Notes under the pieces: model-generated
Told to the model about the DNA's origin: nothing
Database searches by the model: none
What the model saw: the letters and a program-made list of their open reading frames with translations, nothing else
Position numbers and translations under genes: made by a program
DNA from: Carboxylicivirga sp. M1479
GTDB lineage: Bacteria; Bacteroidota; Bacteroidia; Bacteroidales; Marinilabiliaceae
Direction of reading: 5' to 3'
DNA: 64,000 nucleotides
Assembly (NCBI RefSeq): GCF_007097485.1
Contig: NZ_VKDE01000004.1
Span: 1-64,000, forward strand
In this document: positions 1 to 64,000 of the stretch, in pieces
Layout of the letters: each line of letters begins with the position of its first letter
Position numbering within the stretch: the stretch's first letter is position 1

Positions 1-38
1 TGACCTTGATTATAGGGCTTGAAATTGATTTGTTTCAT
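1..38 (-). CDS. Possible transposase N-terminus (IS1182-like), cut by window edge
   Basis: A minus-strand ATG at 38 opens a frame that leaves the window after 12 complete codons and reads MKQINFKPYNQG. A start of the kind FKPYNQ followed by Q is what I recall from the N-termini of IS1182-family transposases in Bacteroidota. Only this short stretch is visible, so neither the DDE residues nor the inverted repeats can be checked. It could be another protein that happens to begin this way. If it is an IS, its end should fall between 39 and about 105. Confidence 0.3.
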   Translation of the reverse strand, partial: MKQINFKPYNQG

Positions 39-104
39 GCTTTTAAGATACTAAATATCAGGCACATGAACAAACTAACTCAGCTGTAATCAATTGATTA
101 TGAA

Positions 105-141
105 CGAAAAAAGAGGGAATCCGTTTTTGGACACCCTCTTT
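105..141 (-). terminator. Rho-independent terminator after the nucleotidyltransferase gene
   Basis: On the minus strand AAAGAGGG (141-134) pairs with CCCTCTTT (117-110) around a 16-base loop, and T residues follow. It starts 22 bases past the stop codon at 164-166, as expected for the end of the amidase-nucleotidyltransferase unit. Confidence 0.75.
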
Positions 142-163
142 GAAATATTGAAATGCTTTTAGT

Positions 164-1060
164 CTACCAAAGTTTTTTAGGGTAGATACCATTTGAGATT
201 AACTCGTCTAACTTCTCTTGCACTAAAGGTTTATCTTCCTTATACGTTACGCCAAACCATTTTGAATCAGTGCGAATAACTTTTGTGCTAGCCTCTCCTT
301 TTTTAATCATATTATCCACTACCGCATTGAAATAGAATTCAGATTTCATTTCTGTTCCTTTTTCTTTCAAAAACTCAATAAAGGCAGCTTCTAAATGTTT
401 AAAATACTCTGGTTTGAATGCCCAAAAATTCATCGAAACAGCTTCTTTACCTGTTAGCTCAGTTTTGTTGTCTTCCTCATAAAAGAAGATTTTTTCGCCC
501 TCGTAACCTATTTTGGTGCGCTCGGTAATGTTAACTAAGTTACCTTTCTCATCAGCCTCACAAACGCCGCGTGATACCGTACCATGCTCCGAAAGTGTGT
601 TGTTAAGTGCATAACCCACCATTGCGTACTCATTGCTGTCAGTGCTTTGAGCAACAAAATCAAATACTTGCTTGTAGGCTTCACGGCCATAAAAGTCATC
701 AGCATTAACAATAGCAAATGGCTCGTTAATTACCTCTTTGGCCATTAAAATAGCATGACCTGTTCCCCAAGGTTTCTCACGTCCTTCAGGTAGTGAGTAG
801 CCCTCAGGCAAATCATTCAGCTCCTGAAAAACATATTCGGTTTTAATTCTACCAGCCAGATTAGGCTCAAAACGAGCTTTAAATGCGTCGGCAAACGATT
901 CGCGAATAACAAATACCACTTTTTCAAAGCCCGACTGAATAGCATCATATACCGAGTAATCGATTATTGATTCGCCATGCGGACCAAGTTCATCCATTTG
1001 CTTTAAGCCGCCATATCGACTGCCCATGCCTGCTGCTAAAATTAATAATGTTGGTTTCAT
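164..1060 (-). CDS. Sugar-phosphate nucleotidyltransferase family protein
   Basis: A 298-residue cytoplasmic protein with the signature of nucleotide-sugar pyrophosphorylases. Residues 8-21 read LAAGMGSRYGGLKQ, the glycine-rich loop that holds the NTP phosphates and the activating Lys. A NADDFYG stretch in the middle carries the metal-binding Asp expected for the family. Such enzymes transfer a nucleotide to a sugar 1-phosphate for cell-wall or surface-glycan synthesis; the particular sugar and nucleotide cannot be read from the sequence. It lies 63 bases downstream of the amidase gene on the same strand, so the two may be co-transcribed, and a terminator follows. The length is normal for a single-domain enzyme. 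Confidence 0.85.
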   Translation of the reverse strand: MKPTLLILAAGMGSRYGGLKQMDELGPHGESIIDYSVYDAIQSGFEKVVFVIRESFADAFKARFEPNLAGRIKTEYVFQELNDLPEGYSLPEGREKPWGTGHAILMAKEVINEPFAIVNADDFYGREAYKQVFDFVAQSTDSNEYAMVGYALNNTLSEHGTVSRGVCEADEKGNLVNITERTKIGYEGEKIFFYEEDNKTELTGKEAVSMNFWAFKPEYFKHLEAAFIEFLKEKGTEMKSEFYFNAVVDNMIKKGEASTKVIRTDSKWFGVTYKEDKPLVQEKLDELISNGIYPKKLW

Positions 1061-1123
1061 TAGTATAGTTATTTAATTATGTTTCGATTAATTGTTAATC
1101 TTTCGAAAGGATAAAAATAAGGA

Positions 1124-2119
1124 TTATTTCTTATTATTCCTTTCAAAATCTTTCTTTATTCCATCGTAAAGCCAATTTGCCAAGGCTTGTCGGTTATCAG
1201 CTTTTACAAAACGTTGTTGATCGCGATAGTTTTGAATATTGCCTAATTCGATAAAGACAGATACTGGCGTAGTGTTGCGAAGAAGGTATAGGTTGCGATC
1301 GCTTACCGTACCTGAAAAACCCCGTGATGGTTGATGTTGGTTATACTTCTCGTCAAACGTATCGCGCAGCTGAGTGGCCATTTTCTTGCCTGTTTTACTT
1401 TTTTTATGATGATAGAAAAATACATCTATCTGCTTACGTTTACTTCTACTGTCGACATGGATGATGATGCAACGACGATAGGCTTCCGTATCTTGTTTGT
1501 ATAATTTATTGACTTCAAGCGTACGTTGCTTGAGTCGCTTGTTTTGATCAAGAGGTATGGTTTTGCTACCACACGTTTCGTGGTTGTCAAGTTTTAGTAT
1601 TTGATTATCGCGAATGCCATCATCCTCATCCTGAATAACAAGATGAATATTTGCTCCATTTTCCTGAAGTTTCTTGGCCAATCGAAGAGTAATGTCGTAG
1701 GCATACTCATCTTCGTGCAGTACATGATTTCCATATTTTCCTATTGCTCCAGGATCAGGGCCTCCATGGCCTGCAACCAAGTAAAAAGCAGTACCTTTAA
1801 GCGCTTTTGATTCCAGAGGAAAGCGTTCACGCTCAGTGCCATATAGCGGTTCGTATAATTCAATTTCCGACTTCGGAATTAAGTATGTTTGATGTGCTAG
1901 GAGCGAATGGTTTTTGCCAAATTTTCCCTTGTTGAGCTTAATGAAGGTATCTTGAAAATCCTTTGGCGGAAGTTTATGACGCAGCAAAAAACTATGAAGA
2001 CCTTCGCCCGCTTTAGGTTTGCTTGTTTCGTACTCAATATTTGCCTGAGCAAAGCCAATGAAGTGGATCAATAAGAGAAGTCCAATTAATATGTAGTGTT
2101 TGTGTTCTTTCGTAATCAT
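1124..2119 (-). CDS. N-acetylmuramoyl-L-alanine amidase (Amidase_3) with LysM-like N-terminal region
   Basis: A zinc amidase that should cut the bond between MurNAc and the stem peptide of peptidoglycan in the periplasm. The frame is open back to 2242, but the ATG at 2119 is preferred. It places a clear signal peptide (hydrophobic core ILIGLLLLIHFIGFAQA) at the very N-terminus and avoids an improbably long soluble leader close to the divergent gene. A LysM-like stretch follows (SFLLRHKL ... LAHQTYLIP), then the amidase core with AGHGGPDPGA (first zinc His), a Glu in HEDEYAYD, IHVDSR (second zinc His) and FIELGNIQN with the catalytic Glu. The protein has 331 residues from this start. It is probably in one operon with the nucleotidyltransferase. 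Confidence 0.85.
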   Translation of the reverse strand: MITKEHKHYILIGLLLLIHFIGFAQANIEYETSKPKAGEGLHSFLLRHKLPPKDFQDTFIKLNKGKFGKNHSLLAHQTYLIPKSEIELYEPLYGTERERFPLESKALKGTAFYLVAGHGGPDPGAIGKYGNHVLHEDEYAYDITLRLAKKLQENGANIHLVIQDEDDGIRDNQILKLDNHETCGSKTIPLDQNKRLKQRTLEVNKLYKQDTEAYRRCIIIHVDSRSKRKQIDVFFYHHKKSKTGKKMATQLRDTFDEKYNQHQPSRGFSGTVSDRNLYLLRNTTPVSVFIELGNIQNYRDQQRFVKADNRQALANWLYDGIKKDFERNNKK

Positions 2120-2229
2120 GGAAAACAAAAATATAGTTTTTAATAATTTATCCATAGAATAAAAGAAGCACTTGTCTGAAATATGACTAATATCTTTAAC
2201 TCTTTGATTAATTTTTGCTGGCAGATGCT

Positions 2230-2237
2230 TATTTTTG
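2230..2237 (+). promoter_or_regulatory. Candidate -7 box for the aldolase gene
   Basis: TATTTTTG fits the Bacteroidota -7 consensus TAnnTTTG and ends 16 bases before the ATG at 2254. A TTTG at 2203-2206 is a possible -33 element, with a slightly long spacer of 23 bases. Confidence 0.45.
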
Positions 2238-2253
2238 ATCAAAACAAGTTGAT

Positions 2254-2889
2254 ATGCATAAGGAGTCCTGGATAAAAGATAAAAAAGAAGTAGCGAAATG
2301 GATGCGCCGTTTGTATAAAAAGGGACTTACCACTTCATTGGGAGGAAACATAAGTATGCGCTTGGATGATGACTTGATAGGCATCACAGCATCAGAAACC
2401 GATAAAGGAAAGATTAAAGCTAAGGGTATTGCAATAGTAACGATGCAAGGTAAAGTTGTTGATTCATCATTGAAAGTAAGCATGGAAACAGGTATGCATT
2501 TGGCAATTTACAAAACAAGACCTGATGTGAAGGCAATTGTGCATGCACATGCCCCAATGGGTAGTTTGTTTGTAGCTATGGATCGGGAAGTGAATACACA
2601 TTTATTGGCTGAAGCATATACCATACTTGGTCAGCCTGGCATGGCTGAATACGGTGCTCCCGGCTCCAAAAAGTTGGCCGATAAGGTTGCATTGGTTTCT
2701 AAAACAAGCAATGTGATCTTAATGAAAAACCATGGTGTATTGGCAGTAGGTAGTTCCATGCTTCAGGCTTTTGACCGCATAGAAGTTCTGGAAAATGCTG
2801 CTAAAATGACGGTTTTAACATCCATGTTAAATAATAAGGATGAATTAAATAATGATCAGATAGCAGAGTTAAAGAATTTGTTTGGCTAA
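2254..2889 (+). CDS. Class II aldolase/adducin family protein
   Basis: A 211-residue cytoplasmic protein of the L-fuculose-1-phosphate aldolase / ribulose-5-phosphate epimerase fold. Residues 28-34 (SLGGNIS) form the phosphate-binding loop. The zinc ligands are His97 and His99 (HAHAP) and His160 (KNHGV), and Glu78 lies where the family has its catalytic acid. Members retro-aldol cleave or epimerise sugar phosphates, and L-fuculose-1-phosphate is one known substrate. Fucose catabolism would suit the fucosidases in the same window, but they lie more than 50 kb away and no fucose isomerase or kinase is adjacent, so the substrate stays open. It is divergent from the amidase. Confidence 0.85.
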   Translation: MHKESWIKDKKEVAKWMRRLYKKGLTTSLGGNISMRLDDDLIGITASETDKGKIKAKGIAIVTMQGKVVDSSLKVSMETGMHLAIYKTRPDVKAIVHAHAPMGSLFVAMDREVNTHLLAEAYTILGQPGMAEYGAPGSKKLADKVALVSKTSNVILMKNHGVLAVGSSMLQAFDRIEVLENAAKMTVLTSMLNNKDELNNDQIAELKNLFG

Positions 2890-3016
2890 AGCCTTTTTGC
2901 TTAGTACGTATAGAAAAGATGTTTTCGTTATTTGCTTGAATGTGAATAATAAAAACATCTTTTTTTATGTGTATTTCATTTCAAACTAAAAAACTCGTTA
3001 CGTAACTAAAAAAATA

Positions 3017-3047
3017 GTTGTTAAAACGAATTCAATAGTTATATTTG
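3017..3047 (+). promoter_or_regulatory. Promoter of the BlaI-BlaR1-like pair
   Basis: GTTG at 3017-3020 and TATATTTG at 3040-3047 match the Bacteroidota -33 and -7 (TAnnTTTG) elements with a 19-base spacer, 44 bases before the ATG at 3092. A perfect palindrome GTTACGTAAC at 2997-3006 just upstream could be the repressor's operator; this is a guess from position only. Confidence 0.6.
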
Positions 3048-3091
3048 TAAAGTCAATACATTCATGGTACAATAACATTAATAGAAAAATA

Positions 3092-3463
3092 ATGATTACA
3101 AAGCGATTAACGAAGCGAGAAGAGGATGTGATGAAAATATTGTGGGACGCAGGTAAAGGGTTTGTGAAAGATTTATTGAAACAACATCCAGAGCCTAAGC
3201 CACATTACAATACTTTCAGTACCATTATTCGTGGCCTTGAAGAAAAAGGGTATGTAGCCCACAATTCTTATGGAAATTCGCATGAATACTATCCTGCTGT
3301 TACCAAAGAGGAATATCGTAAGTTATTTGTTAAAAATGTGGTGTCTGATTATTTTGAATCATCCTACAAAAACGTTGTATCATTTTTTGTAAATGAGGAC
3401 AAGCTAAATGTGGAGGATTTAAAAGAGTTGATCGATATTATTGAAAAGAAAAAGCAGGACTAA
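3092..3463 (+). CDS. BlaI/MecI/CopY-family transcriptional repressor
   Basis: A 123-residue winged-helix DNA-binding protein. It begins with the typical LTKREEDVMKILWDAG helix, continues through a recognition region (HYNTFSTIIRGLEEKGYV), and ends in a C-terminal dimerisation part. BlaI-type repressors sit on operators before their own operon and are cleaved when the partner membrane peptidase is activated. Its stop overlaps the start of the peptidase gene by one base (TAATG), the usual translationally coupled arrangement. No beta-lactamase gene is adjacent, so the regulated genes are unknown and may be the operon itself or distant targets. Confidence 0.92.
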   Translation: MITKRLTKREEDVMKILWDAGKGFVKDLLKQHPEPKPHYNTFSTIIRGLEEKGYVAHNSYGNSHEYYPAVTKEEYRKLFVKNVVSDYFESSYKNVVSFFVNEDKLNVEDLKELIDIIEKKKQD

Positions 3464-5595
3464 TGGATACATTTATTGAGCTACAATTAAAGACAGGCGC
3501 TATAATTGCCATTTCCGTATTGATATATGTGACAATTTTGGCGCGCGATAGTTTTTTTAAACGCAATAGGGTATGGCTATTGGCCACCATATTTGTACCA
3601 TGGATTATGCCATTATTGGCAATGCCTTTGTGGTTGAAAAATCTTTTGTTTCAAGTGCCAGTTCAAGCTGCAGGCGTGCCATTAATCATTCATGATTTAC
3701 CAATGGCAGTTACACCTGAAGTAGTTGAAACGAGTTTTAACTGGACTGTTTTATTTGCTGTTTGTTATGCTTTAGTCAGCTTGTTTTTAGTAATACGATT
3801 GTTGTATGGCTATGCTTTTATTAACCGTTTAAAAAATAAAGGAAAGCTGAGTACTTATAAAAATTACAAAGTTATATTACTTAAGGATGAGGGTATTAAC
3901 CCCTTTTCGTTTTTCAGAACCATTTTTATGCCGCAGCATTTAGAGAGAGAAGATGATGGCAAAATGATTTTGGAACATGAGCGTACACATTGTGCTCAAT
4001 TACATTCAATTGATATTTCCCTGTCTGAGTTTTTATTGATTATTCAGTGGTGGAACCCATTTGTTTGGTGGCTCCGTCGCCTAATTGCCCAAAACCATGA
4101 ATATTGTGTTGACAACGCGATGGTGCAATTAGCAACTGAACCTCAGGAATATCAGTACTCATTGCTCAATATAATACAGGGCCGTACAAGGATGCAATTG
4201 GTGAATAACTTTAATCAAAGTTTAACTAAAAAAAGATTAGTAATGATGAATAAACAAAATACAAATCGATTAATAGGATGGGGAAAAAGCTTAATAGTTG
4301 CCCCACTAATTATATTGGCCGTACTGGCTTTTACCAACCCCGAAAAAACCACGTCCAATACAAATGTTTCTATCGAGATTAGTAATAATGAGGATTTAAG
4401 AAAACATGTTGCCAAAACTATTAAATATCCATTGGAGGCACAGCAGAATGGTATTGAAGGAATTGTTACTGCTAATTTTAAAATAAGCAAAAAAGGAACC
4501 GTTAGCGGTGTGAAAATTGGCAGTAACTCAAAGGCTGTTAAGCTTGATAAGGTTGTGGTTGTAGCGTATTCCACAAATGAAGTTAATAACGGTAATTCAA
4601 AAGGTTCAAAAACAGAACTTGAGGAGTTGCTAAATAAAGAGGTTGTTCGTGTTATCGAAGCGTTGCCAACAATTACAGATAAAGGCTTAGTCGGTAAAAC
4701 ACTGCAAATTGATATGGAGTTTATTTTGCAGAATAAGAGTCCCCAGAAGAAGGAGAGTTTATCAGGTAAGTGGGAAGGTAAAAGTACAAACCTTGCTAAT
4801 TCCAAGGGTGAAGAGTTTTCATTGATGGCATCAGATGGACATATTTTAATGAATGGACCTAAAGGTAATCAGCCAATTTTTGTGATAGATAATAAAGAAG
4901 TGTCATGGTCGGAGGTTGCTGCACTTGATTTAAATAAAGTAAGGGCTATTGGTAAATCACCAGCTGGTAATAAAGTGAAGGTTATTAATGCCGTTCCTGA
5001 AAATGGAGCTTTTATAATACATACAACCGACTTTGTTATACCTAAATCTTCAGCTAGAAAAGCAGAAAAGGCAATGGAAAAATCGTTGTATTACGTTGAT
5101 GGGAAAAAAGTGAGCAAAGAAGAGATGGAAAAGCTTGATCCTGCTGCTCTGGCTAGTGTTAATGTGTTAAAAGATAAAGCAGCCATTGATAAATATGGGA
5201 AAGCAGCCAAATTTGGCGTTGTGGAAATAACAACCAAAAATATGGATGCAAATGGCGAAGAAGTTTCAAACTCTGCTGTAATTATCGATGATAAATCGGA
5301 TAAAAAAGTTGAGGAAGTTGTGGTAGTTGGCTATGGAACAATGAGAAAATCAGATGCTTCTGTTGGTGATCTTTTAGTGCGGGAAGGAAGCAAGGCTGAG
5401 GGTGTTCGAATCAAAGGATCTACAAGCGAAAATAAGCCTTATATCTTACTGGATGGTGAAGAATATGAAGGCTCAATGGATGATTTGGATTCTGATAATA
5501 TACAGTCAATTTCTGTCATCAAAGATCAATCTGCAAAAGCCCTATATGGAGACAAAGCGGAGCATGGTGTCATTATTATCACATCAAAAAAATAA
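3463..5595 (+). CDS. BlaR1-type M56 membrane metallopeptidase with TonB-C-like and three plug-like repeats
   Basis: A 710-residue membrane sensor-protease. Transmembrane segments lie at about 12-27, 38-60, 94-114 and 273-290. The zinc motif HERTH is at 172-176, with a likely third ligand Glu213 in NHEYCVD. After the last membrane segment comes a TonB-C-like stretch (YPLEAQQNGIEGIV, about 322-352). The rest is unusual: VVVVAYSTNE at 364-373 and VVVVGYGTMR at 619-628 match the linker before SusC plugs, and three segments (about 473-522, 543-592, 660-709) resemble the plug motif VDG ... DP ... VLKD ... YG ... GVIxITT. The second and third are clearest. The periplasmic tail is presumably the sensing part. 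It is coupled to the upstream repressor. Confidence 0.88.
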   Translation: MDTFIELQLKTGAIIAISVLIYVTILARDSFFKRNRVWLLATIFVPWIMPLLAMPLWLKNLLFQVPVQAAGVPLIIHDLPMAVTPEVVETSFNWTVLFAVCYALVSLFLVIRLLYGYAFINRLKNKGKLSTYKNYKVILLKDEGINPFSFFRTIFMPQHLEREDDGKMILEHERTHCAQLHSIDISLSEFLLIIQWWNPFVWWLRRLIAQNHEYCVDNAMVQLATEPQEYQYSLLNIIQGRTRMQLVNNFNQSLTKKRLVMMNKQNTNRLIGWGKSLIVAPLIILAVLAFTNPEKTTSNTNVSIEISNNEDLRKHVAKTIKYPLEAQQNGIEGIVTANFKISKKGTVSGVKIGSNSKAVKLDKVVVVAYSTNEVNNGNSKGSKTELEELLNKEVVRVIEALPTITDKGLVGKTLQIDMEFILQNKSPQKKESLSGKWEGKSTNLANSKGEEFSLMASDGHILMNGPKGNQPIFVIDNKEVSWSEVAALDLNKVRAIGKSPAGNKVKVINAVPENGAFIIHTTDFVIPKSSARKAEKAMEKSLYYVDGKKVSKEEMEKLDPAALASVNVLKDKAAIDKYGKAAKFGVVEITTKNMDANGEEVSNSAVIIDDKSDKKVEEVVVVGYGTMRKSDASVGDLLVREGSKAEGVRIKGSTSENKPYILLDGEEYEGSMDDLDSDNIQSISVIKDQSAKALYGDKAEHGVIIITSKK

Positions 5596-5601
5596 TTAAG
5601 A

Positions 5602-5640
5602 GCTGCCAGAAACTAATCGGGTTTCTGGCAGCAATATTTT
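5602..5640. terminator. Bidirectional terminator between convergent genes
   Basis: A perfect 12-base stem GCTGCCAGAAAC (5602-5613) / GTTTCTGGCAGC (5621-5632) with a 7-base loop. It is followed by a T-rich run on the plus strand, and on the minus strand by TTATTTTTTT just past the stem. It separates the M56 gene from the convergent DUF4249 gene. Confidence 0.9.
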
Positions 5641-6468
5641 TTATTCTTCTTCTTCAATCTGAACCGTTTTTTGATCAAACGACCAAGCTCTGAAATAGCC
5701 CAATACATCTTGCCCCATATTAGATGCAGGGTTAAAAGGTGTTGAACTACCTCCTCCGTGTGGATCAATAATTTCGTCCAACTGTGAGTAATAATCGTAA
5801 GTGCCTTCGTCAATAGAGTAGGCTTTAACCGTCACCACATCATCTTTGGTAAAGATAAATCGCATTGGACTAAATTCAATGGTTTCCTCATTGGGAAAGA
5901 ATTCATGGGAGTATACGCTATAGGTATCTTCTTTATCTGAACCATTTATGTAGTATTTCAGCAGGTAGTAGTTTTCTTCCAAAGGATTATTTTTGAGTAC
6001 TATCTGCAATTGGTATTCAGTTTCTTCCTCTGAACCTCCAAAGCCGTCAAATTCTAAATACTCGATGTTGAGTATCTCGGTTGGTGTTAACATGCTGCTT
6101 TTGCCAAGGTATGTTTTGTCATCAACATTAATTTCCAACTCATATTCAAAGCCTTCTCTGCCAATAACAATGTTGCCCGTATATAAGCCCTTGCCTTGAT
6201 GAATGAGTGTTTCCACACGTCCATTCAGTTCTTTAATGTTTACAATTGCATCTGTTTCATAGTTTGGGGCCTCTTCCGAAAAATAATCGGTGGTATATGA
6301 AAGCTGTATTTGTGCTGTTTGCCCCATTTCTATCTTGCCATCGATTGATAATTTGGGATCAGAATCATTCAGGTCAATATCGATCACTTCTTCGCACGAT
6401 GGCATTGAACCTAAAAGAACACAAAGTGAAAATGAGAACATGATTTTATTGATTAGATATTGTTTCAT
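5641..6468 (-). CDS. DUF4249-family outer-membrane lipoprotein
   Basis: A 275-residue lipoprotein. The signal sequence ends in the lipobox MPSC with Cys25, followed by EEVIDIDL, an acidic stretch like the surface-export signals of Bacteroidota lipoproteins. The body resembles DUF4249 proteins (PKLSIDGKI near the start, then beta-rich segments), which are repeatedly found next to TonB-dependent receptors and have no established biochemical role. It starts 10 bases after the receptor gene and is surely in its operon. It probably acts as a surface accessory of that receptor. The protein ends in a run of Glu. Confidence 0.85.
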   Translation of the reverse strand: MKQYLINKIMFSFSLCVLLGSMPSCEEVIDIDLNDSDPKLSIDGKIEMGQTAQIQLSYTTDYFSEEAPNYETDAIVNIKELNGRVETLIHQGKGLYTGNIVIGREGFEYELEINVDDKTYLGKSSMLTPTEILNIEYLEFDGFGGSEEETEYQLQIVLKNNPLEENYYLLKYYINGSDKEDTYSVYSHEFFPNEETIEFSPMRFIFTKDDVVTVKAYSIDEGTYDYYSQLDEIIDPHGGGSSTPFNPASNMGQDVLGYFRAWSFDQKTVQIEEEE

Positions 6469-6478
6469 GGTTGTAGGT

Positions 6479-8791
6479 TTAGAATTTAAAGTTCCATGTT
6501 ACTGATGGAACAATGCCAAATAGGCTTAGTTTAACAGCCTCTGTTACATTAGGGTTTGTCTCGCTTTCGCGAAAATTAATGGTGTAAGCATTCATCCTAT
6601 TGTATAAGTTATACAGCGAGAAATCCCAACTTGACTGAATGCGCTTGTTTTTATTTCCCTCTAAATGAATATTAAGGTCAACACGATGATAGTTAGGCAT
6701 GCGATAACCATTGCGTTCGGTATAATAGGGGACTTGATGACCGTCAAAATCGTATTTACCACTCGGGAATGTAACGGCGTTGCCAGTATAAAAAATCCAA
6801 TTGGCCGAAATGGATACGCGTGGCGTAAATTGGTAACTACTCACAATTGATACATCATGTGTTTTGTCGTACGATGAATCGTACCATTCACCATTATTGA
6901 TACCTTCAATTTTGTTATCGGTGTTCGAAAGTGTGTAACTAATCCATCCAGTAAAGTCGCCGTATTTCTTTTTAAGATAAAACTCTAAGCCATAGCTTCG
7001 CCCTTCGCCCTGAAGAATGTAGGATTCTATGTCTTCATTCAGCATCACCTGAGTGCCATCCTTATAATCACTAATGTTATTCATGGTTTTGTAGTACGAC
7101 TCTATTGAAAACTCAAAACTGTTATCCATGAAATTGCGGAAAAAACCAACAGAATACTGGTTAACTGTGGTTGGTTCAATATTAAATGTACTCGGCATCC
7201 AGGTATCAGTTGGTTGACCCGATGTGCTGTTCGACATTAGGTGTAAATACTGCACCATGCGGTTGTACGAAAGCTTCAGAGAGCTTTTGCTGTTCATTAG
7301 GTAGTTTATGCCCAAGCGAGGTTCAAAACCGTAGTAACTTTGCATTACTTCGCCTTTACCATATAATTCTTCGTTAATGATGTTATTGTTCGAGTTGTAA
7401 GTAACGTTTTCTCCCGGGCCAAACTGATTAAACATTGATAGCCTTAAACCATAATCAAACACTAATTTTTGATTTAGTTTCTGCTCATTGCTGGCATAAA
7501 CAGATGTTTCTAATGCTTGTTTCTCAGGAATTTTAATATCTGATATAGAATTGTCTTCAAACAAAAACTCACCTGGGTAAAATGTGTGATAAGTGGTGTT
7601 AAAACCAAATTTTGTGGTATTCTGAGGGTTGGCATACCAGGTAAAATCTTGTTTTAAGCTAACATCTTTAATGCCCGATGACATACTTCCATTATCTCCA
7701 AAGTTAAAACCGTAATCATACTCGCTGTATAAGGCTGTTGTGTTTGAAAATAACTGTGAACTAAAAAGATGATTCCATCGAAGTGTGGCAGTCGTATTTC
7801 CCCAATCCATGCCTAAATCTTCAAAGCCAAAATCATCTTTGCCAAAGTAACCCGATAAATAGAGTCGGTTATTGTCGTTTATTTTATAGTTTAATTTAGC
7901 GTTTAAGTCGTAGAAATACATTTTGGTATCACCACTAACCTGGTTAGCTGCTTTGGCCATTAAGTCGGCATAGCTGCGTCGGCCAGATACGATGAATGAC
8001 ATTTTATCTTTGATAATAGGCCCTTCCAATGTCAAGCGTGAGGCTAATAAACCTATTCCTCCTGAACCCTGAAATGTTTTCATATTGCCATCGCGCATAG
8101 TAATGTCAAGTACCGATGCTGCGCGGCCACCATAATTGGCAGGTATACCACTTTTATAAACCGTCATGCCTTTAATCGCATCAGAATTAAAAACCGAGAA
8201 GAATCCCATCAAGTGAGATGCGCTATAAACGGGTGCTTCATCCAATAAAATCAGGTTTTGATCGATTGAACCACCTCTTACGCTAAAACCATTGCCACCT
8301 TCTGAGACCGTACTAATACCCGGAAGCAGTTGTATTGTTTTTAGCACATCACGTTCACCGAATAAAACTGGTAGTTTGTCAATGGTTTTCATGTCTAGCT
8401 TTTCACCCGACATTTGGCTTGAAGTAATGTTTTTATCTTTTTTCTCAGCACTAATAACCACCTCGTTTAGTGCGGTTTTGTTTACTACTAGCTCAATTTT
8501 AATGTTTTGATTGCTTGTAAGTTTAATTTCCCTTTTTTGAGTTTGATAACCTACAAAACTGTAATAGATGGTTTGTTCTTTAGCTGGTAAGGTAAGTGAG
8601 TAAAAGCCATAGGTGTTGGTCATGGTGCCTACGGTTTTATCGGCTGTGTAAACGGTTACTCCTATTAATGCCTCGCCAGTTGCTGCATCTAGCACTTCTC
8701 CGCTAATAGTGTGCTTGTTTTGTGCATTAGAGCTAATTACGAAAAAACATAAGAAGCTTATAAGCAGCCCAATTTTATGTGTGTAATGCAT
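6479..8791 (-). CDS. TonB-dependent outer-membrane receptor with carboxypeptidase-regulatory-like domain
   Basis: A 770-residue outer-membrane active transporter. A signal peptide (cleaved after SSNAQ) is followed by a CarboxypepD_reg-like domain (about 25-110, ISGEVLDAATGEALIGVTVY), a plug domain (about 130-235, with GGSIDQNLILLDEAPVY) and a 22-strand-type barrel ending in WNFKF with the terminal Phe used by the BAM machinery. It is shorter than SusC proteins and pairs with DUF4249 rather than SusD, so its substrate could be a metal chelate, peptide or other small molecule; nothing in the context decides this. It is first in a two-gene operon with the DUF4249 lipoprotein. Confidence 0.92.
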   Translation of the reverse strand: MHYTHKIGLLISFLCFFVISSNAQNKHTISGEVLDAATGEALIGVTVYTADKTVGTMTNTYGFYSLTLPAKEQTIYYSFVGYQTQKREIKLTSNQNIKIELVVNKTALNEVVISAEKKDKNITSSQMSGEKLDMKTIDKLPVLFGERDVLKTIQLLPGISTVSEGGNGFSVRGGSIDQNLILLDEAPVYSASHLMGFFSVFNSDAIKGMTVYKSGIPANYGGRAASVLDITMRDGNMKTFQGSGGIGLLASRLTLEGPIIKDKMSFIVSGRRSYADLMAKAANQVSGDTKMYFYDLNAKLNYKINDNNRLYLSGYFGKDDFGFEDLGMDWGNTTATLRWNHLFSSQLFSNTTALYSEYDYGFNFGDNGSMSSGIKDVSLKQDFTWYANPQNTTKFGFNTTYHTFYPGEFLFEDNSISDIKIPEKQALETSVYASNEQKLNQKLVFDYGLRLSMFNQFGPGENVTYNSNNNIINEELYGKGEVMQSYYGFEPRLGINYLMNSKSSLKLSYNRMVQYLHLMSNSTSGQPTDTWMPSTFNIEPTTVNQYSVGFFRNFMDNSFEFSIESYYKTMNNISDYKDGTQVMLNEDIESYILQGEGRSYGLEFYLKKKYGDFTGWISYTLSNTDNKIEGINNGEWYDSSYDKTHDVSIVSSYQFTPRVSISANWIFYTGNAVTFPSGKYDFDGHQVPYYTERNGYRMPNYHRVDLNIHLEGNKNKRIQSSWDFSLYNLYNRMNAYTINFRESETNPNVTEAVKLSLFGIVPSVTWNFKF

Positions 8792-8854
8792 GAATTCAAT
8801 TTGGGTTAAAATGTATTAGGTTTTCTTTTGCTGTAATGACAGCATAATTATCTA

Positions 8855-8875
8855 AAGGATGCATGAATCATCCTT
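8855..8875. repeat. Short inverted repeat upstream of the TonB receptor operon
   Basis: AAGGATG (8855-8861) and CATCCTT (8869-8875) form a 7-base stem 64 bases upstream of the receptor start at 8791. It could be an operator; no regulator is adjacent. The 8792-9031 gap holds nothing else I can name. Confidence 0.3.
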
Positions 8876-9031
8876 ATTTAATCTCTCCAAAGATCAAAAG
8901 TACATTTTTAGGCTTTAGGGTTGTGTTAAAATAGGATGAAAACGGATAAATGCGGGGTGATTTCGATAATATAAATGGTGTATTGAGAAAATATACTATT
9001 CGATACTATCATCAACTCTTTGTTTTAAGCA

Positions 9032-9445
9032 TTAAAGCTCGGCCCAAATGCGAGCCAGTGAAAAACCGGGAGCATCAATTTTTAGGTCTAAAAAATAGCC
9101 GAAAGGAGTTTGGTTGACCGTAAAGTTGGCGTTTTGAAGTCGTGTTTGCGCTTCGTCAAACAGTTGTTTTGTAAAACTTACCGATGCCTTAGAATCAGAT
9201 AAGTGAGCAAAAGAGTGCAGTACAATATTTGTGTTGTTATTTTTGCGGGATGCCCATTTTAAATGGTTCACCAATTTTTTCTCACGACTTCTTACATCTT
9301 TCTCTTCATCACTTTTTTCAACCTGAATAAAAACAAGCAGGCAATCTGAAAAAGATTTAGCTTCACCAGGGGGAGGTGCATCGTCCAGATTTTTTTCAGA
9401 GGGAGAGTATGAGAAGTTGTTGGTGTAGAATATGAGTACTTTCAT
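9032..9445 (-). CDS. Free-standing archaeal-type threonyl-tRNA synthetase editing domain
   Basis: A 137-residue protein matching the N-terminal editing domain of archaeal threonyl-tRNA synthetases (tRNA-Thr_ED, a DTD-like fold). It begins MKVLIFYTNNFSY, has HSFAHLSDSKAS at 77-88 where archaeal proteins have a YPYAHLSSxLAS-type motif, and TPFGYFLDLKI at 113-123 where archaea have APFGWYK. In archaea the domain hydrolyses Ser-tRNA(Thr) or D-aminoacyl-tRNA. Here no synthetase is attached, so it would act in trans. The position of the Lys that follows FGWY in archaea appears to be Leu119, so activity is uncertain. It lies 142 bases downstream of a histidine kinase gene. Confidence 0.75.
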   Translation of the reverse strand: MKVLIFYTNNFSYSPSEKNLDDAPPPGEAKSFSDCLLVFIQVEKSDEEKDVRSREKKLVNHLKWASRKNNNTNIVLHSFAHLSDSKASVSFTKQLFDEAQTRLQNANFTVNQTPFGYFLDLKIDAPGFSLARIWAEL

Positions 9446-9476
9446 CTGTTTAAATTTTGTTTTTTGCCACTACTTG

Positions 9477-9492
9477 TCCCGATTTATCGGGA
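9477..9492. repeat. Small perfect hairpin (TCCCGA/TCGGGA)
   Basis: TCCCGA-TTTA-TCGGGA lies between the histidine kinase stop (9588) and the editing-domain start (9445). It could end the kinase transcript, or be one copy of a short dispersed palindrome; this is a single copy in the window. Confidence 0.4.
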
Positions 9493-9587
9493 TGAAACTA
9501 GCTAGCAATATTGCACCTGTCTAAGAATAATTAGTAGCTGATTTCATAACACATAAAAGTACGTAGTTTTTTATTAAAGGATAATAA

Positions 9588-11015
9588 TTAATTGGCTAGC
9601 TCAAGCTTAAAACTCAGGGTTGTTCCTTTATATACTTCGCTTTCTACTTCCAAACTAAAACCGTGCTTTTCAATATATTCTTTGCAAAGGATTAGGCCCA
9701 ATCCATGACCCGATTCTCCCATAATTCCTTTTGTTGACTGTAGCTTGTCCAATTTAAATAAATGAGTCTTAACCTCAGGGGCCATACCAACACCATTGTC
9801 ACTTACTTTGATTTTTACCACATTGGAGGCCTTATCCAACTCGCTGCTTACGGATATCTCGCCATAATTAGGAGTGTATTTTAAAGCGTTGGATAGGAGG
9901 TTTCTCAGCGTAGAAGTAATCATGTTTTTATCAGCCATTACAAAGCAATGATCGCCGGCTATCTGTGATGAAATAGCGATGTTTTTCATGTCCAACATGG
10001 GTTTAACCAGTTCTACTTGCTCTTCAATTAGTTTATTGAGTGCATGCTTTTCTGGTTTAAAAGTCGTTCGGTTTGTTTGTAAGGACGACCATTGTAGTAA
10101 TGTTTCGAGTAAACCATAGTAATTACGACTCTGTTTATGTACAAGCTTAATGAGTTCTTTGTTATCGTCGTTGTTCCGGATATCAAATTCACTAATTAAC
10201 AAATCATTTAAACCCATAATTCCCTGGAAAGGACTACGTAAATCATGTGCAATAATGGAGAAAAAGCGATCTTTGGTTTGGTTAAGTTGCTGAAGCAGGT
10301 GGGTTTGATGTTTTATTAAATTCTCTTTTTCTTTTCGTTCAGTAATATCTCGTATAATATCCAGTGAACCTGAGGGAATCAAATTGTTCGAAAAACTGGT
10401 AGAGTTAACCTGTATCCAAATAACACTTTGGTCTTTACATATTACTCTCCCCTCAAATTTACGATAATAACCATCGGTGCCCAATTTTTTAAAAAACTCG
10501 GTAGAATTAGAAGTATCATCAGGATGGATTAGTTGATGTACGTTCATGCCAATTAGTTCTTTCAAAGGGTATTTGAACATTGTAGCAATAGATATATTCG
10601 CATCTATAATATTTTTGTTATCATCCAGTAAGCAAATTCCATCTATCGAGTTATCAAATAGCGTTTTATACCTGTAATGCTGTTCGTGGTATTGAATATT
10701 GTGTTTTCTTATGGCATTAATGCTCACATTGAGCAAAACCGAAAAAAGAAAAAGAATATAAATGTCACTCGAGAAGTGCTTTGTGTCAACAAGTCCAAAC
10801 GTAATTTGTGGTATGTAAAGCAAACTGAGCAGAAGTAAACTTACCAGGATATTCTTCTTCCACGTAATCCAAATCAAAGGTAATAGCGATAATAGGTTGA
10901 TGAGGAAATGGAACTGTTTTGGTGCGATACATAAACTGCAAGCACTTAAAATGTATATGAGATATACAAATGCCAAGTTACTGCTGACTATTGATTTGAT
11001 ATATGATTGTTTCAT
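9588..11015 (-). CDS. Membrane PAS-domain sensor histidine kinase
   Basis: A 475-residue sensor kinase. About four hydrophobic segments fill residues 13-100, a PAS domain with PAC tail spans about 115-230 (ending IRDITERKE), and the kinase core follows. The H box is FFSIIAHDLRSPFQG with phospho-acceptor His257, the N box is RNLLSNALKYTP (371-382), G1 is DNGVGM (406-411) and G2 is GHGLGL (436-441). All catalytic boxes are intact. No response regulator is adjacent, so it is an orphan kinase whose partner is encoded elsewhere. No signal can be named; the PAS domain could sense a ligand or redox state. Confidence 0.92.
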   Translation of the reverse strand: MKQSYIKSIVSSNLAFVYLIYILSACSLCIAPKQFHFLINLLSLLPLIWITWKKNILVSLLLLSLLYIPQITFGLVDTKHFSSDIYILFLFSVLLNVSINAIRKHNIQYHEQHYRYKTLFDNSIDGICLLDDNKNIIDANISIATMFKYPLKELIGMNVHQLIHPDDTSNSTEFFKKLGTDGYYRKFEGRVICKDQSVIWIQVNSTSFSNNLIPSGSLDIIRDITERKEKENLIKHQTHLLQQLNQTKDRFFSIIAHDLRSPFQGIMGLNDLLISEFDIRNNDDNKELIKLVHKQSRNYYGLLETLLQWSSLQTNRTTFKPEKHALNKLIEEQVELVKPMLDMKNIAISSQIAGDHCFVMADKNMITSTLRNLLSNALKYTPNYGEISVSSELDKASNVVKIKVSDNGVGMAPEVKTHLFKLDKLQSTKGIMGESGHGLGLILCKEYIEKHGFSLEVESEVYKGTTLSFKLELAN

Positions 11016-11184
11016 TAAAGTATTTCAGATGTGTAATAAAAGTATACATACCTAACCCTATAAGGTTACATTTTGAGTGTGCATTTTTTGGTGTAAATTC
11101 ATAATTTTAATTTTTGCTTCTTTAGGCATTGATACTTAAGGATTTTACTCCGATATTGATTGGTAAAACAACAAGTTAAGAGTG

Positions 11185-12468
11185 ATGATAAAAAAACTGA
11201 CGACCAAACAACTACAAGAACTACTTTATATTGAAAATGTGCGTTTAATTGATACGCGTCCTGTTGATGCCTATAACGGCTGGCCGATGAAGAATGAATC
11301 CGCTGGTGGACATATTCCTAACGCTAAATCATTGCCACACAAATGGACTCATTATATGGATTGGATTGAAGTTGTTCGGCATAAAGATATTGCGCCTCAT
11401 CATTCCCTTGTAATTTATGGTTACGATGAGAAAGAGGTAGCGGAAGTCGCCGAGTTGTTTGTAAAAGGTGAATACGAAGATGTTTATGTGTATCATGAAT
11501 TTATTGATGAATGGATAGAGGGAGGTTTGCCACTTGAAACCTTAAAGAGGTTCGATCGTTTGGTTTATCCGCAGTGGTTAAATTCTATTATCAATGATGG
11601 TTCATCTGAGGGAACTACAATAGAACGCGTGGTTGTTGTTCATGCTCATTATCGCAACAGGGATGCTTATCTAAGTGGGCATATTCCTGGCGCAATTGAT
11701 ATGGATACGCTTGCGCTTGAATCGCCTGAGACCTGGAATAGACGTAGTCCTGAGGAATTAAAATTAGCATTTGAACATCATGGCATTACAGCCAATTCAA
11801 CCGTTGTGTTGTATGGTAAGTACATGCACCCTGATAACGATAGCGATTTCCCAGGTAGTGCTGCCGGCCATTTAGGAGCCATACGTTGTGCTGCCATAAT
11901 GTTGTACGCTGGCGTAAAAGATGTACGTGTTTTAAACGGTGGCTTTCAGAGCTGGAAAGATGCTGGCTTGCCTATTTCTACCAATGATGTGGCAAAACAG
12001 GCTGTATTGGACTTTGGTGTTGAAATACCCCAGTATCCTGAGCTATTTGTTGATACGGATGAAGCAAAAGAGATGCTGGCTTCTGACAATGCAGATTTGG
12101 TTTCTGTGCGCTCGTGGCCTGAATTTATTGGGGAAGTAAGTGGCTACAACTATATAGAGAAAACCGGGCGAATACCTGGAGCTATTTTTGGTAACTGCGG
12201 TACAGATGCCTATCACATGGAGAATTACAGAAATGTCGATCACACAGTTAGGGAAGCTCAGGAAGTGGAAGCGATTTGGCAAGAAGTAAATATTATACCC
12301 GACAAACATTTGGCTTTTTATTGTGGTACAGGTTGGCGTGGTAGTGAAGCTTTTTTTAATGCCTGGTTAATGGGATGGCCTCGTGTATCGGTTTACGATG
12401 GAGGCTGGTTTGAGTGGAGTAACAATCCTAACAATCCTTACGAGGTGGGCGCCCCTAAATTGGTGTAA
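11185..12468 (+). CDS. Triple-rhodanese-domain sulfurtransferase
   Basis: A cytoplasmic protein of 427 residues from the ATG at 11185; an in-frame GTG lies directly before it at 11182. Three rhodanese-like domains follow each other (about 1-120, 130-265, 285-425), each with an entry motif of the SGHIPGA or AGGHIPNA kind. Only the third keeps the active-site cysteine, in FYCGTGWRGSEAF (Cys380). The first has YGYDEKEV and the second YGKYMHPDND where the Cys loop should be, so they are probably structural or substrate-binding. The enzyme should move sulfane sulfur from thiosulfate or a persulfide. It has no signal peptide and is followed 117 bases later by an efflux operon of unrelated function. 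Confidence 0.85.
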   Translation: MIKKLTTKQLQELLYIENVRLIDTRPVDAYNGWPMKNESAGGHIPNAKSLPHKWTHYMDWIEVVRHKDIAPHHSLVIYGYDEKEVAEVAELFVKGEYEDVYVYHEFIDEWIEGGLPLETLKRFDRLVYPQWLNSIINDGSSEGTTIERVVVVHAHYRNRDAYLSGHIPGAIDMDTLALESPETWNRRSPEELKLAFEHHGITANSTVVLYGKYMHPDNDSDFPGSAAGHLGAIRCAAIMLYAGVKDVRVLNGGFQSWKDAGLPISTNDVAKQAVLDFGVEIPQYPELFVDTDEAKEMLASDNADLVSVRSWPEFIGEVSGYNYIEKTGRIPGAIFGNCGTDAYHMENYRNVDHTVREAQEVEAIWQEVNIIPDKHLAFYCGTGWRGSEAFFNAWLMGWPRVSVYDGGWFEWSNNPNNPYEVGAPKLV

Positions 12469-12544
12469 TTATTTCAGGTATAAAAACTTTTTTTTGTTTG
12501 ATTAGCGACAATTTTTAAACGTGTTGTTATTTGTATTATCTAAA

Positions 12545-12562
12545 ACAGTATTTTTAGACTGT
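12545..12562. promoter_or_regulatory. Imperfect palindrome upstream of the RND operon
   Basis: ACAGT (12545-12549) and ACTGT (12558-12562) flank an AT-rich centre 23 bases before the efflux adaptor ATG. Position suggests an operator, but no local TetR- or MarR-type repressor gene exists to support it. Confidence 0.25.
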
Positions 12563-12585
12563 ATTAGCTGATAACCTAAACAACT

Positions 12586-13710
12586 ATGACTTATAGAAAA
12601 CTGTGGCTGTTCTGCCTACTTGCAATTGGAATAACTGCATGCAAAAAAGAAGATAAACCTGTTTATCCTTCGGTTGTTGTAACGCCTGTTCAAAAAGATA
12701 ATGTTAAACTGTATGGAGAGTATGTAGGGCGCATTAGAGCTTATCGATATGTAGAAGTGCGTGCTCGAGTTGAAGGCTATCTTCAAAAAATGATGTTTGA
12801 TGAAGGTAAGCGAGTGGAGCAGGGCGAAGTATTATTTTTGATTGATCAGGCGCAATACAGGGCTCGACTAGATAAGGCTCAAGCTCAGTTGAAGAGAGAT
12901 GTTGCCTCACTAAATAAGGCTCAGCGTGATGTAGAACGACTGCAGCCGCTATATGAGCAAAATGCAGCCAGCCAATTGGATTTAGACAATGCTGTAGCGG
13001 CTTTTGAAAGTGCTGAGGCCAATGTGGCCATGAGTAAAGCTGATTTGGCACAATATCAGTTAGAGTTGGATTTTACAACTGTACGATCGCCGTTACATGG
13101 TAATATTAGTGAGCGTTATGTGGATATTGGTGCCCTGGTTGGTCCTGGTAATAGTTCTTTACTGGCAACTGTTGTACAAAGCGATACGGTACTGGTTGAT
13201 TTTAAAATGACAGCCTTAGATTACTTGCGCAGCAAAGAACGAAATGTTGAAATTGGAAAAACTGATAGTACACGCTCGTGGCAGCCAACGGTCAAAGTAA
13301 CATTGGCTGATAATACTGAGTATCCGCTTGAGGGAATTGTTGATTTTGCCGATCCACAGGTCGACCCTAAAACAGGTACTTTTGGTGTGAGGGCCGAGCT
13401 GGCCAATCCTAACCAGGTGCTTCTGCCAGGTCAGTTTACCAAGGTCAAATTCTTATTGGATGTAATTGAAGATGCCATTGTTGTTCCGCGTAAGTCCCTC
13501 ATCATTGAAAAAGGCGGTAGCTTTATTTATGTGATGCGTCAGGATAGTGTTGCCGAGAAACGCTTTGTAGAAACAGGCGCTGAAATTGATAATTCAATTG
13601 TTGTTGAGCGTGGTTTGGGATCAACAGAACAGATAATAATCGAAGGCCAGCAAAAGTTGAATCCTGGTATTAAAGTGAAAGCTGTTCCAGCATCAGTATT
13701 AACGGATTAA
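12586..13710 (+). CDS. RND efflux periplasmic adaptor lipoprotein (AcrA/MexA-like)
   Basis: A 374-residue membrane-fusion protein of the HlyD/AcrA type that links an inner-membrane RND pump to an outer-membrane channel. It has a lipobox (ITAC, Cys19), a lipoyl-like first half (YVEVRARVEGYLQKMMFDEGKRVEQGEVLFLID), a long alpha-hairpin of about 75 residues rich in Ala, Gln and Glu, the second lipoyl half (FTTVRSPLHGNISERYVDIGALVGPG) and a beta-barrel domain. It is the first gene of a three-gene operon, with the pump starting 10 bases after its stop. The substrate range is not predictable, but multidrug or bile/detergent-type export is usual for the HAE1 subclass. Confidence 0.93.
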   Translation: MTYRKLWLFCLLAIGITACKKEDKPVYPSVVVTPVQKDNVKLYGEYVGRIRAYRYVEVRARVEGYLQKMMFDEGKRVEQGEVLFLIDQAQYRARLDKAQAQLKRDVASLNKAQRDVERLQPLYEQNAASQLDLDNAVAAFESAEANVAMSKADLAQYQLELDFTTVRSPLHGNISERYVDIGALVGPGNSSLLATVVQSDTVLVDFKMTALDYLRSKERNVEIGKTDSTRSWQPTVKVTLADNTEYPLEGIVDFADPQVDPKTGTFGVRAELANPNQVLLPGQFTKVKFLLDVIEDAIVVPRKSLIIEKGGSFIYVMRQDSVAEKRFVETGAEIDNSIVVERGLGSTEQIIIEGQQKLNPGIKVKAVPASVLTD

Positions 13711-13720
13711 ATTTGAAATA

Positions 13721-16700
13721 ATGAAACCAGGATTTTTTATTGAAAGACCGGTCTTTTCGTCCGTTATATCCATTTTTATTGTTCTTTTAGGTGTTATTGG
13801 TTTATTGTTTTTACCAATTGACCAATACCCGAAAATATCGCCCCCTGTTGTAAAAATAAGTGGCTCTTATCCCGGAGCCAGTGCCGTTACTGTTTCTGAA
13901 GCGGTGTCAACGCCAATTGAGCAGGAATTAAACGGAACACCGGGCATGATCTACATGGAATCAAGTAGTTCCAATTCAGGCAGTATATCGGTCAACGTTA
14001 CTTTTGATGTGGGTACTGACCCTGATTTAGCAGCTGTGGAGATTCAAAACCGTGTTAAGCTGGCCGAATCACGTTTGCCTGCCGAGGTGGTGCAAAATGG
14101 ACTAGCCGTTGAAAAGCAATCATCTAGCCAATTAATGACCTTGTGTCTAGTATCCGAAGATCCCAAGTTCGATGAGATCTACCTAAGTAACTTCGCAACA
14201 ATCAATGTGCTTGATGTGCTGCGCCGGATACCTGGGGTTGGACGCGTTTCTAACAGAGGAAGTCGATATTACGGTATGCGAATTTGGGTGATGCCCGATC
14301 GCCTGGCCAGCTTTGGCTTAACGGTTAAAGATTTGCAGGATGCTTTAAAAGATCAAAACCGCGAGTCGGCAGCTGGAGAGTTAGGCTTACAACCGATGAA
14401 TGCCATCGATGTAACCATGCCCATTTCCACAAAAGGGCGTTTGGAAACGGCAGCTGAGTTTGAGCAGATTGTTGTGAGAGCCAATACCGATGGAACAATT
14501 ATCCGCATGCGCGATGTGGCACGAGTATCCTTGGAGGCATCGTCCTATACACAGGAAAGTGGTATTAATAATGGAAACGCTGCGATGTTGGCCATTTATT
14601 TGCTACCTGGGGCTAATGCTGTTGAGGTGGCTGAAAATGTACGTGCCGCCATAAGTGATATCAGCCGTAACTTCCCCGAAGGATTAGACTATCTGATTCC
14701 TTTTGATATGACTGATTACATCAAGGAGTCGATTAAAGAGGTATATGTAACCCTATTTCAAGCATTGCTCTTGGTTGTGATTGTGGTTTTTCTTTCGCTC
14801 CAAAATTGGAGAGCTACAGTTATACCAGTAATTGCAGTGCCAATTTCATTAATTGGAACCTTTGGTTTTATGATGGCCATGGGTTTTTCATTAAACATGT
14901 TAACCCTCTTAGGGCTTATTTTGGCCATTGGAATTGTGGTGGATGATGCCATTGTGGTTGTTGAAAACGTGGAGCGCATAATGGAAGAGGACAAGGTTGG
15001 TGCCCGTGAAGCAACCCACAAAGCAATGAAAGATTTATCAGGTGCATTGATTGCTACATCTCTGGTGTTGGCTGCTGTATTTGTGCCCGTAAGTTTTCTG
15101 TCGGGTATTACAGGTGAATTATATCGTCAGTTTTCCGTTACCATTGTTGTTTCTGTATTAATATCAACCATTGTGGCCCTTACTTTGAGTCCAGCTATGT
15201 GTGCCATTATACTTAGACCAGGGGGCTCTAAGCAAAATGTAATTTTCAGAACTATAAACAAATGGTTAGATATTAGTAATAGCAAGTATCAGCATATTCT
15301 TGGTAAGGCGGTTGGTAACCCCAAACGTATGTTAGCAGGGTTTGGAATGGCATTGGTGTTTATCTTTATTCTGGCACGCGTTATTCCTACTTCATTTATA
15401 CCCGAAGAAGATCAAGGTTTTTTTACGGTTGAGATTGAACTGAATGAAGGAGCTACACTGGAAAGAACCCGCATTATAACAAGTTTGGTGGTTGATTATT
15501 TTCAAGAGCAAGAAGCCGTTGAATATGTGCAGAGTATTGCAGGTAGAAGCCCTCGTGTTGGCACTAATCAGTCCAGAGCAGAACTAACAATTACCCTTAA
15601 ACCCTGGGGTATGCGCGAGGATGATGAACTAAGCTTGCAAAGTGTGATAGATAAAGCAAGAGAAGATTTAAGCAATATCCCAGAGGCACGTTTTTTCTTT
15701 AACAAGCCACCAGTTATACCAGGTTTGGGTACATCAGGCGGTTTTGAGCTACAGTTGCAAGCCAAGTCGGGTGCTAGTTGGGAAAATTTAGTGGATGCAA
15801 CCGATTCCTTATTGCTTTATGCTTCACAACGCAAAGAACTGAGCAATGTGTCATCAGCTTTGCAAGCCGATATTCCACAATTATATTTCGATGTAAACCG
15901 CGATAGGGTGAAATTGTTAGGTATTCCTTTAGCTGATGTATTTTCTACCATGAAAGCCTTTTTAGGGTCGGTGTATGTGAACGATTTCAATATGTTTAAC
16001 CGTATTTATAAGGTTTACATCCAGGCCGAAGCACCATACCGAGCCAATAAAAACACTTTGGGTCTTTTCTTTGTGAAGGGTGCCGACGACGCCATGGTGC
16101 CTTTAACTGCTTTAGGTAATTCGAGCTATACAACGGGGCCAGGAAATATCAATCGTTTTAATATGTTTTCATCGGCTATTATACGCGGTACACCAGCCAG
16201 TGGATACAGTTCGGGTGAGGCCATGGAAATATTGGAGCAGATAGTAGATGAACGTTTGCCTGATAATATAGGTTTAGACTGGAGCGGACTATCGTACCAG
16301 GAGAAAAAAGCAGGTGGACAAACAGGTATGATTATGGCCCTGGTTTTCTTATTCGTGTTTTTATTTTTAGCGGCTCAATATGAAAGCTGGTTAGTTCCGG
16401 TAGCTGTTTTGTTATCATTGCCAATTGCTGCTTTGGGCGCTTTTGCTGGTATTTGGGTAACAGGGCTTGAAAACGATGTGTACTTTCAAATTGGCTTGGT
16501 CACGCTTATTGGTTTGGCAGCCAAAAATGCGATACTAATAGTTGAATTTGCTAAAGTTGAGGTTGACAAAGGTATGGATGTGGTGCAGGCTGCATTATTG
16601 GCGGGTAAGCTACGTTTTAGACCAATTGTAATGACTTCATTGGCCTTTGTATTGGGTATGTTACCAATGGTATTAGCTACAGGCCCTGGTTCAGCAGGTC

Positions 16701-16831
16701 GTCACTCAATTGGGACGGGAGTATTTTTCGGTATGTTGGTAGCCATAACGGTTGGAATTGTGTTGGTTCCATTCTTTTTTGTGGTGACGTATAAATTAAA
16801 AGCTAGGTTTAACAAGAGCGAAAATAAATAG
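13721..16831 (+). CDS. RND multidrug efflux permease (HAE1 family, AcrB-like)
   Basis: A 1,036-residue inner-membrane proton-driven pump, full length for the HAE1 family. It starts FIERPVFSSVISIFIVLLGV, typical of transmembrane helix 1. The proton-relay aspartates are in VVDDAIVVVENVERIM, near residues 407-410 as in AcrB. The second periplasmic loop and the C-terminal membrane half (LIGLAAKNAILIVEFAK) are intact, with no frameshift. It lies 10 bases after the adaptor and 4 bases before the outer-membrane factor, so the complete tripartite system is made from one transcript. Confidence 0.96.
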   Translation: MKPGFFIERPVFSSVISIFIVLLGVIGLLFLPIDQYPKISPPVVKISGSYPGASAVTVSEAVSTPIEQELNGTPGMIYMESSSSNSGSISVNVTFDVGTDPDLAAVEIQNRVKLAESRLPAEVVQNGLAVEKQSSSQLMTLCLVSEDPKFDEIYLSNFATINVLDVLRRIPGVGRVSNRGSRYYGMRIWVMPDRLASFGLTVKDLQDALKDQNRESAAGELGLQPMNAIDVTMPISTKGRLETAAEFEQIVVRANTDGTIIRMRDVARVSLEASSYTQESGINNGNAAMLAIYLLPGANAVEVAENVRAAISDISRNFPEGLDYLIPFDMTDYIKESIKEVYVTLFQALLLVVIVVFLSLQNWRATVIPVIAVPISLIGTFGFMMAMGFSLNMLTLLGLILAIGIVVDDAIVVVENVERIMEEDKVGAREATHKAMKDLSGALIATSLVLAAVFVPVSFLSGITGELYRQFSVTIVVSVLISTIVALTLSPAMCAIILRPGGSKQNVIFRTINKWLDISNSKYQHILGKAVGNPKRMLAGFGMALVFIFILARVIPTSFIPEEDQGFFTVEIELNEGATLERTRIITSLVVDYFQEQEAVEYVQSIAGRSPRVGTNQSRAELTITLKPWGMREDDELSLQSVIDKAREDLSNIPEARFFFNKPPVIPGLGTSGGFELQLQAKSGASWENLVDATDSLLLYASQRKELSNVSSALQADIPQLYFDVNRDRVKLLGIPLADVFSTMKAFLGSVYVNDFNMFNRIYKVYIQAEAPYRANKNTLGLFFVKGADDAMVPLTALGNSSYTTGPGNINRFNMFSSAIIRGTPASGYSSGEAMEILEQIVDERLPDNIGLDWSGLSYQEKKAGGQTGMIMALVFLFVFLFLAAQYESWLVPVAVLLSLPIAALGAFAGIWVTGLENDVYFQIGLVTLIGLAAKNAILIVEFAKVEVDKGMDVVQAALLAGKLRFRPIVMTSLAFVLGMLPMVLATGPGSAGRHSIGTGVFFGMLVAITVGIVLVPFFFVVTYKLKARFNKSENK

Positions 16832-16835
16832 GGCG

Positions 16836-18233
16836 ATGTATAAATTAATTAAGAATAAACTCTTCATATATACTGCGGTTATTACGCTTTTGGTAATTGG
16901 TAATTCATCGTGTAAAATTGGTAAGAAGTACACCAGGCCAGAGTTAGGTCTTCCTGATAAATTGGAAGAGATGAGTATTGACTCGACTACCATTGATGAC
17001 ATTGCCTGGTGGGATATCTATACCGATACAACACTTCAGAACCTTATTACAGTAGCATTAGAGAATAATAAAGATGTGCTGATTGCCAGTGCACGGCTAA
17101 AACAATACATGGCGGCCAAACGCATAGCAACAGCCGACTTATACCCACATATTGGAGCCGATTTTCATGCCGAAAAGGAAATGGAAAACTTTGGTGGCAA
17201 CAATGAGGAGATATCTCCCGAGTTGGAATTGAAAGGCTCGTTGAGTTGGGAGCTCGATTTATGGGGCAATATCCGCTGGGGCAAAGACGCCGCCATTGCC
17301 GAATATCTGGCAACAAAGGAGGGACAGCGAGCTTTGCAGATGAGTATAGTAGCTGAGGTTGCAGAAACTTACTTTATCCTTATCGCGCAATACGATGAAT
17401 TGGATATTATTCAGCAAACACTTTATGCCCGGAAAGAGGGTGTTCGCTTGGCTGATTTACGATTTAGAGGTGGTTTAACATCCGAAACATCGGTTCAGCA
17501 GGCAGAGGTTGAGTTGGCCAAAACAATGACCTTTGTGCCTGTGCTGGAGCGTAAAATTCGCTTATCGCAAAATAGATTAGCCTTGTTATTGGGAACCTAT
17601 GAAAATAAATTAAACAACTGGACTGAGCTGGATTTGCAAGAGATGCCAGACAGTTTGCCCGCAGGTTTACCTGCTCGTTTATTAGAACGTCGACCAGATA
17701 TTCGCCAGGCTGAACAGGAGTTGATTGCTGCCAATGCACAAGTTGGAGTGGCCACCACCAATCGCTTTCCACGTTTGGCCTTAACTACTAGTTTTGGTCG
17801 GGAAAACGACGATTTGGGTGAATTGTTAAAGTCGCCTTATTGGTTTATTGCTGGCGATATCTTGGCACCAATTTTCCAGGGAGGAAAACTAAAAGCTCGA
17901 CAAAAAGTTTCAGAAGCCTTATTAGAACAGCAAATATACTCGTATCAACGCACTGTTTTAGTCGCTTTTCAGGAAACCAACGCGGCCATAATGACTGTTC
18001 GCAAAGCTAAAGAAGTATATGTGGCACAATCTAACTTAGAAGTTGCATCGCGCACTTACCAAAAACTTGCCCTATTGCAATACCTCAATGGCGTTATTAA
18101 CTATCTAGATTTATTGGATGCACAACGTAGCCTCTTAGATGCAGAAATTAGCCTTAACAATGCGAGGCGTGATGAACTAATTTCGATGGTGTACCTTTAC
18201 AAAGCTTTAGGAGGAGGATGGGAGAGTAGGTAA
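16836..18233 (+). CDS. RND efflux outer-membrane factor lipoprotein (NodT/OprM family)
   Basis: A 465-residue TolC-like channel lipoprotein. The lipobox NSSC gives Cys26, followed by KIGKKYTRPELGLP, the usual start of NodT/OprM proteins. Two repeats of the outer-membrane-factor domain follow, with long coiled helices and the characteristic LGNRPDIRQAEQEL-like segment, here LLERRPDIRQAEQELIAAN. The C-terminal repeat ends in a helical hairpin carrying NYLDLLDAQRSLLDAE. It is the third gene of the efflux operon, separated from the pump by 4 bases, and completes an export path across both membranes. Confidence 0.94.
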   Translation: MYKLIKNKLFIYTAVITLLVIGNSSCKIGKKYTRPELGLPDKLEEMSIDSTTIDDIAWWDIYTDTTLQNLITVALENNKDVLIASARLKQYMAAKRIATADLYPHIGADFHAEKEMENFGGNNEEISPELELKGSLSWELDLWGNIRWGKDAAIAEYLATKEGQRALQMSIVAEVAETYFILIAQYDELDIIQQTLYARKEGVRLADLRFRGGLTSETSVQQAEVELAKTMTFVPVLERKIRLSQNRLALLLGTYENKLNNWTELDLQEMPDSLPAGLPARLLERRPDIRQAEQELIAANAQVGVATTNRFPRLALTTSFGRENDDLGELLKSPYWFIAGDILAPIFQGGKLKARQKVSEALLEQQIYSYQRTVLVAFQETNAAIMTVRKAKEVYVAQSNLEVASRTYQKLALLQYLNGVINYLDLLDAQRSLLDAEISLNNARRDELISMVYLYKALGGGWESR

Positions 18234-18368
18234 GGACCAGAATTAGAAAGAGGATTGATAATGTTATTTAAATTATAATCGGTATTTTCGCTATGCATTG
18301 GATTTGGCAACCGACTACCTAAACATAATTCAAATTGCATTGTTTGAAATTATAAAATCGTATTTTTA

Positions 18369-19520
18369 ATGGTTTTTGAAGAATATTTTAAATTAGTATT
18401 ACTAGTTGGGACAGTATTAATTTTTTTATTGTCCTTGTTTTTGTGGTTCTATCCTAAAAATTTCTTTGCAAATAAAGTATTAGGAGTGCTAATATTTACT
18501 TGGGCCATTACAGTGCTAAGTTTTGTATTGCAATCAATAGAATTTTATTCTCGATTCCCACATTTGTATGGAATAACATCCGGGCTTATTTTGATGTTTT
18601 TTCCATTGATGTATTTATATATTAAAACCTACTTATATAAGGATGCAAGGAACTTAAAAAAAATGTGGATCCACTTTGTTCCTCTTCTTATACGATTTAT
18701 AGCATTCTCTCCTTTTTACTTCCAATCAGGAGATGCTAAGGTGAAGATTTTAGTGGCGGATACAACACCGTGGCTCGACACGCTTTTTAAGCTTAATGAC
18801 ATCGTTATTATTCTTCAAGGAATTATATATACGATTCTTTCAATGAGGATTTTGCATCATTTTCAATATTTTAGAGAACGAAGAATGACGAAAGTGCAGC
18901 GCAATGCTGTGAGTTGGTTAAAGCAATTTGTAATAACCAATGTATTTCTATGGTCGATAGGCGTTTCTGGTTCTATTTTTTATATGTTACGAATAGATGT
19001 GCCATTCAACTTATTTAATATCTATTATTTAGGATTAACCATTTTAACTATTTGGATGGGGTATTTTACTCTTAGAAAGCCGCATTTATTTTCTGAAGCA
19101 CAAGAACTAAAGAGTTTGACAAAATACTTGGGAATGTCAAAATCAGAGTTAGAAGAACTGGCCATTAAGAATAAAGCTGACTTGCACAAATTGATTCACT
19201 TTATAGAAAGCCAAAAACCTTATTTGAACACTTCGTTGAACCTACAACATTTGGCAAGCGGAACAGGTCTTGCTAAAAATCGCATATCTGACATTTTTAA
19301 CACAGAACTTAAGAAAACTTTTTACGATGTGATTAATGAGTATAGGACCAAGGAAGTAATTGAACTAATGAAAAAGGGTGTTCATGAAAGCCATACTTTA
19401 ACACACCTTGCAGAAATGGCTGGCTTTAACTCCAAAGCTACCTTTAACCGAATTTTTAAGAAAATAACCGGGAAAACACCTTCTGAATACACAAGCGAAT
19501 TGCCAGATTCTAAAAATTAA
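18369..19520 (+). CDS. Membrane-anchored AraC-family transcriptional regulator
   Basis: A 383-residue protein with about seven hydrophobic segments in residues 8-240 and an AraC-type double helix-turn-helix in residues 275-380 (LASGTGLAKNRISDIFN, then LAEMAGFNSKATFNRIFKKITGKTPSEY). This 7TM-plus-AraC layout is common in Bacteroidota and suggests direct membrane sensing and transcription control by one protein, without a phosphorelay. It sits between the efflux operon and the surface-lipoprotein/SusCD region and could regulate either; an inverted repeat at 19711-19736 downstream is a candidate target. Confidence 0.88.
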   Translation: MVFEEYFKLVLLVGTVLIFLLSLFLWFYPKNFFANKVLGVLIFTWAITVLSFVLQSIEFYSRFPHLYGITSGLILMFFPLMYLYIKTYLYKDARNLKKMWIHFVPLLIRFIAFSPFYFQSGDAKVKILVADTTPWLDTLFKLNDIVIILQGIIYTILSMRILHHFQYFRERRMTKVQRNAVSWLKQFVITNVFLWSIGVSGSIFYMLRIDVPFNLFNIYYLGLTILTIWMGYFTLRKPHLFSEAQELKSLTKYLGMSKSELEELAIKNKADLHKLIHFIESQKPYLNTSLNLQHLASGTGLAKNRISDIFNTELKKTFYDVINEYRTKEVIELMKKGVHESHTLTHLAEMAGFNSKATFNRIFKKITGKTPSEYTSELPDSKN

Positions 19521-19835
19521 TATTTCGATTATAAATCAGATTTTATATCAGAATACCCATATTCAATAAGCTTTTCTGAGAATTAAATAGCTTGGGCGTT
19601 TCATTGAGCCAATTTTGTTAAAAAAATCAAAATACTGTCTGTGTTGTGGTTTGAACTTTGTTAAAGACAAGGTTGTCAGGTGATTATAATTTACTTGTTG
19701 AGGTGTTTGTATGTCTCATTTTGCTCAATGAGACATGTGAGGGGGTGGTGATTCATCAAATATTAGACTCAAACATAGATTTGTCTACTGAAGTTCGAAT
19801 TAAAAATTCAAATTATTAATTAAAAAAAGTAGACT
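19521..19835. promoter_or_regulatory. Intergenic region with inverted repeats and a -7 box
   Basis: This 315-base gap before the solenoid lipoprotein holds a 10-base-stem hairpin, ATGTCTCATT (19711-19720) / AATGAGACAT (19727-19736), and at 19600-19612 an inverted partial copy of its centre (TTCATTGAGCCAA against TTGCTCAATGA). TAGATTTG at 19776-19783 matches the TAnnTTTG -7 consensus and leaves a 5' leader of about 45 bases; no clear -33 box is visible. The paired sites look like operator half-sites for a dimeric regulator, possibly the AraC protein just upstream. Confidence 0.45.
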
Positions 19836-21536
19836 ATGAAAATGAAGTTTATTTCACTTTTGATGATCGCATTTTTTACAATATCATTTGTAGGGTGTGT
19901 TGGAGATGATATTGATGATCTGCAAGGCCAAATTGATGACATTAATGATAAAGTAACAGAGTTAGAAGAGGCACAAGATGCCGCCTTATTAACTGCAATT
20001 GCCGAATTGCAAGCTGCTATTACAGCACTTGAAACCGATGTAAATAGCGATTATGAAGAGTTATTAGGCAACCTTACCGATTTAGAGACAGTTGTACAAG
20101 ATAATAAGGCTGCTATTTTCTATGGTAACTTGGTTACCGACTCTGATTATGACGCTTTTGTTGCTCAGGGTGCTGAAATTGTAACAGGTAAAGTTGTTGT
20201 GAGCAATGAAGAGCAAGTTGCTAAATTAGCCAAATTATTAATGATTGGTGGAGACCTGAGTGTAGAAGGTGGTGTAACAGTAAGCATTCCTTTACTTGAA
20301 ACTGTTGCCGGTGATTTATTTGTAACAGAGATGAGTGATGAAAATGCCGCTGTATCATTTGCAAAATTAGCTAGTGTTGGTGGTGAATTTGGTATTGGCT
20401 ATAACGAATCGTTGGTATCAATTAGTGCACCTGCCTTAGTTTTGGTTTATGATGGATTGTACATGATGGACAATTACAGTATGCAGGATGTTGACTTCTC
20501 GGCACTTGATCTCGTAGGTGAAATGGAAATTAATGGCGATTGGGCTGGTTGGAATTCATTTGATATATCTGCAACTGATGTAGCTGGGGATGCATCCATT
20601 ATTGGAATTGCAGGATCTGTTACTGTTAACCTTGGCGTTGTAGGTGGTAATATTGAAATTGCAGAGTTCGAGGGTGTTACTTCTGTTTCTATTGAAAATG
20701 AAGTTGTTGTAGGAGATCTAATCTTAAACGGTTTAAGAGATATTGAGACTATTTCAATTGCAAACCTTACAGAAATTAAGGCAGTTGGTTGGTCTGGTGG
20801 AAATATCAGAATACAAGGTCTTTATCCTCCTTCTGAAGGTGGAGGCGGTGGAATCGGTATTGGTTCTGCAAGCCTTAAAGCAACTGCTTCGTCTGACCTA
20901 CTAGGATGGACAAATAACCTAACTAGCATTGCTGGGGATGTAACAGTTTCAGGAAACCAATTTACAGCAATTGATGCGTTTAATAATGTTGAAACGGTTG
21001 GAGGTTCTATTGATATCAATGGTAATGGTAATCTTTCTTCAATGCTTGTTTTTGAGGCATTAACAAGTTTATCCGGCGATATCATAATCGACAATAAGAT
21101 GAAGTCATTTGATGGATTCAATAGTCTTGAAACAATGGGATATAATACACGCCTTGCTATTGTTGGAAAACAAACACAAGATGAGAACTGGGAGTACGAA
21201 GGCGAATGTGTTATCAATGGTTTTGCCGCATTAACAAGCGCCCATATAATTGAATTAAGCCTTAATGAAACAACTGATTTTCATGCTTTAGCTGCTCTTA
21301 CTTCATTAACAGCTTATGGTTATCAAACAGGCATAACAATTTATATGCAAAACCCAGACCGAGTTGGTGTTAATGGTCCAGTTCAATTGTGTGAGATTAA
21401 ATCGTTCCTTGAAAACAGTATTTCTGAAGAATATGGTTCTGAGTATTATGACCATAATTGGAATTTAGTTGATCCTATGACAGCAATTCCTGCCTTAACG
21501 TCAAATTGTGGTGGCGGAGGTATTGGCATTGGTTAA
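19836..21536 (+). CDS. Surface lipoprotein with coiled coil and beta-solenoid (receptor-L-like) repeats
   Basis: A 566-residue lipoprotein. The lipobox FVGC puts Cys21 at the mature N-terminus, followed by VGDDIDDLQ, acidic as in surface-exported lipoproteins. Residues 24-95 form a short coiled coil (QGQIDDINDKVTELEEAQ). From about 110 on there are irregular repeats of about 20 residues with the pattern hydrophobic-x-G-D-hydrophobic (VGGEFGIG, VAGDASIIG, VVGGNIEI, VVGDLILNG, IAGDVTVSG, VGGSIDING, LSGDIIIDN), as in leucine-rich-like or receptor-L-domain solenoids. GGGGIGIG occurs twice, at 336-343 and as the last eight residues. No enzyme motif is seen; adhesion or ligand binding at the surface is likely. 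Exact family unknown. Confidence 0.75.
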   Translation: MKMKFISLLMIAFFTISFVGCVGDDIDDLQGQIDDINDKVTELEEAQDAALLTAIAELQAAITALETDVNSDYEELLGNLTDLETVVQDNKAAIFYGNLVTDSDYDAFVAQGAEIVTGKVVVSNEEQVAKLAKLLMIGGDLSVEGGVTVSIPLLETVAGDLFVTEMSDENAAVSFAKLASVGGEFGIGYNESLVSISAPALVLVYDGLYMMDNYSMQDVDFSALDLVGEMEINGDWAGWNSFDISATDVAGDASIIGIAGSVTVNLGVVGGNIEIAEFEGVTSVSIENEVVVGDLILNGLRDIETISIANLTEIKAVGWSGGNIRIQGLYPPSEGGGGGIGIGSASLKATASSDLLGWTNNLTSIAGDVTVSGNQFTAIDAFNNVETVGGSIDINGNGNLSSMLVFEALTSLSGDIIIDNKMKSFDGFNSLETMGYNTRLAIVGKQTQDENWEYEGECVINGFAALTSAHIIELSLNETTDFHALAALTSLTAYGYQTGITIYMQNPDRVGVNGPVQLCEIKSFLENSISEEYGSEYYDHNWNLVDPMTAIPALTSNCGGGGIGIG

Positions 21537-21566
21537 ACTATGCTTTCATAAATAGTATCTATATAT

Positions 21567-21621
21567 TATCCCGGTTGTCATTACAGCCTGTCGGAAACAG
21601 TTCTGTCAGCCGGGATATTTT
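21567..21621 (+). terminator. Terminator after the solenoid lipoprotein gene
   Basis: TATCCCGG (21567-21574) pairs with CCGGGATA (21610-21617), the stem continues imperfectly inward, and TTTT follows. This separates the lipoprotein gene from the SusC unit, so the two are not simply one operon. Confidence 0.8.
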
Positions 21622-21811
21622 AATATTCACCAATGCCTTGATGCTTTGAGAATATTTTCAGCTCATCTAAACTCATGGTATTGCTGATTTATATTGCCCT
21701 ACCCACAAAAAAACATTCCAACCGTTGATCCCAAACTAGCCACGAGTACACAAACATAAGTTGATAAGATAATTGAGTCAATAAGCTACTAAGACAACAA
21801 ACATTATAGCA

Positions 21812-24800
21812 ATGAAAAAGATATTATGCGGTATTCTATTGAGTATTGTCACCTTGGCAAGCTATGCGCAAAACCTGCGTGTAGAAGGTATCGTGACAGA
21901 TAGTTCAACGGGAGAATCCTTACCTGGTGTAAATGTTTTTATTGATGGAACTCAAATAGGAACTGTTACGAATTTAGATGGGTATTATACAATAGACGTT
22001 AGCTCTGGAGATGCCACTTTGGTATATTCTTTCATAGGTATGTCTATGAGAAAGGAAGCTGTTAACAACCGAACAAAGATTGATATTGCATTAGATCCGG
22101 AACACGAGCAATTGGATGATGTAATAGTGGTAGCTTACGGTACCACAACTAAAGAAGCCTATACAGGTGCTGCTCAAGTGGTAGATAATGAAATTATTGA
22201 AGACCGCCCGGTCACTTCATTTGAAAAAGCCTTACAAGGAACCACAGCTGGATTACAGGTAACAAGTAGTTCAGGACAACCCGGTTCAACAGCGGCCGTG
22301 CGAATCCGAGGTATCGGTTCATTAAGTGCGAGCAGTTCTCCATTATACGTTGTTGATGGTGTTCCTATGGCCGGATCACTAAGCGATTTAAACCCTAACG
22401 ATATTGAAAGCTTAACGGTACTTAAAGATGCGGCTGCCGCATCACTATATGGTTCACGTGCAGCCAATGGCGTTATCATGGTAACCACCAAAAAAGGGAA
22501 AGCAGGTAAAACAAGTATATCTTTTAATGGTCAGGTTGGTGTCTCTTCGCGTATAGGAGATGGCTATGAGCTAATGAATTCCTCACAAATATATGAGCAG
22601 TCGTGGATGGGCTTATATAACTGGGCTTTATACAAAGACGGCCAGTCACTTGATGAAGCAACGCAATACGCTCATAAGCACGTAGCCAATACTGTTGGTT
22701 TTAATCCATTTGGTGTTGATAATCCTTTGGATGATAATGGGAAAGTTATTCCAGGTACTCAGGTGCTAACCGATACAGACTGGAGAGATGAAGTGTACAA
22801 AACGGGAATCATCCATAACTACAATCTTAATGTAGCTGGAGGAAGCGAAAATACTAAAGTTTACTTTTCACTAGGTTATTTTAATGATAGCGGAACCACT
22901 ATAGGTTCTGACTTTACACGGTATTCTGCCAAATTAAATGTGCAGCACAAAGTAAATGATTGGATTTCAGCTGGGATGAGCAATCACTTATCTTACTCCG
23001 AAACCAATGCACCTCCAGGTGGTGGAGAAGGAGCAAACCCAGTTCGTTCGGCTGAAATAATTAATGCCGCATCACCTGTTTATAACCCTGATGGAACATT
23101 CAACTGGGATAATAAAGCCGTGTATGATTTTAACCCGGTTGGTTTGTATGAATATGATCAATATGAATATGAAACTAAGCGAGCTTTGACGAATGCTTAC
23201 CTTAATTTTCAGTTGTTACCGTCTCTTTCATTTCGTACGACAGGAGGAATTGACTATAGCGGAGATAAAGGCTTAAACTATTACAATCCTTACCATGGTA
23301 ATGGAGCTGGTGTAAATGGACGTAGCACAAAAGCAAGTACCGAAAATATAAATTGGAGTATTTCAAACATCTTTAGTTGGAGACGCCAAACTGGAGATTC
23401 AAGCATAGAGGTGCTGGCAGGGCAAGAAGCAACAGGTAGTCAGTATGATGTGTTGCAAGCTGGTGTAACTGATTTTTCAGTTCCTTTTCAGCCTGATTTA
23501 GTGTGGGGAGGTACACCTGAAATGCCTGTAAGTTATTCTAGTGCTTGGACGATGGTTTCCTATTTAAGCCAGGCAAAATTCAATATAAAAGGAAGATACA
23601 ACCTTAGTGCGAGTGTGCGAAGTGATGGTAGCTCACGTTTTGGAGAGAACAATAAATACGGACTTTTCTACTCTTTTGGTGGAGGATGGCACTTAAGCAA
23701 AGAAGAATGGATGCCCAAATTGTCATGGCTTAACTATGCTAAGTTAAGAGCCAGTTATGGTACATCAGGTAATAGTTCAATCGGTAACTATGAGTCTTAT
23801 GGTTTGTATGGTAGTGGCGCCAATTATAGTGGCTTGCCAGGATTGTCTCCTGTACAGCTAGAGAATCAGGACATTCAGTGGGAAAAGAATGCAGCTTTTA
23901 ACCTTGGTTTAGAAACCACTTTATTCAATCGTTTAGATGCTTCTTTTGAATGGTACACCCGTCAATCTGCTGATTTGCTATTCGACAAGCCATTATCAGC
24001 CAGTAAGGGTTTCCCAAGTATTAAAACCAACCTGGCAACCATGAACAACTCTGGTTTTGAGGCAACATTAACATACAGTGCTGTTCGTAATACTAATTTT
24101 ACCTACGATATAAGCGCCAACTTTTCAAGTTATACCAATGAAATTTTGGACATGACCACCGATCAAATTAAGAGTGGTACTAAGCTAGTCGAAGAAGGTG
24201 CTAGTCTGTATCAGTTTTATATGCGAGAGTGGGCTGGCGTAAACCCAGATAACGGTACGCCAATGTGGTACACCAATGTGTCATCTGATGATAGTTCGAA
24301 TGAAACTGAGCCAGGTACTTCATATACCGATCCTCTTGGTTCTGGCCGACAAGTAACAAGTGAATATAGCGATGCAGAAAGGGTTCGTTTGGGTCTTGCC
24401 ATTCCTGATTTCTTTGGGGGTTTAAGTAATCAGTTGACTTATAAAAACATCGACTTTAGCTTCTATTTTTATTACAGTATTGGTGGCCAGGTTTATAACT
24501 CAGATTATGCTTCAAACATGCACGATGGTAGTGATCCGGCCTATAACTTAGCTGTTGATGCAGCTAATGCCTGGACACCTAACAACCGCTATACAGATGT
24601 GCCTCGCTACATTGTTGATGGGACCGATAATGGTGAGCAAATGTCTTCACGCTATTTGGAAGATGCGAGTTATTTGCGTTTAAAGAACATCTCCATAGCT
24701 TACAATTTACCTCAAAATATATGCAGTAAAATCCGCGTTCAGGGGCTTCGAATATTTGCCTCAGGCGAGAATTTATGGACCCTAAGTAATTACAAAGGCT

Positions 24801-24889
24801 TTGATCCTGAAGGAGCTTTGAGTGGAACAACATCTAACTCTATTCCGGGCACAAAGGTGATAACGTTTGGTGTTAAAATGGACTTGTAG
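21812..24889 (+). CDS. SusC/RagA-family TonB-linked outer-membrane transporter
   Basis: A 1,025-residue SusC-type transporter. The signal peptide ends at LASYAQ, then comes a carboxypeptidase-regulatory-like domain (about 22-100, VEGIVTDSSTGESLPGVNVF), the linker VVAYGTTTKEAYTGA, a plug domain with VVDGVPMAGSLSDLNPNDIE and VLKDAAAASLYGSRAANGVI, and a barrel ending in VITFGVKMDL. It imports oligomers handed over by its SusD lid using TonB energy. The next gene encodes the SusD partner. A glycan substrate is not supported because no glycosidase is encoded nearby; the operon instead carries a giant protease, so oligopeptides, as for RagA, are more likely. Confidence 0.95.
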   Translation: MKKILCGILLSIVTLASYAQNLRVEGIVTDSSTGESLPGVNVFIDGTQIGTVTNLDGYYTIDVSSGDATLVYSFIGMSMRKEAVNNRTKIDIALDPEHEQLDDVIVVAYGTTTKEAYTGAAQVVDNEIIEDRPVTSFEKALQGTTAGLQVTSSSGQPGSTAAVRIRGIGSLSASSSPLYVVDGVPMAGSLSDLNPNDIESLTVLKDAAAASLYGSRAANGVIMVTTKKGKAGKTSISFNGQVGVSSRIGDGYELMNSSQIYEQSWMGLYNWALYKDGQSLDEATQYAHKHVANTVGFNPFGVDNPLDDNGKVIPGTQVLTDTDWRDEVYKTGIIHNYNLNVAGGSENTKVYFSLGYFNDSGTTIGSDFTRYSAKLNVQHKVNDWISAGMSNHLSYSETNAPPGGGEGANPVRSAEIINAASPVYNPDGTFNWDNKAVYDFNPVGLYEYDQYEYETKRALTNAYLNFQLLPSLSFRTTGGIDYSGDKGLNYYNPYHGNGAGVNGRSTKASTENINWSISNIFSWRRQTGDSSIEVLAGQEATGSQYDVLQAGVTDFSVPFQPDLVWGGTPEMPVSYSSAWTMVSYLSQAKFNIKGRYNLSASVRSDGSSRFGENNKYGLFYSFGGGWHLSKEEWMPKLSWLNYAKLRASYGTSGNSSIGNYESYGLYGSGANYSGLPGLSPVQLENQDIQWEKNAAFNLGLETTLFNRLDASFEWYTRQSADLLFDKPLSASKGFPSIKTNLATMNNSGFEATLTYSAVRNTNFTYDISANFSSYTNEILDMTTDQIKSGTKLVEEGASLYQFYMREWAGVNPDNGTPMWYTNVSSDDSSNETEPGTSYTDPLGSGRQVTSEYSDAERVRLGLAIPDFFGGLSNQLTYKNIDFSFYFYYSIGGQVYNSDYASNMHDGSDPAYNLAVDAANAWTPNNRYTDVPRYIVDGTDNGEQMSSRYLEDASYLRLKNISIAYNLPQNICSKIRVQGLRIFASGENLWTLSNYKGFDPEGALSGTTSNSIPGTKVITFGVKMDL

Positions 24890-25016
24890 AATCTAGGTTG
24901 TAATTATTAGAACGATGAAACAAACAATTAATTTTTGTATCCAATTTACACAAAGGTTACTGATGAAAAATTTATTTGAGAGTTCTATTTGGCAAACGAA
25001 AGCAAATAATAATCGT

Positions 25017-26471
25017 ATGAAAAGTATTAAAATATATATACCAATTCTTCTAGTTTTCATGGCAGCCCTCCAATGGTCTTGCTCCGATGACTTTCTTACA
25101 GAAGAACCAACCACTGCACTACCAAGTGATGATGTATTCAAATCAATTATTACAGCCGATGCAGCGTTGGTTGGAGCATATGATGCCTTAAGTACCTATT
25201 CTTTTGAAGGTTTGTATTGGCCTATCATGTCCGATTTAATGGGTGATGATGTTATGGTTGTGCCTGGTGCTGGTAATTGGGGGTGGTTTGTAGAGGCCTA
25301 CCAATTAGAGCTATTACCTAATTACTCATGGGTTGATTCGCCTTGGTGGGCAGCCTACAAAATTATTTATGATGCCAACCAGTTTGTGGCCTATGGTAAC
25401 ACAGTGCCTGATGCTACTGAAGAGCAGAAAAACGAATTAGTTGGGCAAGGGAAAGCCTTAAGGGCTCTTGTTATGTTAAAGTTAGCCCAACTGTATGCAC
25501 CAGCATACCATACCAATCCTGATGCATTATCGATCATTAATGTAACAGAACCTGTGGATGCCAATTCGGAGGATTACCCAAGAGCTTTAAACCGCGAGGT
25601 GTATGCTCAAATTGAATCTGATTTATTATCTGCGGTTAGTTTATTAGATAACAATGGCGAGGGAAGCAGAGCCGATAATCGTTATGATGAAGGTTTCCTG
25701 GACAAGCGTGGTGCCAATGCTTTGCTAGCTCGCTTGTATCAAGATATGCATGAGTGGGAAAAAGCCCGTGATCATGCAAAAGCTGCCTACGAAGGTTTGG
25801 AGTTAATGTCGCTGGATTATTGGGTTAATTATGGCTTTTCGTACCGTACCTCAGAAACCATATTTACCGTGGCTTATACCTTATCCGATAATAACACCTA
25901 TCTGTCTATTCCATCGTTCTACTATCCGATTGCCGGTTATAGTTCGATTCGTTTGAATGACGAATTTGTAAACCTTTACCGTGCCGGAGATGCTCGTAAA
26001 GAGTATGTCATTTATCAAGATGATGAGATTGATACAGAAAGACACTTTACAACCAAATTCATTCATAATAACCAAGTTGGTAATGCCGAAAGAATTAGTA
26101 TTCGTGCAACCGAGATGTACTTGATTGAAGCTGAATGTGAAGCAGAATTGGGTAACTATGGGAATGCTCAAGATGCCTTGTGGGCTGTGCAAGAGCGTGT
26201 TTTTTCGCGTTCATCTAAGTCCTCAGCAACAGGGCAGGCTCTAATCGACGAAATACTGCTTGAACGACGTAAAGAGTTATTTGGAGAAGGATTTCGTTTA
26301 AATGATATCAAACGACGCAGCCTGCCAATTTTACGAAAAGGTGACCATTGGGCCGATGCTGATTTTGTATTTGGCGATGACAACTATTACCGCCTTACTT
26401 TTCCAATTCCTCAATCGGAAATTGATGCCAACCCACTGATTAACGAAGAACATCAGAACGAGGGTTACTAA
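25017..26471 (+). CDS. SusD/RagB-family substrate-binding surface lipoprotein
   Basis: A 484-residue lipoprotein from the ATG at 25017. That start was chosen over the open frame from 24915 because it gives a proper signal peptide ending in LQWSC (Cys22), followed by SDDFLTEEPT, the classic SusD N-terminus. The fold is the TPR-like SusD type, with LVGAYDALSTYSFEGLYWPIM and a C-terminal block LLERRKELFGEGFRLNDIKR followed by FPIPQSEIDANPLI, both hallmarks of the family. It forms the lid of the SusC barrel and binds the ligand outside the cell. It follows SusC by 127 bases and precedes the FISUMP lipoprotein by 33. Confidence 0.94.
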   Translation: MKSIKIYIPILLVFMAALQWSCSDDFLTEEPTTALPSDDVFKSIITADAALVGAYDALSTYSFEGLYWPIMSDLMGDDVMVVPGAGNWGWFVEAYQLELLPNYSWVDSPWWAAYKIIYDANQFVAYGNTVPDATEEQKNELVGQGKALRALVMLKLAQLYAPAYHTNPDALSIINVTEPVDANSEDYPRALNREVYAQIESDLLSAVSLLDNNGEGSRADNRYDEGFLDKRGANALLARLYQDMHEWEKARDHAKAAYEGLELMSLDYWVNYGFSYRTSETIFTVAYTLSDNNTYLSIPSFYYPIAGYSSIRLNDEFVNLYRAGDARKEYVIYQDDEIDTERHFTTKFIHNNQVGNAERISIRATEMYLIEAECEAELGNYGNAQDALWAVQERVFSRSSKSSATGQALIDEILLERRKELFGEGFRLNDIKRRSLPILRKGDHWADADFVFGDDNYYRLTFPIPQSEIDANPLINEEHQNEGY

Positions 26472-26504
26472 AAATAATTGGTTAAACTGTTAATGTGGTT
26501 TCAA

Positions 26505-27935
26505 ATGAATTATAAAGTGTTATATAAAATATCGATGATTGTACTGGCTATCTTCGTCTTTGCATGCCAGAAAGATGAAGCCTTACCTGCCTTAAATCCT
26601 GATGCAGGACCCAGTTTTATCGATATCGAAAATGAGGGTTATGTGGTCTCTTTGGGTGCAGTAGCAGCGCCTGAAGGTCAAGAGGGTACATGGCGCATTT
26701 ACAGTGGTCAAAATGGCCGCTTTGAAGACGTCAATCATCATCAAACAAGTTTTTATGGTGAACCAGGTGAAAAATATGTTATTGGCTGGGAGTTGAGCCG
26801 AGGCAAAGATTATGAGTCCGCTTTAATCGATGTGTCTTTTAAAAAGATGGAGCCGGTGATTATGGCTTACCCTGCAGATACCATTTTTAATAATCGGTCA
26901 TTATACCTTGAAGCTGCTAAACCTAAGTTTGGTGCAGCAGGTAAATGGGAAATTATTGATGGAGATGGAGGACAGATAATCAACGAAGATTCTAATAAAG
27001 GACAATTTGTAGGTAGCGAAAAAACAGAGTATACCATTCGCTGGTCATTAATATATGGTTCTAAAAAGGAGTCAATCGATTTTACTTTTGTAACGGATCA
27101 ACTTATTGCAGATGCAGGTATCGATGAATTAGATATCATCACATCTGGAGATAGTAAGTTTCATACACTCAATGCTTTTTTGCCAGCTGGTGCCAGTGCC
27201 CAATGGGAAATAATTGATGGTGAGTTAGGTGAGGTTCATCACCTTGATAATGCTAATTCATTGTTTGAAGGAGTAGCAGACACAAGCTATTCGTTAAAGT
27301 GGACGGTTGAGTTAGATGGTGAAATATCAATGGATACAGTAGATATCCGATTTCGTGGTAAATGGGGTGTTTGGACTGACTCACGCGATAATCAAACATA
27401 CCGCTTTGCAACAATCAATGGTTTAGAGTGGATGGCCGAAAATTATAATTACGCTTTTGATGCAGGTGTAGGATCATTGTATTATGGTTTTTCCGATCGC
27501 TCAGTAGTGAAAAGCGGTACTCCTGTTGAAACCGAAGAAGATCGTAAGTTTTATGGTCGACTATACTCTTATGAAGCAGCTTATTATGCTGCACCCGAAG
27601 GATGGCGCTTACCAACTATTCTGGAATATGAAGATATGTTAGTGGCTCTAGGTGGGCCTTTATTTGCCGATTCGAAGATTAAAATGGATGGTGAAACAGG
27701 CCTTGATCTTAATTACAGTGGTTATTTCCAAAGGTATAGTAGTCAGGATCCGTCATTGCGTAATGTCTTTGATTTACAGGATTCCAATGGTTACTGGTGG
27801 ACCTCAAGTGTAGATGAGGAGTTTGGTTTAGTAAGCTGTTATGGTGTAGTTGAATCGGGTGATTTACCAGGTTCTGTCATTGTCAACCAGAGTTACTCCA
27901 TGTCGGTAAGGTATGTTCGTGAAGTTGCTAAATAA
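26505..27935 (+). CDS. Lipoprotein with C-terminal FISUMP-type domain
   Basis: A 476-residue surface lipoprotein. Of several possible starts (TTG 26478, ATG 26493, ATG 26505), the last gives the best signal peptide, with lipobox FVFAC (Cys21) and then QKDEA. Three beta-sandwich-like repeats of about 90 residues follow, each containing an A-x-WEIIDG or TWRIYSG motif (GAAGKWEIIDGDGGQI, GASAQWEIIDGELGEV). The C-terminal third matches the Fibrobacter succinogenes major paralogous domain: WTDSRDNQTYRFATI, LEWMAENYNYAF, LYSYEAAYYAAPEGWRLPT and WWTSS. Its role is unknown in general, but it is often a surface-anchored binding module. It lies between SusD and the giant protease, 11 bases before the latter, so it is probably part of the substrate-capture complex. 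Confidence 0.85.
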   Translation: MNYKVLYKISMIVLAIFVFACQKDEALPALNPDAGPSFIDIENEGYVVSLGAVAAPEGQEGTWRIYSGQNGRFEDVNHHQTSFYGEPGEKYVIGWELSRGKDYESALIDVSFKKMEPVIMAYPADTIFNNRSLYLEAAKPKFGAAGKWEIIDGDGGQIINEDSNKGQFVGSEKTEYTIRWSLIYGSKKESIDFTFVTDQLIADAGIDELDIITSGDSKFHTLNAFLPAGASAQWEIIDGELGEVHHLDNANSLFEGVADTSYSLKWTVELDGEISMDTVDIRFRGKWGVWTDSRDNQTYRFATINGLEWMAENYNYAFDAGVGSLYYGFSDRSVVKSGTPVETEEDRKFYGRLYSYEAAYYAAPEGWRLPTILEYEDMLVALGGPLFADSKIKMDGETGLDLNYSGYFQRYSSQDPSLRNVFDLQDSNGYWWTSSVDEEFGLVSCYGVVESGDLPGSVIVNQSYSMSVRYVREVAK

Positions 27936-27946
27936 ACTAAGTAGAG

Positions 27947-30900
27947 ATGAGAAGAATTTATACATATAGTATCCTAATCTTGTTGGTCGCGTTAACATCA
28001 AGTGTATCTGCTCAAATAGGGCAAATACAGAATTTAGGCGAACACATCGAAAAAGGTAAAATACGTTTAAAACTGAAGCAAGAAGTCTTTCAGCAAAGTA
28101 TTGGATTAAAAAGTCTGGATGTTACCAGTGCAACAGAAACACGTATAGGTGTAACGAGTATTGATCGTATTGGTGATCAAATTGGTATCACACGTATCAA
28201 ACGCGTGTTCCCATTTTCGCTAAAAGATGAAGCTAAACACCGCGAGTACGGCTTACATCTTTGGTTAGAAGTAGAGTTTGATAGTCAGGTGGATGTGGAG
28301 TATGCTGTTGAGTTATACGCCAATTCAGCAGAGATTGATATAGCTAAGCCTTTGTTTAAAAAGGTACGTTTAGATGGAGATCAGGAGCCAGTAAAATACA
28401 AAGCAGGTAAGCTTCAGCTCATAAACGAAGCTCCTGTTCAACAGTCTGTATTAAAAAGTACGAACGAAGAGTTTGAAGCACCCAATGATCCTTTGTTTGG
28501 TCAACAGTGGCATTACGAAACAAACCTGGAGAAGTATGAAAATGGTAAAGACATAGAGCTTTTAAAGGCATGGTCTATTTCATCTGGTGACTCTAGTGTA
28601 ATTGTCGCCATTGTTGATGGTGGTATAGATGTTAATCACGAAGATCTCTCAAAACATATTTGGATTAATGAGGCTGAGCTTAATGGAGAAGATGGCGTTG
28701 ATGATGACCAGAACGGATATGTTGATGATATTAACGGGTATAACTTTGTATTTTCAGGACAAGTGACACCTCATGGGCATGGAACGCATGTAGCTGGTAC
28801 AGTAGGTGCCGTTAATAATAATGGGATAGGAGTTGCCGGCGTAGCGGGTGGTGGTGTGACACATACTGATGAAGATGGAAAAAAATATACGGACAATGGC
28901 GTGCGTATGATTTCTTGTCAGGTATTTGATAATCGCTCATCAACATCGGGTAATTTTGCTGCTGCAATTGTTTATGGTGCCGATAATGGTGCTGTTATAT
29001 CGCAAAACTCTTGGGGTTATACGGTTCCTAATTACTACGAGCCTGAGGTGTACGATGCCATTAACTATTTCATTGCCGAAGCAGGTCAGTACGAAGGAAG
29101 TCCTATGAAAGGTGGTATCTTATTTTTTGCCGCCGGTAACGATGGATTAGAGCAAACACATTACCCGGCAACTTTTGAAGAGGTGGTAGCCGTTACCTCG
29201 CTTGGTCCAGAGGGATATGCTGCGCCTTATACTAACTACGGTGAGTGGACTGATATTGCCGCTCCAGGTGGAGATCAGGTTTGGTACGAACAAGAAGGTG
29301 GTGTGTTAAGTACATTACCATATAACGAATATGGCTTTTATCAAGGTACATCCATGGCTTGTCCGCACGTATCGGGTGTGGCCGCACTGGTATTAACTAA
29401 GTACGGTGGTGATGAAATGACGCCTGATGAATTAAGAAACCGAGTTGTTAATTCGACTAAACGTTTTGTGTTTGAGCATCAGAATAAATATGGTTCGGGA
29501 ATGCTAAATGCACCAAATGCTTTGGCCAACGATGAAAAGCTACCGCCTGAAGCAATTGATGACTTGGAAGCAACAGAGATCTACCATCAGGAAGTGCGTT
29601 TGCAATGGACTATTCCTGTTGATCCGGATAATTTTCAGCCTTCTTACATTTATTTGGCTTTGAGTGGTTCTGAAATAACAGCTGATAATTTTGATTTAAA
29701 GCCACAGATTGTGTTTGAAAATCCATTTGACGCAGGCACCCAGGTGCAGGTTAATATTGGAGGACTCATTAAGCATACGGATTATTGGTTTGCCATGAAA
29801 TCGGAAGATCAATTTGGTAATATCTCTGAGATATCAAATATTATTGATATAACAACGACTGATTCGCCTCAGTTTGAACTATCTAAAAATACGATTAACC
29901 TTAATATAGATGTGGCCACTGGCACCACCTACAGCGAAATGATACAACTATCAAACGTAGGTGAAGGCATCCTTTATTGGGAGAATTATGTTGAAAACGA
30001 GCGTTTCTATTGGGAAGAAGAGGAGGAAGAAGAAGCCCCAACCACCAGTATTCAAAAGGAGCTAAGTGCGAAATTAAATTATGCCGAGAGTAACCCTCAG
30101 CTGTTTGAGGTGCCTGTTAACCCTCAAACGCAAGTGTTGACTCTAAAGTCGGGTGAAATTGTTACGAAACCGACTGATTATTGGGATTATGACAAGACTG
30201 TTTTTACCTCAGGTATGTCGTATGAGAACGGGAAAGATGCTGCTTCCTTGTTAAGTACTTACAATACGAATGCAGGCTTGATTCAGGCTACTCGCTTTAA
30301 TGTGGATTACGATTATACTTTCAATTTAACCCACCTTGAGGTGGCCATGTATACCAATACCAATGAAAAGCCAATTATCGTTGAGCTTCGTAAAGGTTCT
30401 ACAAGAATTGAGGAAGCTGAATTGGTTTATTTGCAAGAGTACTATTCAGATACTACAGAGGTATTCGGCTTTCAGCGTATTCCGCTTTATCAACCACAGC
30501 GTTTTGAAGATGGAGAAGTTTTTTGGGTAATATTGCATTTTCCAAAGGAGGATGAGATGCCACTTGGTTTGGCTGTTGATACCTTTTATCCAAGTGTATT
30601 TTTGATGTCAAAAGATAATGGGCGTTCGTATTTTGATTTGCAAACGTGGAGGGATGGCCCCTTTATTCCACTTGTACGTGCTTTAAGCACAGGTGATGAT
30701 GGAGCATATGTTTTTATTAAACCAGGTAATGGAGAGGTAGAAGCCGGAGATTCACAGGATGTAGAGGTGCACATTGATGCAACCAACCTTTCAGAAGGTA
30801 AACACCTGGCATCGGTTACTTTGCTTACCAATGATATGGATAAAGCCTACGTGTCAATGGAAGTGAATGTGAATGTTAGCGGTCAAGCGGCTTCAGTAGA

Positions 30901-33900
30901 TACGATGACTGTACATGATTTTAAAGTACTTCAGAATATCGAAGATAAGCATGTACTCGAACTTAAGAACTTGGGACTTGCTAATCTTGAAGTGTATGAT
31001 ATCTTTTCCGATGCCACTGGTTTTGCAAAGGATTTTACAGATACCGTTACTGTGTACGTTGATTATACTGATGAAGTGCCTTTTACCTATACGCCAACTC
31101 ATTTGGGAGTCTTAGAAACCAAGATTAGGCTAAAGACTAATCATGGAATCATTGGTATTCCTGTTAAAATGAATAGCACAGCACCTGCAGGTATGGATGC
31201 CTCTATTAGTAATGCTGTTTTGGATTTGGCCTATGGTGAAACAGGAACGATAAGCCTTGATGTAACAAATAATGGTATAGGTTCTGATTTGGAATTTGAT
31301 TTGTCTCATTATTCAATGCTGAATAAAGCTAAGGCAACTATGCCTGATGCCTTGTCATATCAGTTGATAACATCTGAAGATGTTGGTGGGCCTGTTGCCG
31401 GTACTTGGGAAGACATTTCAGAAATTGGTGCCGTATACGACGAAATATCTGTTTGGGAAGATACGCTTCAATTAGGAAGCCGAGTGCCATTTTTTAATGA
31501 AGTGATGGAAACAGCATGGCACGGTTTTGAAGGTGTTATCTATTTTTACGAAACCTGGGAAAATGGAGTTCAGCTTCCTGCCGAATACCCAAGTTCTGTT
31601 GGTTTGGGTGCCATGGCGCCTTTATTATTTAGTGATAGCAGTACATACTTTCCTATTAAGGAGTTTATATTCTATTCGTATGGTGACCGAAACATTTTTA
31701 CAATAACGGTACATGAACGAATTGCAGGAGACCCTAATGCCGAAACAGATGAAATGACTTATCAGGTGGTGTTGTATCGCGATGGTACTGTTGAGTATCG
31801 TTATAAAGATGTAAGTGCCTTAACTCCCGATATGAAATATGTTGTTGCCTTGCATGGCTTTACATCTGAAGATTATGTGGTTTATAAAAATCTGGATGAA
31901 ACAGGTAAGGATGTTTACGATGGTTTAGTTGTGCGTTTTGAGCCAAGGAGCGACGCTTCCATGATATTGAACTCAACGCCCGAAAAAGCTTATTTGGAAG
32001 CGAATGAATCAACAACGGTTCAACTATCGATTGATCCGAGCATGTATGATGTTTATGCAGGTTCATATGAGAATACGCTTGTGATTAATGCAAATACAGC
32101 AACGGGTCAGGTGCAACTACCATTCACTATTAATATTACAGGACTTGAAGCCTTTGAGGCAGTTGACACATTAAGGTTTGAAACAACAAACCTGGGCCAT
32201 GCGAGTCAGCAATTATTAAAAGTGGATAATACGGGTAGTGATAAGGGGCAAGTGACGAGTATAACTTTCAGCAATAATGCATTTTCAAGTAGTGTTTCAT
32301 TGCCGTTCGCTATTCAGCCGATGGCGCATGAGTTGTTGCCAGTTATCTTCGAACCGACTGTAGTTGGTGATGCAACAAGTACAGTGACATTGGTTTATAG
32401 CAATGGAGCAAGTGAAAGTGTTCGTTTAGAAGCTAAAGGGCAGGTAGACCCTCAGTATACTCACACCATACCTTCAGATATTACCTTGAATGTGATGGCG
32501 GGTGAAGTAAGTGAATTACCATTCTCACTCACAGCATCTGCTTCAGGTGCTAACCTGGAGTACAGTTATGTCAATAGTCATTATGCCGGTGTGTATCACC
32601 AAACCACCATTAATGGATCGAAAGAAAATAGCGTTAAAAAGGATGGTTTGTATGGGTATACCTGGGCCACTGATTCAATAAGTGTCTTTTACAAGTGGGA
32701 ATCTATTATTAACGATGGTGATGTGCTGGACATTAAAAGTGGAAAGCAACATGCCATAGAGTTACCTTTTGATTTTCCTTTTTATGGCGAAGTATATGAT
32801 TCTATTTGGATATCAAAAAATGGTTATGTGACAGTTTTTGAACCAAGCGGCGAGCCTTTTTCCTTAGAATTTGAGGTCAATGATGGTTTAGCGGGTATGA
32901 TAGCTCCTTTTTGGAGCCCATTAGTGGCGGCTAATGAAGGAGAAGGTGTAATGTTGAAAACTCACGAAGATCGGGTAGTTATTGAATGGAACAACTACCG
33001 CGGAGAGGAAGGCAGTGGTTCTGGTGGTAATATATCTTTTCAGTTAGAACTCTTGGCCGATGGACGTATTTATTTTCATTATAACAGTTTACAATATTTC
33101 GAAGGTCTACAGCAATATGGATTAGAGAGTCCTGATGAATCGGAAGTGCTTAATAAGCCGAAAACATGGATTTTGCCATGGACAGATCTTGAAGATGAAA
33201 GAAGCATGATGATTGCTCCTCCCTTAAAATCAAGTTTGAACAGTGGAGTGAGTTCTGATTTTAACATGCTTGTTGATGGTAATCGGTTTTATAAAAGTGG
33301 TTCGTACCGTGATACGGTGACTTTATTGAGCAACAGTTCAGCTCAGTCAGAGTTAGATATACCTGTCTTAATTAATTTTGCAGGAAAACCAAAGGTTAGT
33401 GTTACCGAGCAATTGTCTTGGAATGAAGTTGTTTACAAGAAAGATGTAACGGTTAGAGATGGTTTTGAAATGACCAATACAGGTTCTGATATCGCAACTA
33501 TTACCTACATTAAAACTAACCAGCTGGCCGAAATTGCATTGGTCGATGAAAATGGTGATCAGGTAAGCATTGCTAGTACAGGTAAATTAATTAATCCAAT
33601 TGAAATTAAACCTTGGGAAGTTAAACAGTTTGAACTAATTGTTTTGGTTGATGAATTTGCCAATGTTGATGGTCAGGTGAATATTGAAGGAGACTTTGGT
33701 GTGGTGAGCATGGGTGTTGATATTGAAGTGGTTGAATCGCCAGTGTTTGACTGGACAGCAACGCATCAAACCTTTAATCTTAACGCATCAGAAGGCGGTA
33801 GCTATAGTTTTGAAGTTGAAAATTTAGGCGAAACAACCTTGAATTTCGAGCTTGTACCAGCTGTGGTGCCATCGAGTAATAACAATGGAGGTTCTGCCAT

Positions 33901-35563
33901 TATTGATGAGGTAGGTAATTATACTTTTGACTTGCCAAATGTTGTTGATTCCATGGCCATTGATACTAAAAATACGGCCGACGGTTTGTTTACGCCTATT
34001 GCAGGAGGAGCAATTCTTTCATTCTGTAATGAGTTTGTTGCTCCCGAAGGAGGATTCTTTATCACACATGTTAAAGCCTGGACTTATTTAAAACAGCTTG
34101 ATCAATATGTAAATGTGATGATTTATGTAGGAGGAGATGAAGCAACGGAAGAGAATAAGAACGATGTGCCTCAAACAGGAACAAAGGTGTATGAGCAAAA
34201 CTATTTGCTTGATCAACAAACAGAAGGACAGTGGGTTGTATATCCATTAGCTGAGCCAGTTAGTATTCCTGCGGGAGAACGGTTTTATGTGATGGTGGCA
34301 CCGCCTATTGACAAAAGCTTTATTGGTTATGATGTAAACACTAATCAGCAGTTACAGGAACAAACATACGTGGGTGTTTACTGGGCCGACGGTATATATA
34401 AATGGTATTCTACAGCAAATGAATCCTGGGATAATTCCATCTACAAAGTTCGACCTTTAACCGCAGCAGGTAAAAACCAGTGGATTGAATTAGATCAGTA
34501 CTCAGGAGAAGCAGCTCAAGGTGAAAGCGTTGGTATTACTGCTACATTTGATGCTAATTTATCAGGTCCTGGGAAGCACAAAGCCAAACTAATTGTTAAG
34601 TCTAATGATGTTAATCGTGCTAATGATCAGGTCGATATCACTATTAATGTGAATGGTGCTCCCGAAGTTGTTTATCATCCAAATCAGGAAGTGGATACCT
34701 TGCAAGTGAGAGAGTGGGATGAGTTAGTCGTTAATATGATGGCATCCGACCCCGAAGGTGAAGCTTTATCGTTTGACCTAGAAGAGAACAATGATAATCC
34801 TGAGTTGGAGATGACGACATTGAATAATCATTCTATACAGTTAAAGCTAAGAACAGACTATGATGGCCAAGGTTTGTATACCTACCATGTTAATATTAGC
34901 GATGTTGCTGGCAATACCACGCGCGACAGTGTGTTAATTGAGGTCTTAGATAAGAACCGTGCACCAATATTAGATCCTGATTTAGGTATTATCTATTTAA
35001 ACATGGCCGATCCAAAGCAAGGATATACGATCGATGGTAATGAGTTATTTACCGATCCTGATGGTGATGCCTTGCAGATATTAGCAGGTAATTATACGCC
35101 TGAGATTGTTGATTTGGCATTGGGTGAGCGTTTTATAACCATTAATCCCTTGCAAGAAGGAACTGGGTTTTTAGCTTTTGCTGCCGATGACGGTAAAGAA
35201 GGTGGATTTGTGGTGTATGGTGTATATGTTGTTATCATTAATGATCCAGATGCTGTGGATGGAAGTCCTGATTTTATAGGGCATGCACCTGAGAAAATGG
35301 ATGACTTGCTTATTGTTACGCCCAATCCGCTTGTAAACCCTCAGGCTAAGGTATGGTTTGATGTACAGGAGGAAGGTGAGGTTGTATTGGATATTTTTGA
35401 CCTCAGAGGTGTGAAGTGTGCTACAAGCTTGGTTGGCGATCGACAAGAAGGTGTTTTTGGAGAAGAAATAAACGTTTCAAAGCTATCGAATGGTGTTTAC
35501 TTCTGCCGATATAGCCTTAATGGTCAAATGAAAGCAACTGTTAAAATAGTGGTTAATAAATAA
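27947..35563 (+). CDS. Giant T9SS-exported subtilisin-like (S8) serine protease
   Basis: A 2,538-residue secreted protease. A signal peptide (ending SVSAQ) and a pro-region of about 150 residues precede the S8 domain with the triad Asp224 (AIVDGGIDV), His278 (PHGHGTHVAG) and Ser469 (GTSMACPHVSG). After about 540 come a fibronectin-III-like domain, an acidic tract of seven Glu near 690, then repeated beta-sandwich modules of the kind that start VEAGDSQDVEVHIDAT or LEANESTTVQLSID, nidogen-like parts (YDSIWISKNGYVTVFEP), cadherin-like segments and, in the last 80 residues, a type A T9SS sorting domain (TPNPLVNPQAKVWFDV ... GVYFCRYSLNGQMKATVKIVVNK). It should be exported and anchored on the surface, feeding peptides to the adjacent SusCD. 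Confidence 0.92.
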   Translation: MRRIYTYSILILLVALTSSVSAQIGQIQNLGEHIEKGKIRLKLKQEVFQQSIGLKSLDVTSATETRIGVTSIDRIGDQIGITRIKRVFPFSLKDEAKHREYGLHLWLEVEFDSQVDVEYAVELYANSAEIDIAKPLFKKVRLDGDQEPVKYKAGKLQLINEAPVQQSVLKSTNEEFEAPNDPLFGQQWHYETNLEKYENGKDIELLKAWSISSGDSSVIVAIVDGGIDVNHEDLSKHIWINEAELNGEDGVDDDQNGYVDDINGYNFVFSGQVTPHGHGTHVAGTVGAVNNNGIGVAGVAGGGVTHTDEDGKKYTDNGVRMISCQVFDNRSSTSGNFAAAIVYGADNGAVISQNSWGYTVPNYYEPEVYDAINYFIAEAGQYEGSPMKGGILFFAAGNDGLEQTHYPATFEEVVAVTSLGPEGYAAPYTNYGEWTDIAAPGGDQVWYEQEGGVLSTLPYNEYGFYQGTSMACPHVSGVAALVLTKYGGDEMTPDELRNRVVNSTKRFVFEHQNKYGSGMLNAPNALANDEKLPPEAIDDLEATEIYHQEVRLQWTIPVDPDNFQPSYIYLALSGSEITADNFDLKPQIVFENPFDAGTQVQVNIGGLIKHTDYWFAMKSEDQFGNISEISNIIDITTTDSPQFELSKNTINLNIDVATGTTYSEMIQLSNVGEGILYWENYVENERFYWEEEEEEEAPTTSIQKELSAKLNYAESNPQLFEVPVNPQTQVLTLKSGEIVTKPTDYWDYDKTVFTSGMSYENGKDAASLLSTYNTNAGLIQATRFNVDYDYTFNLTHLEVAMYTNTNEKPIIVELRKGSTRIEEAELVYLQEYYSDTTEVFGFQRIPLYQPQRFEDGEVFWVILHFPKEDEMPLGLAVDTFYPSVFLMSKDNGRSYFDLQTWRDGPFIPLVRALSTGDDGAYVFIKPGNGEVEAGDSQDVEVHIDATNLSEGKHLASVTLLTNDMDKAYVSMEVNVNVSGQAASVDTMTVHDFKVLQNIEDKHVLELKNLGLANLEVYDIFSDATGFAKDFTDTVTVYVDYTDEVPFTYTPTHLGVLETKIRLKTNHGIIGIPVKMNSTAPAGMDASISNAVLDLAYGETGTISLDVTNNGIGSDLEFDLSHYSMLNKAKATMPDALSYQLITSEDVGGPVAGTWEDISEIGAVYDEISVWEDTLQLGSRVPFFNEVMETAWHGFEGVIYFYETWENGVQLPAEYPSSVGLGAMAPLLFSDSSTYFPIKEFIFYSYGDRNIFTITVHERIAGDPNAETDEMTYQVVLYRDGTVEYRYKDVSALTPDMKYVVALHGFTSEDYVVYKNLDETGKDVYDGLVVRFEPRSDASMILNSTPEKAYLEANESTTVQLSIDPSMYDVYAGSYENTLVINANTATGQVQLPFTINITGLEAFEAVDTLRFETTNLGHASQQLLKVDNTGSDKGQVTSITFSNNAFSSSVSLPFAIQPMAHELLPVIFEPTVVGDATSTVTLVYSNGASESVRLEAKGQVDPQYTHTIPSDITLNVMAGEVSELPFSLTASASGANLEYSYVNSHYAGVYHQTTINGSKENSVKKDGLYGYTWATDSISVFYKWESIINDGDVLDIKSGKQHAIELPFDFPFYGEVYDSIWISKNGYVTVFEPSGEPFSLEFEVNDGLAGMIAPFWSPLVAANEGEGVMLKTHEDRVVIEWNNYRGEEGSGSGGNISFQLELLADGRIYFHYNSLQYFEGLQQYGLESPDESEVLNKPKTWILPWTDLEDERSMMIAPPLKSSLNSGVSSDFNMLVDGNRFYKSGSYRDTVTLLSNSSAQSELDIPVLINFAGKPKVSVTEQLSWNEVVYKKDVTVRDGFEMTNTGSDIATITYIKTNQLAEIALVDENGDQVSIASTGKLINPIEIKPWEVKQFELIVLVDEFANVDGQVNIEGDFGVVSMGVDIEVVESPVFDWTATHQTFNLNASEGGSYSFEVENLGETTLNFELVPAVVPSSNNNGGSAIIDEVGNYTFDLPNVVDSMAIDTKNTADGLFTPIAGGAILSFCNEFVAPEGGFFITHVKAWTYLKQLDQYVNVMIYVGGDEATEENKNDVPQTGTKVYEQNYLLDQQTEGQWVVYPLAEPVSIPAGERFYVMVAPPIDKSFIGYDVNTNQQLQEQTYVGVYWADGIYKWYSTANESWDNSIYKVRPLTAAGKNQWIELDQYSGEAAQGESVGITATFDANLSGPGKHKAKLIVKSNDVNRANDQVDITINVNGAPEVVYHPNQEVDTLQVREWDELVVNMMASDPEGEALSFDLEENNDNPELEMTTLNNHSIQLKLRTDYDGQGLYTYHVNISDVAGNTTRDSVLIEVLDKNRAPILDPDLGIIYLNMADPKQGYTIDGNELFTDPDGDALQILAGNYTPEIVDLALGERFITINPLQEGTGFLAFAADDGKEGGFVVYGVYVVIINDPDAVDGSPDFIGHAPEKMDDLLIVTPNPLVNPQAKVWFDVQEEGEVVLDIFDLRGVKCATSLVGDRQEGVFGEEINVSKLSNGVYFCRYSLNGQMKATVKIVVNK

Positions 35564-35583
35564 AGGTGGTTAGTTTCTAATGT

Positions 35584-35613
35584 ACACCAGAGGAGTAAAA
35601 TCTCCTCTGGTGT
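35584..35613 (+). terminator. Perfect 12-base hairpin after the protease gene
   Basis: ACCAC-type stem: ACACCAGAGGAG (35584-35595) pairs fully with CTCCTCTGGTGT (35602-35613) around TAAAAT. The T run after it is short. It ends the SusCD-protease unit, and its position argues that the next gene starts at 35634 rather than at the upstream in-frame ATG at 35580. Confidence 0.7.
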
Positions 35614-35633
35614 TTACCCTCAAATCCAAGTTT

Positions 35634-36176
35634 ATGAATAATCAGAATATTTTGCTAACCCTTATCTTGGGAAGTTTTTTCATGATAATGGCCTATTTAC
35701 TATTAGTTGTTTTCGGATTTAGAGCTCAACTAGATACAGTATACTTGGCCATTTTAATTGGTTTGATATGCTCGCTTTTAAGCGGGATAATTATGCACTT
35801 TAGAGTAGCTAGATTAAAGCAACAGTTTGCTGGCACTAACCTTATTGTAAAAAAAAATGAGGCAATAATTATTGATGGAATGGCTAATTTCAATAATCAG
35901 ATGGGTAAACTTTATTTAACCAATCAGCGTATTGTTTTTTTGCCAAAAATATCCAACTCTGCTAAGGAAGCTGGGTTTAATATCGTTCTGTCAAAAATAG
36001 AAAGTGTAATGATTCTTAAAACGGCCAACTTTATTCCTAAAGGTATCATTATTAAAAGTCCACTTAAAGAGCGTTCTTTCGAAGTTGATTATGCCGATGA
36101 CTGGCGATGCTTAATTGAATGGCAATTACTATTGTTTAAATCGAAGAATGAAATGGCAAAAACTAATGCCGTATAA
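35634..36176 (+). CDS. Two-TM membrane protein with GRAM/PH-like domain
   Basis: A 180-residue protein from the ATG at 35634. Two transmembrane helices (about 8-28 and 36-55) are followed by a soluble domain with a GRAM-like pattern: EAIIIDGMANF, then GKLYLTNQRIVFLPK, then IVLSKIESVMIL. GRAM and bacterial PH-like domains with the LTNQRIVF motif are small lipid- or protein-binding modules of uncertain role in bacteria. An in-frame ATG exists at 35580, but the terminator hairpin lies inside that extension. There is no enzymatic motif. It is probably transcribed alone. Confidence 0.7.
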   Translation: MNNQNILLTLILGSFFMIMAYLLLVVFGFRAQLDTVYLAILIGLICSLLSGIIMHFRVARLKQQFAGTNLIVKKNEAIIIDGMANFNNQMGKLYLTNQRIVFLPKISNSAKEAGFNIVLSKIESVMILKTANFIPKGIIIKSPLKERSFEVDYADDWRCLIEWQLLLFKSKNEMAKTNAV

Positions 36177-36317
36177 TGGATCTTCATTCTTTTTAACCGC
36201 TTCATACCTCATAAATCCGTTTTCGTCCTTTATCTTTTTTTTGGTAATAAGTCATTTAATAGTTTTGCCTATTCAATAACCAAGCTCTTGAATCTGTCGT
36301 TTGTAATCGTGTTTATT

Positions 36318-36539
36318 ATGAATATAAAGATATTGAAAGAGTATATTCTTACTGAAGTTACCATTTTGTCGAAGGCAATTTTACAATTAATGTTGTTAGG
36401 CAGTAGAATCTGCTTTTGCGGAGCTGATCAGTCATTTACCCAAAGTAGGGTGCCGAAAAATTACCCAGATAATGGCAGGCAGCTAGAACCATTATTAGTG
36501 GCTGTTGAGCGTACGCAAAATTATTCTATGTTTAACTAA
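36318..36539 (+). CDS. Small hypothetical protein (doubtful)
   Basis: An open frame of 73 codons from the ATG at 36318, preceded by a longer in-frame start at 36288. It ends 11 bases before the next gene. There is one weakly hydrophobic stretch (SKAILQLMLLGSRICFC) but no recognisable domain. The 36177-36550 gap holds nothing else I can support. It may be a real short gene co-transcribed with its neighbour or a chance frame. Confidence 0.3.
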   Translation: MNIKILKEYILTEVTILSKAILQLMLLGSRICFCGADQSFTQSRVPKNYPDNGRQLEPLLVAVERTQNYSMFN

Positions 36540-36550
36540 TGGTGTTGTAG

Positions 36551-37114
36551 ATGATAATTTTACGTTTAAGCATTTTTTTTAAGGGTATATTATTGTGCTT
36601 TTCATTTCAGTCTGTTACACCTTTAAAAGCACAACAATTGGGACAGTTTTCAATTGGAGAGATATTAGATACGCACTCCGATCTCTTATCAACAATTGAT
36701 AAGCAGGGAAAAGTACTGAAGCCAATGTTTACTCAAGTGGATGGATACAAGGGAAAAATTACACCCATTGTGACCAATGATGTTCAACCACGTGTTAGCT
36801 CGCTTATTTGGGAATGGTCTGTTGATAATTCTGTACATCAGTCAGTAACACCTTCTGACAAAGCTATTCGGATAAATACCTCCATCAATTCGTTTGTGTT
36901 GTACCTGGAGGATTATTTTGGCATCGATTTAAAAGAAAAAAAGTTCACTGATCTCCGTGGTGAAGAAGCTCACTATTATTTCTTCTGTTCTGTTAAAGAT
37001 GTTCAATTTAAACTGTACTTCTTTTATCAGAAATATAACTGTCGACTATTTGATTCAATGTGTTCCCGTAAAATTGAGCAAATTAAGTTAATTGTTCGCT
37101 CGCCAAGGTTTTAA
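36551..37114 (+). CDS. Secreted hypothetical protein
   Basis: A 187-residue protein with an N-terminal signal peptide (MIILRLSIFFKGILLCFSF, cleavage probably after PLKAQ). I do not recognise the mature part. It has mixed alpha/beta character, a central aromatic segment (LIWEWSVDN) and three Cys in the last 50 residues (FFCSVKD, YNCRLFDSMCSRK). It is convergent with the sulfatase gene at 37144, with 29 bases between the stops and no clear terminator. Nothing links it to the polysaccharide locus beyond position. Confidence 0.6.
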   Translation: MIILRLSIFFKGILLCFSFQSVTPLKAQQLGQFSIGEILDTHSDLLSTIDKQGKVLKPMFTQVDGYKGKITPIVTNDVQPRVSSLIWEWSVDNSVHQSVTPSDKAIRINTSINSFVLYLEDYFGIDLKEKKFTDLRGEEAHYYFFCSVKDVQFKLYFFYQKYNCRLFDSMCSRKIEQIKLIVRSPRF

Positions 37115-37143
37115 CTACCTACATTGTAATTCTCTAAACTAGC

Positions 37144-38802
37144 TTAATATGTATAACTAGTAATATCCGATGTTTTATAGCCAATTCGAACCGCGCGAGC
37201 AACTATTCGACCGCTCTTTGTTTTTAACGGTTTTGAATACAATTGCCAGTGATCAGATCCAATGTTTGCACCCATTTGATAAGCGATTGAGGCACCTTGT
37301 GTACCAGAGTGTAAGGCCAGATTCTTGCCCTCTTTGCTATAGGTAACAGGCAGCGTGGCTGGTTGTACACCTCCTGGCCACATCATGTTCACCAGATCGT
37401 GTTCTGGTATAAAACCCTTATCGTTTATGGCCAGCTGCCATTGGTACAATGCATTTCTCAGTTCAATCAGTTTGTTTTTGTGCTCTGGGCTTTGGGCTAA
37501 ATTATTTACTTCATCGGGGTCATTTTCCAGATCATACAACTCCTCATAGGGTAAGCTATTCTGAAAAATGTATTGCGCATCACCTTGTAACTCGCCGGCG
37601 GTATTCATCTTTATCAGCTCTTGCGTCATCTCTATCTGTTCACGGTAAAAGAGTGGATAGGTATAGGGCTGATTAAGCAGGTAATTACGAATATAAACAT
37701 AGCGCCCATCAATCACCGAACGACTCATCTGTGTGTGTTCATCAAAACGATCGGCGCTACCAAAGTTATAGGAGCGTGCTGTTGGTGCTTTGTGCTTTCC
37801 CAAAAAGGCTTGTCCTTGCATGTGATCCGGTGTTTCAATACCTGCCAGCGACATAACGGTGGGTCCTAAATCCATCAGCGAAACGATGTCCTTTACTTCG
37901 GTGCCAGCCATTCTCTTATCGGGGAAACGAACGATTAAAGGCACCTGTAAACCTGAATTGCCAACGGCGCGTTTCTGACGTAACAGTGGTCCGCCATGAT
38001 CGCTCCAGAAAAATATGATGGTATTATCAAGCAAGTCTTCGTCCTCAAGCTTTTTTAGCCACACGCCAATTTCCTGATCCAGAGTTTCGATGTTGGAGTA
38101 CTTTCGCCCCACATCGCGTCTCACAAGCGGAATGTTGGCAAAGTAAGCGGGTATGTGTATTTGTGCTGTGTCTACAGTAATGGGTTCGTTTTGGCGCTTC
38201 CATATTTGCGATTCATGACTCACGCCATGGTTAAACACCGCAAAGAATGGCTGATCTTGTTCCCGGTTTTTATAATGCGCCTGGCTGCCTACCTCATCCC
38301 AGGCAGTTATGGGACAATTAAACTGGTAATCGCATTTGGCGTTGTTGGTGCAGTAGTAACCTGCTTCACGCATGTATTCGCTAAAGCAGCGCACCTCTGC
38401 CGGTGGCACAACCGAATATTCGGGCACATTACGGCCTGTTTTATCTTTTACTTTAATAATTCTTTTATAGCTCTCCTCTTCAGGTGTTTTAAAACCCCAA
38501 TGATTACCTGTTCGCATGTGCTGTGCACCAATACTTACGGGGTACATGCCGGTTATAATAGAGGCACGACTTGGCGCACAAACACCCACCGTGGCATAGG
38601 CATTTTTAAATAAAACACCTTCATGTGCCAAGCGGTCAATGTTGGGCGTTTCAATGCCTTCGCTACCATAGGCCCCCAGTACCGGACCGATGTCTTCACA
38701 GCTCAGCCAAAGAATATTATATGGCTTTTGAGCTGATGCCTGCTGTAGAATGAAGCATAAGAAAAAACAGACTGTCAGAAATTTGTAGAGTGATGTAAAC
38801 AT
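37144..38802 (-). CDS. Sulfatase, heparan N-sulfatase-like (S1_8-type)
   Basis: A 552-residue formylglycine-dependent sulfatase with a signal peptide (ending QASAQ). Metal-site residues are in LWLSCEDIGP (Glu36, Asp37), a start typical of the heparan-N-sulfatase-like S1_8 group. The maturation motif is VCAPSRASIITG with Cys75 to be oxidised to formylglycine, and FFWSDHGGPL carries the second metal site. The C-terminal subdomain has EELYDLENDPDEVNNL, common to the family. It should remove sulfate from a sugar in the periplasm or at the surface; the exact position is unknown. It starts 3 bases after the GH-sulfatase fusion gene ends and is in its operon. Confidence 0.92.
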   Translation of the reverse strand: MFTSLYKFLTVCFFLCFILQQASAQKPYNILWLSCEDIGPVLGAYGSEGIETPNIDRLAHEGVLFKNAYATVGVCAPSRASIITGMYPVSIGAQHMRTGNHWGFKTPEEESYKRIIKVKDKTGRNVPEYSVVPPAEVRCFSEYMREAGYYCTNNAKCDYQFNCPITAWDEVGSQAHYKNREQDQPFFAVFNHGVSHESQIWKRQNEPITVDTAQIHIPAYFANIPLVRRDVGRKYSNIETLDQEIGVWLKKLEDEDLLDNTIIFFWSDHGGPLLRQKRAVGNSGLQVPLIVRFPDKRMAGTEVKDIVSLMDLGPTVMSLAGIETPDHMQGQAFLGKHKAPTARSYNFGSADRFDEHTQMSRSVIDGRYVYIRNYLLNQPYTYPLFYREQIEMTQELIKMNTAGELQGDAQYIFQNSLPYEELYDLENDPDEVNNLAQSPEHKNKLIELRNALYQWQLAINDKGFIPEHDLVNMMWPGGVQPATLPVTYSKEGKNLALHSGTQGASIAYQMGANIGSDHWQLYSKPLKTKSGRIVARAVRIGYKTSDITSYTY

Positions 38803-38805
38803 TAT

Positions 38806-41800
38806 TTATGCTTTAATAAATTTGAGTATTGTCTTTTGTCCTTGACTTTGTATTTCGATGTAATATACACCTTTTGCCAGTGATCCAATGTCAATGGATG
38901 AGTGCTGCTTAGTGATGTGCTTAATTATTTGCCCGTTAATAGTATAGATGCGTGATGAATCAAGCAGCTCAACGCCTTTAAAATACAAGGTGCTTTTAGC
39001 CGGATTGGGGTAAACACTAATGGCGTTCATCGGTGCATCATCAATAGCATCTACAATGGTAGCTGTTGATCGGGATATTTTCAAATCATCAATCCATATT
39101 TTGTATTCCGTATTTTTCTGCACAGCCAGGTTGTTGAAGTAAATAAACAAGCGGTTGTTACTGAGTACGACAGTGTCGAAAAACTCGGTGTACTCGGTGC
39201 TGAGGGCATTGTATTTTGATGGATTATTAATACTGCCAATGGATAGCATATTTTGACCACTGCTATTGGTTCGTGCTTTATAGGATACAATAAAATCCTG
39301 ACCTCCGAAACCCGACATGTCAATGGTTCTGAGTTTAACAAGGTTGCCACCTTCACTTGTTTCTTTAGCGTTAAAGGTGATTTCCAGTGCCTGGCTACCA
39401 TTGTTGGGGCTGTCGTCTACTACCTGGGCCGTAAAACTATTGAGGTAATCCGATTTCCATAGTCGGTTCCACATGGATTCAGCATGCAGCCAATAATCAC
39501 CCTGGAAAGCATCATTTATCTGATAATTTTCGAAATGCTCAATATACGGAATGCCTAATTGACTGGTAGGTAGTTCATTTAAAAATGAATATTGCTGACT
39601 CCACCAATCGGCAGCTTTTAATTTTAGTTCATCAATAACTGTGCTGTAGGCCTGATCACTGGCCCGGTTGATTGTTTCTAGCGGGTCGGTTTCGTAATCA
39701 TATAGTTCTATCAGTTTAATACGCGATTCATCCCAGTCAATCAGGTCGGTACGATCGTTGCTGCTATGCATCCACAGGGTCATGCGGTATCGATCAGTCC
39801 TGAATGAGTAACTGGCTCCACCGCCCTTACGGTATTCACTAACGGCCATGTTTTTGCTAAGTTCCTCACCACGCAAGGCCGGCGACAGACTTTCGCCTTG
39901 TAAAGTATTTTGTGGTACATCCAATCCGGCCAAATCGCACAGGGTAGGGTAAATATCGGTAAATTCTACCGGTGTATTATTTATGCCAGTGCTACCATCG
40001 GGTGAAGAGATGATTAGAGGTGCTCTCACCGAATTTTCAAACTGCGTGTGTTTGCCCCACTGGTTATGATCACCCAAATGATAACCATGATCGCCAAATA
40101 GCAACACCACTGTGTTTTCGCTTAGGCTCCTTTCCTCTAATTTATTCAGTAGTTTACCCACTTGTGCATCTATGTAGGAAACACAAGCGTAGTAGCCGTG
40201 CAGTAATTCACGCTGATCATCAGGTGTTAGTATGCCATCGCCCAAAGTAGGGTCGTTGTGTGTCCATACATCATCCACATCATCATAACTCATAGGTTCT
40301 GGTGTGTTATAAGCATAATCAGGACTACCTGTAGCCATCTTCTGAAACTCTGCCAAATCGAGTGAGGCACGATCGTACAGATCCCAATATTTTTTTGGAG
40401 CCACAAAGGGGATGTGGGGTTTTTTAAAACCAACCGCTAAAAAGAAATTCTCTGACTCGCTTGCCAAAGCATCTAATTTACCCAGGGCATCAAGGGCGAT
40501 TTGTCCGTCGGTATAACCATCGTCATCAACACCTGCCGGCCCTTGTTCTGTGGCCATATTGGCTGCTACCCGGTAGTTACTGCCTTGTACAAAAGGACCG
40601 TACTCAGTCGGGTAAGTATAGTCCGAAGGGTTGGTATATGGAATGGTCCAGCTATAGGCATCGTGTTTATCATCCACATTACGCGGGTCGTAAATTTTAC
40701 CAGCACCGGCAGTGGTGTAGCCATTGTTTAAAAAATATTCGGGCAAAGTAAGCACTTCAGGGTTCTCTGTTCTTAATTGAGAAGATAAATTACGAATGCC
40801 AGTCCCATCAGGTGTGAGTCCGCTCATGATGCTGGCACGCGATGGACCACACACTGCCCACTGGCAGTAGGCTTTGGTGAATACGACACCTTGCTCTGCC
40901 AAACGATCAATATTGGGAGAGTGAATCTGTGATTCGCCATAGCAGTTGAGAACGGGACGCAAATCATCCACGGCAATCATCAACACATTACGACGCGGTA
41001 CTGTCACTTTTGGCTTTAATACCAAAAAGTTAACACTGTATTTTTTGGCTTCAAAAGTGTTTTCACTCTTTAGCTGCGCTTTAAAAGGTGCAATACTGGC
41101 ATAGTTATTCGGGCCACCTCCTGTGCTTGTGCCTGTTTCGCCATTGATGTAAAACTTATGGTCACCGGCTTCAAGGCTGTTGGCATGTAGTTCGTGCCAG
41201 TACATGTCCGCTTCTTCCGTTGCAAAAGTCGATAAGTCAATATTTACGGTATGGGCATTGGCATCGGTGTTGATGATGATCAAGCCCACCTCACCACTGC
41301 TGAAAGTGGAAGCATAGGTTTTAATGTGGGCATTGTTGGATGACGCCTCAATCATCTGATCACCAAAGTGGCTATTGATGTATTGATAGGGCATGTAACT
41401 CTGGCGCGGCGTATAGTCGGCCTGCTGAGGATCAGCTTTTGCAAGAAAGCCTTTGCTCTCTTGTGCTGATTCGCTCCAGTTCCATTCCGACACCCACAGA
41501 TCAACCATGCCATAGCCGTTTTTAATGGCTTCGGCCAATACCTGTGTCACAAATAGTCCATTGACCATGGTGCAGTTCATGGGGCCACGTGAGTTAAACT
41601 CGGTCATGGCCACCGGGTAATAGTCACGTGGTTTACCGGTGTATTTCTCAATGCAATCCAGTAAGGTGGTGTGTACACTTTCTACCTGGGGCACACTGGC
41701 CAGTATATTTTCTGCTGTGGCATCTTTCACACTTGTAAAATAATTATGAACCACCAAAAAGTCGGCATGGTCTTTCACTTCAGGTAGCAAGCCACTGTTC

Positions 41801-42579
41801 CAGTCGTCATCTTCGCGAGTGACTACAGCACCTACTTTAATGGATGCATCAACGGCCTTCATCGCTTCAGCAAACACACAAAAGTCTTCGCCATATTCTT
41901 GCCCTGTTGTTACCACACCATCTATTTCGTAGCCCTCTTCCCAGGCTCCGTAGCATTCGTTACCAATTTCCCAGTATTTAATACCGGCATCCAGCTCAAT
42001 ATTTAGCCTACGAACAAAACCAGCGGCATAATCGGCTGCTTGTTGTACTCTGGCTTCACGTGTTCCTTCGGTGGTGATACCATAACGCGCATAAAAATAG
42101 TTGACTACCACGGTGGCTTCACTATTGGCATTCTTCTTAAACTGGACAAACATCTCTGGTGGCATGCTGTTGTGTTTGCTGAGGGTGCCATCAATCGGAT
42201 TAAACTCTACCCGTGTTTCTGTGGGTGTGTTACCATCGTAAAAATAGATATTGGACCCACTGCCGGCAGGGTAACGCATAGAACCAATGCCAGCATTGGT
42301 ATATAGCTGAGTGCGGTCTAATTGGGTATTGCCGTTTCTAAAGGTGGTATTCACACCCAGGTGAGTGGGTAATACTTTGTTTAAAACCAAATTGGTGTTA
42401 AAAGTAACCCTAGCATCTCCCGAAGTAGTTGGGAGTGTGCTATTGGTATATGAACTTGGTGTGATGTAGTGTTTTTCTTTCCAGGTATCCTGAAAAAACT
42501 GACGAGGGTTTTGTGCATAACCTTGCATCGATAAGGATGATAAAATAAGACAAATTATGAGGTAGATAGATTTTTGCAT
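38806..42579 (-). CDS. Clan GH-A glycosidase-sulfatase fusion with T9SS sorting domain
   Basis: A 1,257-residue secreted two-enzyme protein from the ATG at 42579 (an upstream in-frame ATG at 42621 would bury the signal peptide, MQKSIYLIICLILSSLSMQG). Residues about 55-470 form a (beta/alpha)8 glycosidase: YWEIGNECYGAWEEG with probable acid/base Glu208, and VAMTEFNSRGP with probable nucleophile Glu327, a GH-A layout near GH51/GH39/GH79; I cannot assign the family. A beta-sandwich follows, then an iduronate-2-sulfatase-like (S1_7) domain with IAVDDLRPVLNCYG, formylglycine Cys577 in VCGPSRASIMSG and LFGDHGYHLGDH. A carbohydrate-binding-like segment (about 1015-1165) and a T9SS type A domain (SVYPNPAKSTLYFKGV ... 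KGVYYIEIQSQGQ) end it. Confidence 0.9.
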   Translation of the reverse strand: MQKSIYLIICLILSSLSMQGYAQNPRQFFQDTWKEKHYITPSSYTNSTLPTTSGDARVTFNTNLVLNKVLPTHLGVNTTFRNGNTQLDRTQLYTNAGIGSMRYPAGSGSNIYFYDGNTPTETRVEFNPIDGTLSKHNSMPPEMFVQFKKNANSEATVVVNYFYARYGITTEGTREARVQQAADYAAGFVRRLNIELDAGIKYWEIGNECYGAWEEGYEIDGVVTTGQEYGEDFCVFAEAMKAVDASIKVGAVVTREDDDWNSGLLPEVKDHADFLVVHNYFTSVKDATAENILASVPQVESVHTTLLDCIEKYTGKPRDYYPVAMTEFNSRGPMNCTMVNGLFVTQVLAEAIKNGYGMVDLWVSEWNWSESAQESKGFLAKADPQQADYTPRQSYMPYQYINSHFGDQMIEASSNNAHIKTYASTFSSGEVGLIIINTDANAHTVNIDLSTFATEEADMYWHELHANSLEAGDHKFYINGETGTSTGGGPNNYASIAPFKAQLKSENTFEAKKYSVNFLVLKPKVTVPRRNVLMIAVDDLRPVLNCYGESQIHSPNIDRLAEQGVVFTKAYCQWAVCGPSRASIMSGLTPDGTGIRNLSSQLRTENPEVLTLPEYFLNNGYTTAGAGKIYDPRNVDDKHDAYSWTIPYTNPSDYTYPTEYGPFVQGSNYRVAANMATEQGPAGVDDDGYTDGQIALDALGKLDALASESENFFLAVGFKKPHIPFVAPKKYWDLYDRASLDLAEFQKMATGSPDYAYNTPEPMSYDDVDDVWTHNDPTLGDGILTPDDQRELLHGYYACVSYIDAQVGKLLNKLEERSLSENTVVLLFGDHGYHLGDHNQWGKHTQFENSVRAPLIISSPDGSTGINNTPVEFTDIYPTLCDLAGLDVPQNTLQGESLSPALRGEELSKNMAVSEYRKGGGASYSFRTDRYRMTLWMHSSNDRTDLIDWDESRIKLIELYDYETDPLETINRASDQAYSTVIDELKLKAADWWSQQYSFLNELPTSQLGIPYIEHFENYQINDAFQGDYWLHAESMWNRLWKSDYLNSFTAQVVDDSPNNGSQALEITFNAKETSEGGNLVKLRTIDMSGFGGQDFIVSYKARTNSSGQNMLSIGSINNPSKYNALSTEYTEFFDTVVLSNNRLFIYFNNLAVQKNTEYKIWIDDLKISRSTATIVDAIDDAPMNAISVYPNPAKSTLYFKGVELLDSSRIYTINGQIIKHITKQHSSIDIGSLAKGVYYIEIQSQGQKTILKFIKA

Positions 42580-42642
42580 AGTTTTTTTTGAACAGATTGT
42601 TTCCAATGTAAACGTAGGCACATTTGTTTGTTGACGTGTTTT

Positions 42643-42675
42643 ATAAATCGTTCGTTATAGATGATTAAATCGTTC
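42643..42675 (-). promoter_or_regulatory. Two direct copies of a GAACGATTTA-type motif
   Basis: Read on the minus strand, GAACGATTTAA (42675-42665) and GAACGATTTAT (42653-42643) stand 22 bases apart, two helical turns, 64-96 bases upstream of the fusion gene. Near-identical motifs precede the genes at 44710 and 50946. This is a candidate regulator site for the polysaccharide locus. Confidence 0.5.
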
Positions 42676-42721
42676 TGCATCAGTGAATGAACTATTTGCC
42701 CACCATTACAGAACGTTATTT

Positions 42722-42759
42722 CAACCCAAAAAGCTTATCAAAACCATACTTTTGGGTTG
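42722..42759 (+). promoter_or_regulatory. -7 box inside an inverted repeat before the binding-module gene
   Basis: TACTTTTG at 42747-42754 fits TAnnTTTG. It overlaps the right arm of a perfect 10-base inverted repeat, CAACCCAAAA (42722-42731) / TTTTGGGTTG (42750-42759), 24 bases before the ATG at 42783. This is a plausible repressor-controlled promoter, though a transcript hairpin is also possible. Confidence 0.45.
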
Positions 42760-42782
42760 TTAATTATTAAATCTGTTTAGTT

Positions 42783-44504
42783 ATGAAAAAATTGTTTACT
42801 CTTTTTATTGTCGCATTATCCGTTAATATATATGCGCAAAATTATGTGCCGAATCCTGATTTCGAAGGAGGGGATGCTGGTTGGATCAATAGTGGTGGCA
42901 TTAGTAGGAAAATTGTTTCCCCAGGTCATGATGGTTCAACTAATGCCTACCAAATTGAGGGAATTGCAAATAAAGGTGTGCAGTATGTAACGGACGGATT
43001 AACCGAATTAGTAAGTGGAGATTACGAACTGTCTTTTTGGGCAAAAGGAGTAGTCGGCCAACAGGCAAAATTTAAAGTGGTATTCACAGATGGTAGTATG
43101 ACAACGGTGATTGGTACTGCATTTAAGGAATCCGATACCTGGGAGCAATTTAGTAAGACTGTTAGCTTGGATGCAACTGTGAATATTAATAAGTTTGTAG
43201 TTCAGGCTCAAACTGTTGAGGCTTCCGGAGCTCAAACTTTCGTGGTCGATGATTTGTTTTTCGGAGTAAGAATAGATACGTATAGTTTAACAACATCAGT
43301 TTCTGGCCCTGGAACAATTTCACCTTCTAGTGGTGATGTGCCGCAGGATTCAGACCAAACCATTACAGCAATCCCATATCATGGCTATGAGTTTTCAGGG
43401 TGGGGTGGTGATTTAAGTGGAGCTACAAATCCAGCTACTTTAACAATGGATGCCGATAAAAGTATTTCTGCTACTTTTACTAAAAAGGCAGATTATGAAA
43501 CTCTTTTTGAGTGGAATTTTAATACTGATACAGATGCTGAAGGATGGACAACCTCAAGCCACTGCAGTGTAGATGTTGCTGGAGGCAATGCTGTTATGTC
43601 TTTATCCGGAGATTATCCTAAATTAATAAAAGAACAATTGGGTATTGATTCAGATGTGCTTGATGTCGTTGAAATCAGGATAAAAAACAATACAGCATTT
43701 GGAGCTACTGATAATCAAATGAAAATTTTATATTGGGATCCTACAGTTGGAAGAAATAGGAATATTGGGATTGCAAATACCAGTGTAAATGATTCTGAAT
43801 TTAAGGTTTATAGGATTCCTTTAGGCGGGCATGAATATTGGAATGGAATAATAGAAAGTATATCATTTATGGGGCCTAGCTTATTATCTGAGCCTACGAC
43901 TGCAGGTACAGTTGAAATTGATTATATTAAACTATTAAATGGTAATAAAGACGCTACATTAAGTAGTATGACAAATTCTGTTGGAACCTTAAGTCCTGCT
44001 TTTAGTGCTGATGTTAGTGATTATACTTTAAGCGTTCCATCCGGAACGCAAGTGGTTAATTTTTCTGCACTAGCCACTGTAAGTGACAAATCAACGGTAA
44101 CTGTTAGGCAAATGACTACCGAAGCAGACGTTGAGACTGCAACTGTAGTTGCTGATGGAAACATTGATGTTTCTTTAGGTGCTGGAAAAGCCAGTATTTT
44201 GGTGGAGGCAGAAAATGGAATGAAGAAGTTTTATGTTGTTATGATTACTGTGGAAACAGCAACAAGTATTGATGATAACCTTATTGAACTTTCGATTTAT
44301 CCAAACCCATTACAATCGACATTAAACATAAAAACTACTGGTCAGCTTGGAGTAGTTGAAATCTACTCGTTAACGGGCCAAAAAGTATATGGTAGTAACA
44401 CAGGCAACAAGCAGGTTGATGTGGCGCAACTAGATAAAGGTGTTTACATCGTTAGCATGGTGGTTGATGGTGAAGTGATTCGTAAAAAAGTGACAAAGCA
44501 GTAA
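42783..44504 (+). CDS. T9SS-exported multi-module carbohydrate-binding-like protein without catalytic domain
   Basis: A 573-residue secreted protein. A signal peptide (ending NIYAQ) is followed by a CBM4/9-like beta-sandwich (about 20-155, VPNPDFEGGDAGWINSGG ... FVVDDLFFG), a divergent InlB-B-like repeat (about 170-236, GPGTISPSSGDV ... YHGYEFSGWGGDLSG), a second jelly-roll (about 240-395, FEWNFNTDTDAEGWTTSS), a cadherin-like segment (about 400-490, ATLSSMTNSVGTLSP) and a T9SS type A sorting domain (about 497-573, LSIYPNPLQSTLNIKT ... KGVYIVSMVVDGEVIRKKV). No glycosidase or lyase motif is present. It probably binds the target polysaccharide at the cell surface. It is divergent from the GH-sulfatase fusion and carries its own promoter and terminator; the DNA is visibly more AT-rich than the fusion gene. 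Confidence 0.85.
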   Translation: MKKLFTLFIVALSVNIYAQNYVPNPDFEGGDAGWINSGGISRKIVSPGHDGSTNAYQIEGIANKGVQYVTDGLTELVSGDYELSFWAKGVVGQQAKFKVVFTDGSMTTVIGTAFKESDTWEQFSKTVSLDATVNINKFVVQAQTVEASGAQTFVVDDLFFGVRIDTYSLTTSVSGPGTISPSSGDVPQDSDQTITAIPYHGYEFSGWGGDLSGATNPATLTMDADKSISATFTKKADYETLFEWNFNTDTDAEGWTTSSHCSVDVAGGNAVMSLSGDYPKLIKEQLGIDSDVLDVVEIRIKNNTAFGATDNQMKILYWDPTVGRNRNIGIANTSVNDSEFKVYRIPLGGHEYWNGIIESISFMGPSLLSEPTTAGTVEIDYIKLLNGNKDATLSSMTNSVGTLSPAFSADVSDYTLSVPSGTQVVNFSALATVSDKSTVTVRQMTTEADVETATVVADGNIDVSLGAGKASILVEAENGMKKFYVVMITVETATSIDDNLIELSIYPNPLQSTLNIKTTGQLGVVEIYSLTGQKVYGSNTGNKQVDVAQLDKGVYIVSMVVDGEVIRKKVTKQ

Positions 44505-44528
44505 TATTATAAGATTAGTTTAGTGATG

Positions 44529-44562
44529 AAAGGGGGTTCTTGTTATGCAGGAGCCCTTTTTT
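44529..44562 (+). terminator. Terminator after the binding-module gene
   Basis: AAAGGG (44529-44534) pairs with CCCTTT (44554-44559), the stem continues inward with TTC/GGA, and six T residues in a row complete the signal 24 bases past the stop. Confidence 0.75.
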
Positions 44563-44626
44563 GTGTTATTAAAAGTCCTTATCGGTGTTTTGTTGGTGCT
44601 TGCAGAGCAATCTTTCGGTCTCTATT

Positions 44627-44637
44627 GAACGATTATT
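44627..44637 (+). promoter_or_regulatory. GAACGATT motif upstream of the CVPAR sulfatase
   Basis: GAACGATTATT lies 73 bases before the ATG at 44710. Together with a GAGCAAT 20 bases upstream, it matches the element before the gene at 50946 in both sequence and spacing. Confidence 0.45.
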
Positions 44638-44709
44638 AATACATCATTTGGTTTGTAGAAGCTATTTTTACGTTTCAAGTAATCTAATGAATATTTAAAT
44701 TTATAAGTA

Positions 44710-46179
44710 ATGCGTACCTTATTCTCCATATTGTTATTAAGTTGTGTAATTAGTGTCACTGTTTTAGGCGCTAAAAAACGTACAAAGCCATCGCAACCAA
44801 ACATTTTAATTTTCTATGTCGATGATTTGGGGTGGATGGATTTGGCCTGTCAAGGTTCTGAATTTTACGAAACACCAGCCATTGATCAACTGGCTAATGA
44901 AGGCATTCGCTTTACCCAGGGCTATACGGCACACCCCAGATGTGTGCCTGCTCGTTATGGAGTAATGACAGGGAAATACCCTGCTCGCGGACCAGTGCCA
45001 GGAGGCAAAGGCATGGTGGCCGAAGATGTAACCATTGCCGAAGCTTTGAATGAGGGCGGTTATGCCACTTTTTTTACCGGTAAATGGCATTTGTTATTTC
45101 GTGATAAAGAAGGTAATATGCCGCAAAATCAGGGTTTTGATGTTAATGTGGCCGGTGGTGCTGCAGGCGCACCTCCAACTTACGTCTACCCCTATCGGAA
45201 AGGTGAATCTACACCCTCAGGCCGTAAAGGCTATAAAAAAGATGAGATACATGGTTTAGAAGATGGAAAAGAAGGAGAATATATTACCGATCGTTTGACT
45301 GATGAAACGGTGAAGTTCATGACAGAGCATGTGAAGAAGAAATCAGATGAACCTTTCTTTGTATTTCTCTCGCATTATGGTGTACACACCCCTTTTGAAG
45401 CAAAACCGGAGTTGGTAGCCAAGTACGAAGCTAAATTGGCTAAAATGAAGTATGAACTGCCTGAATATGAAAAGACCATTACAGGCGACAATAAGCTGCG
45501 TCAGGATTTCCCGGTTTATGCGGCCATGATCGAGAGTGTAGATCAGAGCATGGCAAAGATTCAATCCACCTTAGAAGGCTTGGGAATTGAGGATAACACC
45601 ATTGTCATTTTTACGGCTGACAATGGCGGTTTATCTACCCGTGGTAATACACGTCAATTGGCCACCTCGAATTATCCTTTGCGCTATGGTAAAGGCTGGT
45701 TGTACGAAGGTGGTATTCGTGAGGCTTTTATTGTGAAATGGCCTGGACAAACCAAGGCAGGCTCTGTGTCTGATGCTTTGGTAACTGGCACAGATATTTA
45801 TCCAACGGTATTGGAGATGGCCGGTTTAAAACAACGTCCCAACGATCACATGGATGGCATGGATGTAACAAATGCCATCAAAGGAAATAAGTTTGAGCGT
45901 AATGCGCCTCTTTTTTGGCATTCACCCGCGGGACGACCAGGAAGTACTGGCGATAGTAATAGTTCAGCTGTACGATTGGGCGATTATAAATTAATTGATT
46001 GGTACGATGAAGGGCGCATAGAATTATTTAATATAAAAGATGACATTGGAGAGAGTAAGGATCTTAGTAGTAGTATGCCTGACAAAGCAAGTGAAATGCA
46101 CCACTTGGTAAAAGAATGGCGCCAATCAATTAATGCCGTTAAGCTAGATCCGAGTAAAAACAAATGGCAGAAGAAATAA
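44710..46179 (+). CDS. Sulfatase, arylsulfatase-type with CVPAR maturation motif
   Basis: A 489-residue secreted sulfatase. A short signal peptide is followed by ILIFYVDDLGWMDLACQG with the metal-binding Asp pair (Asp38, Asp39). The formylglycine motif is RCVPARYGVMTGKYPAR with Cys78: the usual Ser of CxPSR is Ala, which the looser CxPxR rule still allows. FTADNGG supplies the second metal site and GKWHL the conserved Lys-His. It removes sulfate from an unidentified sugar position. It begins a plus-strand run of degradative genes, with the esterase-like gene 73 bases downstream. Confidence 0.92.
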   Translation: MRTLFSILLLSCVISVTVLGAKKRTKPSQPNILIFYVDDLGWMDLACQGSEFYETPAIDQLANEGIRFTQGYTAHPRCVPARYGVMTGKYPARGPVPGGKGMVAEDVTIAEALNEGGYATFFTGKWHLLFRDKEGNMPQNQGFDVNVAGGAAGAPPTYVYPYRKGESTPSGRKGYKKDEIHGLEDGKEGEYITDRLTDETVKFMTEHVKKKSDEPFFVFLSHYGVHTPFEAKPELVAKYEAKLAKMKYELPEYEKTITGDNKLRQDFPVYAAMIESVDQSMAKIQSTLEGLGIEDNTIVIFTADNGGLSTRGNTRQLATSNYPLRYGKGWLYEGGIREAFIVKWPGQTKAGSVSDALVTGTDIYPTVLEMAGLKQRPNDHMDGMDVTNAIKGNKFERNAPLFWHSPAGRPGSTGDSNSSAVRLGDYKLIDWYDEGRIELFNIKDDIGESKDLSSSMPDKASEMHHLVKEWRQSINAVKLDPSKNKWQKK

Positions 46180-46252
46180 ATTACTAATTAACTGAATTAT
46201 ATCTTTTTATCATTTAATCCTGTATCATGAAGTTGTTTAAAATCCTAAAATC

Positions 46253-47254
46253 ATGAAAAATATAATAATACCTACTTGCATCCTGCTGTTTATTATTCTT
46301 TTGTCATCTTGTGGTAGCAATAATAAAGTAGCTTCAGTTGATTCACAAAGTGAAATACCCACCGTGCAATCGACTCCAATGTATGGTGTACTTGTTAAGG
46401 AAGATATAATATATGCTCAAGGTCTGAGTCATGAAAGCATTAACAGTGAAAGTGCGCAATTGCTTCCTTTGAAGTTAGATGTGTATACGCCTGATAATAC
46501 CTCTGATAACCGACCTGCCTTCGTATTTATTCATGGCGGCGGTTTTGCTGGCGGTTCCAAACAACAAGGAAGAATAATTGAATGGGCCAATTATTATACC
46601 TCACGAGGTTGGGTCTTTATTTCGCTTGATTACAGACTTAAGAGAGATAAAGGCACCGTTCCGCAACAGTGGCTTGATTATGCAGTAAACATTCCTAAAA
46701 ATAAAGCCGCTCAGTTTTTAGCCATTTATCCCGCACAGCGAGATGCCAAGGCGGCTCTTCGTTGGTTAGTAAGCAATGCCAATACTTATAAAATCAACAC
46801 TAACTTTATTACCGTAGGTGGTGGTTCTGCAGGCGCTATAACAGCCATTACCTTGGGGATATCAAATCAAGAAGATTTTAGAGATGAGATTTATGGCAAG
46901 CAGGATCCAACATTAGCGACTACACATTTAGATCAGGCATATAAAATACAAACCATCGTTGATTTATGGGGATCAAAGCTAGCATTGGATGTAATGGAGC
47001 AAATTTATGGTCATCAACGATTTGATAGTGATGATCCTGCTTTATTTATTGCACATGGAACGGAAGATCCTACTGTTCCTTTTTCTAAGGCAGAGGAGTT
47101 AAAAACGATTTATGAAACGAATAAGGTGCCATTGGCTTATTATCCACTAGAAGGGAAGGGGCACGGAGCCTGGGGAGCGACTGTTAACGATAAGGACTTA
47201 GCCGAGTTGGCATTTGAATTTATTGTGCAACAACAGGGCATAAATCTGGAATAG
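46253..47254 (+). CDS. Alpha/beta-hydrolase lipoprotein (carbohydrate esterase-like)
   Basis: A 333-residue lipoprotein with lipobox LSSC (Cys20). The alpha/beta-hydrolase signatures are the HGGGFAGG oxyanion segment (94-101), the nucleophile in GGGSAGA (Ser192), an acid in GTEDPTVPFS (Asp272) and the last His in GKGHGAWG (His304). HGGG-type hydrolases include acetyl- and feruloyl-esterases; in this setting removal of acyl groups from the sulfated polysaccharide is the most likely job, though a general esterase or peptidase cannot be excluded. It lies between two sulfatase genes with short gaps (73 and 52 bases), so it is probably in their operon. Confidence 0.88.
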   Translation: MKNIIIPTCILLFIILLSSCGSNNKVASVDSQSEIPTVQSTPMYGVLVKEDIIYAQGLSHESINSESAQLLPLKLDVYTPDNTSDNRPAFVFIHGGGFAGGSKQQGRIIEWANYYTSRGWVFISLDYRLKRDKGTVPQQWLDYAVNIPKNKAAQFLAIYPAQRDAKAALRWLVSNANTYKINTNFITVGGGSAGAITAITLGISNQEDFRDEIYGKQDPTLATTHLDQAYKIQTIVDLWGSKLALDVMEQIYGHQRFDSDDPALFIAHGTEDPTVPFSKAEELKTIYETNKVPLAYYPLEGKGHGAWGATVNDKDLAELAFEFIVQQQGINLE

Positions 47255-47306
47255 AATAACTAAAACATTTTATCAAAAAATATAAGAATAGATAATCGCA
47301 TTTAGA

Positions 47307-50300
47307 ATGAAAAATATAAAAATACTCTTATTCACTGCAGTCTTGTTGATGCCATTGCAAAGTTTTTGCAAAAGCCCTAAAGACAAGCCGAATATTTTAT
47401 TCATCGTTGTAGATGATTTAAAAACAGATCTGGCATGTTATGGTCAAACAGGTCTTGTAACACCAGGTATCGATCAATTAGCTGCCCAGGGTGTCATCTT
47501 CGATAATGCCTACTGTCAGCAGGCAGTATGTGCACCTTCTCGTATTAGCTGCTTTACAGGTATGCGACCTGATCGCACGCAGGTAGTCGATTTAAAAACG
47601 GATATGCGCGATAAAACGCCTGACATCATCACGATACCTCAGTTTTTTAAGAATAAAGGCTATGAAACTGTTGGATTTGGTAAGTTGATGCACGGAGCCA
47701 AAGGCAATGATCCACTTTCCTGGACCATACCCTACAAGGAAAAAGACCAACTCAAGTATGCCAAAGGCTACGCATATCCTGCCAATGGGAAATACCAGAA
47801 TCCAGAAGCTATTAAAGCTTATCAAGAAGCAAAAAGTAAAAAGCTAAACTGGTTTGAAACCAATGCCTATTTAAAAGAGCGTAATCTATCACCATCAGTC
47901 GAGAGCAGAGTTGTGCCTGATGATGCCTACCCCGATGGTGCAGTGGCAGAAGCTAGTATGATGCAATTGGAGCAGTTTGCAAAAGGTGATAAGCCGTTCT
48001 TTTTGGCTGTTGGCTTGAATAAGCCGCATTTGCCTTTTGCCGCACCGAAGAAATATTGGGATCTCTATAAACGTGAAAATATAGAGGTACATCCTTTTCA
48101 GGAGAAAGCCAAGCATTCACCCGATTATGCTTACCACACCTGGGGTGAATTACGTAACTACTCAGATATTCCTGATAAAGGAGATTTGTCAATTGATAAG
48201 CAAAAGGAGTTGATTCATGGCTACCGTGCTGCTACTTCATTTGCCGATGCCCAGGTGGCAAAGGTAATGGACAAGTTAAAAGAGCTGAAATTAGATGAAA
48301 ATACAATCGTGGTACTATGGGGCGACCATGGCTGGCATCTGGGTGACCATGGTTTGTGGTGCAAACATTCCAATTTTGAGCAGGCCACTAAGGTGCCTTT
48401 TATTATTAGCGCACCTGGAATGGCTATGGGTGAGCGAGCTGCTACCATGACCGAAATGGTGGATATATTCCCAACATTGATTGAATACGCTGGCTTTAAT
48501 GTACCAAAACAGCTGGAAGGGCATAGTTTGCTTCCGGTGTTGGAGAAGCCCAATAAAAAAGTAAAGGATTATGCGATCAGTCAGTTTCCGCGTGGCAACA
48601 ATAATATGGGCTACTCAATGCGTACTGAACGTTACCGCTTGACTCTTTGGTTAAAAGGTGAATTTCAAAAAGGTTCCATTGTTCATAAACCTTCCATCTT
48701 AGGTGTTGAACTATATGATTACAAGAGAGATCCACTTGAGAAAATATCCTTGGCTGGAGATCCGGCTTATCGTGAAATAACAGCTGAATTAAGAAATAAA
48801 CTATTAACACTACTGCAAGAACAGGCCAAACAAAACAAGGTTAATTATGCAGGAAAAGCTCAGGGAGAAAAAACGAAAAAAGACTCAGGAAAAGGATTGG
48901 CTTCGATGGCCATAATTGATGGGCATTTCTCACAAGAGTTATCAAAAAGCTGGAAGACCAAAGGAGCCAATGGTGCTGTTGTTGACTTCAAAAGGATTGC
49001 CAGTGATGATGGTCATACCTTAAAAGTTGCGGTTTTCAACTTGGGTAAAAATCCATGGGATATACAAATGATGTCGAAAATGCCAATGCAGCTTAAGGCC
49101 GGCGAAACGTTTCGTCTACACATTAAGGGTAAAGGTGGTGAAGGACGTGTGGTACTGCATCCCGAAGGTGGAAAACAGATTGTGCGTCACTTAAATTTGA
49201 GTCAAGAGCGGAGTACGCAGGAACTGAATTTCCCAATTCAGGCAACAGGTGCTTATACCTTAAAATTACTCTTTATTGAAAAAGGAGAATATATCATTCA
49301 GGAAATTGATTTGGGAGATAAAGCGAAGGTAGCTGTACCTTTTGTAGAGGGGAGTGTTCGTCTTGATAATAAAAATATCCATGTATTGGGAGCCAATTAT
49401 GTTACGCGTTCGAGTAATGAATTATCCTTCAGTCGCTTTTCTCATAAAACCTACCATTCGCCAAACGAAGTAAGGATGTTTAGCCTGGCTAATGGAAGAA
49501 CGAACAGTGGGATTAAGCTCTTGTTTAAAACAGCCAGCAATAAAGTAAGCTTGAAGTTTGTTCCTGCTGAAGGAACTAATAGAGGTGCTGAGTTTTTAGT
49601 TCTTCAAGATGGACAGTTTGACAATACCTATAAATTTAATAACTCTATGAGTAAAGGAGAAATGGTATTGGATCTTACCAATAAGTTTACAGGTCAATCG
49701 ACGGTCTTTGAAATAGTATTGCCAAGTTTAATAAATCTTAAACTTCATCAATTGATTGTAGATGAAGGGGCCGATTTGGAGGTCTTTACGCCCGATAAGA
49801 AGCCGGTATACCTCGCAATAGGAAACAGTATCACCCATGGTGTCGGACAAGGGTCAGCCAGTTATTTGAGCTACCCATACTTGTTAGCCGAGAAACTGGA
49901 TTATAACTATTTTAATTTAGCTGTAGGAGGAGCGAAAATATCTCAGGCAGTGGCCGAGCAAACATCAGAAATGCCACAAGCCGATTTGATTACTATTCTT
50001 ATTGGCTATAACGACTTGGTGGGTTTTGGAAAAACACCCGAAGACTATAAAAAAGACTATCGGAAGTTCCTTAAAACAATTCGCAAGCATCAAGCCAATG
50101 CAACGATTTATTGCATAAGTGTCACTTATACTAATACAAAGAAGGGTAAAAAGACTAACTATACCCCAGATGATTTTCGAAAGTCTTTAAATGAATTGGT
50201 TGCGGAATTCTCCCGGGATGATAACAAAATAATCTTTGTTGAAGGCGATAAAATAAGTTCCAAGGAGAACTTACGAGAGGATAATCCGAAGGATCCGGTT

Positions 50301-50369
50301 CACTTTGGCATTAAAGGGGCTGCTTTGTTTGCTGAAGAGTTGTATTCCATTATCGCTAAGGATAACTAA
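47307..50369 (+). CDS. Sulfatase (S1_7-like)-SGNH esterase fusion
   Basis: A 1,020-residue secreted protein joining two enzymes. Residues about 25-510 are an iduronate-2-sulfatase-like sulfatase: NILFIVVDDLKTDLACYG, formylglycine Cys75 in AVCAPSRISCFTG, and WGDHGWHLGDHG. A carbohydrate-binding-like beta-sandwich (about 530-670) follows, then a jelly-roll (about 685-820) and an SGNH hydrolase with block I GNSITHG (Ser841), block III GYND (Asn902) and block V DPVH (Asp996, His999). The jelly-roll plus SGNH order recalls CE2/CE20-type acetylesterases. One chain should thus both desulfate and deacetylate the same polysaccharide. The gene at 50946 encodes a separate copy of the esterase half. Confidence 0.92.
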   Translation: MKNIKILLFTAVLLMPLQSFCKSPKDKPNILFIVVDDLKTDLACYGQTGLVTPGIDQLAAQGVIFDNAYCQQAVCAPSRISCFTGMRPDRTQVVDLKTDMRDKTPDIITIPQFFKNKGYETVGFGKLMHGAKGNDPLSWTIPYKEKDQLKYAKGYAYPANGKYQNPEAIKAYQEAKSKKLNWFETNAYLKERNLSPSVESRVVPDDAYPDGAVAEASMMQLEQFAKGDKPFFLAVGLNKPHLPFAAPKKYWDLYKRENIEVHPFQEKAKHSPDYAYHTWGELRNYSDIPDKGDLSIDKQKELIHGYRAATSFADAQVAKVMDKLKELKLDENTIVVLWGDHGWHLGDHGLWCKHSNFEQATKVPFIISAPGMAMGERAATMTEMVDIFPTLIEYAGFNVPKQLEGHSLLPVLEKPNKKVKDYAISQFPRGNNNMGYSMRTERYRLTLWLKGEFQKGSIVHKPSILGVELYDYKRDPLEKISLAGDPAYREITAELRNKLLTLLQEQAKQNKVNYAGKAQGEKTKKDSGKGLASMAIIDGHFSQELSKSWKTKGANGAVVDFKRIASDDGHTLKVAVFNLGKNPWDIQMMSKMPMQLKAGETFRLHIKGKGGEGRVVLHPEGGKQIVRHLNLSQERSTQELNFPIQATGAYTLKLLFIEKGEYIIQEIDLGDKAKVAVPFVEGSVRLDNKNIHVLGANYVTRSSNELSFSRFSHKTYHSPNEVRMFSLANGRTNSGIKLLFKTASNKVSLKFVPAEGTNRGAEFLVLQDGQFDNTYKFNNSMSKGEMVLDLTNKFTGQSTVFEIVLPSLINLKLHQLIVDEGADLEVFTPDKKPVYLAIGNSITHGVGQGSASYLSYPYLLAEKLDYNYFNLAVGGAKISQAVAEQTSEMPQADLITILIGYNDLVGFGKTPEDYKKDYRKFLKTIRKHQANATIYCISVTYTNTKKGKKTNYTPDDFRKSLNELVAEFSRDDNKIIFVEGDKISSKENLREDNPKDPVHFGIKGAALFAEELYSIIAKDN

Positions 50370-50563
50370 CAAGGCATTTGCATTGAAAACTAAATATACC
50401 ACCATGCCTGTCGGCACCCCTCCTAAAGCTTAGGAGTGGAAGGGATTGCATGACTCTCCTCCTTGCAAAAAGGAGGAGTACCACGGAGTGGGGAGGTGGT
50501 TGTGATGGTTATATGCAATTGCTTTGTGCAAATTAAGATCTGACTGTAGAAAATACACTTCAT

Positions 50564-50613
50564 TAACTACGCGAGGTGTTTGCGTGCATAAGCGCAAACA
50601 CCTCGCGTAGTTA
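50564..50613. repeat. 21-base-pair perfect hairpin
   Basis: The left arm at 50564-50584 (core CTACGCGAGGTG) and the right arm at 50593-50613 (core CACCTCGCGTAG) are exact complements around TGCATAAG. It is far longer and more GC-rich than the terminators nearby, and there is no T run, so it is more like a REP/MITE-type element. Confidence 0.8.
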
Positions 50614-50784
50614 CATACAAGCACCTCGCGCTATTTGATGCATACCATATGCGTGGTGTGACGCATGGTTTCTGTGTGAGGAGCATAGAAGGAATTTAAA
50701 GCAAGTGTAGTTGTGCAATGTATAGATATTGAACTCATTGAGGAGGGTGTTGATTAGTGGCTGAGCAATTTTCACCTCTTCATC

Positions 50785-50795
50785 GAACGATTTAT
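50785..50795 (+). promoter_or_regulatory. GAACGATTTAT motif upstream of the SGNH lipoprotein gene
   Basis: GAACGATTTAT, with GAGCAAT exactly 20 bases upstream, is shared with the element at 44627-44637. It lies about 150 bases before the ATG at 50946. Confidence 0.45.
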
Positions 50796-50945
50796 GAACC
50801 TCGTTTTTCAGATAGGTACCTTAGTTTTATAACTGGAATTGTTTATAGAATTAAAGTGAAGCATTGATTCTTCAGGTTTAAGGATTTTTTATTCATGAGG
50901 AATCCTTAGGAATGAAGAGTAATGCTTGACAAAGGAGATACTGAT

Positions 50946-52046
50946 ATGTTTAGATTAAACTGCTTATTGCTGGTCATCGTTTTGTTATTCACATCTTGTG
51001 ATAAGAAGCAAAATCGAGTTGCTACTTACCGAAATGTAGATATCAAGGATACTAAAATAAAAGTGAAGGGTGCGAATTATGTTGATAGATCAAATGAATA
51101 TCTAAGTTGGAGTCGTTTCTCAGAAAAAACATTGGCATTGCCACAGTCGCAGTCACTATTTAATGCTGATAAAGCCCGAACGAACAGTGGCGTGCGTATG
51201 CAATTCAAAACTAAAAGCGTTAGAGTAAAGTTGGCCTTTATGCCACAGTTGGGTGACAACAGAGGTGCTGCTTTCGCTATCAATCAAAATGGACAGCCAA
51301 CGCAAGCGTTTGAATTTAACGCGCAAGAATGTTCGCAGCAAATGACCATTGAGGTGGTGAATCAGTATCCAGGCTTGTCAACTTATTTTGAGGTGGTTAT
51401 GCCTAGCTGGGCCAATGTGGCTTTAAATTCGATGGAATTATGGGGCACGAGTGAATTGGAAAAATTAGCAGATGACAGTAAGCCTGTTTACCTGGCCATT
51501 GGTAATAGCATCACGCATGGGGTAGGTCAAGGCTCTGCTTCCTATCTGACATATCCATACCTGGTAGCAAAGTCATTGGGATACGATTACTATAATTTAG
51601 CTGTTGGAGGTGCTAAAGTATCGCAGGCAATAGCCGATATGACTGACGAATTGCCAAAGGCGGACTTAATAACGATTTTAATAGGTTACAACGATCTTAT
51701 TTTTAGTGGAAAAACAGTTGAGCAATATATAGCTGCCTATGAAAGTTTTTTACAATCGATCAGAAATAACCATCCTGATGCCAAAATCTATTGTATCACA
51801 TTGACATACACTAAGTCGGAGAAAAGTGAAAAAACGGGGATTACACCTGATCAATACCGATTGGCTCTTCGAAACTTCATTTATCATGAGCAGTCCAAGG
51901 GTGATAAACGTTTGTTTTTGATTGAGGGTGATGAAATTAGTTCTGTTGAAAACTTAAGAGATGACAATCCAAATGACAAGGTGCACTTTAGCATTAAAGG
52001 TGCCGAACTATTTGCCAAAGAGCTAATAGAGATCATTGGAGAGTAA
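50946..52046 (+). CDS. SGNH-family esterase lipoprotein, paralogue of the fused esterase
   Basis: A 366-residue lipoprotein from the ATG at 50946 (an in-frame ATG at 50922 is less suitable), with lipobox FTSC (Cys18) then DKKQN. The N-terminal jelly-roll (VKGANYVDRSNEYLSWSRFS, RTNSGVRMQFK, NRGAAF) and the SGNH domain match the C-terminal half of the sulfatase-esterase fusion along their whole length. Catalytic Ser188 is in GNSITHGVGQGSASYL, block III is IGYND, and Asp344 and His347 are in DKVH. It should remove acetyl or another acyl group from oligosaccharides at the outer membrane or periplasm. It is followed by the two GH10-like genes. Confidence 0.9.
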   Translation: MFRLNCLLLVIVLLFTSCDKKQNRVATYRNVDIKDTKIKVKGANYVDRSNEYLSWSRFSEKTLALPQSQSLFNADKARTNSGVRMQFKTKSVRVKLAFMPQLGDNRGAAFAINQNGQPTQAFEFNAQECSQQMTIEVVNQYPGLSTYFEVVMPSWANVALNSMELWGTSELEKLADDSKPVYLAIGNSITHGVGQGSASYLTYPYLVAKSLGYDYYNLAVGGAKVSQAIADMTDELPKADLITILIGYNDLIFSGKTVEQYIAAYESFLQSIRNNHPDAKIYCITLTYTKSEKSEKTGITPDQYRLALRNFIYHEQSKGDKRLFLIEGDEISSVENLRDDNPNDKVHFSIKGAELFAKELIEIIGE

Positions 52047-52076
52047 TAAGAATATTAAATAATCATCCGAAATATT

Positions 52077-53201
52077 ATGAATAAGCACATACTCAGTATT
52101 GTTGGATCAATAATTCTATTTGCTAGTCATTTAAGCTCACAGACTCAAACTCTCAGGCAAATTGTAGATGACAAATATCCTGCAAATAATGTATACATTG
52201 GTGCCACCAGCATGTATAGTAAGATTGGGAGCAAGGAAACAAAGTTGCTTGCGCGCGAATTTTCTTATACAACGCCAGCTAATGATTTTAAACAGAGTTA
52301 CGTGCATCCCAATAATGATACCTGGCGTTGGGATAAAGCTGACGCCTGGATTCAGTTTGCCAGGAAGCATCAGCAAGTCATCCGAATTCATGGCCCAATA
52401 AGTCCTCAATGCTCGCGTTGGGCAAAAAATGATGCACGTACGGATATTGAATTGCTGACTAACCTGAGTGAATACATGTCCGAATTATGTCGTCGTTATA
52501 ACGATGAAGAAGTGGTGCAGTGGATGGATGTGATCAATGAAACGGTTAGTCGTGATGGTAGCTGGAAGACTTCAGAAACTGGGGATACAAAATGGGAATT
52601 ACCATGGGAGTCTATCGGTTATGAAAAAGTGGATAAGGATAAATACCCTCATCTGGGAGGCAAGGTTCCCCTTTACATTATTAGGGCGTTCGAAATTGCG
52701 ACCAAAGAAGCAAGCAATAAAAAACTGGTCATTAATCAACATGGAGGGATGCATGTGGAGATGTGGAACAAGGTGAAGGATTTGGTACGTTACCTGCGTG
52801 ATTCTGGATTGAGGGTGGATGGTGTTGGCTGGCAGGCACACATCAGCTATGGTCGAGATGTCGATTGGGAGTCACCCGAAGTTAGCAGGCAGGCTTTAAA
52901 GGATTTGATTGCATGGGCGCATACTAACAGTTTAGAGTTTCATGTGACAGAATGCAATATTCATGTACCTCTTAATAAGCCAGGAAGTGAGCAAGAGCAT
53001 ATTGATACTTACATGAGTGTTTTTAATACCGTACTGGAAATGCGCCATAGTGGCGTGGTGACTTTTAACTTGTGGAATATTAAGGATGTGCCGCATTATA
53101 AAAACAAAAGTAAGACGGTCATTGCCCCTTGGGATAAGCAGTTAAAACCCAAAGCCATTTATTTTGAGATGAAAAAAGCACTAGAAGATGCAGCTGACTA
53201 A
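52077..53201 (+). CDS. GH10-like endo-glycosidase, copy 1
   Basis: A 374-residue secreted (beta/alpha)8 glycosidase with a signal peptide (ending LSSQTQ). GH10 hallmarks are TPANDFKQSYVHP (68-78), RIHGPISPQCSRW, the acid/base WMDVINETV (Glu155), VGWQAHISYG, the nucleophile FHVTECNIHV (Glu292) and FNLWNIKD near the C-terminus. In usual GH10 xylanases the first motif has Glu before Asn-Asp (ENDMK) and the second reads GHTLVWH; here the Glu is Ala and the Trp is missing, so the substrate-binding subsites differ. It may cut a modified xylan or another beta-linked backbone rather than plain xylan. The next gene, a second copy, starts inside its last codons. Confidence 0.85.
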   Translation: MNKHILSIVGSIILFASHLSSQTQTLRQIVDDKYPANNVYIGATSMYSKIGSKETKLLAREFSYTTPANDFKQSYVHPNNDTWRWDKADAWIQFARKHQQVIRIHGPISPQCSRWAKNDARTDIELLTNLSEYMSELCRRYNDEEVVQWMDVINETVSRDGSWKTSETGDTKWELPWESIGYEKVDKDKYPHLGGKVPLYIIRAFEIATKEASNKKLVINQHGGMHVEMWNKVKDLVRYLRDSGLRVDGVGWQAHISYGRDVDWESPEVSRQALKDLIAWAHTNSLEFHVTECNIHVPLNKPGSEQEHIDTYMSVFNTVLEMRHSGVVTFNLWNIKDVPHYKNKSKTVIAPWDKQLKPKAIYFEMKKALEDAAD

Positions 53202-53211
53202 ACTGAAACTC

Positions 53212-54399
53212 ATGGACAATACATTTAAATATACTTCACAGCTCTTGGCAGTAGTCTTAATAATAAGCCATTGTTGTTCATGTTCATCAGACTTGGAAAA
53301 AGTTATTGATGAGCAAATTGAGTTCTCTGATGAAGAATTAAACACACCAATAAGGGACATCGTTTCAAAGAACTTTTCAAAAAATACACTTTTCGTAGGA
53401 GCAACCAGTAAGTACGATGCAATTGGAACGGAAGAAACTGACTTGTTAGCAAAAGAATTTTCTTATACGACTCCTGCAAATGACTTTAAACAAAGCTATG
53501 TTCACCCTGACAACAATATCTGGAAATGGGAAAAATCTGATGCCTGGATAAAATTTGCCAGGGAGCAAAAGCAAATCATTCGCATTCATGGGCCGATAAG
53601 TCCCCAATGTTCACGATGGGCTCGAAATGACGAGCGTACCAAGGAAGAACTTTCAACCAACCTCAGAGAGTTTATGACTGCTCTATGTCAAAGATATAAC
53701 AACGAGGATGTGGTTGAATGGATGGACGTGATCAATGAAAGTGTTAATAGAGATGGTACCTGGAAAAAAGCTGCTGCAGGTGATGATGGTTGGGAAATGC
53801 CATGGGAGACTATTGGATATATACAAGTTGATGTATCAAGCTATCCACACTTAGAAGGTGTAATCCCAATTTATATCATTCAGGCATTTGAAATTGCATG
53901 TGAAGAAGCAACAAATAAACAGTTAATTATTAATCAACATGGCGGTATGGAAACAGGCATGTGGGATAAAATTAAAGATTTAGTTCGCTATTTGCGTGAT
54001 AATGGGTATCGGGTAGATGGTATCGGATGGCAGGCACACATAAGTTATGGTAGAGATGTACAATGGGAAACACCCGAAGTTGATGCAGAATCTTTAAAAC
54101 AACTCATTAGCTGGGCTCATGATAATAATCTTGAATTTCATGTGACCGAATGTAATATACATGTTCCCACAGACAATCCTGGCTCTGAACAAGACCATAT
54201 GAGAACCTACATGAGTATATTCAATACGCTACTGGAAATGCGTCATGGAGGTGTTATTGGATTTAACTTATGGAACATAAAAGACGTCCCTCACTATAAG
54301 AATGAAAAGAAATGGGTTATTGCTCCATGGGATGAACAGTTAGAACCAAAGACCATTTATGTTGAGATGAAAAAGGCCTTGCTCAAAGCGCATGACTAG
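53212..54399 (+). CDS. GH10-like endo-glycosidase, copy 2 (lipoprotein)
   Basis: A 395-residue paralogue of the preceding enzyme. The ATG at 53212 is chosen because it begins a signal peptide running into CCSCSS (probable lipoprotein Cys); an in-frame ATG at 53188 would overlap the previous gene. It shares ANDFKQSYVHP, RIHGPISPQCSRW, WMDVINESV (acid/base Glu176), GWQAHISYGRDV and FHVTECNIHVP (nucleophile Glu313), so it carries the same unusual binding-site changes. The pair probably arose by tandem duplication and then split by location, one soluble and one membrane-bound. It is separated by 10 bases from copy 1 and followed by a 407-base gap. Confidence 0.85.
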   Translation: MDNTFKYTSQLLAVVLIISHCCSCSSDLEKVIDEQIEFSDEELNTPIRDIVSKNFSKNTLFVGATSKYDAIGTEETDLLAKEFSYTTPANDFKQSYVHPDNNIWKWEKSDAWIKFAREQKQIIRIHGPISPQCSRWARNDERTKEELSTNLREFMTALCQRYNNEDVVEWMDVINESVNRDGTWKKAAAGDDGWEMPWETIGYIQVDVSSYPHLEGVIPIYIIQAFEIACEEATNKQLIINQHGGMETGMWDKIKDLVRYLRDNGYRVDGIGWQAHISYGRDVQWETPEVDAESLKQLISWAHDNNLEFHVTECNIHVPTDNPGSEQDHMRTYMSIFNTLLEMRHGGVIGFNLWNIKDVPHYKNEKKWVIAPWDEQLEPKTIYVEMKKALLKAHD

Positions 54400-54806
54400 A
54401 GTTTTTTATGAATAAATAGTACCGAATTAGTTAGTAATGCCAATCAATAGTTAAAAATTGGTTTAGGGATAATTCAAGGATAGACCTTGGCTGGTGAGCA
54501 AAAAAACAAGTTTGTTTTGACGTGAAATCGTGTTTGTTTGAGAATTCGACGTAAGGAGAGTTCGAGTTTTAGCGATTTAGTCAAAAGAAGCGTAGTTTTT
54601 ATAGCGAAGCAGGCCTAGTCTTGATTTTGTTTGTTTACTTTCTTTTATCAAGAAAAGGAAAGTAAGTCAGGGTTTAAGGGATGAAATCCCTCTTTATAAA
54701 CAATAGGTTTAACCCTTGATTGGAATTAGTAATGAAAAATAATTAAGGTAGACAATTAGAATGGTTGGCATAAGCTAAAATATTAATTCAGATTAAGATC
54801 GATATT
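54400..54806. repeat. Gene-free region with structured repeat-like sequence
   Basis: It contains a stem TTACTTTCTTTT (54635-54646) / AAAAGGAAAGTAA (54653-54665, one bulged G) around ATCAAG, a second hairpin AGGGAT-GAA-ATCCCT (54677-54691), and an outer AGGGTT (54669-54674) / AACCCT (54711-54716). The segment around CTTGATTTTGTTTG followed by an ATCAAGAAAA hairpin resembles a dispersed intergenic element that I know from other Bacteroidota. I see no gene and no clear promoter. Confidence 0.6.
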
Positions 54807-56330
54807 ATGAGGTTTTTATTAAAATTATTGGTGTTTAGTATACTGCTGCCCTCGTGCGTAAAGCCCGTGCAATCGCAATTGCCTAACATTGTGATAATTT
54901 ATGCTGATGATATGGGTTATGGAGACTTGAATTGTCAAAATCCGGATTCAAAAATATCAACGCCCCACCTTGATCAGATAGCTGCAGAAGGGATGCGCTT
55001 TACCGATGGTCATAGTTCGTCGGGTGTTTGTTCACCAAGTAGATATGCTTTACTTACGGGTAAATATCACTGGCGTACCAGGCATGGTATTGTTGGGAGC
55101 TTTGGAGCTTCTTTTTTCAAGGATGATGATGTTACTCTTTCACAGGTTTTAAAAGATAATGGATACACCACTGCATGTATTGGTAAATGGCATTTGGGAT
55201 GGGATTGGGAATTTGAACAAGAACCATCCTATGAAGTGATGCAGTGGGGGAAGCTTAGAAAGACATACGGCCCTGAAGATATTGATTGGAGCAAACCCAT
55301 AAAAGGAGGGCCGCTGGACAAGGGCTTTGATTATTATTATGGAGATGGTACGATTAATTTTCCGCCTTACGTATGGATTGAAAATGATCGTGCACTGGCC
55401 ATTCCTAGCGAATTAATGATGCCTGAAAATATTGGTTTTCAAACAAAAGAAGGAGCATGGGAATTTCGTCCCGGACCACGTGTAAAAGACTGGAACCCTT
55501 ATGAAGTGCTGCCAACATTGACCGAAAAAACAGTAGAGTGGATTGAAATGCAGGATAAAGAAAAACCTTTCTTTTTATACTTTGCTTTGCCTTCGCCACA
55601 TGCACCCATTATACCGAATGATGAGTTTGACGGACAATCAGAAGCTGGTGCCTATGGTGATTTTATGGTTCAAACCGATTGGGTGGCAGGGCAAGTGCTT
55701 CAGACGCTGAAAGATAAAGGTTTGGATGAAAATACGATTGTTGTTTTTAGTTCCGACAATGGCGCGGAGGCTTATGCCTGGAAACGGGCTGTTGAATACG
55801 ACCACTTTAGTATGGGTGATTTTCGAGGCTTGAAAAGAGATGTTTGGGAAGGGGGGCACCACGTACCGTTTATAATCAAATGGCCGGGTAAAATTAAAGC
55901 CGGTACAGTATCTAATGAGGTGATTTCACAAGTGGATATAATGGCGACTATTGCTACAATCGCCGGAGTGGAATTAGCAGAAGATGTTGCTCCAGATAGT
56001 TATAATCTTCTCCCTGTGCTTTTGGGTCAACCCCATAAAACACCTTTGCGGGAGGCGACCATACACAATACTCGGGCATCTAAATGGGGCATTCGCATAG
56101 GCGATTGGCTCTATATCAACAGTCACACAGGTGGGCATAGGGACATGCCTGCTGATTTTAAAGCATTAAGGGGATATACGGATTTTGAAACGGTCGGATT
56201 GCTTTTTAATATGAAAAAAGATCCGGAGCAGCGAGTAAATCTATACGAAAAATACCCTGAGCGCGTTGAAGAGATGCACAAAGAGCTTCAACGATACAGA
56301 GGTGGAATGGCAATTAATAATCGCAAATAA
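54807..56330 (+). CDS. Sulfatase lipoprotein, arylsulfatase A-like
   Basis: A 507-residue sulfatase with a probable lipobox LPSC (Cys17). The first metal site is [14 protein letters not shown] (Asp34, Asp35), the formylglycine motif is [15 protein letters not shown] with Cys75, the conserved GKWHLGW follows, and [12 protein letters not shown] gives the second metal site. The C-terminal part has [20 protein letters not shown], typical of the family. It should take sulfate from an exo position on oligosaccharides; the position is not predictable. It starts a plus-strand group with the two GH29 genes, 104 bases before the first. Confidence 0.92.
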
Positions 56331-56434
56331 TGGAACCCTCTTGCTTTCATGAACAAAAAGTTATAGCGTAATTCCTTTAAAAATATAAATCAACAATCAG
56401 TAATAAATACAGTCAGCAAAGTAAATTTAATAAT

Positions 56435-58243
56435 ATGAATACAATAAGACTCGCACTTATATGCCTGGTGCTGCAATTTAGTAGCTTAGTATATGCACAA
56501 CACCACCATAAACCCCATACCGATGGTATTGAACCCTATTATCAAACCAAGCAGCTAAAAGATTATCTAAAAACGATAGATCCAGATTATTTGCCTTATA
56601 TGTTTGCTTCTGAGGAAAATATGCAATGGTGGAAAGAAGCTAAATTTGGAGTTTTGGTGTGCTGGGATCCTGCATCGGTTACTCAAGTTGCACTTAGCTG
56701 GGGGAGGCATGGTCGTCGACCGCATCATTCAACCGATGGTAAGATCACTAAAGGTGTTCCAGAGCAAGAGTATAACAATAGCTATAAATCCTTTAATCCT
56801 GATAAATTCAATGCTGAGGAGTGGGTTAAATTATGGAAAGAAGCAGGTATGAAATACTTTGTCTTTCTGACAAAGCATCATTATGGTTTTTGTATGTGGA
56901 ACACTAAAACGACCGAATTTAACATTATGAATACACCTTATGGCAAAGATGTAATGGTCGATATTGCTAAAGCATGTGAAAAACATGATATGAAATTAAT
57001 GTGGTACTATTCGCAACCGGACTGGACACATCCATTGTATCGGAAAGAACTTCCGCATACAGAATACAATGAACAGGTTTTATATCCACAACTGCGAGAG
57101 CTGATGAGCTACCCCGGTGTTGATGGTATCTGGTTCGATGGTCTCGGTTTGCCTCCAAGCAGATGGGATTCGCCCAAAATGCTAAAGATTATCAGGGATG
57201 TAAACCCCAAAGCGGTTGTGAATCATCGTCATGGAACGCCTCAATGGCACATGGGTGATTTTGATGGGCCGGAACGCGGTATTGGTCGTTTTCAAACAAA
57301 CAGACCATGGGAAACCTGTCACGTTCTTTCGGGGGCATGGGCTTACAATGGGGAATCTGATGCTTCACCTCTTCCAATAGCTATTCGTACTCTAACAAAA
57401 ACAGCAGGTAATGGAGGGAATCTGATGTTAGGTATTGGTCCGCGGCCTGATGGCTCAGTGGTTGATAAGCATGCGTCCAGACTGAGAGAAATGGGTGAGT
57501 ATTTGGAGCAATATGGTGAAAGTATTTATGCTACTCAGGGAGGCCCATATATTTCTGGACCATGGGGAGCCTGTACCTATAGAGAAAAAAAGGTTTACTT
57601 GCATTTAATGGGAGATATAAAAGACAACGAATTGATACTACCAAACCTACCCGCAGAATTAAAAAGTTACAGGGCTTTAACTGGTGAGAAAAACCTGAAA
57701 ATTAGCAATACTAAAAAGGGCTTGAAAATTAGGTACGATAAAAATGAAATGTCTTTATTTCCTGTTATTGAGCTTTGCTTAGATACCGATGCCACAACAA
57801 TTTATCCCATAAAAACACAAGGGCCAATATTAATAGGCAATGCCACCATAACAGCTTCGTCTGATTTAGGATCAGGCTTTACAGCTAATAATCTTTTACC
57901 ACAAGCAGGTGAAGATTTTTCTGAAGGAATACATATTAAAAAATCATGGAAACCGGCAAACGCTGATGAGCAACCAACATTGCTTTATAAATGGAAAGAA
58001 GAACAGCAGATTAAACAAATAAATATTAAAGAAAATCGTGACTTAAGAGCTTCTAATATTGAAAGTTATGAAATGAAGGCGATGATTAATGGTGTTTGGG
58101 AAACCATACACAAAGGTTACGAAGTTGGCCCTTACTGTGGAATCCACTTTAAAAATGTCATTAAGACTTCCCAATTGAAAATTATATTTGATAAAAAGAA
58201 AAAAATCGAAATTAATAAAATCCTAATATACTCAGGGATTTAA
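56435..58243 (+). CDS. GH29 alpha-L-fucosidase, copy 1 (His-to-Cys variant)
   Basis: A 602-residue secreted GH29-type enzyme. The signal peptide is followed by a His-rich mature start (QHHHKPHTDGIEPYY). The catalytic barrel has TKHHYGFCMWNTKTT (His148-His149, fucose-binding), the nucleophile GVDGIWFDGLGLPPSRW (Asp235) and NHRHGTPQWHMGDFDGPERG. At residue 76 the usual FVHWG-type motif reads LVCWDP, so the His expected to contact fucose is Cys (codon TGC), while the neighbouring copy keeps His. The C-terminal 150 residues look like an F5/8-type beta-sandwich (SSDLGSGFTANNLLP). It probably releases alpha-L-fucose, or a related sugar with altered specificity, from oligosaccharides. Confidence 0.9.
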   Translation: MNTIRLALICLVLQFSSLVYAQHHHKPHTDGIEPYYQTKQLKDYLKTIDPDYLPYMFASEENMQWWKEAKFGVLVCWDPASVTQVALSWGRHGRRPHHSTDGKITKGVPEQEYNNSYKSFNPDKFNAEEWVKLWKEAGMKYFVFLTKHHYGFCMWNTKTTEFNIMNTPYGKDVMVDIAKACEKHDMKLMWYYSQPDWTHPLYRKELPHTEYNEQVLYPQLRELMSYPGVDGIWFDGLGLPPSRWDSPKMLKIIRDVNPKAVVNHRHGTPQWHMGDFDGPERGIGRFQTNRPWETCHVLSGAWAYNGESDASPLPIAIRTLTKTAGNGGNLMLGIGPRPDGSVVDKHASRLREMGEYLEQYGESIYATQGGPYISGPWGACTYREKKVYLHLMGDIKDNELILPNLPAELKSYRALTGEKNLKISNTKKGLKIRYDKNEMSLFPVIELCLDTDATTIYPIKTQGPILIGNATITASSDLGSGFTANNLLPQAGEDFSEGIHIKKSWKPANADEQPTLLYKWKEEQQIKQINIKENRDLRASNIESYEMKAMINGVWETIHKGYEVGPYCGIHFKNVIKTSQLKIIFDKKKKIEINKILIYSGI

Positions 58244-58265
58244 GAGAATATCGAAATAAAACGAT

Positions 58266-58477
58266 TGACTAAAATATTAAATAATATGAAACGACCATGT
58301 AAATTTGATTATCCAAATTTTCACACAGGAGGATGATAAAATTTATTTGGGAGTTCCATATGGCCTTTGAAAATAAATTATAATCATATGAAACGAGCCA
58401 TTAGAATAGCTTCATACACAGGAGTATGATTGATTTTGGCGAGTTCCATGTGGCAATAAAAAACAAAATATAATCAC
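58266..58477 (+). repeat. Tandemly repeated leader with two mini-ORFs before GH29 copy 2
   Basis: Two units of about 100 and 90 bases lie in the gap. Each has a TAAT(CAT)ATGAAACGA start, an ACACAGGAG(G/T)ATGAT segment (58324-58337 and 58417-58430) and a GAGTTCCAT(A/G)TGGC segment (58351-58364 and 58441-58454). Each ATG opens a short frame that ends at that ATGA: 58286-58336 (16 residues) and 58388-58429 (13 residues). The real gene start at 58478 (TAATCACATGAAAA) looks like the beginning of a third unit. Confidence 0.75.
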
Positions 58478-60286
58478 ATGAAAATAAATTTAAGACTATT
58501 ATTGCTATCCTTGGCTTTGTTGGCAACAACGATAAATTATGCTCAACACCACCATAAACCCCATACCGATGGTATTGAGCCCTATTATCTGACAGAACAA
58601 CTGGAAAACTATTTGAAGACTATAGATCCGGACTATTTGCCTTACATGTTTGCCTCGGAGGAAGACATGCAATGGTGGAAAGAGGCCAAATTTGGCATAT
58701 TCGTGCATTGGGCACCCTCAGCAGTAACAGAAGTCGCTCTTAGTTGGGGTCGCTATGGAAGAAGACCGCACCATTCAAGTGATGGTAAAGTCACTAAAGG
58801 TGTTCCTGAAAAAGAATACAACGATACCTATAAAACATTTGACCCTGTCAATTTTAATGCCGATGAATGGGTGCTAAACTGGAAAGAAGCGGGTGCAAAG
58901 TATTTTGTTTTTACAGCCAAGCACCATTATGGCTTTTGCATGTGGGATACCAAGACCACTGATTTTAATATTATGAATACACCCTATGGCAAAGATGTAA
59001 TGAAAGATATTGCTGAGGCGTGCGAAAAGCATGATATGCGCCTGATGTGGTATTACTCACAGCCCGACTGGACACATCCCCTGTATCGAAAAGATTTGCC
59101 ACACACTGAATATAACGAACAAATACTGTATCCGCAGATGGCTGAATTAATGTCCTATCCCGGTGTCGATGGTATTTGGTTCGATGGTTTAGGACTGCCA
59201 CCAAGCCGATGGAATTCACCCAAATTATTGAAGATGATTCGTGAGGTGAATCCCAAAGCCATCGTGAATCATCGTCATGGAACGCCTCAATGGCACATGG
59301 GTGATTTTGACGGGCCAGAAAGAGGTGTTGGTCGCTTTCAGGTGAATCGTCCATGGGAAACCTGTGATGTGCTGGCAGGAGCCTGGGCTTACAATGGAGA
59401 GTCCGAACCTGCGCCATTAAGTGAAGTAGTACGTGTATTAACTAAAATTGCGGGTAATGGTGGTAATCTCCTACTGGGAACGGGTCCACGTCCAGACGGG
59501 AGTGTCGTTGATAAACATGCTACCCGTTTAATAGAAACAGGTGCTTACCTGAAAAAATATGGAGAAAGCATCTATGCAACACAAGGAGGACCGTATATTT
59601 CTGGCCCATGGGGTTCGGCTACCTACCGCGATAACAAAGTGTATTTGCATCTAATGGGGCACCAGGAAGGGCCAAGCATAGTATTACCACAATTACCAGC
59701 TAAGGTGAAGAGCTATAAAGCCCTAACACAACATCAAGGTTTGAAGGTTAAAAATAATAAGGATGGTTTGATGATTTCATATCAAAGCAATGAAAAGGAG
59801 ATATTCCCAATTGTTGAATTAACATTGGATTGTGATGTGGCAGAGATTCAAGCAATCAAAACGATTGGTGAGCTGATAATTGATAATGCATCCATCAGTT
59901 CTTCATCTGATAAATCAGATGGTTTTATAGCACAGAATCTATTGCCGGGAGCAGGTGAAGATTTTTCTGAAGGTATCCGCATCAAAAAATCGTGGCGTCC
60001 TGATGCTTCTGATGCTAATCCGGAACTTATCTATTCATGGGATAAGACTCAAACAATTCAGCAAATCTTTATAAAAGAAGGGCGGCGTTTGAGAAAGTCA
60101 GATGTGCGAGAATTCGAGATTCAGGTCTGGAACAATGATAAATGGGATATGGTGTACCAGGGAAAGGATATTGGCTCGTTTTGCGGTGTTTATTTTAACG
60201 AAGCTTTATCAAGCAATAAGCTAAGGTTTGTCTTCAAAGAGCAGCAGAATCTTGAAATCAATAAAATACTTGTTTATACCGAGTAG
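58478..60286 (+). CDS. GH29 alpha-L-fucosidase, copy 2
   Basis: A 602-residue paralogue of the preceding enzyme, with the same length and the same His-rich mature start (QHHHKPHTDGIEPYY). Here the conserved motif is intact: FGIFVHWAPSAV with His77. TAKHHYGFCMW (His149-His150) and the nucleophile GIWFDGLGLPPSRW (Asp236) are present. The C-terminal F5/8-like beta-sandwich is also conserved (SSDKSDGFIAQNLLPGAG). It should cleave alpha-L-fucosidic bonds of sulfated oligosaccharides after or before desulfation by its neighbours. It is preceded by the repeated leader and followed by a hairpin, so it may be expressed separately from copy 1. Confidence 0.93.
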   Translation: MKINLRLLLLSLALLATTINYAQHHHKPHTDGIEPYYLTEQLENYLKTIDPDYLPYMFASEEDMQWWKEAKFGIFVHWAPSAVTEVALSWGRYGRRPHHSSDGKVTKGVPEKEYNDTYKTFDPVNFNADEWVLNWKEAGAKYFVFTAKHHYGFCMWDTKTTDFNIMNTPYGKDVMKDIAEACEKHDMRLMWYYSQPDWTHPLYRKDLPHTEYNEQILYPQMAELMSYPGVDGIWFDGLGLPPSRWNSPKLLKMIREVNPKAIVNHRHGTPQWHMGDFDGPERGVGRFQVNRPWETCDVLAGAWAYNGESEPAPLSEVVRVLTKIAGNGGNLLLGTGPRPDGSVVDKHATRLIETGAYLKKYGESIYATQGGPYISGPWGSATYRDNKVYLHLMGHQEGPSIVLPQLPAKVKSYKALTQHQGLKVKNNKDGLMISYQSNEKEIFPIVELTLDCDVAEIQAIKTIGELIIDNASISSSSDKSDGFIAQNLLPGAGEDFSEGIRIKKSWRPDASDANPELIYSWDKTQTIQQIFIKEGRRLRKSDVREFEIQVWNNDKWDMVYQGKDIGSFCGVYFNEALSSNKLRFVFKEQQNLEINKILVYTE

Positions 60287-60314
60287 ACCAAAGGTGTTTG
60301 AATTTATTGCGGAA

Positions 60315-60347
60315 TACAAAGCTTTACATACTGTATAAAGCTTTGTA
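60315..60347 (+). terminator. Perfect 12-base inverted repeat after GH29 copy 2
   Basis: TACAAAGCTTTA (60315-60326) and TAAAGCTTTGTA (60336-60347) pair completely around a 9-base loop, 29 bases after the stop. Each arm also contains the palindrome AAAGCTTT. There is no T run on the plus strand, so it may be an operator for the GH95-like gene instead. Confidence 0.5.
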
Positions 60348-60406
60348 GTTATAAAGAGAGTAAGGTTGATTTAACTATGCTATTGGATTAATGATAAGAA
60401 CTAGAA

Positions 60407-62701
60407 ATGAAGATAATTACTAAAGCAATCGTATGTACCCTTGTAGCAATTATGCTTTCATGTAGTGCCGATAGCAAGGATTCTTATTCAGATTATGTTA
60501 ATCGTTTTAACCTTAAATGGAACAGCTTGCCACAAGTGTGGCATGAAGCCGCTTTTTTAGGCAACGGACGTGTAGGGACCACCATTTGGGGTGATACTAA
60601 GCAAGGCATACGCTTCGATATTGGTGACGCCCGAATTTATAAAAAAGGCAGTCGGGTTCCTGTAGGAAAATTTGTTTTGCATACCTATGATAGCATATCG
60701 GCTTTTGCAATGCAACAGTTTGCCGGGCTCTCCGAAGTGAAAGGGCAAATTAAGACGAAAAGTGAAAACTATTCTTTTGAAACTTTTGCAGATATCAATG
60801 AAGATATTGTTCGCATACGTTTTAAGCACAGTGAGGCTCATCAACCAGTTATTGAGCATGTGCCACTTCCTGGAATTCAGTCTAATAAGCTGTTCAAGAT
60901 ATTGCGTCCATTTATCAGTGAACTAGAACTTGCAGATAAGGTAGACTTTACCCATCCTGTTTTGTATAAGCATATTTACAACACTGAACTTGTAAAGACC
61001 TTGCCTGATGAAGAGATAGGTGAGCATGAAGGCATAAGCTTCCGAAAAGTACCCTTTAGTGATGAGGTAGGCTATATTTTGCTTTGGCGCATTGAGCAAA
61101 GCAGACAGGAAACAACACTTAGCTATTCTACTGTTTATTACAGAAGTGAAAAAGAAGGTGATGTTGTCACAGCTATTAATGAGTTTAAAGCAATGCTATC
61201 TAGGCTTTTTGAGGAGGCTAAAGTGGCTCACCAGACTGAATGGAATAACTATTTTAAGGAGTCTTTTATATCCATTCCCGACAAGCGCATTGAAGCGAAT
61301 TATTGGTTTCAGTTGTATAAGATGCGCGCGGCCACATGTGAAGGTGAATTACCAATTGATTTATTGGGCCCCTGGTTCAGGGCAACCCCATGGCCGCGTA
61401 TCTGGACCAACTTAAATGTTCAGATTACCTATCCAGCTATGAATCAGTCTAATAAGAAGGGGGTTGCAAGCACGCTATTTGATCATATGGATACCAATCA
61501 GCAGCATTTTATTAATGCCGTGCCTAAGGAGTACAGAGATAATGGGGCATCCATCGGCAGGGGATGGGCCCCTTATGATGGTACCAGCTTTTGGGGCGAA
61601 TATGGCAATTTCTTATGGCTGCTATATAATTATAGTCAGTTCCTGGAATATTTCCCAGATGAAGCCCGACAAGCTGAAAAGTACTATCCCTTGTTAAAAC
61701 GGGGTGTGAACTTTGTGCTTGAAAATTTAATCAAAGACAAAGATGGTATCTATCATGTGCCAGCCGATATATCTCCTGAATACAAGGTGAATGGTGAAGT
61801 GCCGGAGATAGAGGATAACAGTTATAACATCGGACTGTTAAACTGGGCTTTGAAAGAAGTTATCTATCTATCTGAGAAATACAGTGATAATGCTTCAGAT
61901 CGTGCCAAGTATAGCAAGGTGCTTAACAATCTGGTTCCACTTTATGTAGATGATGAAACTGGCATTATGCTTGGTAAGGATTATAAAATGGATGTGTGCC
62001 ATCGCCATTTTTCGCATCTGCTGGCATTTTATCCTTTAGCCGTATTGGATGTATCTAATAAGAATGAGCATGAACTTTGTCGTCAATCCTTGGAACGCTG
62101 GATAACAAGACCTCATAGCGACTGGGGTTTTAAAGGCTATACCTACACTGCTGCCACCGCCATGTACGCCCGATTGGGGGATGCAGAGAAGGCTCTTGAA
62201 TCTCTGAACAGATATCTGGATGATTTTGCCACCTATAATACCTTCTATATTGAAACAGGTCCTGTTATCGAAACGCCAATGCATTCTGCATCGGTTACAC
62301 TTGAGTTGCTTTTACAATCTTATAAGCTGGATTATGAGCAGGATGAAATCAAGTTATTCCCGGCTTTACCAACAGAGTGGGAAGAAGCATCCTTTTCCAG
62401 ACTTCGATCAGAGGGTGGGTTTATTGTCAGTGCAAGCTACGCAAACAAAGCTTTGGAAGGGGCTTGTATCGAAAGTGTGCAGGAACGAAGACTTCGAATC
62501 GTTTTACCGGTTAAGCAGGATATCAACTGGAAAACATCAGAGAATTCTTCTTTTGAACTACAACATGAGAATAATAAAACAGTGCTGTCAGGTAATCTAA
62601 AAAAGGGAGAAGTGTTATGGATTGGTGAATCTGATTCCCACAGTGACTATGTGAAGATAATTGCTACTGAGAAAACAACATCTTTTTACGGCATTAATTA
62701 A
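60407..62701 (+). CDS. GH95-like glycosidase lipoprotein (alpha-L-fucosidase/galactosidase type)
   Basis: A 764-residue lipoprotein (lipobox MLSC, Cys19) with the GH95 layout: an N-terminal beta-sandwich starting WHEAAFLGNGRVGTTIWG with DIGDARIYKKG, an (alpha/alpha)6 barrel and a C-terminal beta domain (LFPALPTEWEEASFSRLRSEGGF). The base-activating asparagines are Asn335 and Asn337 in RIWTNLNVQITYPA, where typical GH95 enzymes have TTNINTEMNY. HSDWGFKGYTYTAATAMYARLGDAEKALESL matches the catalytic-acid helix region. GH95 enzymes invert terminal alpha-1,2-L-fucose or alpha-L-galactose; divergence from the usual motifs makes the sugar uncertain. It supplies a second type of exo-fucosidase in this locus and precedes another sulfatase by 29 bases. 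Confidence 0.82.
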   Translation: MKIITKAIVCTLVAIMLSCSADSKDSYSDYVNRFNLKWNSLPQVWHEAAFLGNGRVGTTIWGDTKQGIRFDIGDARIYKKGSRVPVGKFVLHTYDSISAFAMQQFAGLSEVKGQIKTKSENYSFETFADINEDIVRIRFKHSEAHQPVIEHVPLPGIQSNKLFKILRPFISELELADKVDFTHPVLYKHIYNTELVKTLPDEEIGEHEGISFRKVPFSDEVGYILLWRIEQSRQETTLSYSTVYYRSEKEGDVVTAINEFKAMLSRLFEEAKVAHQTEWNNYFKESFISIPDKRIEANYWFQLYKMRAATCEGELPIDLLGPWFRATPWPRIWTNLNVQITYPAMNQSNKKGVASTLFDHMDTNQQHFINAVPKEYRDNGASIGRGWAPYDGTSFWGEYGNFLWLLYNYSQFLEYFPDEARQAEKYYPLLKRGVNFVLENLIKDKDGIYHVPADISPEYKVNGEVPEIEDNSYNIGLLNWALKEVIYLSEKYSDNASDRAKYSKVLNNLVPLYVDDETGIMLGKDYKMDVCHRHFSHLLAFYPLAVLDVSNKNEHELCRQSLERWITRPHSDWGFKGYTYTAATAMYARLGDAEKALESLNRYLDDFATYNTFYIETGPVIETPMHSASVTLELLLQSYKLDYEQDEIKLFPALPTEWEEASFSRLRSEGGFIVSASYANKALEGACIESVQERRLRIVLPVKQDINWKTSENSSFELQHENNKTVLSGNLKKGEVLWIGESDSHSDYVKIIATEKTTSFYGIN

Positions 62702-62730
62702 ATCAAGTAGTATAAAACAAAAATAGAATC

Positions 62731-64000
62731 ATGAAATACACGCTAATCTACTTTCTTTTATTATGTGGAATTATACTCAATGCTCAGGATAAACCCAATA
62801 TACTGTTTATATTGGCCGACGACCTGGGAATAAATGCATTGAACTGTTATGGCAACAACATTGTTGAATCGCCCAATATTGACCGTTTGTATTCAGAAGG
62901 AATGCATTTCACCAATGGATATTCCAACGATCCAACGTGCGCACCTTCTCGAGCAGCGATAATGACTGGACAACTGGCTCCGCGAACAAATATCTATAGG
63001 GTTGTAGATCGTTACCTAATGGCTAAGAATGCAGAAGAAATGCGCCAAAATATGAAGTACCTGCCGCCAGCAAGTAATCATTTGTATTCAAAGGATAATG
63101 GTTTAAGCCCCGATAAATTAAACATGGCAAAAGTGTTTAAGCAGCATGGCTATCGTACCGCAGCATTTGGTAAATGGCATTTGGGTGTTGGACGCTCAGG
63201 AATGAATAGTCATATGGGATTTGATGAGGCCATTGAAACCAAGAATCATTATGGTTTTAGTACGGTACCAAAGCAAAACGATTATGATGACCTGGTGTAT
63301 AATGCCGACTATTGTACTAAAAAGGGCAATGAGTTTATGAAACGTTGTGTTGAGGATGATCAGCCTTTCTTCTTGTATATGCCATACTACCTGGTGCATG
63401 CTCCATTTGACCCGAAACCGGCTTATGTGACACACTTTAAAAATAAACTACTTGGTACTGAATACGATCATGAACGAGTGATCGACGTACTGGCCATGAT
63501 TCGCTCATTGGATGATAGTGTAGGTGAATTGATGCAAACATTAAAAGAATTGGGAGTTGACGACAATACCATCGTTGTTTTTACTTCCGATAACGGTCAC
63601 TATCAAGTCAAGGGTAACAACATGTTTGCCCAACCATATCGGGGCAATAAAGGCGATGTGTGGGAGGGTGGTATACGCATACCTTATATTTTTAGTTGGC
63701 CCGATCATATCAAACCCGGTTCAAGCTGCTCAACACCAATAGTTCATGTTGATTTACTGCCAACATTAGCTGATCTGGCAAATGTACAAGTGAACCCAAA
63801 CCACCCATTGGATGGGATCTGTTTGAGTAAAGTATTGATGGGAAAAAAAGCACCTGAAAGGGAAATGCCTTTGGTTTGGTTTTATACCAATTACAGTGGT
63901 TTTAATTCCAAAACGAAGCAGTTTAAGTCGAAATGGGTAAATGTGATTCAGTTGAATGATTATAAGCTCATTGAGGATGTAGAAACAGGTCAGTATGAGT
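62731..64000 (+). CDS. Sulfatase, arylsulfatase-type, cut by window edge
   Basis: The ATG at 62731 opens a frame that runs off the window after 423 codons. A signal peptide (LIYFLLLCGIILNAQ) is followed by KPNILFILADDLGINALNC with the metal Asp pair, formylglycine Cys70 in TCAPSRAAIMTGQ, GKWHLG, and VVFTSDNGHYQVKG for the second metal site. All catalytic parts are present and only the C-terminal end is missing. It is the sixth sulfatase of the locus, 29 bases after the GH95-like gene and probably in its operon, showing that the locus goes on beyond the right edge. Confidence 0.93.
   Translation, partial: MKYTLIYFLLLCGIILNAQDKPNILFILADDLGINALNCYGNNIVESPNIDRLYSEGMHFTNGYSNDPTCAPSRAAIMTGQLAPRTNIYRVVDRYLMAKNAEEMRQNMKYLPPASNHLYSKDNGLSPDKLNMAKVFKQHGYRTAAFGKWHLGVGRSGMNSHMGFDEAIETKNHYGFSTVPKQNDYDDLVYNADYCTKKGNEFMKRCVEDDQPFFLYMPYYLVHAPFDPKPAYVTHFKNKLLGTEYDHERVIDVLAMIRSLDDSVGELMQTLKELGVDDNTIVVFTSDNGHYQVKGNNMFAQPYRGNKGDVWEGGIRIPYIFSWPDHIKPGSSCSTPIVHVDLLPTLADLANVQVNPNHPLDGICLSKVLMGKKAPEREMPLVWFYTNYSGFNSKTKQFKSKWVNVIQLNDYKLIEDVETGQYE

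Follow-up and report, generated by a model that had tools for sequence, protein, structure and literature searches.

Within the window analysed here, a stretch of 64,000 nucleotides from Carboxylicivirga sp. M1479, a marine-sediment bacterium of the Carboxylicivirga group within the Marinilabiliaceae, a single polypeptide carries both a glycosidase and a sulfatase. This arrangement raises the question of whether the two enzymes act on the same glycan, and of which kind of glycosidase has been joined to the sulfatase. Sulfated glycans degrade slowly and are studied as a marine carbon sink, and a one-chain enzyme of this type, if truly acting on such a substrate, would show how marine-sediment bacteria attack sulfated glycans at their surface. 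The reading that we consider probable is that of a PUL surface enzyme with two active sites, which desulfates and cuts one xylan-like sulfated glycan.

Domain architecture of the fusion protein

The fusion ORF (38806..42579, minus strand) specifies 1257 amino acids plus a stop codon, without an internal stop over these 1257 codons. The mechanical start is a GTG at position 42621, while the ATG at 42579 opens a normal signal peptide (residues about 1-23; 42511..42579, minus strand), which was recognized by eye from its basic n-region, hydrophobic core and AQ cleavage site. Numbering from this ATG reproduces the residue numbers of the initial annotation, which had described one unbroken frame with a glycosidase, a sulfatase and a T9SS domain; this description was borne out, and the motif positions given there were found to be exact (GNEC at Glu208, MTEFN at Glu327 and CGPSR at Cys577). 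The signal peptide is followed by a GH-A glycosidase (residues 27-525), a sulfatase (residues 530-1000), a CBM4-like module (residues 1008-1180), which was absent from the initial annotation, and a T9SS tail. Pfam matches on the fusion comprised Sulfatase (PF00884, 3.1e-44), SGSH_C and Por_Secre_tail (2.6e-10), and the presence of a glycoside hydrolase and an S1 sulfatase domain on one chain defines it as a bimodular GH-S1 protein.

The glycosidase domain

The AlphaFold2 model of the glycosidase domain (41005..42501, minus strand; pLDDT 90.8, pTM 0.91) was shown to consist of an eight-strand barrel (strands at residues 75-77, 100-103, 154-159, 202-205, 248-252, 274-280, 323-329 and 359-361) followed by a beta-sandwich. 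Glu208 (41956..41958, minus strand), the predicted acid/base, is located just past barrel strand 4, and Glu327 (41599..41601, minus strand), the predicted nucleophile, is located on strand 7, near its end. Both residues are invariant in an alignment of 51 sequences, as are N160, A164, R165, W203, D273, H278, Y280 and W362. When the profile of these 51 sequences was compared with the PDB, GH51 structures were matched at 2.6e-17, with Glu208 and Glu327 aligned to the GNE and DEWN motifs of the GH51 catalytic pair. The (beta/alpha)8 barrel, the Glu pair at strands 4 and 7 and Z scores of about 30 to GH-A structures place the domain in clan GH-A, in agreement with the initial annotation, whose placement of the Glu pair proved correct in the structural model.

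Structure searches identified a GH79 beta-glucuronidase (VIA Z 32.0) and a GH51 arabinofuranosidase (VIA Z 31.2) as the nearest folds, the two families being tied at Z scores of about 30-32 and 14-18% identity. The domain resembles the GH51 alpha-L-arabinofuranosidases and the GH79 beta-glucuronidases/heparanases in fold, in the strands that bear the Glu pair and in the C-terminal beta-sandwich, but differs from them in its low identity and in its scores against the family models. The first 526 residues of the fusion had no match in Pfam, including its GH51 models, and no NCBIfam family was reached by the domain, with NF051901 scoring 44 bits (cut-off 625). Weak matches to the GH51 ArfA model were obtained for 35 of the 51 members, and a single member matched the GH79 model PF03662, at 0.01 only; bacterial GH79 enzymes are poorly covered by Pfam. 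GH158 was not among the PDB matches, an absence that was not counted as exclusion. GH148, which is characterized by an inserted domain between the barrel halves and by INNEN and VTEYN motifs (PMC5725463), was ruled out, the barrel analysed here being devoid of such an insertion and carrying GNEC and MTEFN.

The domain would apparently represent a GH-A family without a name in Pfam and NCBIfam, distantly related to GH51 and GH79, which is consistent with the earlier remark that it falls clearly in no family; to our knowledge, no activity is known for any close member. That it is instead a divergent GH51 or GH79 enzyme which trims side chains, as an alpha-L-arabinofuranosidase or a beta-glucuronidase, would fit its nearest folds and sequences as well as the weak ArfA matches, but is rendered unlikely by the identity of just 14-18%, the wide gap between 44 and 625 bits and the lack of a matching Pfam model. 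The genomic position of its relatives also points away from a side-chain trimmer, as the genes in soil Bacteroidota directly follow that of a surface glycan-binding protein (SGBP), a position associated with backbone-cutting enzymes. A backbone-cutting member of an unnamed GH-A family is the reading retained below.

The sulfatase domain

The second catalytic domain (39580..40992, minus strand) carries the sequence CGPSR (Cys577 to Arg581; 40837..40851, minus strand), which fits the C/S-x-P-S/A-R signature and, together with the PF00884 match, identifies the domain as a formylglycine-type S1 sulfatase. Across 11 aligned fusions, Cys577, D538, D539, K628, H722, D830, H831 and K843 are invariant, of which all but Cys577 are taken by us to be the metal/sulfate ligands and catalytic residues of S1 sulfatases. 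The nearest solved relative is 6HHM (4.9e-73), i.e. P18_S1_7 of Formosa agariphila, an endo-2-sulfo-D-xylose sulfatase which acts on ulvan (PMC9096561) and which, unlike the domain analysed here, stands without a glycosidase partner in the matched entry. Both best solved relatives, 6HHM and human iduronate-2-sulfatase, belong to S1_7, and the closest characterized relatives thus support the S1_7-like sulfatase with an intact CGPSR motif that had been proposed earlier. Genes of the formylglycine-generating (FGE) type are present in the genome, although FGE matches can include non-FGE proteins, and none of the models for the anaerobic maturase anSME exceeded its cut-off in this genome.

The CBM4-like module and the T9SS tail

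Residues 1008-1180 (39040..39558, minus strand) had no match in Pfam and were modelled by AlphaFold2 with moderate confidence (pLDDT 69.5). The best Foldseek match of this moderate-confidence model was the xylan-binding CBM4-2 of Rhodothermus (E 1.1e-6), suggestive of a CBM4-like beta-sandwich. When this module was compared with the same region of unfused sulfatases, profile-profile comparison was uninformative, while a single-sequence search yielded a match. The C-terminal residues (about 1189-1257; 38809..39015, minus strand) matched both PF18962 and TIGR04183 above cut-off, and SprA is encoded in the genome (2604 bits); the sorting domain reported earlier was thereby recovered as a type A tail of T9SS cargo. 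This tail would direct the protein to the cell surface, where the fusion is presumed to reside.

Distribution and origin of the fusion

Among 71 Marinilabiliaceae genomes, the fusion was observed in 12, belonging to five genera, in frames of 1214-1358 residues; the domain order is constant at identities down to about 61%, and the gene has no counterpart in several genomes of the same genus. Recurrence in 12 separate genomes rules out an assembly artefact. Both catalytic domains are under strong purifying selection, as dN/dS relative to the nearest relative was 0.068 for the glycosidase and 0.063 for the sulfatase. The 1257 stop-free codons, the domain order shared by the 12 genomes and the low dN/dS values together indicate that the fusion is more than a chance event.

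Close standalone glycosidases (605-632 residues), which bear T9SS-like tails of their own, were found in 3 of the 71 genomes. In the unfused arrangements of G025 and G028, the neighbouring gene upstream of the glycosidase, on the same strand, encodes a CGPSR sulfatase, and the G028 sulfatase possesses a tail which matches the C-terminal part of the fusion (6e-14), plus a T9SS domain. In maximum-likelihood trees, the fused glycosidases were shown to form one clade (100/99), as were the fused sulfatases (98/95); the latter are joined (100/99) by the neighbouring sulfatases of G025 and G028, which are the closest among those sampled. The monophyly observed in both trees and the adjacency of the genes in unfused relatives suggest a single joining of two previously adjacent genes, whereby the glycosidase was apparently left without its own tail. 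Simple loss of a stop codon was ruled out by the gene order, as the sulfatase is encoded upstream when unfused but is C-terminal in the fusion.

The surrounding locus

The next gene, which starts 3 bases past the stop codon of the fusion, encodes an S1_8-type sulfatase (37144..38802, minus strand), as judged from its best matches. Downstream of the fusion, this sulfatase has a full-length homologue in 9 of the 12 fusion genomes, and a tenth genome (G011; L123 5884-6336, minus strand) harbours a fragment of about 150 residues. On the plus strand, the divergent neighbour encodes a CBM4_9 protein (Pfam) with a T9SS tail (42783..44504), followed by a sulfatase whose nearest solved structure belongs to S1_16 (44710..46179) and by a second fusion, consisting, according to its domain matches, of an S1_7-like sulfatase and a GDSL esterase (47307..50369). 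In several relatives (L121, L122 and L125), the latter two enzymes are encoded by separate, adjacent genes. The plus strand furthermore carries a SusC and SusD pair (21812..26471), two GH10 genes (52077..54399) and genes for two GH29 alpha-L-fucosidases and one GH95 enzyme (56435..62701). The locus holds at least five sulfatases (near S1_7, S1_8 and S1_16) and several esterases. A gene at 27947-35563 (plus strand), beside SusC and SusD, encodes a subtilase of 2538 residues with HYDIN-like Ig domains and with weak matches to NIDO and to a T9SS tail. Further esterases (CE2, SASA-type and deacetylase-GDSL) and additional sulfatases are encoded where the locus continues on the same contig, between 60 and 100 kb (L139, L140), and a second sulfatase-rich SusC/SusD locus was observed at about 80-100 kb.

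Proposed substrate and mode of action

Several observations point to a xylan-like sulfated substrate, i.e. the enzymes encoded in the locus, the activities of S1_7 and S1_8 sulfatases on ulvan, in which P18_S1_7 and P32_S1_8 take the 2-sulfate off xylose (PMC9096561), and the gene pattern of G025. In the latter genome (L133), another member of the glycosidase family is encoded beside a GH3 enzyme, a sulfatase-GH10-CBM4_9 protein and further sulfatases, a pattern which matches the reported sulfated-xylan locus type, in which a GH3 and two further sulfatases accompany a GH10 that contains a sulfatase (PMC6794258). The xylan-binding CBM4-2 as the closest match of the CBM4-like module was also counted toward a xylan-like substrate. 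On this basis, the substrate is tentatively proposed, with slightly less than even confidence, to be a xylan-like glycan that carries sulfate, acetyl and fucose groups. The gene for the sulfatase-GH10-CBM4_9 protein lies at L133 2056-5154, near that of the standalone relative of the glycosidase.

According to the two-active-site reading, the N-terminal GH-A domain, presumed to be retaining, would probably cut inside or at the end of the sulfated xylan-like chain, while the S1_7 sulfatase would desulfate this same chain by removing an O-sulfate, which may be the xylose 2-O-sulfate by comparison with its ulvan-active relative, and the CBM4-like module may hold the glycan chain. Desulfation may precede cleavage. 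Indirect support for an action of both domains on one glycan comes from the neighbouring position of the two genes in unfused relatives and from the single fusion suggested by both trees.

Alternatively, the two domains may have been joined merely so that one T9SS tail exports and anchors both, and would then act independently, on different glycans or at different stages. The unfused proteins of both kinds already possess T9SS tails, so that joining mainly saves one of them. The enzymes of six fusions are set apart by a domain of about 75 residues, identified as CHB_HEX_C_1 in one of the six, which argues against a tight interface. Even so, the adjacency of the genes before fusion, the retention of an intact fusion in 12 genomes and a locus seemingly dedicated to one kind of substrate make shared export an improbable sole explanation, and one considerably less likely than coupled action on one glycan. 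That either domain is a catalytically dead scaffold is scarcely credible, as nothing was found in favour of this reading, no variation occurs at the catalytic residues of either domain among the aligned fusions, and the dN/dS values of the two domains are low to about the same extent.

Relationship to known sulfatase-glycosidase proteins

Fusions of sulfatases and glycosidases as such are already known. P36_S1_25|GH78 of Formosa agariphila (PDB 6HR5), which acts in ulvan degradation (PMC9549685, PMC9096561), likewise combines an S1 sulfatase and a glycoside hydrolase on one polypeptide encoded in a degradation locus of a marine Bacteroidota member; it joins, however, a GH78 rhamnosidase to an S1_25 sulfatase within the ulvan pathway, as opposed to the GH-A and S1_7 domains of the present fusion. 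Sulfatase-GH10 proteins from putative sulfated-xylan loci of marine Bacteroidota (PMC6794258) are similar in having a sulfatase and a glycanase on one chain and in their GH10/sulfatase locus, and a relative of the present glycosidase adjoins such a protein in G025. Their glycanase belongs to GH10, whereas the fusion carries an unnamed GH-A domain, placed before the sulfatase. Numerous proteins that combine sulfatase and glycoside hydrolase domains are also described for Planctomycetes on Porphyra (PMC4807772), a different phylum.

No published sulfatase fusion with this GH-A and S1_7 pair was found among open-licence full texts. What is new here is the unnamed glycosidase family together with its history of joining a neighbouring gene, and the family itself is the most valuable part, being present in hundreds of genomes without a Pfam or NCBIfam model. 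The fusion, moreover, points to a partner reaction, which makes the substrate directly testable.

The glycosidase family outside the fusion

A homologue sweep over 84,980 species genomes identified at least 553 relatives of the glycosidase, of which the best 80 were taken forward. In soil Bacteroidota, the homologues are encoded in SusC-SusD-SGBP-GH loci, often with a GH3 gene, and no relative of the fusion's sulfatase was found in these soil loci, which indicates that sulfated xylan is not the general substrate of the family; its base activity is probably directed at an unsulfated chain. Near the active site, the marine and soil groups differ at two positions, with W366 and R331 of the former corresponding to N and F, respectively, in the latter. 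Across the wider phylum sample, all frames found to hold the glycosidase were shorter and lacked an extension the size of a sulfatase, and in the order sample two long Bacteroidales frames (L100 and L101, about 1200 residues) had no sulfatase match. The non-glycosidase parts of the L100 frame match no Pfam family. Plasmid records yielded weak actinomycete relatives only, two of which are annotated as cellulose-binding.

A broader scenario, which is conceivable but which we hold to be less likely than not, is that this glycosidase founds a new, widespread family of GH-A endo-glycanases in soil and marine Bacteroidota, Planctomycetes and actinomycetes. Its marine branch would then have acquired the sulfatase of the neighbouring gene and thereby become specialized for sulfated chains of the xylan type, resulting in a two-step desulfate-and-cut surface enzyme. 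In the soil Bacteroidota loci L012, L029, L031, L033, L042 and L052, the unnamed glycosidase is encoded twice in tandem.
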